Below are positions 1-64,000 of a stretch of DNA of 64,000 nucleotides, in pieces. Source of the stretch: Bathymodiolus brooksi (lineage: Eukaryota > Mollusca > Bivalvia > Mytilida > Modiolidae); NCBI GenBank assembly GCA_963680875.1, contig OY804577.1, forward strand, positions 147,454,196 through 147,518,195. Direction: 5' to 3'. The position numbers were made by a program, and so were the translations under genes. Position 1 is the stretch's first letter; every line of letters begins with the position of its first letter. The notes below the pieces were generated by a model that was not told where the DNA came from, made no database searches, and saw only the letters and a program-made list of their open reading frames with translations.

Positions 1-3000
1 TATTATTATTATTTTCAGTGATATACAGGCCAGACCATTTATATTATTATTATTTTCAGTGATATACAGATCCAATCATTTGTATTATTATTATTTTCAG
101 TGATATACAGGCCAGACCATTTGTATTATTATTATTTTCAGTGATAAACAGGCCAGACCATTTATATTATTATTATTTTCAGTGATATACAGACCAGACC
201 ATTTGTATTATTATTATTTTCTGTGATAAACAGGCCAAACCATTTATATTATTATTATTTTCAGTGATAAACAGGCCAGACCATTTATATTATTATTATT
301 TTCAGTGATAAACAGGCCAGACCCTTTGTATTATTATTATTTTCAGTGATAAACAGGGCAGACCATTTGTATTATTATTATTTTCAGTGATAAACATGCC
401 AGACCATTTGTATTATTATTATTTTCAGTGATAAACAGGCCAGTCCATTTGTATTATTATTATTTTCAGTGATAAACAGGCCAGACCATTTGTATTATTA
501 TTATTTTCAGTGATAAACAGGCCAGACCATTTGTATTATTATTTTCAGTGATAAACAGGCCAAACCATTTATATTATTATTATTTTCAGTGATAAACAGG
601 CCAGACCATTTGTATTATTATTATTTTCAGTGATAAACAGGCCAGACCATTTGTATTATTATTATTTTCAGTGATATACAGGCCAGACCATTTGTATTAT
701 TATTATTTTCAGTGATAAACAGGCCAAACCATTTATATTATTATTATTTTCAGCAATAAACAGGCCAGACCATTTATATTATTATTATTTTCAGTGATAA
801 ACAGGCCAAACCATTTATATTATTATTATTTTCAGTGATAAACAGGCCAGACCATTTGTATTATTATTATTTTCAGTGATAAACAGGCCAGACCATTTGT
901 ATTATTATTATTTTCAGTGATATACAGGCCAGACCATTTGTATTATTATTATTTTCAGTGATAAACAGGCCAGACCATTTATATTATTATTATTTTCAGT
1001 GATATACAGATGAAACCATTTGTATTATTATTATTTTCAGTGATATACAGGCCAGACCATTTGTATTATTATTATTTTCTGTGATAAACAGGACAGACCA
1101 TTTATATTATTATTATTTTCAATGATATACAGATCAAACCATTTGTATTATTATTATTTTCAGTGATAAACAGGCCAGACCATTTGTATTATTATTATTT
1201 TCAGTGATAAACAGGCCAAACCATTTGTATTATTATTATTTTCAGTAATAAACAGGCCAGACCATTTGTATTATTATTATTTTCAGTGATAAACAGGCCA
1301 AACCATTTGTATTATTATTATTTTCAGTAATAAACAGGCCAGACCATTTGTATTATTATTATTTTCAGTGATAAACAGGCCAGACCATTTGTATTATTAT
1401 TATTTTCAGTGATAAACAGGCCAAACCATTTATATTATTATTATTTTTAGTCATAAACAGGCCAAACCATTTATATTATTATTATTTTCAGTAATAAACA
1501 GGCCAAACCATTTATATTATTATTATTTTCAGTGATAAACAGGCCAGACCATTTGTATTATTATTATTTTCAGTGATATACAGGCCAGACCATTTGTATT
1601 ATTATTATTTTCTGTGATAAACAGGCCAGACCATTTGTATTATTATTATTTTTAGTGATAAACAGGCCAGACCATTTGTATTATTATTATTTTCAGTGAT
1701 ATACAGATCCAACCATTTGTATTATTATTATTTTCAGTGATATACAGGCCAGACCATTTATATTATTATTGTTGTCAGTGATAAACAGGCCAGACCATTT
1801 GTATTATTATTATTTTCAGTGATATACAGGCCAGACCATTTGTATTATTATTATTTTCAGTGATAAACAGGCCACACCATTTATATTATTATTTTCAGTG
1901 ATAAACAGGCCAAACCATTTATATTATTATTGTTTTCAATGATAAACAGGCCAGACCATTTGTATTATTATTATTTTCAGTGATATACAGGGCAGACCAT
2001 TTGTATTATTATTATTTTCAGTGATAAACAGACCAGACCATTTGTATTATTATTATTTTCAGTAATAAACAGGCCAGACCATTTGTATTATTATTATTTT
2101 CAGTGATAAACAGGCCAGACCATTTGTATTAACATTATTTTCAGTGATAAACAGGCCAAACCATTTGTATTATTATTATTTTCAGTGATAAACAGGCCAG
2201 ACCATTTGTATTATCATTATTTTCAGTGATAAACAGGCCAAACCATTTGTATTATTATTATTTTCAGTGATAAACAGGCCAGACCATTTGTATTATTATT
2301 ATATTCAGTGATAAACAGGCCAGACCATTTGTATTATTATTATTTTCAGTGATAAACAGGCTAGACCATTTATATTATTATTTTCAGTGATAAACAAGCC
2401 AGACCATTTGTATTATTATTATTTTCAGTGATATACAGGCCAGACCATTTGTATTATTATTATTTTCAGTGATAAACAGGCCAGACCATTTGTATTATTA
2501 TTATTTTCAGTGATATACAGATCCAACCATTTGTATTATTATTATTTTCAGTGATAAACAGGCCAGACCATTTATATTATTATTATTTTCAGTGATATAC
2601 AGATCCAACCATTTGTATTATTATTATTTTCAGTGATATACAGGCCAGACCATTTGTATTATTATTATTTTCAGTGATAAACAGGCCAGACCATTTGTAT
2701 TATTATTATTTTCAGTGATATACAGATCCAACCATTTGTATTATTATTATTTTCAGTGATATACAGGCCAGACCATTTGTATTATTATTATTTTCAGTGA
2801 TAAACAGGCCAGACCATTTGTATTATTATTATTTTCAGTGATAAACAGGGCAGACCATTTGTATTATTATTATTTTCAGTGATAAACATGCCAGACCATT
2901 TGTATTATTATTACTTTCAGTGATAAACAGGCCAGACCATTTGTATTATTATTATTTTCAGTGATAAACAGGCCAGACCATTTGTATTATTATTATTTTC

Positions 3001-4229
3001 AGTGATAAACAGGCCAGACCATTTATATTATTATTATTTTCAGTGATAAACAGGCCAGACCATTTGTATTATTATTATTTTCAGTGATATACAGATCAAA
3101 CCATTTGTATTATTATTATTTTCAGTGATAAACAGGCCAGACCATTTGTATTATTATTATTTTCAGTGATAAACAGGCCAGACCATTTGTATTATTATTA
3201 TTTTCAGTAATAAACATGCCAGACCATATGTATTATTATTATTTTCAGTGATAAACAGGCCAGACCATTTGTATTATTATTATTTTCAGTGATAAGCAGG
3301 CCAGACCATTTGTATTATTATTATTTTCAGTGATAAACAGGCCAGACCATTTGTATTATTATTATTTTCAGTGATAAACAGGCTAGACCATTTATATTAT
3401 TATTTTCAGTGATAAGCAGGCCAGACCATTTGTATTATTATTATTTTCAGTGATAAACACGCTAGACCATTTATATTATTATTTTCAATATAAACAGGCC
3501 AGACCATTTGTATTATTATTAATTTCAGTGATATACAGGCCAGACCATTTGTATTATTATTATTTTCAGTGATAAACAGGCCAGACCATTTGTATTATTA
3601 TTATTTTCAGTGATATACAGGCCAGACCATTTGTATTATTATTATTTTCTGTGATAAACAGGCCAGACCATTTATATTATTATTATTTTCAATGATATAC
3701 AGATCAAACCATTTGTATTATTATTATTTTCAGTGATAAACAGGCCAGACCATTTGTATTATTATTATTTTCAGTGATAAACAGGCCAAACCATTTGTAT
3801 TATTATTATTTTCAGTAATAAACAGGCCAGACCATTTGTATTATTATTATTTTCAGTGATAAACAGGCCAAACCATTTGTATTATTATTATGTTCAGTAA
3901 TAAACAGGCCAGACCATTTGTATTATTATTATTTTCAGTGATAAACAGGCCAGACCATTTGTATTATTATTATTTTCAGTGATAAACAGGCCAAACCATT
4001 TATATTATTATTATTTTCAGTGATAAACAGGCCAAACCATTTATATTATTATTATTTTCAGTAATAAACAGGCCAAACCATTTATATTATTATTATTTTC
4101 AGTGATAAACAGGCCAGACCATTTGTATTATTATTATTTTCAGTGATATACAGGCCAGACCATTTGTATTATTATTATTTTCAGTGATAAACAGGCCAGA
4201 CCATTTGTATTATTATTATTTTCAGTGAT

Positions 4230-5951
4230 ATACAGATCCAACCATTTGTATTATTATTATTTTCAGTGATATACAGGCCAGACCATTTATATTATTATTA
4301 TTTTCAGTGATAAACAGGCCAGACCATTTGTATTATTATTATTTTCAGTGATATACAGGCCAGACCATTTGTATTATTATTATTTTCAGTGATAAACAGG
4401 CCAGACCATTTGTATTATTATTATTTTCAGTGATATACAGATCCAACCATTTGTATTATTATTATTTTCAGTGATAAACAGGCCAGACCATTTATATTAT
4501 TATTATTTTCAGTGATATACAGATCCAACCATTTGTATTATTATTATTTTCAGTGATATACAGGCCAGACCATTTGTATTATTATTATTTTCAGTGATAA
4601 ACAGGCCAGACCATTTATATTATTATTATTTTCAGTGATATACATGCCAGACCATTTGTATTATTATTATTTTCTGTGATAAACAGGCCAAACAATTCAT
4701 ATTATAATTATTTTCAGTGATAAACAGGCCAGACCATTTATATTATTATTATTTTCAGTGATAAACAGGCCAGACCATTTGTATTATTATTATTTTCAGT
4801 GATAAACAGGGCAGACCATTTGTATTATTATTATTTTCAGTGATAAACACGCCAGACCATTTGTATTATTATTACTTTCAGTGATAAACAGGCCAGACCA
4901 TTTGTATTATTATTATTTTCAGTGATAAACAGGCCAGACCATTTCTATTATTATTATTTTCAGTGATAAACAGGCCAGACCATTTATATTATTATTATTT
5001 TCAGTGATAAACAGGCCAGACCATTTGTATTATTATTATTTTCAGTGATAAACAGGCCAGACCATTTGTATTATTATTATTTTCAGTGATATACAGATCC
5101 AACCATTTGTATTATTATTATTTTCAGTGATATACAGGCCAGACCATTTATATTATTATTATTTTCAGTGATAAACAGGCCAGACCATTTGTATTATTAT
5201 TATTTTCAGTGATATACAGGCCAGACCATTTGTATTATTATTATTTTCAGTGATAAACAGGCCAGACCATTTGTATTATTATTATTTTCAGTGATATACA
5301 GATCCAACCATTTGTATTATTATTATTTTCAGTGATAAACAGGCCAGACCATTTATATTATTATTATTTTCAGTGATATACAGATCCAACCATTTGTATT
5401 ATTATTATTTTCAGTGATATACAGGCCAGACCATTTGTATTATTATTATTTTCAGTGATAAACAGGCCAGACCATTTATATTATTATTATTTTCAGTGAT
5501 ATACATGCCAGACCATTTGTATTATTATTATTTTCTGTGATAAACAGGCCAAACAATTCATATTATAATTATTTTCAGTGATAAACAGGCCAGACCATTT
5601 ATATTATTATTATTTTCAGTGATAAACAGGCCAGACCATTTGTATTATTATTATTTTCAGTGATAAACAGGGCAGACCATTTGTATTATTATTATTTTCA
5701 GTGATAAACACGCCAGACCATTTGTATTATTATTACTTTCAGTGATAAACAGGCCAGACCATTTGTATTATTATTATTTTCAGTGATAAACAGGCCAGAC
5801 CATTTCTATTATTATTATTTTCAGTGATAAACAGGCCAGACCATTTATATTATTATTATTTTCAGTGATAAACAGGCCAGACCATTTGTATTATTATTAT
5901 TTTCAGTAATAAACATGCCAGACCATATGTATTATTATTATTTTCAGTGAT
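4230..5951 (+). repeat. Higher-order repeat in satellite 1, 861-bp period
   Basis: Two adjacent blocks of 861 bp (21 units of 41 bp) share the same order of variant units. The ATACAGATCC variant lies at 4230 and 5091. The rare AACAATTCATATTATAATT variant lies at 4691 and 5552, giving the same offset. The order of the GGGCAGACC, CACGCCAGACC and TTACTTTCAG variants that follow is also shared. This indicates tandem duplication of a 21-mer block by unequal exchange or a similar process. The outer limits are approximate. Confidence 0.75.
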
Positions 5952-8922
5952 AAACAGGCCAGACCATTTATATTATTATTTTAAGTGATAAACAGGCCAC
6001 ACCATTTGTATTATTATTATTTTCAGTGATAAACAGGCTAGACCATTTGTATTATTATTATTTTCAGTGATAAACAGGCCAGACCATTTGTATTATTATT
6101 ATTTTCAGTGATAAACAGGCCAGACCATTTGTATTATTATTATTTTCAGTGATAAACAGGCCAGACCATTTGTATTATTATTATTTTCAGTGATAAACAG
6201 GCTAGACCATTTATATTATTATTTTCAGTGATAAGCAGGCCAGACCATTTGTATTATTATTATTTTCAGTGATAAACAGGCTAGACCATTTATATTATTA
6301 TTTTCAATATAAACAGGCCAGACCATTTGTATTATTATTAATTTCAGTGATATACAGGCCAGACCATTTGTATTATTATTATTTTCAGTGATAAACAGGC
6401 CAGACCATTTATATTATTATTATTTTTAGTGATAAACAGGCCAGACCATTTGTATTATTATTATTTTCAGTGATATACAGAACCAACCATTTGTATTATT
6501 ATTATTTTCAGTGATATACAGGCCAGACCATTTATATTATTATTATTTTCAGTGATATACAGATCCAACCATTTGTATTATTATTATTTTCAGTGATATA
6601 CAGGCCAGACCATTTGTATTATTATTATTTTCAGTGATAAACAGGCCAGACCATTTATATTATTATTATTTTCAGTGATATACAGACCAGACCATTTGTA
6701 TTATTATTATTTTCTGTGATATACAGGCCAAACCATTTATATTATTATTATTTTCAGTGATAAACAGGCCAGACCATTTATATTATTATTATTTTCAGTG
6801 ATAAACAGGCCAGACCATTTGTATTATTATTATTTTCAGTGATAAACAGGGTAGACCATTTGTAATATTATTATTTTCAGTGATAAACATGCCAGACCAT
6901 TTGTATTATTATTATTTTCAGTGATAAACAGGCCAGACCATTTGTATTATTATTATTTTCAGTGATAAACAGGCTAGACCATTTGTATTATTATTATTTT
7001 CAGTGATAAACAGGCCAGACCATTTGTATTATTATTATTTTCAGTGATAAACAGGCCAGACCATTTGTATTATTATTATTTTCAGTGATATATAGATCCA
7101 ACCATTTGTATTATTATTATTTTCAGTGATATACAGGCCAGACCATTTATATTATTATTATTTTCAGTGATAAACAGGCCAGACCATTTATATTATTATT
7201 ATTTTCAGTGATATACAGGCCAGACCATTTGTATTATTATTATTTTCTGTGATAAACAGGCCAAACCATTTATATTATTATTATTTTCAGTGATAAACAG
7301 GCCAAACCATTTATATTATTATTATTTTCAGTGATAAACAGGCCAGACAATTTGTATTATTATTATTTTCAGTGATAAACAGGCCAAACCATTTGTATTA
7401 TTATTATTTTCAGTGATAAACAGGCCTGACCATTTATATTATTATTATTTTCAGTGATAAACAGGCCAGACCATTTGTATTATTATTATTTTCAGTGATA
7501 TACAGATCAAACCATTTGTATTATTATTATTTTCAGTGATAAACAGGCCAAACCATTTGTATTATTATTATTTTCAGTGATAAACAGGCCAGACCATTTG
7601 TATTATTATTATTTTCAGTGATAAACAGGACAGACCATTTGTATTATTATTATTTTCAGTGATAAACAGGCTAGACCATTTATATTATTATTTTCAGTAA
7701 TAAACAGGCCAGACCATTTGTATTATTATTATTTTCAGTGATAAACAGGCTAGACCATTTATATTATTATTTTCAGTGATAAGCAGGCAAAACCATTTAT
7801 ATTATTATTATTTTCAGTGATAAACAGGCCAGACCATTTGTATTATTATTATTTTCAGTGATAAACAGGCCAAACCATTTGTATTATTATTATTTTCAGT
7901 GATAAACAGGCCAGACCATTTGTATTATTATTATTTTCAGTGATAAACAGGCTAGACCATTTATATTATTTATTTCAGTGATAAACAGGCCAGACCATTT
8001 GTATTATTATTATTTTCAGTGATATACAGGCCAGACCATTTGTATTATTATTTTCAGTGATAAACAAGCCAGACCATTTGTATTATTATTATTTTTAGTG
8101 ATAAACAGGCCAGACCATTTGTATTATTATTATTTTCAGTGATATACAGATCCAACCATTTGTATTATTATTATTTTCAGTGATATACAGGCCAGACCAT
8201 TTATATTATTATTATTTTCAGTGATATACAGATCCAATCATTTGTATTATTATTATTTTCAGTGATATACAGGCCAGACCATTTGTATTATTATTATTTT
8301 CAGTGATAAACAGGCCAGACCATTTATATTATTATTATTTTCAGTGATATACAGGCCAGACCATTTGTATTATTATTATTTTCTGTGATAAACAGGCCAA
8401 ACCATTTATATTATTATTATTTTCAGTGATAAACAGGCCAGACCATTTATATTATTATTATTTTCAGTGATAAACAGGCCAGACCATTTGTATTATTATT
8501 ATTTTCAGTGATAAACAGGGCAGACCATTTGTATTATTATTATTTTCAGTGATAAACACGCCAGACCATTTGTATTATTATTATTTTCAGTGATAAACAG
8601 GCCAGACCATTTGTATTATTATTATTTTCAGTGATAAACAGGCCAGACCATTTGTATTATTATTATTTTCAGTGATAAACAGGCCAAACCATTTATATTA
8701 TTATTATTTTCAGTGATAAACAGGCCAAACCATTTATATTATTATTATTTTCAGTGATATACAGGCCAGACCATTTGTATTATTATTATTTTCAGTGATA
8801 TACAGGCCAGACCATTTGTATTATTATTATTTTCAGTGATAAACAGGCCAGACCATTTGTATTATTATTATTTTTAGTGATAAACAGGCCAGACCATTTG
8901 TATTATTATTATTTTCAGTGAT

Positions 8923-10190
8923 ATACAGATCCAACCATTTGTATTATTATTATTTTCAGTGATATACAGGCCAGACCATTTATATTATTATTATTTTCAG
9001 TGATAAACAGGCCAGACCATTTGTATTATTATTATTTTCAGTGATATACAGGCCAGACCATTTGTATTATTATTATTTTCAGTGATAAACAGGCCAGACC
9101 ATTTGTATTATTATTATTTTCAGTGATATACAGATCCAACCATTTGTATTATTATTATTTTCAGTGATAAACAGGCCAGACCATTTATATTATTATTATT
9201 TTCAGTGATATACAGATCCAACCATTTGTATTATTATTATTTTCAGTGATATACAGGCCAGACCATTTGTATTATTATTATTTTCAGTGATAAACAGGCC
9301 AGACCATTTATATTATTATTATTTTCAGTGATATACATGCCAGACCATTTGTATTATTATTATTTTCTGTGATAAACAGGCCAAACAATTCATATTATAA
9401 TTATTTTCAGTGATAAACAGGCCAGACCATTTATATTATTATTATTTTCAGTGATAAACAGGCCAGACCATTTGTATTATTATTATTTTCAGTGATAAAC
9501 AGGGCAGACCATTTGTATTATTATTATTTTCAGTGATAAACACGCCAGACCATTTGTATTATTATTACTTTCAGTGATAAACAGGCCAGACCATTTGTAT
9601 TATTATTATTTTCAGTGATAAACAGGCCAGACCATTTCTATTATTATTATTTTCAGTGATAAACAGGCCAGACCATTTATATTATTATTATTTTCAGTGA
9701 TAAACAGGCCAGACCATTTGTATTATTATTATTTTCAGTAATAAACATGCCAGACCATATGTATTATTATTATTTTCAGTGATAAACAGGCCAGACCATT
9801 TATATTATTATTTTAAGTGATAAACAGGCCACACCATTTGTATTATTATTATTTTCAGTGATAAACAGGCTAGACCATTTGTATTATTATTATTTTCAGT
9901 GATAAACAGGCCAGACCATTTGTATTATTATTATTTTCAGTGATAAACAGGCCAGACCATTTGTATTATTATTATTTTCAGTGATAAACAGGCCAGACCA
10001 TTTGTATTATTATTATTTTCAGTGATAAACAGGCTAGACCATTTATATTATTATTTTCAGTGATAAGCAGGCCAGACCATTTGTATTATTATTATTTTCA
10101 GTGATAAACAGACTAGACCATTTATATTATTATTTTCAATATAAACAGGCCAGACCATTTGTATTATTATTAATTTCAGTGATATACAGG
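8923..10190 (+). repeat. Copy of the 5.09-6.35 kb block of satellite 1 (offset 3832 bp)
   Basis: Three private markers keep a constant spacing: ATACAGATCC (5091 and 8923), AACAATTCATATTATAATT (5552 and 9384) and the short TTTTCAATATAAAC unit (6301 and 10133). All three pairs are 3832 bp apart, so at least 1.2 kb was duplicated as one block. Similarity seems to fade shortly after 10190, where the AACCAACC-type unit of the first copy is missing. Confidence 0.7.
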
Positions 10191-13100
10191 CCAGACCATT
10201 TGTATTATTATTATTTTCAGTGATAAACAGGCCAGACCATTTGTATTATTATTATTTTTAGTGATAAACAGGCCAGACCATTTGTATTATTATTATTTTT
10301 AGTGATAAACAGGCCAGACCATTTATATTATTATTATTTTCAGTGATATACAGATCCAACCATTTGTATTATTATTATTTTCAGTGATATACAGGCCAGA
10401 CCATTTGTATTATTATTATTTTCAGTGATAAACAGGCCAGACCATTTATATTATTATTATTTTCAGTGATATACAGACCAGACCATTTGTATTATTATTA
10501 TTTTCTGTGATATACAGGCCAAACCATTTATATTATTATTATTTTCAGTGATAAACAGGCCAGACCATTTATATTATTATTATTTTCAGTGATAAACAGG
10601 CCAGACCATTTGTATTATTATTATTTTCAGTGATAAACAGGGTAGACCATTTGTAATATTATTATTTTCAGTGATAAACATGCCAGACCATTTGTATTAT
10701 TATTATTTTCAGTGATATACAGGCCAGACCATTTGTATTATTATTAATTTCAGTGATATACAGGCCAGACCATTTGTATTATTATTATTTTCAGTGATAA
10801 ACAGGCCAGACCATTTATATTATTATTATTTTCAGTGATATACAGGCCAGACCATTTGTATTATTATTATTTTCTGTGATAAACAGGCCAAACCATTTAT
10901 ATTATTATTATTTTCAGTGATAAACAGGCCAGACCATTTATATTATTATTATTTTCAGTGATAAACAGGCCAGACCATTTGTATTATTATTATTTTCAGT
11001 GATAAACAGGGCAGACCATTTGTATTATTATTATTTTCAGTGATAAACACGCCAGACCATTTGTATTATTATTATTTTCAGTGATAAACAGGCCAGACCA
11101 TTTGTATTATTATTATTTTCAGTGATAAACAGGCCAGACCATTTGTATTATTATTATTTTCAGTGATAAACAGGCCAAACCATTTATATTATTATTATTT
11201 TCAGTGATAAACAGGCCAAACCATTTATATTATTATTATTTTCAGTGATATACAGGCCAGACCATTTGTATTATTATTATTTTCAGTGATATACAGGCCA
11301 GACCATTTGTATTATTATTATTTTCAGTGATAAACAGGCCAGACCATTTGTATTATTATTATTTTTAGTGATAAACAGGCCAGACCATTTGTATTATTAT
11401 TATTTTCAGTGATATACAGATCCAACCATTTGTATTATTATTATTTTCAGTGATATACAGGCCAGACCATTTATATTATTATTATTTTCAGTGATAAACA
11501 GGCCAGACCATTTGTATTATTATTATTTTCAGTGATATACAGGCCAGACCATTTGTATTATTATTATTTTCAGTGATAAACAGGCCAGACCATTTGTATT
11601 ATTATTATTTTCAGTGATATACAGATCCAACCATTTGTATTATTATTATTTTCAGTGATAAACAGGCCAGACCATTTATATTATTATTATTTTCAGTGAT
11701 ATACAGATCCAACCATTTGTATTATTATTATTTTCAGTGATATACAGGCCAGACCATTTGTATTATTATTATTTTCAGTGATAAACAGGCCAGACCATTT
11801 ATATTATTATTATTTTCAGTGATATACATGCCAGACCATTTGTATTATTATTATTTTCTGTGATAAACAGGCCAAACAATTCATATTATAATTATTTTCA
11901 GTGATAAACAGGCCAGACCATTTATATTATTATTATTTTCAGTGATAAACAGGCTAGACCATTTATATTATTATTTTCAGTGATAAGCAGGCCAGACCAT
12001 TTGTATTATTATTATTTTCAGTGATAAACAGGCTAGACCATTTATATTATTATTTTCAATATAAACAGGCCAGACCATTTGTATTATTATTAATTTCAGT
12101 GATATACAGGCCAGACCATTTGTATTATTATTATTTTCAGTGATAAACAGGCCAGACCATTTGTATTATTATTATTTTTAGTGATAAACAGGCCAGACCA
12201 TTTGTATTATTATTATTTTCAGTGATATACAGAACCAACAATTTGTATTATTATTATTTTCAGTGATATACAGGCCAGACCATTTATATTATTATTATTT
12301 TCAGTGATATATAGATCCAACCATTTGTATTATTATTATTTTCAGTGATATACAGGCCAGACCATTTGTATTATTATTATTTTCAGTGATAAACAGGCCA
12401 GACCATTTATATTATTATTATTTTCAGTGATATACAGACCAGACCATTTGTATTATTATTATTTTCTGTGATATACAGGCCAAACCATTTATATTATTAT
12501 TATTTTCAGTGATAAACAGGCCAGACCATTTATATTATTATTATTTTCAGTGATAAACAGGCCAGACCATTTGTATTATTATTATTTTCAGTGATAAACA
12601 GGGTAGACCATTTGTAATATTATTATTTTCAGTGATAAACATGCCAGACCATTTGTATTATTATTATTTTCAGTGATAAACAGGCCAGACCATTTGTATT
12701 ATTATTATTTTCAGTGATAAACAGGCTAGACCATTTGTATTATTATTATTTTCAGTGATAAACAGGCCAGACCATTTGTATTATTATTATTTTTAGTGAT
12801 AAACAGGCCAGACCATTTGTATTATTATTATTTTCAGTGATATATAGATCCAACCATTTGTATTATTATTATTTTCAGTGATATACAGGCCAGACCATTT
12901 ATATTATTATTATTTTCAGTGATATACAGGCCAGACCATTTGTATTATTATTATTTTCTGTGATAAACAGGCCAAACCATTTATATTATTATTATTTTCA
13001 GTGATAAACAGGCCAAACCATTTATATTATTATTATTTTCAGTGATAAACAGGCCAGACAATTTGTATTATTATTATTTTCAGTGATAAACAGGCCAAAC

Positions 13101-13987
13101 CATTTGTATTATTATTATTTTCAGTGATAAACAGGCCAGACCATTTATATTATTATTATTTTCAGTGATAAACAGGCCAGACCATTTGTATTATTATTAT
13201 TTTCAGTGATATACAGATCAAACCATTTGTATTATTATTATTTTCAGTGATAAACAGGCCAAACCATTTGTATTATTATTATTTTCAGTGATAAACAGGC
13301 CAGACCATTTGTATTATTATTATTTTCAGTGATAAACAGGACAGACCATTTGTATTATTATTATTTTCAGTGATAAACAGGCTAGACCATTTATATTATT
13401 ATTTTCAGTAATAAACAGGCCAGACCATTTGTATTATTATTATTTTCAGTGATAAACAGGCTAGACCATTTATATTATTATTTTCAGTGATAAGCAGGCC
13501 AAACCATTTATATTATTATTATTTTCAGTGATAAACAGGCCAGACCATTTGTATTATTATTATTTTCAGTGATAAACAGGCCAAACCATTTGTATTATTA
13601 TTATTTTCAGTGATAAACAGGCCAGACCATTTGTATTATTATTATTTTCAGTGATAAACAGGCTAGACCATTTATATTATTTATTTCAGTGATAAACAGG
13701 CCAGACCATTTGTATTATTATTATTTTCAGTGATATACAGGCCAGACCATTTGTATTATTATTTTCAGTGATAAACAGGCCAGACCATTTGTATTATTAT
13801 TATTTTCAGTGATATACAGATCCAACCATTTGTATTATTATTATTTTCAGTGATATACAGGCCAGACCATTTGTATTATTATTATTTTCAGTGATAAACA
13901 GGCCAGACCATTTATATTATTATTATTTTCAGTGATATACATGCCAGACCATTTGTATTATTATTATTTTCTGTGATAAACAGGCCA

Positions 13988-15430
13988 AACAATTCATATT
14001 ATAATTATTTTCAGTGATAAACAGGCCAGACCATTTATATTATTATTATTTTCAGTGATAAACAGGCTAGACCATTTATATTATTATTTTCAGTGATAAG
14101 CAGGCCAGACCATTTGTATTATTATTATTTTCAGTGATAAACAGGCTAGACCATTTATATTATTATTTTCAATATAAACAGGCCAGACCATTTGTATTAT
14201 TATTAATTTCAGTGATATACAGGCCAGACCATTTGTATTATTATTATTTTCAGTGATAAACAGGCCAGACCATTTGTATTATTATTATTTTTAGTGATAA
14301 ACAGGCCAGACCATTTGTATTATTATTATTTTCAGTGATATACAGAACCAACAATTTGTATTATTATTATTTTCAGTGATATACAGGCCAGACCATTTAT
14401 ATTATTATTATTTTCAGTGATATACAGATCCAACCATTTGTATTATTATTATTTTCAGTGATATACAGGCCAGACCATTTGTATTATTATTATTTTCAGT
14501 GATAAACAGGCCAGACCATTTATATTATTATTATTTTCAGTGATATACAGACCAGACCATTTGTATTATTATTATTTTCTGTGATATACAGGCCAAACCA
14601 TTTATATTATTATTATTTTCAGTGATAAACAGGCCAGACCATTTATATTATTATTATTTTCAGTGATAAACAGGCCAGACCATTTGTATTATTATTATTT
14701 TCAGTGATAAACAGGGTAGACCATTTGTAATATTATTATTTTCAGTGATAAACATGCCAGACCATTTGTATTATTATTATTTTCAGTGATAAACAGGCCA
14801 GACCATTTGTATTATTATTATTTTCAGTGATAAACAGGCTAGACCATTTGTATTATTATTATTTTCAGTGATAAACAGGCCAGACCATTTGTATTATTAT
14901 TATTTTTAGTGATAAACAGGCCAGACCATTTGTATTATTATTATTTTCAGTGATATATAGATCCAACCATTTGTATTATTATTATTTTCAGTGATATACA
15001 GGCCAGACCATTTATATTATTATTATTTTCAGTGATATACAGGCCAGACCATTTGTATTATTATTATTTTCTGTGATAAACAGGCCAAACCATTTATATT
15101 ATTATTATTTTCAGTGATAAACAGGCCAAACCATTTATATTATTATTATTTTCAGTGATAAACAGGCCAGACAATTTGTATTATTATTATTTTCAGTGAT
15201 AAACAGGCCAAACCATTTGTATTATTATTATTTTCAGTGATAAACAGGCCAGACCATTTATATTATTATTATTTTCAGTGATAAACAGGCCAGACCATTT
15301 GTATTATTATTATTTTCAGTGATATACAGATCAAACCATTTGTATTATTATTATTTTCAGTGATAAACAGGCCAAACCATTTGTATTATTATTATTTTCA
15401 GTGATAAACAGGCCAGACCATTTGTATTAT
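13988..15430 (+). repeat. Copy of the 11.87-13.32 kb block of satellite 1 (offset 2113 bp)
   Basis: The AACAATTCAT variant (11875 and 13988), the TTTTCAATATAAAC unit (12053 and 14166) and the AGGCCAGACAATTTG variant (13051 and 15164) are each separated by exactly 2113 bp. The copies part near 13.33 kb and 15.44 kb, where the first copy has additional units (GGACAGACC, then GGCTAGACC and TAATAAACAGG) that the second lacks. Confidence 0.7.
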
Positions 15431-17565
15431 TATTATTTTCAGTGATAAACAGGCTAGACCATTTATATTATTATTTTCAGTGATAAGCAGGCCAAACCAT
15501 TTATATTATTATTATTTTCAGTGATAAACAGGCCAGACCATTTGTATTATTATTATTTTCAGTGATAAACAGGCCAAACCATTTGTATTATTATTATTTT
15601 CAGTGATAAACAGGCCAGACCATTTGTATTATTATTATTTTCAGTGATAAACAGGCTAGACCATTTATATTATTTATTTCAGTGATAAACAGGCCAGACC
15701 ATTTGTATTATTATTATTTTCAGTGATATACAGGCCAGACCATTTGCATTATTATTTTCAGTGATAAACAGGCCAGACCATTTGTATTATTATTATTTTC
15801 AGTGATAAACAGGCCAGACCATTTGTATTATTATTATTTTCAGTGATATACAGATCCAACCATTTGTATTATTATTATTTTCAGTGATATACAGGCCAGA
15901 CCATTTATATTATTATTATTTTCAGTGATATACAGATCCAATCATTTGTATTATTATTATTTTCAGTGATATACAGGCCAGACCATTTGTATTATTATTA
16001 TTTTCAGTGATAAACAGGCCAGACCATTTATATTATTATTATTTTCAGTGATATACAGGCCAGACCATTTGTATTATTATTATTTTCTGTGATAAACAGG
16101 CCAAACCATTTATATTATTATTATTTTCAGTGATAAACAGGCCAGACCATTTATATTATTATTATTTTCAGTGATAAACAGGCCAGACCATTTGTATTAT
16201 TATTATTTTCAGTGATAAACAGGGCAGACCATTTGTATTATTATTATTTTCAGTGATAAACACGCCAGACCATTTGTATTATTATTATTTTTAGTGATAA
16301 ACAGGCCAGACCATTTGTATTATTATTATTTTCAGTGATAAACAGGCCAGACCATTTGTATTATTATTATTTTCAGTGATAAACAGGCCAAACCATTTAT
16401 ATTATTATTATTTTCAGTGATAAACAGGCCAAACCATTTATATTATTATTATTTTCAGTAATAAACAGGCCAGACCATTTATATTATTATTATTTTCAGT
16501 GATAAACAGGCCAAACCATTTATATTATTATTATTTTCAGTGATAAACAGACCAGACCATTTGTATTATTATTATTTTCAGTGATAAACAGGCCAGACCA
16601 TTTGTATTATTATTATTTTCAGTGATATACAGGCCAGACCATTTGTATTATTATTATTTTCAGTGATAAACAGGCCAGACCATTTATATTATTATTATTT
16701 TCAGTGATATACAGATCAAACCATTTGTATTATTATTATTTTCAGTGATATACCGGCCAGACCATTTGTATTATTATTATTTTCTGTGATAAACAGGCCA
16801 GACCATTTATATTATTATTATTTTCAATGATATACAGATCAAACCATTTGTATTATTATTATTTTCAGTGATAAACAGGCCAGACCATTTGTATTATTAT
16901 TATTTTCAGTGATAAACAGGCCAAACCATTTGTATTATTATTATTTTCAGTAATAAACAGGCCAGACCATTTGTATTATTATTATTTTCAGTGATAAACA
17001 GGCCAAACCATTTGTATTATTATTATTTTCAGTAATAAACAGGCCAGACCATTTGTATTATTATTATTTTCAGTGATAAACAGGCCAGACCATTTGTATT
17101 ATTATTATTTTCAGTGATAAACAGGCCAAACCATTTATATTATTATTATTTTCAGTGATAAACAGGCCAAACCATTTATATTATTATTATTTTCAGTAAT
17201 AAACAGGCTAAACCATTTATATTATTATTATTTTCAGTGATAAACAGGCCAGACCATTTGTATTATTATTATTTTCAGTGATAAACAGGCCAAACCATTT
17301 ATATTATTATTATTTTCAGTGATAAACAGGCCAGACCATTTGTATTATTATTATATTCAGTGATATACAGGCCAAACCATTGGTATTATTATTATTTTCT
17401 GTGATAAAAAGGCCAGACCATTTATATTATTATTATTTTCAGTGATAAACAGGCCAGACCATTTATATTATTATTATTTTCAGTGATATACAGGCCAGAC
17501 CATTTGTATTATTATTATTTTCTGTGATAAACAGGCCAAACCATTTATATTATTATTATTTTCAG

Positions 17566-17704
17566 TGATAAACAGGCCAGACCATTTGTATTATTTGGTA
17601 CTAACACAAGGAAATCTGTTTTGGAAGCTGTGAGATCAGGGGAAACTACACTTAATACAGACATAATGAAATCTGGTGTTGATGGAGAAATACCAAAGTT
17701 TATG
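17566..17704 (+). CDS. Candidate internal exon of an unrecognised gene
   Basis: The sequence is open in one frame only. Reading after the TTATTTTCAG acceptor (17556-17565), one base completes a codon and 46 codons follow, ending in ATG at 17702-17704. The donor is ATG|GTGAGT. The product starts DKQARPFVLFGTNTRK and ends GVDGEIPKFM; composition is ordinary for protein and the other two forward frames stop quickly. An alternative acceptor, AAACAG|GCC at 17575, would give a 129-bp exon of 43 codons in phase 0 at both ends. The first 30 bases are also the last satellite-1 unit; from 17596 the sequence is unique. I do not recognise a family. Upstream exons would lie left of the window, beyond at least 17.5 kb of satellite. 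That this is a real exon is inferred from the open frame and both splice signals; transcript data are absent. Confidence 0.5.
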
Positions 17705-17780
17705 GTGAGTGATTGATTGATTGGTGTTTGATGCCAACTTTAGCAATATTTCAGCTATATCATGGCGTGTATGGTGAGTG
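17701..17780 (+). other. Duplicated splice-donor sequence flanking an insertion
   Basis: The 11-bp direct repeat TATGGTGAGTG occurs at 17701-17711 and 17770-17780. Both copies contain the same ATG|GTGAGT donor. The pair looks like the target-site duplication of the 58-bp insert between them. Only the first donor keeps the exon open, because reading past it meets TGA within four codons. Confidence 0.6.
17712..17769 (+). mobile_element. SINE-like fragment of mollusc type (58 bp)
   Basis: The insert begins with ATTGATTGATTGGTGTTTGA and continues with GCAATATTTCAGCTATATC and ATGGCGTG. This order resembles the central part of an interspersed repeat that I recall from many mollusc genomes, in which GGTGTTTAACGCC is followed by AGCAATATT and a CGGCG stretch. 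It lies between 11-bp direct repeats. The tRNA-like half of such an element is not present, so this is at most a short fragment. Family assignment is from memory. Confidence 0.4.
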
Positions 17781-17975
17781 AAAAGAGAGTGTATGGCAAG
17801 TTGTAAATAAAAAGAAAACTAGTGTGGATTGTAGTGGTGCACCGATCATCGGAAACATCGACTAATCAGTCGGACGTCATCATACGATCCGATGATCGAT
17901 TCTCATACCTTGTGGTCGATTCTGATTCCTAGTGTCTAAAATATATAGGCTACACTTTATTCTTTGTTTTTTTCC

Positions 17976-18067
17976 CCTCATATTGACAAACATTTTGCAG
18001 TTTTATCCCAGCTGTTTTTTTCCTCATACTGACAAACATCTTGCAGTTTTGTCCCAGCGTACTTTTG
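17976..18067 (+). repeat. 46-bp tandem duplication inside the hAT MITE
   Basis: CCTCATATTGACAAACATTT at 17976 and CCTCATACTGACAAACATCT at 18022 begin two diverged copies of a 46-bp unit that contains GCAGTTTT(A/G)TCCCAGC. They are imperfect, so the duplication predates later mutation. Confidence 0.7.
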
Positions 18068-18080
18068 ACACCCAGTCAAT

Positions 18081-18445
18081 ACACATATTTGGACTAGTCT
18101 ATTATTTATCTATTGCCCGGAATAGTCCATTTTATATCAGGTGCTACACATATGGAAACCAATGTTTTGTTTTGTTCTAAGTCAATGTTTACAAATGGAA
18201 AAATTGTAGTTTGTAAATATACCATACGATTTTATTCAAACCTTTACTCTTGTCAAACACATATTTGGACTGGTCTATTATTTATCTACTGTCCGGAATA
18301 GTCCATTTGATGTTGGGTGTTACACATATATTCTAATCTATTTTCATATAGAAAACGATCTTTTGTTTTGTTAATGTTTACAAATAGAAAAATTATAGTT
18401 TGTAAAAATATGATAGGATTTTATTCAAATCTTTACTTTTGTCCA
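18081..18445 (+). repeat. Diverged direct duplication of about 180 bp inside the hAT MITE
   Basis: ACACATATTTGGACT is found at 18081 and 18257, followed in both copies by GTCTATTATTTATCTA, CCGGAATAGTCCATTT and later by AATT(G/A)TAGTTTGTAAA (18201 and 18390) and ATTTTATTCAAA. The offset rises from 176 to 189 bp through indels. The right-hand part of the MITE was therefore expanded by an old internal duplication. Confidence 0.7.
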
Positions 18446-18678
18446 GCATACTCTTGAAATAAAGACTATCTGAGTAATTATAGTCAGTAAATACATTTAG
18501 TAGGTAATTGTCACTGATGATCGATCATCGGTAGATGTTGGTATAACGATCATCGATCTTGAAAATGTGACCGATTCCCATCACTAGTGGATTGACTATT
18601 GATGTTCAATTAGAAAGATATGATATGTATGTAAATGAGAGACTATCCACACTCTCAGCAATATTTAACTTATTTATA

Positions 18679-19500
18679 GGAGGGTCAGACTTTTTTCGAA
18701 AATGTGTTAAAATATCTTAAAGTACACATCAATGATCAGATCTTCTGAAGATATTTACAGTGGTTTTTAGTTTTTTAAAATCTGTTAAGCGGTTCAAAAG
18801 TTATGACAATTTGAAGTTCGGAAAATGACCACTTATATTTTATAATGGTGGCCATTTTGAATTTTATCTGTCTTTACCAAGAAATAGAATATCAGAAATT
18901 ATTTGAGAACAATAATGAAATCTAATGAAACTGTACTTGATAAATGTAGTTTAGACATTGTTCTAAAAGAAATTGCATAGTTGTAGTCTTTGTTTCATCA
19001 GCAACATATGTTTCCAAACACATTTTTAAAATTATTTTTTACCATGCATTTCAATGGGAAAATTGAAAATGGCACCAAAATTGGATAAATTTTACCCATA
19101 AAATTGAATGTATAAATAAAAATTTTGAATTTTCTCATCAAACTGTATGAGATTATTAAAACCTAGCCTACTATCCACTACTGAAGAGTTTTACTTTCAG
19201 TCTAACTGGTCAGCAACATGTGTTTAAGGGAAGAAATAGATTCAAAATAGCGGTGCCATTTTTAAAGTTTCCATTCAATTTTGGTCGCTTCTGTCCAGTT
19301 TAAATATAAAAAAATTGTGACATATGAAGAATTTTCTCCAAACATGTGCATTATTTATTTATTTCAACATGTCACCTTTTAAATAATTCACTTTAAATAA
19401 TAGTGTTCTAGTGCATTGTCACTGCAGCTGTCTTCAAATGTAAGACACAATTACAGAATTAGCCATTGTGTAAATAAAATTGAAAAATGTCTGACCTCCC
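18679..19500. mobile_element. TA-flanked non-autonomous TIR element (822 bp)
   Basis: The left end GGAGGGTCAGACTTTTTTC and the right end, read inward on the minus strand, GGGAGGTCAGACATTTTTC form an imperfect terminal inverted repeat of about 19 bp. A TA dinucleotide flanks each side (18677-18678 and 19501-19502), as expected for Tc1/mariner-type transposition. The interior is AT-rich and has no open frame of useful length, so this is a MITE-like passenger. A TA flank is a weak signature by itself, so the superfamily is less certain than the element boundaries. Confidence 0.65.
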
Positions 19501-19525
19501 TATTATTTAGTAGAAGTCAGTGTTA

Positions 19526-19651
19526 TTGGTGAAGGAAACCACAGAACTGGCAAACTGTATAATGATAGTCATGAATGACATACTTAAGTTGGTGAAGGAA
19601 ACCACAGAACTGGCAAACTGTATAATGATAGTCATGAATGACATACTTAAG
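19526..19651 (+). repeat. Perfect 63-bp tandem duplication
   Basis: Two identical 63-bp copies occupy 19526-19588 and 19589-19651, beginning TTGGTGAAGGAAACC and ending GACATACTTAAG. The unit is 21 codons, and one frame (LVKETTELANC...MNDILK) is open through both copies, preceded by KSVL from AAG at 19513 and closed by TAG at 19652. The perfect identity implies a very recent event. It could be part of a small unrecognised exon, but I see no donor and acceptor pair of matching phase, so I list it only as a repeat. Confidence 0.9.
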
Positions 19652-19771
19652 TAGATAAAATGTAAATCAAATTGAATTTACAGGAATATGTATAATATTA
19701 TGTGATTAGCAGAATTGAATTTGTATACAAGTAATCTATATTTTCAATTACAATTAGTGTGTCTCTTCTAG

Positions 19772-20484
19772 AGAGACCAGAGACCCCTCCACACCTGACC
19801 TGCAGCAAACCTCTAGTTGAAACCAAGGGAGACTTCTTGTGTGAACTTGATGAAGCAATACAGGTTCTAGAGAGCCTCAAGTTTGAGCCCAATGAAGCAA
19901 TACATGTTCTTGAAAGCCTCTTGTTTAAACCCAATGAAGCAATACATGTTCTTGAAAGCTTCTTGTTTAAACCCAATAAAGCAATACATGTGCTTGAAAG
20001 CTACTTGTTTAAACTCAATAAAGCAATACATGGTCTTGAAAGCTTCTTGTTTAAGCCCAATGAAGCAATACATGTTCTTGAAAGCTTCTTGTTTAAACGT
20101 AATGAAGCAATACATTGTCTTGAAAGCTTCCTGTTTAAACCCAATAAAGCAATATATGGTCTTGAAAGCTTCTTTTTTAAACCTAATGAAGCAATACATT
20201 GTCTTGAAAGCTTCCTGTTTAAACCCAATAAAGCAATATATGGTCTTGGAAGCCTCTTATTTAAATCTAATGAAGCAATACATGGTCTTGATAGCTTTTT
20301 ATTTAAACCTAATGAAGCAATACATGGTCTTGAAAGCTTCTTATTTAAAGCTAATGAAGCAATACATGGTCTTGAAAGCTTCTTGTTTAAACCTAATGAA
20401 GCAATACATGGTCTTGAAAGCTTCTTGTTTAAATCTAATGAAGCAATACATGGTCTTGAAAGCTTCTTGTTTAAACCCAATTAA
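19772..20484 (+). CDS. Candidate exon: unique 25-residue start plus 15 copies of a 14-residue repeat
   Basis: A polypyrimidine stretch and acceptor, GTGTGTCTCTTCTAG, end at 19771. The open frame (codons from 19774) begins RPETPPHLTCSKPL and continues through KGDFLCEL to residue 25. Fifteen 14-residue repeats follow exactly from 19849 to 20478. The first is divergent, DEAIQVLESLKFEP; later ones approach NEAIHGLESFLFKP. TAA at 20482-20484 ends the frame. Using TAG|AG needs a phase-1 upstream intron, while the 17704 donor leaves phase 0; the neighbouring acceptor TAGAG| at 19773 would match in phase. This is the longest stop-free run of this frame in the window; the next is about ten units. The repeat has a TPR-like look (EAI..LE.....P) but is far shorter than a 34-residue TPR. 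Function unknown; transcription and the exact joint are inference. Confidence 0.45.
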
Positions 20485-23400
20485 ATAATACATGATATTG
20501 AAAGCTTCTTGTTTAAACCTAATAAAGCAATACATGGTCTTGAAAGCTTCTTGTTTAAACCCAATTAAATAATACATGATATTGAAAGCTTCTTGTGTAA
20601 ACCTAATGAAGCAATACATGGTCTTGAAACCTTCTTGTTTAAACCCAATTAAATAATACATGATATTGAAAGCTTCTTGTTTAAACCTAATGAAGCAATA
20701 CATGTTCTTGAAAGCTTCTTGGTTAAACCTAATGAAGCAATACATGGTCTTGAAAGCTTCTTGTTTAAACCCAATTAAACAATACATGATATTGAAAGCT
20801 TCTTGTTTAAACCTAATGAAGCAATACATGGTCTTGAAAGCTTCTTGTTTAAACCCAATTAAACAATACATGATATTGAAAACTTCTTGTTTAGACCTAA
20901 TGAAGCAATACATGTTCTTGAAAGCTTCTTTTTTAAACCTAATGAAGCAATGCATGTTCTTGAAAGCTTCTTGTTTAAACCTTAATGAAGCAATACATGG
21001 TCTTGAAAGCTTCTTGTTTAAACCCAATGAAGCAATACATGGTCTTGATAGCTTCTTGTTTAAACCCAATGAAGCAATACATGGTCTTGAAAGCTTCTTG
21101 TTTAAACCCAATGAAGCAATACATGGTCTTGAAAGCTTCTTGTTTAAACCCAATTAAACAATGCATGATATTGAAAGCTTCTTGTTTAAACCTAATGAAG
21201 CAATACATGGTCTTGAACGCTTCTTGTTTAAACCCAATTAAATAATACATGATATTGAAAACTTCTTGTTTAAACCTAATGAAGCAATACATGGTCTTGA
21301 AAGCTTCTTGTTTAAACCTAATGAAAAAATACATGATCTTGAAAGCTTCTTGTTTAAACCCAATGAAGAAATACATGTTCTTGAAAGCTTCTTGTTTAAA
21401 CCCAATGAAGCAATACATGGTCTTGATAGCTTCTTGTTTAAACCTAATGAAGCAATACATGTTCTTGAAAGCTTCTTGTTTAAATCTAATGAAGCAATAC
21501 ACGGTCTTGAAAGCTTCTTGTTTAAACCCAATTAAACAATACATGATATTGAAAGCTTCTTGTTTAAACCTAATGAAGCAATACATGGTCTTGAAAGCTT
21601 CTTGTTTAAGCCCAATTAAATAATACATGATATTGAAAGCTTCTTGTTTAAACCTAATGAAGCGATACATGGTCTTGAAAGCTTCTTGTTAAAACCCAAT
21701 TAAACAATACATGATATTGAAAGCTTCTTGTGTAAACCTAAAGAAGCAATACATGGTCTTGACAGCTTCTTGTTTAAGCCCAATTAAATAATACATGATA
21801 TTGAAAACTTCTTGTTTAAACCTAATGAAGCGATATATGGTCTTGAAAGCTTCTTGTTTAAATCCAATTAAACAATACATGATATTGAAAGCTTCTTGTT
21901 TAAACCTAATGAAGCAATACATGTTCTTGAAAGCTTCTTTTTTAAACCTAATGAAGCAATGCATGTTCTTGAAAGCTTCTTGTTTAAACCCAATGAAGCA
22001 ATACATGGACTTGATAGCTTCTTGTTTAAACCCAATGAAGCAATACATGGTCTTGATAGCTTCTTGTTTAAACCCAATGAAGCAATACAAGGTCTTGAAA
22101 GCTTCTTGTTTAAACCCAATTAAATAATACATGATATTGAAAACTTCTTGTTTAAACCTAATGATGCAATACATGTTCTTCAAAGGTTCTTTTTTAAACT
22201 TAATGAAGCAGTGCATGTTCTTGAAAGCTTCTTGTTTAAACCTAATGAAGCAATACATTGTCTTGAAAGCTTCTTGTTTAACCTAATGAAGCAATACATG
22301 GTCTTGAAAGCTTCTTGTTTAAACCCAATGAAGCAATACATTGTCTTGATAGCTTCTTGTTTAAACCCAATGAAGCAATACATGGTCTTGAAAGCTTCTT
22401 GTTTAAACCCAATTAAACAATACATGATATTGAAAACTTCTTGTTTAAACCTAATGAAGCAATACATGTTCTTGAAATCTTCTTTTTTAAACCTAATGAA
22501 GCAATGCATGTTCTTGAAAGCTTCTTGTTTAAACCCAATGAAGCAATACATGTTCTTGAAAGGTTCTTGTTGAAATCTAATGAAGAAATACATGGTCTTG
22601 AAAGCTTCTTATTTAAACCTAATGAAGCAATACATGGTCTTGAAAGCTTCTTGTTCAAACCTAATGAACCAATATATGGTCTCGAAAGCTTCTTGTTTAA
22701 ACCCAATTAAACAATACATGCTATTGAAAGGTTCTTGTTTAAACCTAATGAAGCAATATGTGGTCTTGAAAGCTTTTTGTTTAAACCCATTTAAACAATA
22801 CATGTTCTTGAAAGCTTCTTGTTTAAACCTAATGAAGCAATACATGGTCTTGAAAGCTTCTTGTTTAAACCTAATGAAGTGATACATGGTCTTGAAAGCT
22901 TCTTGTTTAAACCTAATGAAGCAATACATGGTCTTGAAAGCTTCTTGTTTAAACCTAATAAAGCAATATGTGGTCTTGAAAGCTTCTTGTTTAAACCTAA
23001 TGAAGTAATACATGTTATTGAAAGCTTCTTGTTTAAGCCCAATGAAGCAATACATGTTCTTGAAAGTTTCTAGTTTAAACCCAATGAAGCAATACATGGT
23101 CTTGAAAGCTTCTTGTTTAAACCTAATGAAGCAATACATGGTCTTGAAAGCTTCTTTTTTAAACCTAATGAAGCAATACATGGTCTTGAAAGCTTCTTAT
23201 TTAAGCCTAATGAAGCAATACATGGTCTTGAAAACTTCTTGTTTAAACCTAATGAAGCAATACATGGTCTTGAAAGCTTCTTGTTTAAACTCAATTAAAC
23301 AATACATGATATTGAAAGCTTCTTGTTTAAACCTAATGAAGCAATACATGGTCTTGAAAGCTTCTTGTTTAAACCCAATTAAATAATACATGATATTGAA

Positions 23401-24732
23401 AACTTCTTGTTTAAACCTAATGAAGCAATACATGGTCTTGAAAGCTTCTTGTTTAAACCTAATGAAACAATACATGATCTTGAAAGCTTCTTGTTTAAAC
23501 CCAATGAAGCAATACATGTTCTTGAAAGCTTCTTGTTTAAACCCAATGAAGCAATACATGGTCTTGATAGCTTCTTGTTTAAACCTAATTAAGCAATACA
23601 TGTTCTTGATAGCTTCTTGTTTAAATCTAATGATGCAATACATGGTCCTGAAAGCTTCTTATTTAAACCTAATGAAGCAATACATGGTCTTGAAAGATTC
23701 TTGTTTAAACCCAATTAAATAATACATGATATTGTAAGATTCTTGTTTAAACCTAATGAAGCAATACATCTTCTTGAAAGCTTCTTGTTTAAGCCTAATG
23801 AAGCAATACATGGTCATGAAAGCTTCTTCTTTAAACCCAATTAAACAATACATGATATTGAAAGTTTCTTTTTTAAACCTAATGAAGCAATATGTGGTCT
23901 TGAAAGCTTCTTGTTTAAACCCAATTAAATAATAAATGATATTGAAAACTTCTTGTTTAAACCTAATGAAGCAATACATGGTCTTGAAAACTTCTTGTTT
24001 AAACCCAATTAAATAATACATGATATTGAAAGCTTCTTGTGTAAACCTAATGAAGCAATACATGGTCTTGAAAGCTTCTTGTTTAAACCCAATTAAATAA
24101 TACATGATATTGAAAGCTTCTTGTTTAAACCTAATGGAGCAATACATGTTCTTGAAAGCTTCTTGTTTAAACCCAATTAAACAATACATGATATTGAAAG
24201 CTTCTTGTTTAAACCTAATGAAGCAATACATGGTCTTGAAAGCTTCTTGTTTAAACCCAATGAAGCAATACATGGTCTTGATAGCTTCTTGTTAAACCCA
24301 ATGAAGCAATACATTGTCTTGAAAGCTTCTTGTTTAAACCCAATTAAACAATACATGATATTGAAAACTTCTTGTTTAAACCTAATGAAGCAATACATTT
24401 TCTTGAAAGCTTCTTTTTTAAACCTAATGAAACAGTGCATGTTCTTGAAAAATTCTTGTTTAAACCTAATGAAGAAATACATTGTCTTGAAAGCTTCTTG
24501 TTTAAACCTAATGAAGCAATACATGGTCTTGAAAGCTTCTTGTTTAAACCCAATGAAGCAATACATGGTCTTGAAAGCTTCTTGTTTAAACCCAATTAAA
24601 CAATACATGATATTGAAAGCTTCTTGTTTAAACCCAATTAAACAATACATGATATTGAAAGCTTCTTGTTTAAACCTAATGAAGCAATACATGGTCTTGA
24701 AAGCTTCTTGTTTAAACCCAATTAAATAATAC

Positions 24733-26407
24733 ATGATGTTGAAAACTTCTTGTTTAAACCTAATGAAACAATACATGATCTTGAAAGCTTCTTGTTTAAA
24801 CCCAATGAAGCAATACATCTTCTTGAAAGCTTCTTGTTTAAACCCAATGAAGCAATGCATGGTCTTGATAGCTTCTTGTTTAAACCTAATGAAGCAATAC
24901 ATGTTCTTGATAGCTTCTTGTTTAAATCTAATGAAGCAATACATGGTCTTGAAAGCTTCTTATTTAAACCTAATGAAGCAATACATGGTCTTGAAAGCTT
25001 CTTATTTAAACCTAATGAAGCAATACATGGTCTTGAAAGCTTCTTGTTTAAACCCAATTAAATAATACATGATATTGAAAGATTCTTGTTTAAACCTAAT
25101 GAAGCAATACATGTTCTTGAAAGCTTCTTTTTAAGCCTAATGAAGCAATACATGGTCATGAAAGCTTCTTGTTTAAACCCAATTAAACAATACATGATAT
25201 TGAAAGCTTCTTGTTTAAACCTAATGAAGCTTTACATGGTCTTGAAAGCTTCTTGTTTAAACCCAATTAAATAATAAATGATATTGAAAACTTCTTGTTT
25301 AAGCCTAATGAAGCAATACATGTTCTTGAAAGCTTCTTGTTTAAACCTAATGAAGCAATACATGGTCTTGAAAGCTTCTTGTTTAAACCCAATTAAATAA
25401 TACATGATATTGAAAGCTTCTTGTGTAAACCTAATGAAGCAATACATGGTCTTGAAAGCTTCTTGTTTAAACCCAATTAAATGATACATGATATTGAAAG
25501 CTTCTTGTTTAAACCTAATGAAGCAATACATGTTCTTGAAAGCTTCTTTTTTAAACCTAATGAAGCAATGCATGTTCTTGAATGCTTCTTGTTTAAACCT
25601 AATGAAGCAATACATGGTCTTGAAAGCTTCTTGTTTAAACCCAATGAAGCAATACATGGTCTTGATAGCTTCTTGTTTAAACCCAATGAAGCAATACATG
25701 GTCTTGAAAGCTTCTTGTTTAAACCCAATTAAACAATACATGATATTGAAAGCTTCTTGTTTAAACCTAATGAAGCAATACATGGTCTTGAAAGCTTCTT
25801 GTTTAAACCCAATTAAATAATACATGATGTTGAAAACTTCTTGTTTAAACCTAATGAAGCAATACATGGTCTTGAAAGCTTCTTGTTTAAACCTAATGAA
25901 ACAATACATGATCTTGAAAGCTTCTTGTTTAAACCCAATGAAGCAATACATGTTCTTGAAAGCTTCTTGTTTAAACCCAATGAAGCAATGCATGGTCTTG
26001 ATAGCTTCTTGTTTAAACCTAATGAAGCAATACATGTTCTTGATAGCTTCTTGTTTAAATCTAATGAAGCAATACATGGTCTTGAAAGCTTCTTATTTAA
26101 ACCTAATGAAGCAATACATGGTCTTGAAAGCTTCTTATTTAAACCTAATGAAGCAATACATGGTCTTGAAAGCTTCTTGTTTAAACCCAATTAAATAATA
26201 CATGATATTGAAAGATTCTTGTTTAAACCTAATGAAGCAATACATGTTCTTGAAAGCTTCTTTTTAAGCCTAATGAAGCAATACATGGTCATGAAAGCTT
26301 CTTGTTTAAACCCAATTAAACAATACATGATATTGAAAGCTTCTTGTTTAAACCTAATGAAGCTTTACATGGTCTTGAAAGCTTCTTGTTTAAACCCAAT
26401 TAAATAA
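24733..26407 (+). repeat. Higher-order duplication in satellite 2 with a shared 1-bp deletion
   Basis: Blocks near 24.73-25.27 kb and 25.82-26.41 kb carry the same unit order, offset about 1133 bp at the right end. Both include CTTCTTTTTAAGCC, in which one T is missing relative to other units, at 25124 and 26257. The same private deletion recurs at about 29490, 32050, 34610, 38011 and 45031, so all seven blocks descend from one ancestral block. In each, the deletion shifts the forward frame from the FKPNEAIH phase to the LMKQYM phase. Confidence 0.75.
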
Positions 26408-29400
26408 TAAATGATATTGAAAACTTCTTGTTTAAACCTAATGAAGCAATACATGTTCTTGAAAGCTTCTTGTTTAAACCTAATGAAGCAATACATGGTC
26501 TTGAAAGCTTCTTGTTTAAACCCAATTAAATAATACATGATATTGAAAGCTTCTTGTGTAAACCTAATGAAGCAATACATGGTCTTGAAAGCTTCTTGTT
26601 TAAACCCAATTAAATGATACATGATATTGAAAGCTTCTTGTTTAAACCTAATGGAGCAATACATGTTCTTGAAAGCTTCTTTTTTAAACCTAATGAAGCA
26701 ATGCATGTTCTTGAATGCTTCTTGTTTAAACCTAATGAAGCAATACATGGTCTTGAAAGCTTCTTGTTTAAACCCAATGAAGCAATACATGGTCTTGATA
26801 GCTTCTTGTTTAAACCCAATGAAGCAATACATGGTCTTGAAAGCTTCTTGTTTAAACCCAATTAAACAATACATGATATTGAAAACTTCTTTTTTAAACC
26901 TAATGAAGCAATGCATGTTCTTGAAAGCTTCTTGTTTAAACCCAATGAAGCAATACATGTTCTTGAAAGGTTCTTGTTGAAATCTAATGAAGCAATACAT
27001 GGTCTTGAAAGCTTCTTATTTAAACCTAATGAAGGAATACATGGTCTTGAAAGCTTCTTGTTCAAACCTAATGAACCAATATATGGTCTCGAAAGCTTCT
27101 TGTTTAAACCCAATTAAACAATACATGCTATTGAAAGGTTCTTGTTTAAACCTAATGAAGCAATATGTGGTCTTGAAAGCTTCTTGTTTAAACCCATTTA
27201 AACAATACATGTTCTTGAAAGCTTCTTGTTTAAACCTAATGAAGCAATACATGGTCTTGAAAGCTTCTTGTTTAAACCCAATTAAGCAATACATGATATT
27301 AAAAACTTCTTGTTTAAACCTAATGAAGCAATACATGGTCTTGAAAGCTTCTTGTTTAAACCTAATGAAGTGATACATGGTCTTGAAAGCTTCTTGTTTA
27401 AACCTAATGAAGCAATACATGGTCTTGAAAGCTTCTTGTTTAAACCTAATAAAGCAATATGTGGTCTTGAAAGCTTCTTGTTTAAGCCTAATGAAGCAAT
27501 ACATGTTATTGAAAGCTTCTTGTTTAAGCCCAATGAAGCAATACATGTTCTTGAAAGTTTCTAGTTTAAACCCAATGAAGCAATACATGGTCTTGAAAGC
27601 TTCTTGTTTAAACCTAATGAAGCAATACATGGTCTTGAAAGCTTCTTTTTTAAACCTAATGAAGCAATACATGGTCTTGAAAGCTTCTTATTTAAACCTA
27701 ATGAAGCAATACATGTTATTGAAAACTTCTTGTTTAAACCTAATGAAGCAATACATGGTCTTGAAAGCTTCTTGTTTAAACTCAATTAAACAATACATGA
27801 TATTGATAGCTTCTTGTTTAAACCTAATGAAGCAATACATGGTCTTGAAAGCTTCTTGTTTAAACCCAATTAAATAATACATGATATTGAAAACTTCTTG
27901 TTTAAACCTAATGAAGCAATACATGGTCTTGAAAGCTTCTTGTTTAAACCTAATGAAACAATACATGATCTTGAAAGCTTCTTGTTTAAACCCAATGAAG
28001 CAATACATGGTCTTGATAGCTTCTTGTTTAAACCTAATTAAGCAATACATGTTCTTGATAGCTTCTTGTTTAAATCTAATGATGCAATACATGGTCCTGA
28101 AAGCTTCTTATTTAAACCTAATGAAGCAATACATGGTCTTGAAAGATTCTTGTTTAAACCCAATTAAATAATACATGATATTGTAAGATTCTTGTTTAAA
28201 CCTAATGAAGCAATACATCTTCTTGAAAGCTTCTTGTTTAAGCCTAATGAAGCAATACATGGTCATGAAAGCTTCTTCTTTAAACCCAATTAAACAATAC
28301 ATGATATTGAAAGTTTCTTTTTTAAACATAATGAAGCAATATGTGGTCTTGAAAGCTTCTTGTTTAAACCCAATTAAATAATAAATGATATTGAAAACTT
28401 CTTGTTTAAACCTAATGAAGCAATACACGGTCTTGAAAACTTCCTGTTTAAACCCAATTAAATAATACATGATATTGAAAGCTTCTTGTGTAAACCTAAT
28501 GAAGCAATACATGGTCTTGAAAGCTTCTTGTTTAAACCCAATTAAATAATACATGATATTGAAAGCTTCTTGTTTAAACCTAATGGAGCAATACATGTTC
28601 TTGAAAGCTTCTTGTTTAAACCCAATTAAACAATACATGATATTGAAAGCTTCTTGTTTAAACCTAATGAAGCAATACATGGTCTTGAAAGCTTCTTGTT
28701 TAAACCCAATTAAACAATACATGATATTGAAAACTTCTTGTTTAAACCTAATGAAGCAATACATTTTCTTGAAAGGTTCTTTTTTAAACCTAATGAAACA
28801 GTGCATGTTCTTGAAAAATTCTTGTTTAAACCTAATGAAGAAATACATTGTCTTGAAAGCTTCTTGTTTAAACCTAATGAAGCAATACATGGTCTTGAAA
28901 GCTTCTTGTTTAAACCCAATGAAGCAATACATGGTCTTGAAAGCTTCTTGTTTAAACCCAATTAAACAATACATGATATTGAAAGCTTCTTGTTTAAACC
29001 TAATGAAGCAATACATGGTCTTGAAAGCTTCTTGTTTAAACCCAATTAAATAATACATGATGTTGAAAACTTCTTGTTTAAACCTAATGAAGCAATACAT
29101 GGTCTTGAAAGCTTCTTGTTTAAACCTAATGAAACAATACATGATCTTGAAAGCTTCTTGTTTAAACCCAATGAAGCAATACATGTTCTTGAAAGCTTCT
29201 TGTTTAAACCCAATGAAGCAATACATGGTCTTGATAGCTTCTTGTTTAAACCTAATGAAGCAATACATGTTCTTGATAGCTTCTTGTTTAAATCTAATGA
29301 AGCAATACATGGTCTTGAAAGCTTCTTATTTAAACCTAATGAAGCAATACATGGTCTTGAAAGCTTCTTATTTAAACCTAATGAAGCAATACATGGTCTT

Positions 29401-32400
29401 GAAAGCTTCTTGTTTAAACCCAATTAAATAATACATGATATTGAAAGATTCTTGTTTAAACCTAATGAAGCAATACATGTTCTTGAAAGCTTCTTTTTAA
29501 GCCTAATGAAGCAATACATGGTCATGAAAGCTTCTTGTTTAAACCCAATTAAACAATACATGATATTGAAAGCTTCTTGTTTAAACCTAATGAAGCTTTA
29601 CATGGTCTTGAAAGCTTCTTGTTTAAACCCAATTAAATAATAAATGATATTGAAAACTTCTTGTTTAAACCTAATGAAGCAATACATGTTCTTGAAAGCT
29701 TCTTGTTTAAACCTAATGAAGCAATACATGGTCTTGAAAGCTTCTTGTTTAAACCCAATTAAATAATACATGATATTGAAAGCTTCTTGTGTAAACCTAA
29801 TGAAGCAATACATGGTCTTGAAAGCTTCTTGTTTAAACCTAATGAAGTGATACATGGTCTTGAAAGCTTCTTGTTTAAACCTAATGAAGCAATACATGGT
29901 CTTGAAAGCTTCTTGTTTAAACCTAATAAAGCAATATGTGGTCTTGAAAGCTTCTTGTTTAAACCTAATGAAGCAATACATGTTATTGAAAGCTTCTTGT
30001 TTAAGCCCAATGAAGCAATACATGTTCTTGAAAGTTTCTAGTTTAAACCCAATGAAGCAATACATGGTCTTGAAAGCTTCTTGTTTAAACCTAATGAAGC
30101 AATACATGGTCTTGAAAGCTTCTTTTTTAAACCTAATGAAGCAATACATGGTCTTGAAAGCTTCTTATTTAAACCTAATGAAGCAATACATGTTATTGAA
30201 AACTTCTTGTTTAAACCTAATGAAGCAATACATGGTCTTGAAAGCTTCTTGTTTAAACTCAATTAAGCAATACATGATATTGAAAGCTTCTTGTTTAAAC
30301 CTAATGAAGCAATACATGGTCTTGAAAGCTTCTTGTTTAAACCCAATTAAATAATACATGATATTGAAAACTTCTTGTTTAAACCTAATGAAGCAATACA
30401 TGGACTTGAAAGCTTCTTGTTTAAACCTAATGAAACAATACATGATCTTGAAAGCTTCTTGTTTAAACCCAATGAAGCAATACATGGTCTTGATAGCTTC
30501 TTGTTTAAACCTAATTAAGCAATACATGTTCTTGATAGCTTCTTGTTTAAATCTAATGATGCAATACATGGTCCTGAAAGCTTCTTATTTAAACCTAATG
30601 AAGCAATACATGGTCTTGAAAGATTCTTGTTTAAACCCAATTAAATAATACATGATATTGTAAGATTCTTGTTTAAACCTAATGAAGCAATACATCTTCT
30701 TGAAAGCTTCTTGTTTAAGCCTAATGAAGCAATACATGGTCATGAAAGCTTCTTCTTTAAACCCAATTAAACAATACATGATATTGAAAGTTTCTTTTTT
30801 AAACATAATGAAGCAATATGTGGTCTTGAAAGCTTCTTGTTTAAACCCAATTAAATAATAAATGATATTGAAAACTTCTTGTTTAAACCTAATGAAGCAA
30901 TACATGGTCTTGAAAACTTCTTGTTTAAACCCAATTAAATAATACATGATATTGAAAGCTTCTTGTGTAAACCTAATGAAGCAATACATGGTCTTGAAAG
31001 CTTCTTGTTTAAACCCAATTAAATAATACATGATATTGAAAGCTTCTTGTTTAAACCTAATGGAGCAATACATGTTCTTGAAAGCTTCTTGTTTAAACCC
31101 AATTAAACAATACATGATATTGAAAGCTTCTTGTTTAAACCTAATGAAGCAATACATGGTCTTGAAAGCTTCTTGTTTAAACCCAATGAAGCAATACATG
31201 GTCTTGATAGCTTCTTGTTAAACCCAATGAAGCAATACATTGTCTTGAAAGCTTCTTGTTTAAACCCAATTAAACAATACATGATATTGGAAACTTCTTG
31301 TTTAAACCTAATGAAGCAATACATTTTCTTGAAAGGTTCTTTTTTAAACCTAATGAAACAGTGCATGTTCTTGAAAAATTCTTGTTTAAACCTAATGAAG
31401 AAATACATTGTCTTGAAAACTTCTTGTTTAAACCTAATGAAGCAATACATGGTCTTGAAAGCTTCTTGTTTAAACCCAATGAAGCAATACATGGTCTTGA
31501 AAGCTTCTTTTTTAAACCCAATTAAACAATATATGATATTGAAAGCTTCTTGTTTAAACCTAATGAAGCAATACATGGTCTTGAAAGCTTCTTGTTTAAA
31601 CCCAATTAAATAATACATGATGTTGAAAACTTCTTGTTTAAACCTAATGAAGCAATACATGGTCTTGAAAGCTTCTTGTTTAAACCTAATGAAACAATAC
31701 ATGATCTTGAAAGCTTCTTGTTTAAACCCAATGAAGCAATACATGTTCTTGAAAGCTTCTTGTTTAAACCCAATGAAGCAATACATGGTCTTGATAGCTT
31801 CTTGTTTAAACCTAATGAAGCAATACATGTTCTTGATAGCTTCTTGTTTAAATCTAATGAAGCAATACATGGTCTTGAAAGCTTCTTATTTAAACCTAAT
31901 GAAGCAATACATGGTCTTGAAAGCTTCTTATTTAAACCTAATGAAGCAATACATGGTCTTGAAAGCTTCTTGTTTAAACCCAATTAAATAATACATGATA
32001 TTGAAAGATTCTTGTTTAAACCTAATGAAGCAATACATGTTCTTGAAAGCTTCTTTTTAAGCCTAATGAAGCAATACATGGTCATGAAAGCTTCTTGTTT
32101 AAACCCAATTAAACAATACATGATATTGAAAGCTTCTTGTTTAAACCTAATAAAGCTTTACATGGTCTTGAAAGCTTCTTGTTTAAACCCAATTAAATAA
32201 TAAATGATATTGAAAACTTCTTGTTTAAACCTAATGAAGCAATACATGTTCTTGAAAGCTTCTTGTTTAAACCTAATGAAGCAATACATGGTCTTGAAAG
32301 CTTCTTGTTTAAACCCAATTAAATGATACATGATATTGAAAGCTTCTTGTTTAAACCTTATGAAGCAATACATGTTCTTGAAAGCTTCTTTTTTAAACCT

Positions 32401-35400
32401 AATGAAGCAATGCATGTTCTTGAATGCTTCTTGTTTAAACCTAATGAAGCAATACATGGTCTTGAAAGCTTCTTGTTTAAACCCAATGAAGCAATACATG
32501 GTCTTGATAGCTTCTTGTTTAAACCCAATGAAGCAATACATGGTCTTGAAAGCTTCTTGTTTAAACCCAATTAAACAATACATGATATTGAAAACTTCTT
32601 GTTTAAACCTTATGAAGCAATACATGTTCTTCAAAGGTTCTTTTTTAAACTTAATGAAGCAGTGCATGTTCTTGAAAGCTTCTTGTTTAAACCTAATGAA
32701 GCAATACATTGTCTTGAAAGCTTCTTGTTTAAACCTAATGAAGCAATACATGGTCTTGAAAGCTTCTTGTTTAAACCCAATGAAGCAATACATTGTCTTG
32801 ATAGCTTCTTGTTTAAACCCAATGAAGCAATACATGGTCTTGAAAGCTTCTTGTTTAAACCCAATTAAACAATACATGATATTGAAAACTTCTTGTTTAA
32901 ACCTAATGAAGCAATACATGTTCTTGAAAGCTTCTTTTTTAAACCTAATGAAGCAATACATGTTCTTGAAAGCTTCTCGTTTAAACCCAATGAAGCATTA
33001 CATGTTCTTGAAAGCTTCTTATTTAAATCTAATGAAGCAATACATGGTCTTGAAAGCTTCTTATTTAAACCTAATGAAGCAATACATGGTCTTGAAAGCT
33101 TCTTATTTAAACCTAATGAAGCAATACATGGTCTTGAAAGCTTCTTATTTAAACCTAATGAAGCAATACATGGTCTTGAATGCTTCTTATTTAAACCTAA
33201 TGAAGCAATACATGGTCTTGAAAGCTTCTTGTTTAAACCCAATTAAATAATACATGATATTGAAAACTTCTTGTTTAAACCTAATGAAGCAATACATGGT
33301 CTTGAAAGCTTCTTGTTTAAACCCAATTAAGCAATACATGATATTGAAAACTTCTTGTTTAAACCTAATGAAGCAATACATGGTCTTGAAAGCTTCTTGT
33401 TTAAATCTAATGAAGCAATACATGGTCTTGAACACTTCTTATTTAAACCTAATGAAGCAATACATGGTCTTGAAAGCTTCTTATTTAAACCTAATGAAGC
33501 AATACATGGTCTTGAAAGCTTCTTATTTAAACCTAATGAAGCAATACATTGTCTTGAAAACTTCTTATTTAAACCTAATGAAGCAATACATGGTCTTGAA
33601 AGCTTCTTGTTTAAACCCAATTAAATAATACATGCTATTGAAAACTTCTTGTTTAAACCTAATGAAGCAATACATGTTCTTGAAAGCTTCTTGTTTAAAC
33701 CCAATTAAATAATACATGATATTGAAAGCTTCTTGTTTAAACCTAATGAAGCAATACATGGTCTTGAAAGCTTCTTGTTTAAACCCAATGAAGCAATACA
33801 TGGTCTTGATAGCTTCTTGTTAAACCCAATGAAGCATTACATTGTCTTGAAAGCTTCTTGTTTAAATCCAATTAAACAATACATGATATTGAAAACTTCT
33901 TGTTTAAACCTAATGAAGCAATACATTTTCTTGAAAGGTTCTTTTTTAAACCTAATGAAACAGTGCATGTTCTTGAAAGCTTCTTGTTTAAACCTAATGA
34001 AGAAATACATTGTCTTGAAAGCTTCTTGTTTAAACCTAATGAAGCAATACATGGTCTTGAAAGCTTCTTGTTTAAACCCAATGAAGCAATACATGGTCTT
34101 GAAAGCTTCTTGTTTAAACCCAATTAAACAATACATGATATTGAAAGCTTCTTGTTTAAACCTAATGAAGCAATACATCGTCTTGAAAGCTTCTTGTTTA
34201 AACCCAATTAAATAATACATGATGTTGAAAGCTTCTTGTTTAAACCTAATGAAACAATACATGATCTTGAAAGCTTCTTGTTTAAACCCAATGAAGCAAT
34301 ACATGTTCTTGAAAGCTTCTTGTTTAAACCCAATGAAGCAATACATGGTCTTGATAGCTTCTTGTTTAAACCTAATGAAGCAATACATGTTCTTGATAGC
34401 TTCTTGTTTAAATCTAATGAAGCAATACATGGTCTTGAAAGCTTCTTATTTAAACCTAATGAAGCAATACATGGTCTTGAAAGCTTCTTATTTAAACCTA
34501 ATGAAGCAATACATGGTCTTGAAAGCTTCTTGTTTAAACCCAATTAAATAATACATGATATTGAAAGATTCTTGTTTAAACCTAATGAAGCGATACATGT
34601 TCTTGAAAGCTTCTTTTTAAGCCTAATGAAGCAATACATGGTCATGAAAGCTTCTTGTTTAAACCCAATTAAACAATACATGATATTGAAAGCTTCTTGT
34701 TTAAACCTAATGAAGCAATACATGTTCTTGAAAGCTTCTTGTTTAAACCCAATTAAATAATAAATGATATTGAAAACTTCTTGTTTAAACCTAATGAAGC
34801 AATACATGTTCTTGAAAGCTTCTTGTTTAAACCTAATGAAGCAATACATGGTCTTGAAAGCTTCTTGTTTAAACCCAATTAAATAATACATGATATTGAA
34901 AGCTTCTTGTGTAAACCTAATGAAGCAATACATGGTCTTGAAAGCTTCTTGTTTAAACCCAATTAAATGATACATGATATTGAAAGCTTCTTGTTTAAAC
35001 CTAATGAAGCAATACATGTTCTTGAAAGCTTCTTTTTTAAACCTAATGAAGCAATGCATGTTCTTGAATGCTTCTTGTTTAAACCTAATGAAGCAATACA
35101 TGGTCTTGAAAGCTTCTTGTTTAAACCCAATGAAGCAATACATGGTCTTGAAAGCTTCTTGTTTAAACCCAATTAAGCAATACAAGATATTGAAAACTTC
35201 TTGTTTAAACCTTATGAAGCAATACATGTTCTTCAAAGGTTCTTTTTTAAACTTAATGAAGCAGTGCATGTTCTTGAAAGCTTCTTGTTTAAACCTAATG
35301 AAGCAATACATTGTCTTGAAAGCTTCTTGTTTAAACCTAATGAAGCAATACATGGTCTTGAAAGCTTCTTGTTTAAACCCAATGAAGCAATACATTGTCT

Positions 35401-37019
35401 TGATAGCTTCTTGTTTAAACCCAATGAAGCAATACATGGTCTTGAAAGCTTCTTGTTTAAACCCAATTAAACAATACATGATATTGAAAACTTCTTGTTT
35501 AAACCTAATGAAGCAATACATGTTCTTGAAAGCTTCTTTTTTAAACCTAATGAAGCAATGCATGTTCTTGAAAGCTTCTCGTTTAAACCCAATGAAGCAA
35601 TACATGGTCTTGAAAGCTTCTTATTTAAACCTAATGAAGCAATACATGGTCTTGAAAGCTTCTTATTTAAACCTAATGAAGCAATACATGGTCTTGAATG
35701 CTTCTTATTTAAACCTAATGAAGCAATACATGGTCTTGAAAGCTTCTTGTTTAAACCCAATTAAATAATACATGATATTGAAAACTTCTTGTTTAAACCT
35801 AATGAAGCAATACATGGTCTTGAAAGCTTCTTGTTTAAACCCAATTAAGCAATACATGATATTGAAAACTTCTTGTTTAAACCTAATGAAGCAATACATG
35901 GTCTTGAAAGCTTCTTGTTTAAATCTAATGAAGCAATACATGGTCTTGAACACTTCTTATTTAAACCTAATGAAGCAATACATGGTCTTGAAAGCTTCTT
36001 ATTTAAACCTAATGAAGCAATACATGGTCTTGAAAGCTTCTTATTTAAACCTAATGAAGCAATGCATGGTCTTGAAAACTTCTTATTTAAACCTAATGAA
36101 GCAATACATGGTCTTGAAAGCTTCTTGTTTAAACCCAATTAAATAATACATGCTATTGAAAACTTCTTGTTTAAACCTAATGAAGCAATACATGTTCTTG
36201 AAAGCTTCTTGTTTAAACCCAATTAAATAATACATGATATTGAAAGCTTCTTTTGTAAACCTAATGAAGCAATACATGGTCTTGAAAGCTTCTTGTTTAA
36301 ACCCAATTAAATAATACATGATATTGAAATCTTCTTGTTTAAACCTAATGAAGCAATACATGGTCTTGAAAGCTTCTTGTTTAAACCCAATTAAACAAAA
36401 CATTTTATTGAAAGCTTCTTGTTTAAACCTAATGAAGCAATACATGGTCTTGAAAGCTTCTTGTTTAATCCCAATTAAATAATACATGATATTGAAAGCT
36501 TCTTTTGTAAACCTAATGAAGCAATACATGGTCTTGAAAGCTTCTTGTTTAAACCTAATGAAGCAATACATGGTCTTGAAAGCTTCTTGTTTAAACCCAA
36601 TTAAATAATACATGATATTGAAAGCTTCTTGTTTAAACCTAATGAAGCAATACATGGTCTTGAAAGCTTCTTGTTTAAACCCAATTAAACAAAACATTTT
36701 ATTGAAAGCTTCTTGTTTAAACCTAATGAAGCAATACATGGTCTTGAAAGCTTCTTGTTTAAGCCCAATTAAATAATACATGATATTGAAAGCTTCTTGT
36801 TTAAACCTAATGAACCAATACATGGTCTTGAAAGCTTCTTGTTTAAACCCAATTAAATAATACATGATATTGAAAGCTTCTTTAGTAAACCTAATGAAGC
36901 AATACATGGTCTTGAAAGCTTCTTGTTTAAACCCAATTAAATAATACATGATATTGAAAGCTTCTTGTTTAAACCTAATGAAGCAATACATGGTCTTGAA
37001 AGCTTCTTGTTTAAACCCA

Positions 37020-39475
37020 ATTAAACAATGCATGATATTGAAAGCTTCTTGTTTAAACCTAATGAAGCAATACATGGTCTTGAAAGCTTCTTGTTTAAAC
37101 CCAATGAAGCAATACATGGTCTTGATAGCTTCTTGTTTAAACCTAATGAAGCAATACATGTTCTTGAAAGCTTCTTGTTTAAACCCAATGAAGCAATACA
37201 TGGTCTTGATAGCTTCTTGTTTAAACCCAATTAAGCAATACATGGTCTTGAAAGCTTCTTGTTTAATCCCAATTAAATAATACATGATATTGAAAGCTTC
37301 TTGTTTAAACCTAATGAAGCAATACATGTTCTTGAAAGCTTCTTGTTTAAACCCAATTAAATAATACATGATATTGAAAGCTTCTTGTTTAAACCTGATG
37401 AAGCAATACATGTTCTTGAAAGCTTCTTTTTTAAACCTAATGAAGCAATACATGTTCTTGAAAGCTTCTTGTTTAAACCTAATGAAGCAATACATGTTCT
37501 TGAAAGCTTCTTGTTTAAACCCAATGAAGCAATACATGGTCTTGATAGCTTCTTGTTTAAACCCAATGAAGCAATACATGGTCTTGAAAGCTTCTTGTTT
37601 AAACCCAATTAAACAATACATGATATTAAAAACTTCTTGTTTAAACCTAATGAAGCAATACATGTTCTTCAAAGGTTCTTTTTTAAACTTAATGAAGCAG
37701 TGCATGTTCTTGAAAGCTTCTTGTTTAAACCTAATGAAGCAATACATTGTCTTGATAGCTTCTTGTTTAAACCTAATGAAGCAATACATGTTCTTGATAG
37801 CTTCTTGTTTAAATCTAATGAAGCAATACATGGTCTTGAAAGCTTCTTATTTAAACCTAATGAAGCAATACATGGTCTTGAAAGCTTCTTATTTAAACCT
37901 AATGAAGCAATACATGGTCTTGAAAGCTTCTTGTTTAAACCCAATTAAATAATACATGATATTGAAAGATTCTTGTTTAAACCTAATGAAGCAATACATG
38001 TTCTTGAAAGCTTCTTTTTAAGCCTAATGAAGCAATACATGGTCATGAAAGCTTCTTGTTTAAACCCAATTAAACAATACATGATATTGAAAGCTTCTTG
38101 TTTAAACCTAATGAAGCAATACATGGTCTTGAAAGCTTCTTGTTTAAACCCAATTAAATAATAAATGATATTGAAAACTTCTTGTTTAAACCTAATGAAG
38201 CAATACATGTTCTTGAAAGCTTCTTGTTTAAACCTAATGAAGCAATACATGGTCTTGAAAGCTTCTTGTTTAAACCCAATTAAATAATACATGATATTGA
38301 AAGCTTCTTGTGTAAACCTAATGAAGCAATACATGGTCTTGAAAGCTTCTTGTTTAAACCCAATTAAATGATACATGATATTGAAAGCTTCTTGTTTAAA
38401 CCTAATGAAGCAATACATGTTCTTGAAAGCTTCTTTTTTAAACCTAATGAAGCAATGCATGTTCTTGAATGCTTCTTGTTTAAACCTAATGAAGCAATAC
38501 ATGGTCTTGAAAGCTTCTTGTTTAAACCCAATGAAGCAATACATGGTCTTGATAGCTTCTTGTTTAAACCCAATGAAGCAATACATGGTCTTGAAAGCTT
38601 CTTGTTTAAACCCAATTAAACAATACATGATATTGAAAACTTCTTGTTTAAACCTTATGAAGCAATACATGTTCTTCAAAGGTTCTTTTTTAAACTTAAT
38701 GAAGCAGTGCATGTTCTTGAAAGCTTCTTGTTTAAACCTAATGAAGCAATACATTGTCTTGAAAGCTTCTTGTTTAAACCTAATGAAGCAATACATGGTC
38801 TTGAAAGCTTCTTGTTTAAACCCAATGAAGCAATACATTGTCTTGATAGCTTCTTGTTTAAACCCAATGAAGCAATACATGGTCTTGAAAGCTTCTTGTT
38901 TAATCCCAATTAAACAATACATGATATTGAAAACTTCTTGTTTAAACCTAATGAAGCAATACATGTTCTTGAAAGCTTCTTTTTTAAACCTAATGAAGCA
39001 ATACATGTTCTTGAAAGCTTCTCGTTTAAACCCAATGAAGCATTACATGTTCTTGAAAGCTTCTTATTTAAATCTAATGAAGCAATACATGGTCTTGAAA
39101 GCTTCTTATTTAAACCTAATGAAGCAATACATGGTCTTGAAAGCTTCTTATTTAAACCTAATGAAGCAATACATGGTCTTGAAAGCTTCTTATTTAAACC
39201 TAATGAAGCAATACATGGTCTTGAATGCTTCTTATTTAAACCTAATGAAGCAATACATGGTCTTGAAAGCTTCTTGTTTAAACCCAATTAAATAATACAT
39301 GATATTGAAAACTTCTTGTTTAAACCTAATGAAGCAATACATGGTCTTGAAAGCTTCTTGTTTAAACCCAATTAAGCAATACATGATATTGAAAACTTCT
39401 TGTTTAAACCTAATGAAGCAATACATGGTCTTGAAAGCTTCTTGTTTAAATCTAATGAAGCAATACATGGTCTTG
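37020..39475 (+). repeat. Large duplicated block of satellite 2 (copy 1; partner 44040-46495)
   Basis: Variant units and open-frame boundaries recur at a constant offset of 7020 bp across this block (for example 37357 and 44377, 38364 and 45384, 38910 and 45930). The unit order is the same, including the 1-bp deletion unit and the TTCTTCAAAGG variant. 7020 is not a multiple of 42, consistent with small indels between the copies. The right limit is where the two copies diverge, near 39.47 kb. Confidence 0.75.
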
Positions 39476-42400
39476 AACACTTCTTATTTAAACCTAATGA
39501 AGCAATACATGGTCTTGAAAGCTTCTTATTTAAACCTAATGAAGCAATACATGGTCTTGAAAGCTTCTTATTTAAACCTAATGAAGCAATGCATGGTCTT
39601 GAAAACTTCTTATTTAAACCTAATGAAGCAATACATGGTCTTGAAAGCTTCTTGTTTAAACCCAATTAAATAATACATGCTATTGAAAACTTCTTGTTTA
39701 AACCTAATGAAGCAATACATGTTCTTGAAAGCTTCTTGTTTAAACCCAATTAAATAATACATGATATTGAAAGCTTCTTTTGTAAACCTAATGAAGCAAT
39801 ACATGGTCTTGAAAGCTTCTTGTTTAAACCCAATTAAATAATACATGGTCTTGAAAGCTTCTTGTTTAAACCCAATTAAGCAATACATGATATTGAAAAC
39901 TTCTTGTTTAAACCTAATGAAGCAATACATGGTCTTGAAAGCTTCTTGTTTAAATCTAATGAAGCAATACATGGTCTTGAAAGCTTCTTATTTAAACCTA
40001 ATGAAGCAATACATGGTCTTGAAAACTTCTTATTTAAACCTAATGAAGCAATACATGGTCTTGAAAGCTTCTTGTTTAAGCCCAATTAAATAATACATGC
40101 TATTGAAAACTTCTTGTTTAAACCTAATGAAGCAATACATGTTCTTGAAAGCTTCTTGTTTAAACCCAATTAAATAATACATGATATTGAAAGCTTCTTT
40201 TGTAAACCTAATGAAGCAATACATGGTCTTGAAAGCTTCTTGTTTAAACCCAATTAAATAATACATGATATTGAAATCTTCTTGTTTAAACCTAATGAAG
40301 CAATACATGGTCTTGAAAGCTTCTTGTTTAAACCCAATTAAACAAAACATTTTATTGAAAGCTTCTTGTTTAAACCTAATGAAGCAATACATGGTCTTGA
40401 AAGCTTCTTGTTTAATCCCAATTAAATAATACATGATATTGAAAGCTTCTTTTGTAAACCTAATGAAGCAATACATGGTCTTGAAAGCTTCTTGTTTAAA
40501 CCTAATGAAGCAATACATGGTCTTGAAAGCTTCTTGTTTAAACCCAATTAAATAATACATGATATTGAAAGCTTCTTGTTTAAACCTAATGAAGCAATAC
40601 ATGGTCTTGAAAGCTTCTTTTATAAACCCAATTAAACAAAACATTTTATTGAAAGCTTCTTGTTTAAACCTAATGAAGCAATACATGGTCTTGAAAGCTT
40701 CTTGTTTAAGCCCAATTAAATAATACATGATATTGAAAGCTTCTTGTTTAAACCTAATGAACCAATACATGGTCTTGAAAGCTTCTTGTTTAAACCCAAT
40801 TAAATAATACATGGTCTTGAAAGCTTCTTGTTTAAACCTAATGAAGCAATACATGGTCTTGAAAGCTTCTTGTTTAAACCCAATTAAATAATACATGATA
40901 TTGAAAGCTTCTTGTTTAAACCTAATGAAGCAATACATGGTCTTGAAAGCTTCTTTTTTAAACCCAATTAAACAAAACATTTTATTGAAAGCTTCTTGTT
41001 TAAACCTAATGAAGCAATACATGGTCTTGAAAGCTTCTTGTTTAAGCCCAATTAAATAATACATGATATTGAAAACTTCTTGTTTAAACCTAATGAAGCA
41101 ATACATGTTCTTGAAAGCTTCTTGTTTAAACCCAATTAAATAATACATGATATTGAAAGCTTCTTTTGTAAACCTAATGAAGCAATACATGGTCTTGAAA
41201 GCTTCTTGTTTAAACCCAATTAAATAATACATGATATTGAAATCTTCTTGTTTAAACCTAATGAAGCAATACATGGTCTTGAAAGCTTCTTGTTTAAACC
41301 CAATTAAACAAAACATTTTATTGAAAGCTTCTTGTTTAAACCTAATGAAGCAATACATGGTCTTGAAAGCTTCTTGTTTAATCCCAATTAAATAATACAT
41401 GATATTGAAAGCTTCTTTTGTAAACCTAATGAAGCAATACATGGTCTTGAAAGCTTCTTGTTTAAACCTAATGAAGCAATACATGGTCTTGAAAGCTTCT
41501 TGTTTAAACCCAATTAAATATTACATGATATTGAAAGCTTCTTGTTTAAACCTAATGAAGCAATACATGGTCTTGAAAGCTTCTTTTATAAACCCAATTA
41601 AACAAAACATTTTATTGAAAGCTTCTTGTTTAAACCTAATGAAGCAATACATGGTCTTGAAAGCTTCTTGTTTAAGCCCAATTAAATAATACATGATATT
41701 GAAAGCTTCTTGTTTAAACCTAATGAACCAATACATGGTCTTGAAAGCTTCTTGTTTAAACCCAATTAAATAATACATGGTCTTGAAAGCTTCTTGTTTA
41801 AACCTAATGAAGCAATACATGGTCTTGAAAGCTTCTTGTTTAAACCCAATTAAATAATACATGATATTGAAAGCTTCTTGTTTAAACCTAATGAAGCAAT
41901 ACATGGTCTTGAAAGCTTCTTTTTTAAACCCAATTAAACAAAACATTTTATTGAAAGCTTCTTGTTTAAACCTAATGAAGCAATACATGGTCTTGAAAGC
42001 TTCTTGTTTAAGCCCAATTAAATAATACATGATATTGAAAGCTTCTTGTTTAAACCTAATGAACCAATACATGGTCTTGAAAGCTTCTTGTTTAAATCCA
42101 ATTAAATAATACATGATATTGAAAGCTTCTTTTGTAAACCTAATGAAGCAATACATGGTCTTGAAAGCTTCTTGTTTAAACCCAATTAAATAATACATGA
42201 TATTGAAAGCTTCTTGTTTAAACCTAATGAAGCAATACATGGTCTTGAAAGCTTCCTGTTTAAACCCAATTAAACAATGCATGATATTGAAAGCTTCTTG
42301 TTTAAACCTAATGAAGCAATACATGGTCTTGAAAGCTTCTTGTTTAAACCCAATGAAGCAATACATGGTCTTGAAAGCTTCTTGTTTAAACCTAATGAAG

Positions 42401-42599
42401 CAATACATGTTCTTGAAAGCTTCTGGTTTAAACCCAATGAAGCAATACATGGTCTTGATAGCTTCTTGTTTAAACCCAATTAAGCAATACATGGTCTTGA
42501 AAGCTTCTTGTTTAATCCCAATTAAATAATACATGATATTGAAAGCTTCTTGTTTAAACCTAATGAAACAATACATGTTCTTGAAAGCTTCTGGTTTAA

Positions 42600-44040
42600 A
42601 CCCAATTAAATAATACATGATATTGAAAGCTTCTTGTTTAAACCTAATGAAGCAATACATGTTCTTGAAAGCTTCTTGTTTAAACCTAATGAAGCAATAC
42701 ATGTTCTTGAAAGCTTCTTGTTTAAACCTAATGAAGCAATACATGTTCTTGAAAGCTTCTTGTTTAAACCCAATGAAGCAATACATGGTCTTGATAGCTT
42801 CTTGTTTAAACCCAATGAAGCAATACATGGTCTTGAAAGCTTCTTGTTTAAACCCAATTAAACAATACATGATATTGAAAACTTCTTGTTTAAACCTAAT
42901 GAAGCAATACATGTTCTTCAAAGGTTCTTTTTTAAACTTAATGAAGCAGTGCATGTTCTTGAAAGCTTCTTGTTTAAACCTAATGAAGCAATACATTGTC
43001 TTGAAAGCTTCTTGTTTAAACCTAATGAAGCAATACATGGTCTTGAAAGCTTTTTGTTTAAACCCAATGAAGCAATACATTGTCTTGATAGCTTCTTGTT
43101 TAAACCCAATTAAGCAATACATGGTCTTGAAACTTCTTGTTTAAACCCAATTAAACAATACATGATATTGAAAACTTCTTGTTTAAACCTAATGAAGCAA
43201 TACATGTTCTTGAAAGCTTCTTTTTTAAACCTAATGAAGCAATACATGGTCTTGAAAGCTTCTTATTTAAACCTAATGAAGCAATACATGTTATTGAAAA
43301 CTTCTTGTTTAAACCTAATGAAGCAATACATGGTCTTGAAAGCTTCTTGTTTAAACCCAATTAAATAATACATGATATTGAAAACTTCTTGTTTAAACCT
43401 AATGAAGCAATACATGGTCTTGAAAGCTTCTTGTTTAAACCTAATGAAACAATACATCATTACATGATCTTGAAAGCTTCTTGTTTAAACCCAATGAAGC
43501 AATACATGTTCTTGAAAGCTTCTTGTTTAAACCCAATGAAGCAATACATGGTCTTGATAGCTTCTTGTTTAAACCTAATGAAGCAATACATGTTCTTGAT
43601 AGCTTCTTGTTTAAATCTAATGAAGCAATACATGGTCTTGAAAACTTCTTATTTAAACCTAATGAAGCAATACATGGTCTTGAAAGCTTCTTATTTAAAC
43701 CTAATGAAGCAATGCATGGTCTTGAAAGCTTCTTGTTTAAACCCAATTAAATAATACATGATATTGAAAGCTTCTTGTTTAAACCTAATGAAGCAATACA
43801 TGGTCTTGAAAGCTTCTTGTTTAAACCCTATTAAACAATACATGGTATTGAAAACTTCTTGTTTAAACCTAATGAAGCAATACATGTTCTTGAAAGCTTC
43901 TTGTTTAAACCTAATGAAGCAATACATGTTCTTGAAAGCTTCTTGTTTAAACCCAATGAAGCAATACATGGTCTTGATAGCTTCTTGTTTAAAACCAATG
44001 AAGCAATACATTGTCTTGAAAGCTTCTTGTTTAAACCCAA
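42600..44040 (+). repeat. Duplicated block of satellite 2 marked by an 8-bp insertion (partners at +5382 and +7701)
   Basis: This block recurs at about 47982-49422 (offset 5382), and part of it again from about 50850 (a further 2319 bp). Each contains AATACATCATTACATGATC, where most units have AATACATGATC: an 8-bp insertion seen only near 43455, 48837 and 51156. The insertion breaks the 14-codon register and is a clean pedigree marker. Confidence 0.75.
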
Positions 44041-46495
44041 TTAAACAATGCATGATATTGAAAGCTTCTTGTTTAAACCTAATGAAGCAATACATGGTCT
44101 TGAAAGCTTCTTGTTTAAACCCAATGAAGCAATACATGGTCTTGAAAGCTTCTTGTTTAAACCTAATGAAGCAATACATGTTCTTGAAAGCTTCTTGTTT
44201 AAACCCAATGAAGCAATACATGGTCTTGATAGCTTCTTGTTTAAACCCAATTAAGCAATACATGGTCTTGAAAGCTTCTTGTTTAATCCCAATTAAATAA
44301 TACATGATATTGAAAGCTTCTTGTTTAAACCTAATGAAGCAATACATGTTCTTGAAAGCTTCTTGTTTAAACCCAATTAAATAATACATGATATTGAAAG
44401 CTTCTTGTTTAAACCTGATGAAGCAATACATGTTCTTGAAAGCTTCTTTTTTAAACCTAATGAAGCAATACATGTTCTTGAAAGCTTCTTGTTTAAACCT
44501 AATGAAGCAATACATGTTCTTGAAAGCTTCTTGTTTAAACCCAATGAAGCAATACATGGTCTTGATAGCTTCTTGTTTAAAACCAATGAAGCAATACATG
44601 GTCTTGAAAGCTTCTTGTTTAAACCCAATTAAACAATACATGATATTGAAAACTTCTTGTTTAAACCTAATGAAGCAATACATGTTCTTCAAAGGTTCTT
44701 TTTTAAACTTAATGAAGCAGTGCATGTTCTTGAAAGCTTCTTGTTTAAACCTAATGAAGCAATACATTGTCTTGATAGCTTCTTGTTTAAACCTAATGAA
44801 GCAATACATGTTCTTGATAGCTTCTTGTTTAAATCTAATGAAGCAATACATGGTCTTGAAAGCTTCTTATTTAAACCTAATGAAGCAATACATGGTCTTG
44901 AAAGCTTCTTATTTAAACCTAATGAAGCAATACATGGTCTTGAAAGCTTCTTGTTTAAACCCAATTAAATAATACATGATATTGAAAGATTCTTGTTTAA
45001 ACCTAATGAAGCAATACATGTTCTTAAAAGCTTCTTTTTAAGCCTAATGAAGCAATACATGGTCATGAAAGCTTCTTGTTTAAACCCAATTAAACAATAC
45101 ATGATATTGAAAGCTTCTTGTTTAAACCTAATGAAGCAATACATGGTCTTGAAAGCTTTTTGTTTAAACCCAATTAAATAATAAATGATATTGAAAACTT
45201 CTTGTTTAAACCTAATGAAGCAATACATGTTCTTGAAAGCTTCTTGTTTAAACCTAATGAAGCAATACATGGTCTTGAAAGCTTCTTGTTTAAACCCAAT
45301 TAAATAATACATGATATTGAAAGCTTCTTGTGTAAACCTAATGAAGCAATACATGGTCTTGAAAGCTTCTTGTTTAAACCCAATTAAATGATACATGATA
45401 TTGAAAGCTTCTTGTTTAAACCTAATGAAGCAATACATGTTCTTGAAAGCTTCTTTTTTAAACCTAATGAAGCAATGCATGTTCTTGAATGCTTCTTGTT
45501 TAAACCTAATGAAGCAATACATGGTCTTGAAAGCTTCTTGTTTAAACCCAATGAAGCAATACATGGTCTTGATAGCTTCTTGTTTAAACCCAATGAAGCA
45601 ATACATGGTCTTGAAAGCTTCTTGTTTAAACCCAATTAAACAATACATGATATTGAAAACTTCTTGTTTAAACCTTATGAAGCAATACATGTTCTTCAAA
45701 GGTTCTTTTTTAAACTTAATGAAGCAGTGCATGTTCTTGAAAGCTTCTTGTTTAAACCTAATGAAGCAATACATTGTCTTGAAAGCTTCTTGTTTAAACC
45801 TAATGAAGCAATACATGGTCTTGAAAGCTTCTTGTTTAAACCCAATGAAGCAATACATTGTCTTGATAGCTTCTTGTTTAAACCCAATGAAGCAATACAT
45901 GGTCTTGAAAGCTTCTTGTTTAATCCCAATTAAACAATACATGATATTGAAAACTTCTTGTTTAAACCTAATGAAGCAATACATGTTCTTGAAAGCTTCT
46001 TTTTTAAACCTAATGAAGCAATACATGTTCTTGAAAGCTTCTCGTTTAAACCCAATGAAGCATTACATGTTCTTGAAAGCTTCTTATTTAAATCTAATGA
46101 AGCAATACATGGTCTTGAAAGCTTCTTATTTAAACCTAATGAAGCAATACATGGTCTTGAAAGCTTCTTATTTAAACCTAATGAAGCAATACATGGTCTT
46201 GAAAGCTTCTTATTTAAACCTAATGAAGCAATACATGGTCTTGAATGCTTCTTATTTAAACCTAATGAAGTAATACATGGTCTTGAAAGCTTCTTGTTTA
46301 AACCCAATTAAATAATACATGATATTGAAAACTTCTTGTTTAAACCTAATGAAGCAATACATGGTCTTGAAAGCTTCTTGTTTAAACCCAATTAAGCAAT
46401 ACATGATATTGAAAACTTCTTGTTTAAACCTAATGAAGCAATACATGGTCTTGAAAGCTTCTTGTTTAAATCTAATGAAGCAATACATGGTCTTG
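44040..46495 (+). repeat. Large duplicated block of satellite 2 (copy 2; partner 37020-39475)
   Basis: Second copy of the block offset by 7020 bp. Beyond its right end the sequence matches the region from 39.85 kb onward at a different offset (6516 bp, for example 39876 and 46392, 40030 and 46546). A 504-bp stretch (12 units) therefore differs between the two lineages, which looks like a deletion or unequal exchange inside an older duplication. Confidence 0.75.
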
Positions 46496-49400
46496 AAAGC
46501 TTCTTATTTAAACCTAATGAAGCAATACATGGTCTTGAAAACTTCTTATTTAAACCTAATGAAGCAATACATGGTCTTGAAAGCTTCTTGTTTAAGCCCA
46601 ATTAAATAATACATGCTATTGAAAACTTCTTGTTTAAACCTAATGAAGCAATACATGTTCTTGAAAGCTTCTTGTTTAAACCCAATTAAATAATACATGA
46701 TATTGAAAGCTTCTTTTGTAAACCTAATGAAGCAATACATGGTCTTGAAAGCTTCTTGTTTAAACCCAATTAAATAATACATGATATTGAAATCTTCTTG
46801 TTTAAACCTAATGAAGCAATACATGGTCTTGAAAGCTTCTTGTTTAAACCCAATTAAACAAAACATTTTATTGAAAGCTTCTTGTTTAAACCTAATGAAG
46901 CAATACATGGTCTTGAAAGCTTCTTGTTTAATCCCAATTAAATAATACATGATATTGAAAGCTTCTTTTGTAAACCTAATGAAGCAATACATGGTCTTGA
47001 AAGCTTCTTGTTTAAACCTAATGAAGCAATACATGGTCTTGAAAGCTTCTTGTTTAAACCCAATTAAATAATACATGATATTGAAAGCTTCTTGTTTAAA
47101 CCTAATGAAGCAATACATGGTCTTGAAAGCTTCTTTTATAAACCCAATTAAACAAAACATTTTATTGAAAGCTTCTTGTTTAAACCTAATGAAGCAATAC
47201 ATGGTCTTGAAAGCTTCTTGTTTAAGCCCAATTAAATAATACATGATATTGAAAGCTTCTTGTTTAAACCTAATGAACCAATACATGGTCTTGAAAGCTT
47301 CTTGTTTAAACCCAATTAAATAATACATGGTCTTGAAAGCTTCTTGTTTAAACCTAATGAAGCAATACATGGTCTTGAAAGCTTCTTGTTTAAACCCAAT
47401 TAAATAATACATGATATTGAAAGCTTCTTGTTTAAACCTAATGAAGCAATACATGGTCTTGAAAGCTTCTTTTTTAAACCCAATTAAACAAAACATTTTA
47501 TTGAAAGCTTCTTGTTTAAACCTAATGAAGCAATACATGGTCTTGAAAGCTTCTTGTTTAAGCCCAATTAAATAATACATGATATTGAAAGCTTCTTGTT
47601 TAAACCTAATGAACCAATACATGGTCTTGAAAGCTTCTTGTTTAAACCCAATTAAATAATACATGATATTGAAAGCTTCTTGTTTAAACCTAATGAAGCA
47701 ATACATGGTCTTGAAAGCTTCTTGTTTAAACCCAATTAAACAATGCATGATATTGAAAGCTTCTTGTTTAAACCTAATGAAGCAATACATGGTCTTGAAA
47801 GCTTCTTGTTTAAACCCAATGAAGCAATACATGGTCTTGAAAGCTTCTTGTTTAAACCTAATGAAGCAATACATGTTCTTGAAAGCTTCTGGTTTAAACC
47901 CAATGAAGCAATACATGGTCTTGATAGCTTCTTGTTTAAACCCAATTAAGCAATACATGGTCTTGAAAGCTTCTTGTTTAATCCCAATTAAATAATACAT
48001 GATATTGAAAGCTTCTTGTTTAAACCTAATGAAGCAATACATGTTCTTGAAAGCTTCTTGTTTAAACCTAATGAAGCAATACATGTTCTTGAAAGCTTCT
48101 TGTTTAAACCTAATGAAGCAATACATGTTCTTGAAAGCTTCTTGTTTAAACCCAATGAAGCAATACATGGTCTTGATAGCTTCTTGTTTAAACCCAATGA
48201 AGCAATACATGGTCTTGAAAGCTTCTTGTTTAAATCCAATTAAACAATACATGATATTGAAAACTTCTTGTTTAAACCTAATGAAGCAATACATGTTCTT
48301 CAAAGGTTCTTTTTTAAACTTAATGAAGCAGTGCATGTTCTTGAAAGCTTCTTGTTTAAACCTAATGAAGCAATACATTGTCTTGAAAGCTTCTTGTTTA
48401 AACCTAATGAAGCAATACATGGTCTTGAAAGCTTTTTGTTTAAACCCAATGAAGCAATACATTGTCTTGATAGCTTCTTGTTTAAACCCAATTAAGCAAT
48501 ACATGGTCTTGAAACTTCTTGTTTAAACCCAATTAAACAATACATGATATTGAAAACTTCTTGTTTAAACCTAATGAAGCAATACATGTTCTTGAAAGCT
48601 TCTTTTTTAAACCTAATGAAGCAATACATGGTCTTGAAAGCTTCTTATTTAAACCTAATGAAGCAATACATGTTATTGAAAACTTCTTGTTTAAACCTAA
48701 TGAAGCAATACATGGTCTTGAAAGCTTCTTGTTTAAACCCAATTAAATAATACATGATATTGAAAACTTCTTGTTTAAACCTAATGAAGCAATACATGGT
48801 CTTGAAAGCTTCTTGTTTAAACCTAATGAAACAATACATCATTACATGATCTTGAAAGCTTCTTGTTTAAACCCAATGAAGCAATACATGTTCTTGAAAG
48901 CTTCTTGTTTAAACCCAATGAAGCAATACATGGTCTTGATAGCTTCTTGTTTAAACCTAATGAAGCAATACATGTTCTTGATAGCTTCTTGTTTAAATCT
49001 AATGAAGCAATACATGGTCTTGAAAACTTCTTATTTAAACCTAATGAAGCAATACATGGTCTTGAAAGCTTCTTATTTAAACCTAATGAAGCAATGCATG
49101 GTCTTGAAAGCTTCTTGTTTAAACCCAATTAAATAATACATGATATTGAAAGCTTCTTGTTTAAACCTAATGAAGCAATACATGGTCTTGAAAGCTTCTT
49201 GTTTAAACCCTATTAAACAATACATGGTATTGAAAACTTCTTGTTTAAACCTAATGAAGCAATACATGTTCTTGAAAGCTTCTTGTTTAAACCTAATGAA
49301 GCAATACATGTTCTTGAAAGCTTCTTGTTTAAACCCAATGAAGCAATACATGATCTTGATAGCTTCTTGTTTAAACCCAATGAAGCAATACATTGTCTTG

Positions 49401-52400
49401 AAAGCTTCTTGTTTAAACCCAATTAAACTATATATGATATTGAAAACTTCTTGTTTAATCCTAATGAAGCAATACATGTTCTTGAAAGGTTCTTGTTTAA
49501 ACCTAATGAAGCAGTGCATGTTCTTGAAAGCTTCTTGTTTAAACCTAATGAAGCAATACATTGTCTTGAAAGCTTCTTGTTTAAGCCCAATTAAATAATA
49601 CATGATATTGAAAACTTCTTGTTTAATCCTAATGAAGCAATACATGTTCTTGAAAGGTTCTTTTTTAAACCTAATGAAGCAGTGCATGTTCTTGAAAGCT
49701 TCTTGTTTAAACCTAATGAAGCAATACATTGTCTTGAAAGCTTCTTGTTTAAGCCCAATTAAATAATACATGATATTGAAAGCTTCTTGTTTAAACTTAA
49801 TGAAGCAATACATGGTCTTGAAAGCTTCTTGTTTAAACCCAATTAAACAATACATGATATTGAAAGCTTCTTGTTTAAACCTAATGAAGCAATACATGTT
49901 CTTGAAAGCTTCTTTTTTAAACCCAATGAAGCAATGCATGTTCTTGAATGCTTCTTGTTTAAACTTAATGAAGCAATACATGGTCTTGAAAGCTTCTTGT
50001 TTAAACCCAATGAAGCAATACATGGTCTTGATAGCTTCTTGTTTAAACCCAATTAAACAATACATGTTCTTGAAAGCTTCTTGTTTAAACCTAATGAAGC
50101 AATACATGGTCTTGAAAACTTCTTATTTAAACCTAATGAAGCAATACATGGTCTTGAAAGCTTCTTATTTAAACCTAATGAAGCAATACATGGTCTTGAA
50201 AGCTTCTTGTTTAAACCCAATTAAATAATACATGATATTGAAAGCTTCTTGTTTAATCCTAATGAAGCAATACATGGTCTTGAAAGCTTCTTGTTTAAAC
50301 CCTATTAAACAATACATGGTATTGAAAACTTCTTGTTTAAACCTAATGAAGCAATACATGTTCTTGAAAGCTTCTTGTTTAAACCTAATGAAGCAATGCA
50401 TGTTCTTGAAAGCTTCTTGTTTAAACCCAAATGAAGCAATACATGGTCTTGATAGCTTCTTGTTTAAACCCAATGAAGCAATACATTGTCTTGAAAGCTT
50501 CTTGTTTAAACCCAATTAAACTATACATGATATTGAAAACTTCTTGTTTAATCCTAATGAAGCAATACATGTTCTTGAAAGGTTCTTTTTTAAACCTAAT
50601 GAAGCAGTGCATGTTCTTGAAAGCTTCTTGTTTAAACCCAATGAAGCAATACATGGTCTTGATAGCTTCTTGTTTAAACCTAATGAAGCAATGCATTGTC
50701 TTGAAAGCTTCTTGTTTAAACCTAATGAAGCAATACATGGTCTTGAAAGCTTTTTGTTTAAACCCAATGAAGCAATACATTGTCTTGATAGCTTCTTGTT
50801 TAAACCCAATTAAGCAATACATGGTCTTGAAAGCTTCTTGTTTAAACCCAATTAAACAATACATGATATTGAAAACTTCTTGTTTAAACCTAATGAAGCA
50901 ATACATGTTCTTGAAAGCTTCTTTTTTAAACCTAATGAAGCAATACATGGTCTTGAAAGCTTCTTATTTAAACCTAATGAAGCAATACATGTTATTGAAA
51001 ACTTCTTGTTTAAACCTAATGAAGCAATACATGGTCTTGAAAGCTTCTTGTTTAAACCCAATTAAATAATACATGATATTGAAAACTTCTTGTTTAAACC
51101 TAATGAAGCAATACATGGTCTTGAAAGCTTCTTGTTTAAACCTAATGAAACAATACATCATTACATGATCTTGAAAGCTTCTTGTTTAAACCCAATGAAG
51201 CAATACATGTTCTTGAAAGCTTCTTGTTTAAACCCAATGAAGCAATACATGGTCTTGATAGCTTCTTGTTTAAACCTAATGAAGCAATACATGTTCTTGA
51301 TAGCTTCTTGTTTAAATCTAATGAAGCAATACATGGTCTTGAAAACTTCTTATTTAAACCTAATGAAGCAATACATGGTCTTGAAAGCTTCTTATTTAAA
51401 CCTAATGAAGCAATACATGGTCTTGAAAGCTTCTTGTTTAAACCCAATTAAATAATACATGATATTGAAAGCTTCTTGTTTAAACCTAATGAAGCAATAC
51501 ATGGTCTTGAAAGCTTCTTGTTTAAACCCTATTAAACAATACATGGTATTGAAAACTTCTTGTTTAAACCTAATGAAGCAATACATGTTCTTGAAAGCTT
51601 CTTGTTTAAACCTAATGAAGCAATACATGTTCTTGAAAGCTTCTTGTTTAAACCCAATGAAGCAATACATGGTCTTGATAGCTTCTTGTTTAAACCCAAT
51701 GAAGCAATACATTGTCTTGAAAGCTTCTTGTTTAAACCCAATTAAACTATACATGATATTGAAAACTTCTTGTTTAATCCTAATGAAGCAATACATGTTC
51801 TTGAAAGGTTCTTTTTTAAACCTAATGAAGCAGTGCATGTTCTTGAAAGCTTCTTGTTTAAACCTAATGAAGCAAAACATTGTCTTGAAAGCTTCTTGTT
51901 TAAGCCCAATTAAATAATACATGATATTGAAAACTTCTTGTTTAATCCTAATGAAGCAATACATGTTCTTGAAAGGTTCTTTTTTAAACCTAATGAAGCA
52001 GTGCATGTTCTTGAAAGCTTCTTGTTTAAACCTAATGAAGCAATACATTGTCTTGAAAGCTTCTTGTTTAAGCCCAATTAAATAATACATGATATTGAAA
52101 GCTTCTTGTTTAAACTTAATGAAGCAATACATGGTCTTGAAAGCTTCTTGTTTAAACCCAATTAAACAATACATGATATTGAAAGCTTCTTGTTTAAACC
52201 TAATGAAGCAATACATGTTCTTGAAAGCTTCTTTTTTAAACCCAATGAAGCAATGCATGTTCTTGAATGCTTCTTGTTTAAACCCAATGAAGCAATACAT
52301 GGTCTTGATAGCTTCTTGTTTAAACCCAATTAAACAATACATGGTCTTGAAAGCTTCTTGTTTAAACCTAATGAAGCAATACATGGTCTTGAAAACTTCT

Positions 52401-53344
52401 TATTTAAACCTAATGAAGCAATACATGGTCTTGAAAGCTTCTTATTTAAACCTAATGAAGCAATACATGGTCTTGAAAGCTTCTTGTTTAAACCCAATTA
52501 AATAATACATGATATTGAAAGCTTCTTGTTTAAACCTAATGAAGCAATACATGGTCTTGAAAGCTTCTTGTTTAAACCTTATTAAACAATACATGGTATT
52601 GAAAACTTCTTGTTTAAACCTAATGAAGCAATACATGTTCTTGAAAGCTTCTTGTTTAAACCTAATGAAGCAATGCATGTTCTTGAAAGCTTCTTGTTTA
52701 AACCCAATGAAGCAATACATGATATTGATAGCTTCTTGTTTAAACCTAATGAAGCAATACATTGTCTTGAAAGCTTCTTGTTTAAGCCCAATTAAATAAT
52801 ACATGATATTGAAAACTTCTTGTTTAAACCTAATGAAGCAATACATGTTCTTGAAAGCTTCTTGTTTAAACCTAATGAAGCAATGCATGTTCTTGAAAGC
52901 TTCTTGTTTAAACCCAATGAAGCAATACATGGTCTTGATAGCTTCTTGTTTAAACCCAATGAAGCAATACATTGTCTTGAAAGCTTCTTGTTTAAACCCA
53001 ATTAAACAATACATGATATTGAAAACTTCTTGTTTAATCCTAATGAAGCAATACATGTTCTTGAAAGGTTCTTTTTTAAACCTAATGAAGCAGTGCATGT
53101 TCTTGAAAGCTTCTTGTTTAAACCTAATGAAGCAATACATTGTCTTGAAAGCTTCTTGTTTAAGCCCAATTAAATAATACATGATATTGAAAGCTTCTTG
53201 TTTAAACCTAATGAAGCAATACATGGTCTTGAAAGCTTCTTGTTTAAACCCAATTAAACAATACATGATATTGAAAGCTTCTTGTTTAAACCTAATGAAG
53301 CAATACATGTTCTTGAAAGCTTCTTTTTTAAACCCAATGAAGCA

Positions 53345-55528
53345 ATGCATGTTCTTGAATGCTTCTTGTTTAAACTTAATGAAGCAATACATGGTCTTGA
53401 AAGCTTCTTGTTTAAACCCAATGAAGCAATACATGGTCTTGATAGCTTCTTGTTTAAACCCAATTAAACAATACTTGGTCTTGAAAGCTTCTTGTTTAAA
53501 CCTAATGAAGCAATACATGTTCTTCAAAGGTTCTTTTTTAAACTTAATGAAGCAGTGCATGTTCTTGAAAGCTTCTTGTTTAAACCTAATGAAGCAATAC
53601 ATTGTCTTGAAAGCTTCTTGTTTAAACCTAATGAAGCAATACATGGTCTTGAAAGCTTTTTGTTTAAACCCAATGAAGCAATACATTGTCTTGATAGCTT
53701 CTTGTTTAAACCCAATGAAGCAATACATGGTCTTGAAAGCTTCTTGTTTAAACCCAATTAAACTATACATGATATTGAAAACTACTTGTTTAAACCTAAT
53801 GAAGCAGTACATGTTCTTGAAAGCTTCTTTTTTAAACCTAATGAAGCAATGCTTGTTCTTGAAAGCTTCTTGTTTAAACCCAATGAAGCAATACATGTTT
53901 TTGAAAGCTTCTTGTTGAAATCTAATGAAGCAATACATGGTCTTGAAAGCTTCTTATTTAAACCTAATGAAGCAATACATGGTCTTGAAAGCTTCTTGTT
54001 CAAACCTAATGTACCAATACATGGTCTCGAAAGCTTCTTGTTTAAACCCAATTAAACAATACATGCTATTGAAAGGTTCTTGTTTAAACCTAATGAAGCA
54101 ATACATTGTCTTGAAAGCTTCTTGTTTAAACCCAATTAAACAATACATGATATTGAAAGCTTCTTGTTTAAACCTAATGAAGCAATACATGGTCTTGAAA
54201 GCATCTTGTTTAAACCCAATTAAGCAATACATGATATTGAAAACTTCTTGTTTAAACCTAATGAAGCAATACATGGTCTTGAAAGCTTCTTGTTTAAACC
54301 CAATTAAACAATACATGATATTGAAAGCTTCTTGTTTAAACCTAATGAAGCAATACATGGTCTCGAAAGCTTCTTGTTTAAACCCAATTAAACAATACAT
54401 GCTATTGAAAGGTTCTTGTTTAAACCTAATGAAGCAATACATGTTCTTGAATGCTTCTTGTTTAAACTTAATGAAGCAATACATGGTCTTGAAAGCTTCT
54501 TGTTTAAACCCAATGAAGCAATACATGGTCTTGATAGCTTCTTGTTTAAACCCAATGAAACAATACATGGTCTTGAAAGCTTCTTGTTTAAACCTAATGA
54601 AGCAATACATGTTCTTCAAAGGTTCTTTTTTAAACTTAATGAAGCAGTGCATGTTCTTGAAAGCTTCTTGTTTAAACCTAATGAAGCAATACATTGTCTT
54701 GAAAGCTTCTTGTTTAAACCTAATGAAGCAATACATGGTCTTGAAAGCTTTTTGTTTAAACCCAATGAAGCAATACATTGTCTTGATAGCTTCTTGTTTA
54801 AACCCAATGAAGCAATACATGGTCTTGAAAGCTTCTTGTTTAAACCCAATTAAACTATACATGATATTGAAAACTACTTGTTTAAACCTAATGAAGCAGT
54901 ACATGTTCTTGAAAGCTTCTTTTTTAAACCTAATGAAGCAATGCATGTTCTTGAAAGCTTCTTGTTTAAACCCAATGAAGCAATACATGTTCTTGAAAGC
55001 TTCTTGTTGAAATCTAATGAAGCAATACATGGTCTTGAAACTTCTTATTTAAACCTAATGAAGCAATACATGGTCTTGAAAGCTTCTTGTTCAAACCTAA
55101 TGTACCAATACATGGTCTCGAAAGCTTCTTGTTTAAACCCAATTAAACAATACATGCTATTGAAAGGTTCTTGTTTAAACCTAATGAAGCAATACATTGT
55201 CTTGAAAGCTTCTTGTTTAAACCCAATTAAACAATACATGATATTGAAAGCTTCTTGTTTAAACCTAATGAAGCAATACATGGTCTTGAAAGCATCTTGT
55301 TTAAACCCAATTAAGCAATACATGATATTGAAAACTTCTTGTTTAAACCTAATGAAGCAATACATGGTCTTGAAAGCTTCTTGTTTAAACCTAATGAAGC
55401 GATACATGGTCTTGAAAGCTTCTTGTTTAAACCTAATGAAGCAATACATGGTCTTGAAAGCTTCTTGTTTAAACCTAATGAAGCAATATGTGGTCATGAA
55501 AGCTTCTTGTTTAAACCCAATTAAACAA
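53345..55528 (+). repeat. Tandem higher-order repeat of 1092 bp (26 units) in satellite 2
   Basis: GTTCTTGAATGCTTC with the following ACTTAATG lies at 53351 and 54443, and TCAAACCTAATGTACC lies at 54000 and 55091. The offset is 1092 bp, becoming 1091 after one G is lost in the second copy near 55041 (GAAACTTC for GAAAGCTTC). Unit order matches over about 0.9 kb; the second copy then diverges. Confidence 0.75.
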
Positions 55529-56357
55529 TACATGATATTGAAAACTTCTTGTTTAAACCTAATGAAGCAATACATGGTCTTGAAAGCTTCTTGTTTAAAC
55601 CCAATTAAATAATACATAATATTGAAAACTTCTTGTTTAAACCTAATGAAGCAATACATGGTCTTGAAAGCTTCTTGTTTAAACCTAATGAAACAATACA
55701 TGATCTTGAAAGCTTCTTGTTTAAACCCAATGAAGCAATACATGGTCTTGATAGCTTCTTGTTTAAACCTAATGAAGCAATACATGTTCTTGATAGCTTC
55801 TTGTTTAAATCTAATGAAGCAATACATGGTCTTGAAAGCTTCTTATTTAAACCTAATGAAGCAATACATGGTCTTGAAAGCTTCTTGTTTAAACCCAATT
55901 AAATAATACATGATATTGAAAACTTCTTGTTTAAACCTAATGAAGCAATACATGGTCTTGAAAGCTTCTTGTTTAAACCCAATTAAATAATACATGATAT
56001 TGAAAACTTCTTGTTTAAACCTAATGAAGCAATACATGGTCTTGAAAGCTTCTTGTTTAAATCTACTGAAACAATACATGATCTTGAAAGCTTCTTGTTT
56101 AAACCCAATGAAGCAATACATGGTCTTGATAGCTTCTTGTTTAAACCTAATGAAGCAATACATGTTCTTGATAGCTTCTTGTTTAAATCTAATGAAGCAA
56201 TACATGGTCTTGAAAGCTTCTTATTTAAACCTAATGAAGCAATACATGGTCTTGAAAGCTTCTTGTTTAAACCCAATTAAATAATACATGATATTGAAAG
56301 ATTCTTGTTTAAACCTAATGAAGCAATACATGTTCTTGAAAGCTTCTTGTTTAAGCC

Positions 56358-57680
56358 CAGACTTCCCGAAACTTGCTGAGAAGTTGTCAGTCATTCGGAC
56401 TGACAGACATGAAAATCTTGTCAGTCCGAAAAATATTTGCCGGTCCGAAAAAAAAGTCCCAAAAAATTCACTGTCACATGCATAATGTTTAGTTTGGCCT
56501 TTTTAGAGTGATTTACCCTAGTATTAGCAATTGGGCACCTGATTTCACCTCTGGTTTTTATAGAGGTTAAAGTAATTCAATTTTCAGTTTTCAGTGTTGT
56601 TCAAAATTGTATATGTTATGTCTTTTATAGTGTGTGTCTCGAGTTTTGTTGTTTTGATGACCTTGTACTATAGGTCAATGGTTGTATGAAAGACGTCATG
56701 TCATTGGCTAATATATATACAAATAACCAATCGTGTCGTGATCGTCTTCACAAATGGGTTTGATTGAAACCGGAAATATATAAAAGGGGTGAAAACAATG
56801 AAAATTATGTAATTTAAAAATAAAATTAAACACTGATCAATGCCTTTCGGACAAAATCTGAGGTAACTATTATACCAAACATTCGGTATTACAGAGTTGG
56901 CGAAAACTTTTTTTTTCTTTCTGACATTGGGTCAGACAGGAACTGGGGTTCTGTCTTACCAATGGGCTTTGTGTCTGTCCCACCATTTTTTTGTAATATT
57001 GTATATAACCTGTCAAATTTTGTTTTTTTTATACAGAACTGAATGCAAGATTACCTATAGTCATGATCATTAAACAACTCAATTAAATGTTTTTCTGTAT
57101 ACATATTTTTATCTAAAAAGATAAGGCAGATATAGCCAACAATCCGTATCTAATGGTCCGATCACGTTCCGAATATTATACATCAATGTCAGTTTCCGGT
57201 TTACCTACATTTTTAATTTCAGTTAAGAATATGAATCTGCTGTCATCTTCAATATATAAGCATCTCAAAACATATTTAATTAAACACAAACAATCTTTGA
57301 TACTTGGGGAGTGTGGAAGTCAACTTATTTCTGTGCTCAGTAATATATTTCAGTCTTAATGTTCCACGTTTTGCAGGTGCTGGTTCCTACTAAAAGGATG
57401 TTTACATTTACGTACATTTGTATAGGAGTTTCGATTACAAAGAGGAACGTGTCGGTCTGACAGAATAAATAAACAAATTTCAAGTCTCTGTCTGACATTT
57501 TAATAAAACTGAAAACGGAATTTAATGCCATTGGCAGTGAAAACTGGGAGGGAATAAATTTCAATCGCCGGTCCTTTCAAATATCTGTGTTTTACCGGAC
57601 ATTTGGTCCGATATATATTTTGAAATCGTCGGTCCTACTGCATTTCTGTCGGTCAGGACCGACGGTTTTCGGTAAGTCTG
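56358..57680. mobile_element. Non-autonomous DNA transposon with CAGACTT termini (1323 bp)
   Basis: The element interrupts one satellite-2 unit. AAGCC is repeated at 56353-56357 and 57681-57685, a 5-bp target duplication. The left end is CAGACTTCCCGAAA and the right end, read inward on the other strand, is CAGACTTACCGAAAA. Just inside each end is a small hairpin: GTCAGTC-ATTCG-GACTGAC on the left and GTCGGTC-CT-GACCGAC on the right. Further GTCCGA/TCGGAC-type motifs are scattered near both ends. Two short open frames (57153-57359 and 57337-57564 on the minus strand) have no recognisable transposase signature. A 5-bp duplication with CAG ends could fit a hAT-like group with short duplications; the superfamily is unresolved. 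Confidence 0.75.
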
Positions 57681-59106
57681 AAGCCTAATGAAGCAATACA
57701 TGGTCATGAAAGCCTCTTGTTTAAACCCAATTAAACAATACATGATATTGAAAGATTCTTGTTTAAACCTAATGAAGCAATACATGGTCTTGAAAGCTTC
57801 TTGTTTAAACCGAATTAAATAATACATGATATTGAAAACTTCTTGTTTAAACCTAATGAAGCAATACATGGTCTTGAAAGCTTCTTGTTTAAACCCAATT
57901 AAGCAATACATGATATTGAAAGCTTCTTGTTTAAACCTAATGAAGCAATACATGGTCTTGAAGCTTCTTGTTTAAGCCCAATTAAATAATACATGATATT
58001 GAAAGCTTCTTGTGTAAACCTAATGAAGCAATACATGGTCTTGAAAGCTTCTTGTTTAAACCCAATTAAATAATACATGATATTGAAAACTTCTTGTTTA
58101 AACCTAATGAAGCAATACATGTTCTTGAAAGCTTCTTGTTTAAACCTAATGAAGAAATACATGGTCTTGAAAGCTTCTTTTTTAAACCTAATGAAGCAAT
58201 GCATGGTCTTGAAAGCTTCTTGTTTAAACCCTATTAAACAATACATGATATTGAAAACTTCTTGTTTAAACCTAATGAAGCAATACATGGTCTTGAAAGC
58301 TTCTTGTTTAAACCTAATGAAGCAATACATGGTCTTGAAAGCTTCTTGTTTAAACCCTATTAAACAATACATGATATTGAAAACTTCTTGTTTAAACCTA
58401 ATGAAGCAATACATGTTCTTGAAAGCTTCTTTTTTAAACCTAATGAAGCAATGCATGGTCTTGAAAGCTTCTTGTTTAAACCCTATTAAACAATACATGA
58501 TATTGAAAACTTCTTGTTTAAACCTAATGAAGCAATACATGGTCTTGAAAGCTTCTTGTTTAAACCCAATTAAGCAATACATGATATTGAAAGCTTCTTG
58601 TTTAAACCTAATGAAGCAATACATGGTCTTGAAAGCTTCTTGTTTAAGCCCAATTAAATAATACATGATATTGAAAGCTTCTTGTGTAAACCTAATGAAG
58701 CAATACATGGTCTTGAAAGCTTCTTGTTTTAACCCAATTAAATAATACATGATATTGAAAGCTTCTTGTTTAAACCTAATGAAGCAATACATGTTCTTGA
58801 AAGCTTCTTGTTTAAACCTAATGAAGCAATACATGGTCTTGAAAGCTTCTTGTTTAAACCCTATTAAACAATACATGCTATTGAAAACTTCTTGTTTAAA
58901 CCTAATGAAGCAATACATGTTCTTGAAAGCTTCTTGTTTAAACCTAATGAAGCAATACATGGTCTTGAAAGCTTCTTGTTTAAACCCAATGAAGCAATAC
59001 ATGGTCTTGATAGCTTCTTGTTTAAACCCAATGAAGCAATGCATTGTCTTGAAAGCTTCTTGTTTAAACCCAATTAAACAATACATGATATTGAAAACTT
59101 CTTGTT
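57681..59106 (+). repeat. Satellite 2, second segment
   Basis: About 34 units of the same 42-bp repeat, in the same orientation and register as the main array once the 1323-bp insertion is removed. Type B units recur every few units, several with CCCTATTAAACAATACATGATATTG. The segment ends in the left copy of the LINE target duplication, AAACTTCTTGTT at 59095-59106. Confidence 0.95.
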
Positions 59107-59262
59107 GATTTAAACTTATTTTATTGTTCATAATAACAACAAATGGATCAGACACAAGTTTTACAACTTAGAAATATCTTCTCCGCTAGTTACATCAATT
59201 TACATATAATTAGAAGAGCTTTAAATACATAATAATAAAATATTTGTTCAGAATATGAAAAC

Positions 59263-59286
59263 GAAGAAGAAGAAGAAAAAAAAAAA
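59263..59286 (+). repeat. (GAA)n/A-rich tract in the LINE 3' region
   Basis: Four GAA triplets are followed by a run of A on the plus strand (T-rich on the LINE sense strand). It lies in the 3' untranslated part of the element and is not its tail. Confidence 0.8.
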
Positions 59287-59636
59287 CATACAATAGAACG
59301 AAAAATGCAAATTTCAAAAGTCGATGAAACATACTGTGTGCTAAGGTATAATATATGGCAAATCGAGCACACCTCAAAAGACAATTCTTAAACACGTGGT
59401 GTATGTGTGTTGCATACTTGGATCGTATTACGATTAGGCATAGTTTATATGTTGGGGTTTGGGATCTTGCATACCTAGGTAAGTACAATTTGAACTGAAT
59501 GACACATGTATATTTCATCGACTTGTGACATGTCAATCAATCAATACCCCAAGTGCGACCAAGAAAAGAATATACGTACATGTAGAAGTACACAATGTTG
59601 ACAATTGTCAAAAATGTTGCATGTTGACTTGTTAGT

Positions 59637-61533
59637 TCAAGAGAAACACCGTGTATCTTTTATGTATTTTTGTACACATGAAAATATAAACGTGTTTATT
59701 TCTACAGACAGGTTATCATTTCCAAATAACAAAATATCGATATTTACCGGTAGACCCCCCATATCAAGCATATTTAATTCAATTAGCATGTTATTTCTAA
59801 GTAAATTGAATTTATTACAATATAATAGAAAATGTTCGGAACATTCGTTTTTATTTCCACACGAACAAGAAGCACTAGGCACCAAATTCGATTTAAATAA
59901 ATCGCTGTTTAGAGAACTACATTTATTTCTAAGCCTAGCATGCAATACACTAAGATATCGGTTTCCAAAAGAAAAGTAAGAAGGTACAGTTTTCGGTTGA
60001 AAATATTTTTGTTGCAATTTGGATTTAAAAGACGGAAGTGTCGGCAGTTGACAAAGGTTCAGATCTAGAGTGTTCCATAATTTAAGCGTACTTGGAAAAT
60101 AAGACTGTTGATATGTAGATAATCGGTATGATGGTTGTGAAATATTTAGTCTGTTCCTTAAATTATAGTTATTAGTGTCAGCGACTGTAGGTGGTACCAA
60201 TTCTGTTAAATAATCAGGTACTTCACCGTTAACGATTTTATAAAATAGGACCAATTTTCTTACCTCCCTTCTAGTTTTCAACTTTTCCCACCCCGTCTCG
60301 ATATAAATAGAATTTATACTGGCAAACGATGGTAATCCCATAACAATACGTGCAGCTTCAAGTTGAACTTTTTCTAATCTGTCCGAATTTATTTGTCCAC
60401 AATTATCCCACACTTCTGATGCATATTCCAATACAGGTCTAATAAATGTTAAGTAAATTTTTTCTAAGTAATTTCTGTTAAGACGGTATTTTAATTTTCT
60501 GAGTACATTAAGTTGTTTCGAAGCTGATTCAATTAATTTGTCTATGTGCTTAGTCCACTTACAGTCGCTGCTGAATACAATCCCTAAATGTTTGTGTGTA
60601 TGTACTGGATCAATAGTTGTTTGGTCAAAATTAAATGTTAAATTACATTCAACGCCATTGACATTAAAAATAATAATTTCAGTTTTGGTGGGATTAAACT
60701 TTAATAACCACCTGTTTGACCATTTTTTCAGGTGATTCAGATCTGTATTAATCATATTTCTTAGTGTGCTTTCATCTTGTGCTATATGTCCAATAGACGT
60801 GTCATCAGCAAAAAGACGACCTAGACCTACTATCTCATCAGTAATATCATTTATGAAGATCAAGAACATTAAAGGGCCCAATACTGACCCCTGAGGCACA
60901 CCTGCATGCAAATGACCAATCCCGGATAAAGCATCTTTTATCATAACCCTTTGAGTACGTTTAGAAAGATAACTGTTTAACCAACAAAGCAGATCACTTT
61001 TAATACCATATTTGCCAAGTTTATATAAAAGTGCTTTTACCCAAACTGTATCAAATGCTTTGCTTATATCAGCAAATGTAACGCTGGTCACTTGTTTTGC
61101 CTCTAATGCAAGTAATATTCTATGATACAACTCTATTAGTTGATGACTTGTAGAGTGACCTGGTATAAATCCCGACTGGAACTTGTATAATAGTTTATTT
61201 TCAAGTAGGTGATTAAACACATGCTTGAAAATAATTTTTTCCAGCACCTGACTTACACAAGAAAGTAAAGAAATAGGTCTATAGTTAGACGGTAAAGATT
61301 TGTCCCCATTTAAACAGAGGGATTACATGGAAGATTTTCCAGTCCGATGGAAATACTTTTTCACGTAAGGATTTATTAAATAAACTACACAATGGTTTCG
61401 ATATCTCCTCCTTTACCGACACCAACATCCTATTACTAATTATCGGGACCAACAGCTTTATTAGCATTAAGAGTACATAACATATCGATTACTTCTTGTT
61501 CAGTAACGATAACTTGGGATAGAATATTTTCAC
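59637..61533 (-). pseudogene. LINE reverse transcriptase, truncated and frameshifted
   Basis: The intact 536-residue portion (59637-61247) holds the palm motifs in order: TFADISKAFDTVW (motif A), GVPQGSVLGP (B) and LFADDTS (C, with the FADD catalytic pair), followed by KFNPTKTEIIIF and HLGIVFS. The thumb region follows, and near the C-terminus CSCGNKNECSEHFLLYC gives a C-x-C...H...C zinc-knuckle-like pattern. The N-terminal part of the domain continues upstream in other frames. One segment ends ANKAVGPDN before a stop at about 61437-61442, and a second runs from SNRMLVSV to VIPLFK before a frame change near 61305-61315. The protein would copy element RNA at a nicked target, but no upstream endonuclease remains here. 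The coding frame starts abruptly at the truncation point and is read in phase with satellite sequence. Confidence 0.92.
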
Positions 61534-62500
61534 AAACTTCTTGTTTAAACCTAATGAAGCAATACATGTTCTTGAAAGCTTCTATTTTAAACCTAATGAA
61601 GCAATGCATGTTCTTGAAAACTTCTTGTTTAAACCCAATCAAGCAATACATGTTCTTGAAAGCTTCTTGTTGAAATCTAATGAAGCAATACATGGTCTTG
61701 AAAGCTTCTTATTTAAACCTAATGAAGCAATACATGGTCTTGAAAGCTTCTTGTTTAAACCCAATTAAACAATACATGCTATTGAAAGCTTCTTGTTTAA
61801 ACCTAATGAAGCAATACATGATCTTGAAAGCTTCTTGTTTAAACCTAATGAAGCAATACATGGTCTTGAAAGCTTCTTGTTTAAACCTAATGAAACAATA
61901 CATGGTCTTGAAAGCTTCTTGTTCAAACCTAATGAAGCAATACATGGTCTTGAAAGCTTCTTGTTTAAACCCAATTAAACAATACATGATATTGAAAACT
62001 TCTTGTTTAAACCTAATAAAGCAATACATGGTCTTGAAAGCTTCTTGTTCAAACCTAATGAAGCAATACATGGTCTTGAAAGCTTCTTGTTTAAACCCAA
62101 TTAAACAATACATGATATTGAAAGCTTCTTGTTTAAACCTAATGAAGCAATACATGGTCTTGAAAGCTTCTTGTTTAAACCCAATTAAACAATACATGAT
62201 ATTGAAAACTTCTTGTTTAAACCTAATGAAGCAATACATGGTCTTGAAAGCTTCTTGTTTAAACCTAATGAAGCGATACATGGTCTAAAAAGCTTCTTGT
62301 TTAAACCTAATGAAGCAATACATGGTCTTGAAAGCTTCTTGTTTAAACCTAATGAAGCAATATGTGGTCTTGAAAGCTTCTTGTTTAAACCTAATGAAGC
62401 AATACATGTTCTTGAAAGCTTCTTGTTTAAACCCAATTAAACAATACATGTTCTTGAAAGTTTCTAGTTTAAACCCAATGAAGCAATACATGTTCTTGAA
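61534..62500 (+). repeat. Satellite 2, third segment
   Basis: About 23 units of the 42-bp repeat, resuming at the right copy of the LINE target duplication. Units with GTTCAAACC and with GTTGAAATC match types seen near 22.6, 27.0 and 54.0 kb. A GAAAGTTTCTAG unit at about 62457 matches others near 23065, 27555 and 30033. The array breaks off within a unit after GTTCTTGAA. Confidence 0.95.
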
Positions 62501-63087
62501 TATCCGTTTGTTTTTCGCCAAGCTACAGGACAGACAAAGTTATGTCCGACATGTTAAACTTTCAAAAAAAAATTTTACTCTTTTTTTTATACAATTTCCG
62601 TAAATTTTTTCATAAAAACCTTTAATAACATTATAATTTTACACTTACCTATCTATTTTGCAACTGGTGAAAATTATTTGACTGAAATACTAATTAGTGA
62701 AAATGGCACCCTGGCATGTCACAAAACAACAAGGAAAAAAACGACAAACACAGAACTTTTATTTCTATATTTTATTTAATAATAAATGATTTTCAATGAA
62801 ATTATTTCTTTTATCTGTTCATTAAATTATAAATCAATATATTACCTCTAAATATATGATAAAACATTAAAAACATGAATAAATCAATTTTTTGGAAGTA
62901 CCTGTCATGGTAACACCTTACTGAATACTTAGCCATATACGATTTTGCAAATACCATGAAAAAAGTTAAATCTTATGCAAATACACCTACATGAAGTAAA
63001 AATTCTGCAAATTCACAATGCAAGGCCTGAATTTGTAAAAAATATCACGGCTATTAACCAATCATTCTTATATAAGGTGTAATTATA
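62501..63087. other. AT-rich spacer between satellite-2 blocks, no gene seen
   Basis: 587 bp of non-satellite sequence with long A and T runs and no useful open frame. I find no terminal inverted repeats and no flanking duplication. About 8 bp of the satellite unit (AGCTTCTT) is missing across the junction, so it is not a simple insertion with a target duplication. It may be an element inserted with a small deletion, or the original boundary between two arrays. TGCAAAT occurs twice and TGCAAATTCACAATGC once (62946-63023), which I cannot assign. Confidence 0.6.
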
Positions 63088-64000
63088 GTTTAATCCCAAT
63101 TAAACAATACATGGTCTTGAAAGCTTCTTATTTAAACCCAATGAAGCAATACATGTTCTTGAAAGCTTCTTATTTAAACCCAATCCAATACATGGTCTTG
63201 AAAACTTCTTGTTTAAACCCAATCAAGCAATACATGGTCTTGAAAGCTTCTTGTTTAAACCCAAATCAAGCAATATATGGTCTTGAAAGCTTCTTGTTTA
63301 AACCCAATGAAGAATACATGGTCTTGATAGCTTCTAGTTTAAGCCCAATGAAGCAATACATGTTCTTGATAGCTTCTAGTTTAAGCCCAATGAAGCAATA
63401 CAGGTTCTTGATTGCTTCTAGTTTAAGCCCAATGAAGCAATACATGGTCTTGAAAGCTTCTTGTTTAAACCCAATTAAACAATACATGGTCTTGAAAGCT
63501 TCTTATTTAAACCCAATGAAGCAATACATGTTCTTGAAAGCTTCTTATTTAAACCCAATCAAGCAATACATGGTCTTGAAAGCTTCTTGTTTAAACCCAA
63601 ATCAAGCAATATATGGTCTTGAAAGCTTCTTGTTTAAACCCAATGAAGAATACATGGTCTTGATAGCTTCTAGTTTAAGCCCAATGAAGCAATACATGTT
63701 CTTGATAGCTTCTAGTTTAAGCCCAATGAAGCAATACAGGTTCTTGATTGCTTCTAGTTTAAGCCCAATGAAGCAATACATGGTCTTGAAAGCTTCTTGT
63801 TTAAACCCAATTAAACAATACATGGTCTTGAAAGCTTCTTATTTAAACCCAATGAAGCAATACATGTTCTTGAAAGCTTCTTATTTAAATCCAATCAAGC
63901 AATACATGGTCTTGAAAGCTTCTTGTTTAAACCCAAATCAAGCAATATATGGTCTTGAAAGCTTCTTGTTTAAACCCAATGAAGCAATACATGGTCTTGA
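63088..64000 (+). repeat. Satellite 2, right-edge segment with 336-bp higher-order repeat
   Basis: About 22 units, continuing off the window. Units follow a fixed order of eight with a 336-bp period, clearest from 63480 to 63815 and 63816 onward. The block includes AAATCAAGC (one extra base), GAAGAATACATGG (one base fewer), and three CTTCTAGTTTAAGCCC units. The +1 and -1 changes cancel, so the block stays at exactly 8 x 42 bp. The earliest copy is irregular, with CAATCCAATACATGG near 63180. Confidence 0.9.

Follow-up and report, generated by a model that had tools for sequence, protein, structure and literature searches.

The 64,000-nt window (the whole stretch of DNA analysed here) opens with a 41-bp tandem repeat that runs directly into a short open reading frame, which raises the question of how a satellite came to end in an apparent exon. 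Our answer, to which we assign a probability of roughly 0.92, is that this array (array 1) represents a "mirage" minisatellite expanded to the scale of a satellite, in which the 3′ splice junction of an intron in a DNAAF9-like gene was multiplied about 854 times. The features needed for the argument are listed below in window coordinates (negative values lie upstream; a slash marks an exon end).

1..17595, forward strand: window part of array 1, in 41-bp units; the entire array occupies 147436965-147471790 and extends 17.2 kb upstream beyond the window edge
17548..17588, forward strand: terminal full unit of array 1, equal to the consensus; the exon start is at 17566
17566..17704, forward strand: exon A of the DNAAF9-like gene, T + 46 codons (DKQARPFVLFG...IPKFM), the first 30 nt inside array 1
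17705..17713, forward strand: 5′ splice site of exon A, ATG/GTGAGTGAT, weight-matrix score 10.8
17705..64000, forward strand: window part of the intron between exons A and Z; the full intron (17705-64362) is 46,658 bp and 87.7% tandem repeat, mostly array 2
64363-64444: exon Z, beyond the window

Tandem Repeats Finder, run on the window, resolved positions 1-17595 into a single array with a period of 41, 431.2 copies and 93% matches. By wraparound alignment this portion contains 432 units, including a 7-nt partial terminal one; the AG is kept in 400/432, TTTTCAG in 368/432, and 90/432 are identical to the consensus. The window truncates the array, whose full span runs from −17230 to 17595 (34.8 kb) and holds 854 full units, with an intact AG in 801 and an exact TTTTCAG in 744. 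The original prediction of more than 400 acceptor copies in the upstream intron was confirmed. Two additional AGs occur in each unit at positions 27 and 32. We counted 141 distinct unit variants and found no strong higher-order period, and divergence was even along the array, at 1.24-1.88 differences per unit (17 full bins of 50). The unit joins the final 18 nt of the intron (TATTATTATTATTTTCAG) to the initial 23 nt of exon A. Past the terminal unit the sequence continues as TATTATT and then TTGGTACTAACAC..., with an open frame up to ATG/GTGAGTGA at 17704/17705, in agreement with the expectation that only the last unit would enter unique coding-like sequence with a good donor. A copy of the repeat pre-existing elsewhere had been named in advance as evidence against a junction origin; none was found by exact search with the junction 29-mer in the entire 2.0-Gb assembly, where 411 of 411 matches fall inside the array 1 locus. 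Classical dispersed or centromeric satellites have their unit at many loci or chromosomes, whereas this exact 29-mer is confined to one 34.8-kb locus.

The identity of the exon was examined against the Pfam profile DAAF9 (dynein axonemal assembly factor 9, PF25203; curated cut-off 27 bits). On its own exon A scored 10.6 bits and had no significant homologue in protein and profile searches. Its frame, however, runs on from an upstream exon (X) into a downstream one (Z). X and A by themselves reached 22.2 bits (E 6.9e-5), under the cut-off, and this E-value was distrusted until Z and V raised the score, because read-through Pfam scans of the repetitive flanking DNA returned spurious matches as low as E 1.3e-5. 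Addition of Z gave 59.9 bits, over the cut-off, and exons X, A, Z, U, V, and T joined in phase matched DAAF9 with 93.4 bits (E 1.8e-26) in one collinear stretch covering profile positions 46-192 of 501, with fitting phases. The six exons comprise 476 nt; all keep an open frame, agree in phase and are flanked by GT-AG sites. The bulk of the score is carried by Z (+37.7 bits) and V (+8.4 by itself, +25 once U is included), both well beyond chance gains of 5 bits, as seen when one wrong upstream peptide lifted X+A to 27.6 bits and one alternative downstream candidate lifted X+A+Z to 65.1 bits. Exon T, which adds 6.0 bits without a scrambled control, is only probable. Exon U is less certain; phase, length and splice sites speak for it, and the score was 87.4 bits vs. 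86.6 with U reversed. Homology and phase show that, at the level of sequence, 17566-17704 is a real and conserved coding exon, as had been proposed.

Several further exon candidates were considered. Exon W gave 28.1 bits, yet it is not secure, because one of five alternative upstream peptides tried as controls, alongside a W shifted in frame, gave the 27.6 bits mentioned above. An exon C at the coding-like start of array 2 (19774 onward) was rejected as part of DNAAF9, as X+A meets Z gaplessly in the profile and C raises no score. Likewise rejected were a 30-nt exon opening a 48-bp array at 65154 (DAAF9 gain of at most 0.3 bits in two readings) and a 63-bp duplication as the next exon. Nothing useful came from protein searches, from PDB queried with the locus's exon peptides, from Rfam, or from read-through Pfam scans of the flanks. 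A repeat adjoining exon A may be gastropod-like, by resemblance only.

The acceptor itself proved less informative. In an approximate splice-site weight matrix, the acceptor of exon A scored 3.3 and the unit consensus 3.8, vs. 8.4 for exon X, and the consensus value did not exceed that of shuffled versions of the unit (p 0.47). An acceptor first described as textbook-like is therefore only moderately good, and we dropped the splice motif as proof of a junction origin. The motif alone proves nothing; that origin, as far as sequence can establish it, is proven by homology together with reading phase, and the direction of change at array 1 would rest on the same two lines. From the TTTTCAG-type acceptors (n = 801), exon A stays open only when the last one is used (exon start 17566); the other tested acceptors bring a stop codon ahead of or inside exon A. 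Homology and phase thus suggest that the last acceptor is the one in use. It would probably be chosen by the spliceosome through exon definition, because it alone sits 139 nt upstream of the exon A donor, while use of the others would introduce a stop codon and presumably lead to transcript decay.

The predicted splice from the end of exon X (−17816) to the start of exon A (17566) removes an intron of 35,381 bp that consists almost wholly of tandem repeat, with a short array of donor-bearing units (array 0), which begins at the exon X donor and contains one exon base, followed by array 1. This intron's donor end is found to the left of array 1. We infer that the first duplication arose between the two copies of a 13-bp direct repeat, CATTTRTATTATT, one in the intron and one in the exon, 41 bp apart, and that unequal exchange or replication slippage then extended and homogenised the array, so that every junction copy except the last would have been turned into intron. 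This 13-bp seed is not proven as the origin of the first duplication, and as a general rule it was rejected: among 25 aligned array rows the edge overlap ranged over 0-47 bp with no clear cluster of short lengths.

Could the array instead be an ordinary satellite from elsewhere that happens to end beside unique DNA, with the exon a chance frame and the motif a T-rich coincidence? The acceptor motif does not outscore that of shuffled units, minisatellites are abundant in the genome (23 samples of 6 kb average a tandem fraction of 0.416), and exon A alone lacks a significant homologue, all of which would fit. Such a coincidence is nevertheless very improbable and already contradicted by the collinear, phase-fitting 93.4-bit match of the six exons, by the confinement of the exact 29-mer to this locus and by the donor end to the left of the array. 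Equally improbable is that the length of array 1 is an assembly artefact. Although 34.8 kb of 41-bp units is difficult to assemble, its many unit variants, even divergence and lack of a strong higher-order period argue against it.

Two other explanations accept the junction and concern its consequences. Upstream acceptors may be used at a real rate; the frameshifted, decay-prone transcripts would then lower or tune DNAAF9 output, to a degree that might depend on how long the array is. The abundance of intact AG and TTTTCAG copies would permit this, and the authors of PMC3087553 regarded mirage units as possible cryptic sites. We consider it unlikely: in lancelets, results for Adh3 and RT-PCR of globins pointed to regular splicing being intact despite mirages (PMC3087553, PMC3902484), and AG retention in array 1 is 93.8% vs. 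about 92% for an average column (hand calculation), and so does not point to selection either favouring or opposing the decoys. Slightly less likely still is that the DNAAF9 copy at this locus is decayed or duplicated, a working gene with ordinary introns lying elsewhere, in which case the decoys would be without consequence. Six consecutive exons (U and T less certain) that are open, phase-compatible and bounded by GT-AG would be unlikely in an old pseudogene.

Multiplication of a DNAAF9-like splice junction, our preferred reading, is not limited to array 1. Donor-side junction arrays follow exon V and probably also U and T, so that in this gene 3/6 donors (4 counting array 0) and 1/6 acceptors lie inside an array, with U and T only probable as exons. 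Elsewhere in the assembly, donor-side junction arrays were found following exons of XPNPEP1-, CLHC1- and AP5Z1-like genes. In 23 hand-picked samples a homology-supported donor junction was present in 3/30 arrays. Strong donors (score of at least 12) occurred in 4/45 array units vs. a shuffle-based expectation of 0.38; gene evidence accompanies only two of the four. We tentatively propose, as a generalisation that is somewhat doubtful, that introns of this genome owe most of their growth to the amplification of splice junctions belonging to them. Minisatellites would nucleate at exon-intron boundaries, chiefly 5′ splice sites, more than elsewhere, and many introns would carry tens to hundreds of near-exact decoys, with the outermost copy routinely chosen.

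A 35-kb satellite in a cilia gene would confront the splicing machinery with hundreds of near-identical decoys and one productive site. This constitutes a natural experiment on splice-site choice, with hundreds of (near-)identical acceptors in a row and one predicted to yield protein; the identity of the copy used would discriminate between exon definition, branch-point scanning and stochastic choice. The locus also offers a clear-cut origin for a satellite in a conserved gene's splice junction, and a way for a short intron to reach 35 kb without transposons. The further cases in the assembly allow the process to be tested across the genome, along with any preference it may have for splice junctions.

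The original prediction knew of no satellite formed in this way, but "mirage" minisatellites are described in lancelets (PMC3087553, PMC3902484), in Adh3, in the globins BflGb6 and BflGb9 and in TnC, with similar repeats in PGBD5. Their tandem units extend over a 5′ or 3′ exon-intron boundary by the authentic exon, many with AG/GT; unit size is 10-72 bp in Adh3, 60 and 108 bp in PGBD5, and 150-160 bp in BflGb6, where two haplotypes have 3 and 6 units (PMC3087553, PMC3902484). Array 1 is alike in that its unit crosses an authentic boundary (18 nt of intron and 23 nt of exon A), one end enters the authentic exon (30 exon A nt within the array) and the units carry splice signals (AG in 801/854). 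At the level of the locus and genome, 5′ as well as 3′ boundaries are affected in both (here the donors of V, less certainly U and T, and of the XPNPEP1-, CLHC1- and AP5Z1-like genes). It differs from the globin mirages, which reportedly have few units, in its 854 units of 41 bp over 34.8 kb; and, compared with the mirages described there, an intron is here built of two arrays from both ends, and the same 2.0-Gb genome holds more cases in several genes. In gene 6-16 (IFI6), a minisatellite at a splice junction reportedly gives many copies of one splice site, a finding attributed to Turri; that array is reportedly short and on the donor side, whereas array 1 lies on the acceptor side and has the size of a satellite. 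Tandem duplication of exon sequence bearing AGGT, reported as a source of new introns (PMC4974935; lancelet model in PMC3087553), likewise copies coding sequence together with splice signals. AGGT duplication, however, creates a new intron, while at array 1 an existing intron was enlarged and no new exon is proposed. The kind of array is already known from lancelet mirages; its satellite scale, the building of an intron from arrays at either end, and its repeated occurrence across several genes are new.

The 41-bp satellite in front of exon A (array 1) continues beyond the window, which corresponds to 147454196-147518195 on contig C3 of an assembly of 2.0 Gb and 136 contigs. With sequence around the window added (60 kb upstream, in negative coordinates, and 40 kb downstream), the whole array was found to extend from -17230 to 17595 (34.8 kb).

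Window start (inside the array) to 17595: array 1, 41-bp unit, TATTATTATTATTTTCAG directly followed by TGATAAACAGGCCAGACCATTTG

The original prediction counted more than 400 acceptor copies upstream of the exon. This was confirmed, as Tandem Repeats Finder gave 431.2 copies (93% matches) in the window part and the alignment of the whole array contained 854 full units, with AG in 801, the exact TTTTCAG in 744 and 141 distinct sequences. To look for the repeat elsewhere, we used an exact 29-mer spanning the junction, which had 411 matches assembly-wide, all on the forward strand (208 inside the window and 203 in the upstream part of the array). Since 411 of 411 matches fall at one locus, array 1 is, as far as exact matches tell, a repeat private to one place.

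The intron between exons X and A of the DNAAF9-like gene (35,381 bp) is essentially all repeat (tandem-repeat fraction 1.000); approximately 13 units with a donor-like signal are followed by the 854 acceptor-bearing ones. Exon X was joined to the TTTTCAG-type site of all 801 AG-intact units; each unit has two AGs besides this one. The frame was open through exon A for the last site (17566) only, in agreement with the earlier claim that the last unit alone runs on into coding-like sequence; in the remaining joins the frame closed within 19-75 codons (median 44). Exon A thus has hundreds of near-equal acceptors on its upstream side and a single donor on the other. On what is generally known of splicing, exon definition starting at that donor would prefer the nearest acceptor. 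This is the last in array 1 and the sole productive one among those tested, and it is probably picked in this way. The exon-derived part of the units varied by a mean of 5.8% per column vs. 1.5% for the intron-derived part, and changes in the three most variable columns would alter amino acids (codon positions assigned by hand), as expected for sequence no longer coding. AG was retained in 93.8% of units vs. ~92% predicted from the average column (hand calculation); retention being this close to the average-column value, we see no sign of selection on the decoy acceptors.

The left (AATCATTTATATTATTATTATT) and right (CCATTTGTATTATTTGG) edges of array 1 have 13 bp in common, CATTTRTATTATT. In a single-copy ancestor this 13-mer would have stood once in the intron and once in the exon, 41 bp apart, and such a pair would seed tandem duplication through slippage or unequal exchange. 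We infer from the edge sequences that it may have been the seed of array 1. A short seed repeat as a general rule for arrays was ruled out, because edge overlap ranged from 0 to 47 bp across 25 aligned array rows of the 164-kb locus.

Exon assignments were evaluated by the match of joined exon peptides to Pfam DAAF9 (PF25203). Reversed X+A gave no match, and V reversed or hand-scrambled and joined to X+A+Z gave no gain (59.9 and 59.1 bits); a second scramble of V reached 62.0 bits vs. 87.4 with true V. We regard exons Z and V as firm predictions. Reversed U still scored 86.6 bits, thus support for U comes from phase, length and splice sites, not from its sequence. Exon T added 6.0 bits, and the candidate exon W gave 28.1 bits. 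Chance gains of ~5 bits do happen (a wrong upstream peptide lifted X+A to 27.6 and, on the downstream side, a different candidate peptide lifted X+A+Z to 65.1), so W is tentative and T only probable.

Tandem repeats make up 85% of the 164-kb locus. The donor of V lies inside an array, as do those of the less certain U and T, with 30, 7 and 45 exon nucleotides, respectively, within the array. By alignment, the X donor starts array 0 (the short donor-bearing array before array 1) with a single exon base; this donor was not counted by Tandem Repeats Finder. Under a null of seeds placed randomly in unique sequence, post hoc tests with U and T counted in gave p = 0.007 for 3/6 and 0.0004 for 4/6 donors in arrays, and p = 0.009 for 4/12 and 0.001 for 5/12 junctions.

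Elsewhere in the genome we sampled 23 stretches of 6 kb (round coordinates chosen by hand, contigs C1-C6 and C8), in which the tandem-repeat fraction averaged 0.416 (range 0 to 1.00) and 30 arrays were present. Three of these contain the donor junction of a homology-supported exon, and two more stop close to an acceptor; the scan kept to the surroundings of array edges and is therefore biased. An array-independent scan found further exon-like frames with no array nearby, e.g., in stretch L019.

126 bp x 3: donor array of an XPNPEP1-like exon (PDB 3ctz, E 1.2e-19)
39 bp, at least 18 copies: donor array of a Clathrin_H_link exon (E 2.6e-11), presumably CLHC1-like
36 bp x 63: donor array of an AP5Z1-like exon (E 8.2e-15)
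L023, near 605: 42-bp array by a CFA20-domain-like exon (E 0.0009, score under the curated cut-off)
L033, near 2195, minus strand: 67-bp array by a tetraspanin-like exon (E 0.0004, score under the curated cut-off)

The L023 and L033 arrays stop ~6-30 bp short of the exon acceptor, leaving the exon out. A donor reaching 12 bits or more by weight matrix was present in 4 of 45 array units, where shuffling would give 0.38; two of these (in L020 and at 65154) have no gene evidence. Acceptors were not enriched.

Several other elements were observed in and near the window. An exact 12-mer, TATGGTGAGTGA, at 17701 and 17770 flanks a short element (17701-17781) which we take to resemble a mollusc SINE; the pair would be a target-site duplication containing, and hence doubling, the exon A donor. 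The segment 17832-18587, ending in TAGTGGTGCACCGATCATCGG and ...CCCATCACTAG with inverted repeats, resembles a hAT-type MITE. At 19526-19651 Tandem Repeats Finder reported a two-copy, 100% identical duplication of 63 bp, perhaps a newborn array. One of its frames is open as LVKETTELANCIMIVMNDILK; as a DNAAF9 exon it was rejected, the DAAF9 match not being extended. The start of the 42-bp array 2 (19774-20480, in the intron between A and Z; 42 bp = 14 codons) is coding-like after TGTCTCTTCTAG, in a frame of NEAIHVLESFLFKP repeats that matched no family above cut-off. A 1.3-kb insert in array 2 (56355-57683) looks DNA-transposon-like by eye, CAGACTTCCCGAAA and TTTTCGGTAAGTCTG being its apparent terminal inverted repeats. 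Two minus-strand features were also recorded:

59107-61536, minus strand: non-LTR retrotransposon-like piece inserted in array 2 (RVT_1 frame, E 2.8e-25)
70088-71116, minus strand: open frame of 343 aa (L015) on the opposite strand of the intron between Z and U, by eye seven-helix receptor-like

The original prediction knew of no described satellite formed in this way. Tandem duplications of an exon-intron boundary are known in lancelets as mirages; no satellite-size case was recognised in the limited literature searched. According to two reports on lancelet mirages, regular splicing seems to be left undisturbed, judging by Adh3 data and globin RT-PCR, and the mechanism of origin was termed unclear (PMC3087553, PMC3902484). 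Array 1 shares the anatomy of mirages and has more than 100 times as many units as the lancelet globin ones. The DNAAF9-like locus differs further in that the intron between X and A is built from both ends, and this genome in that cases recur in several genes.
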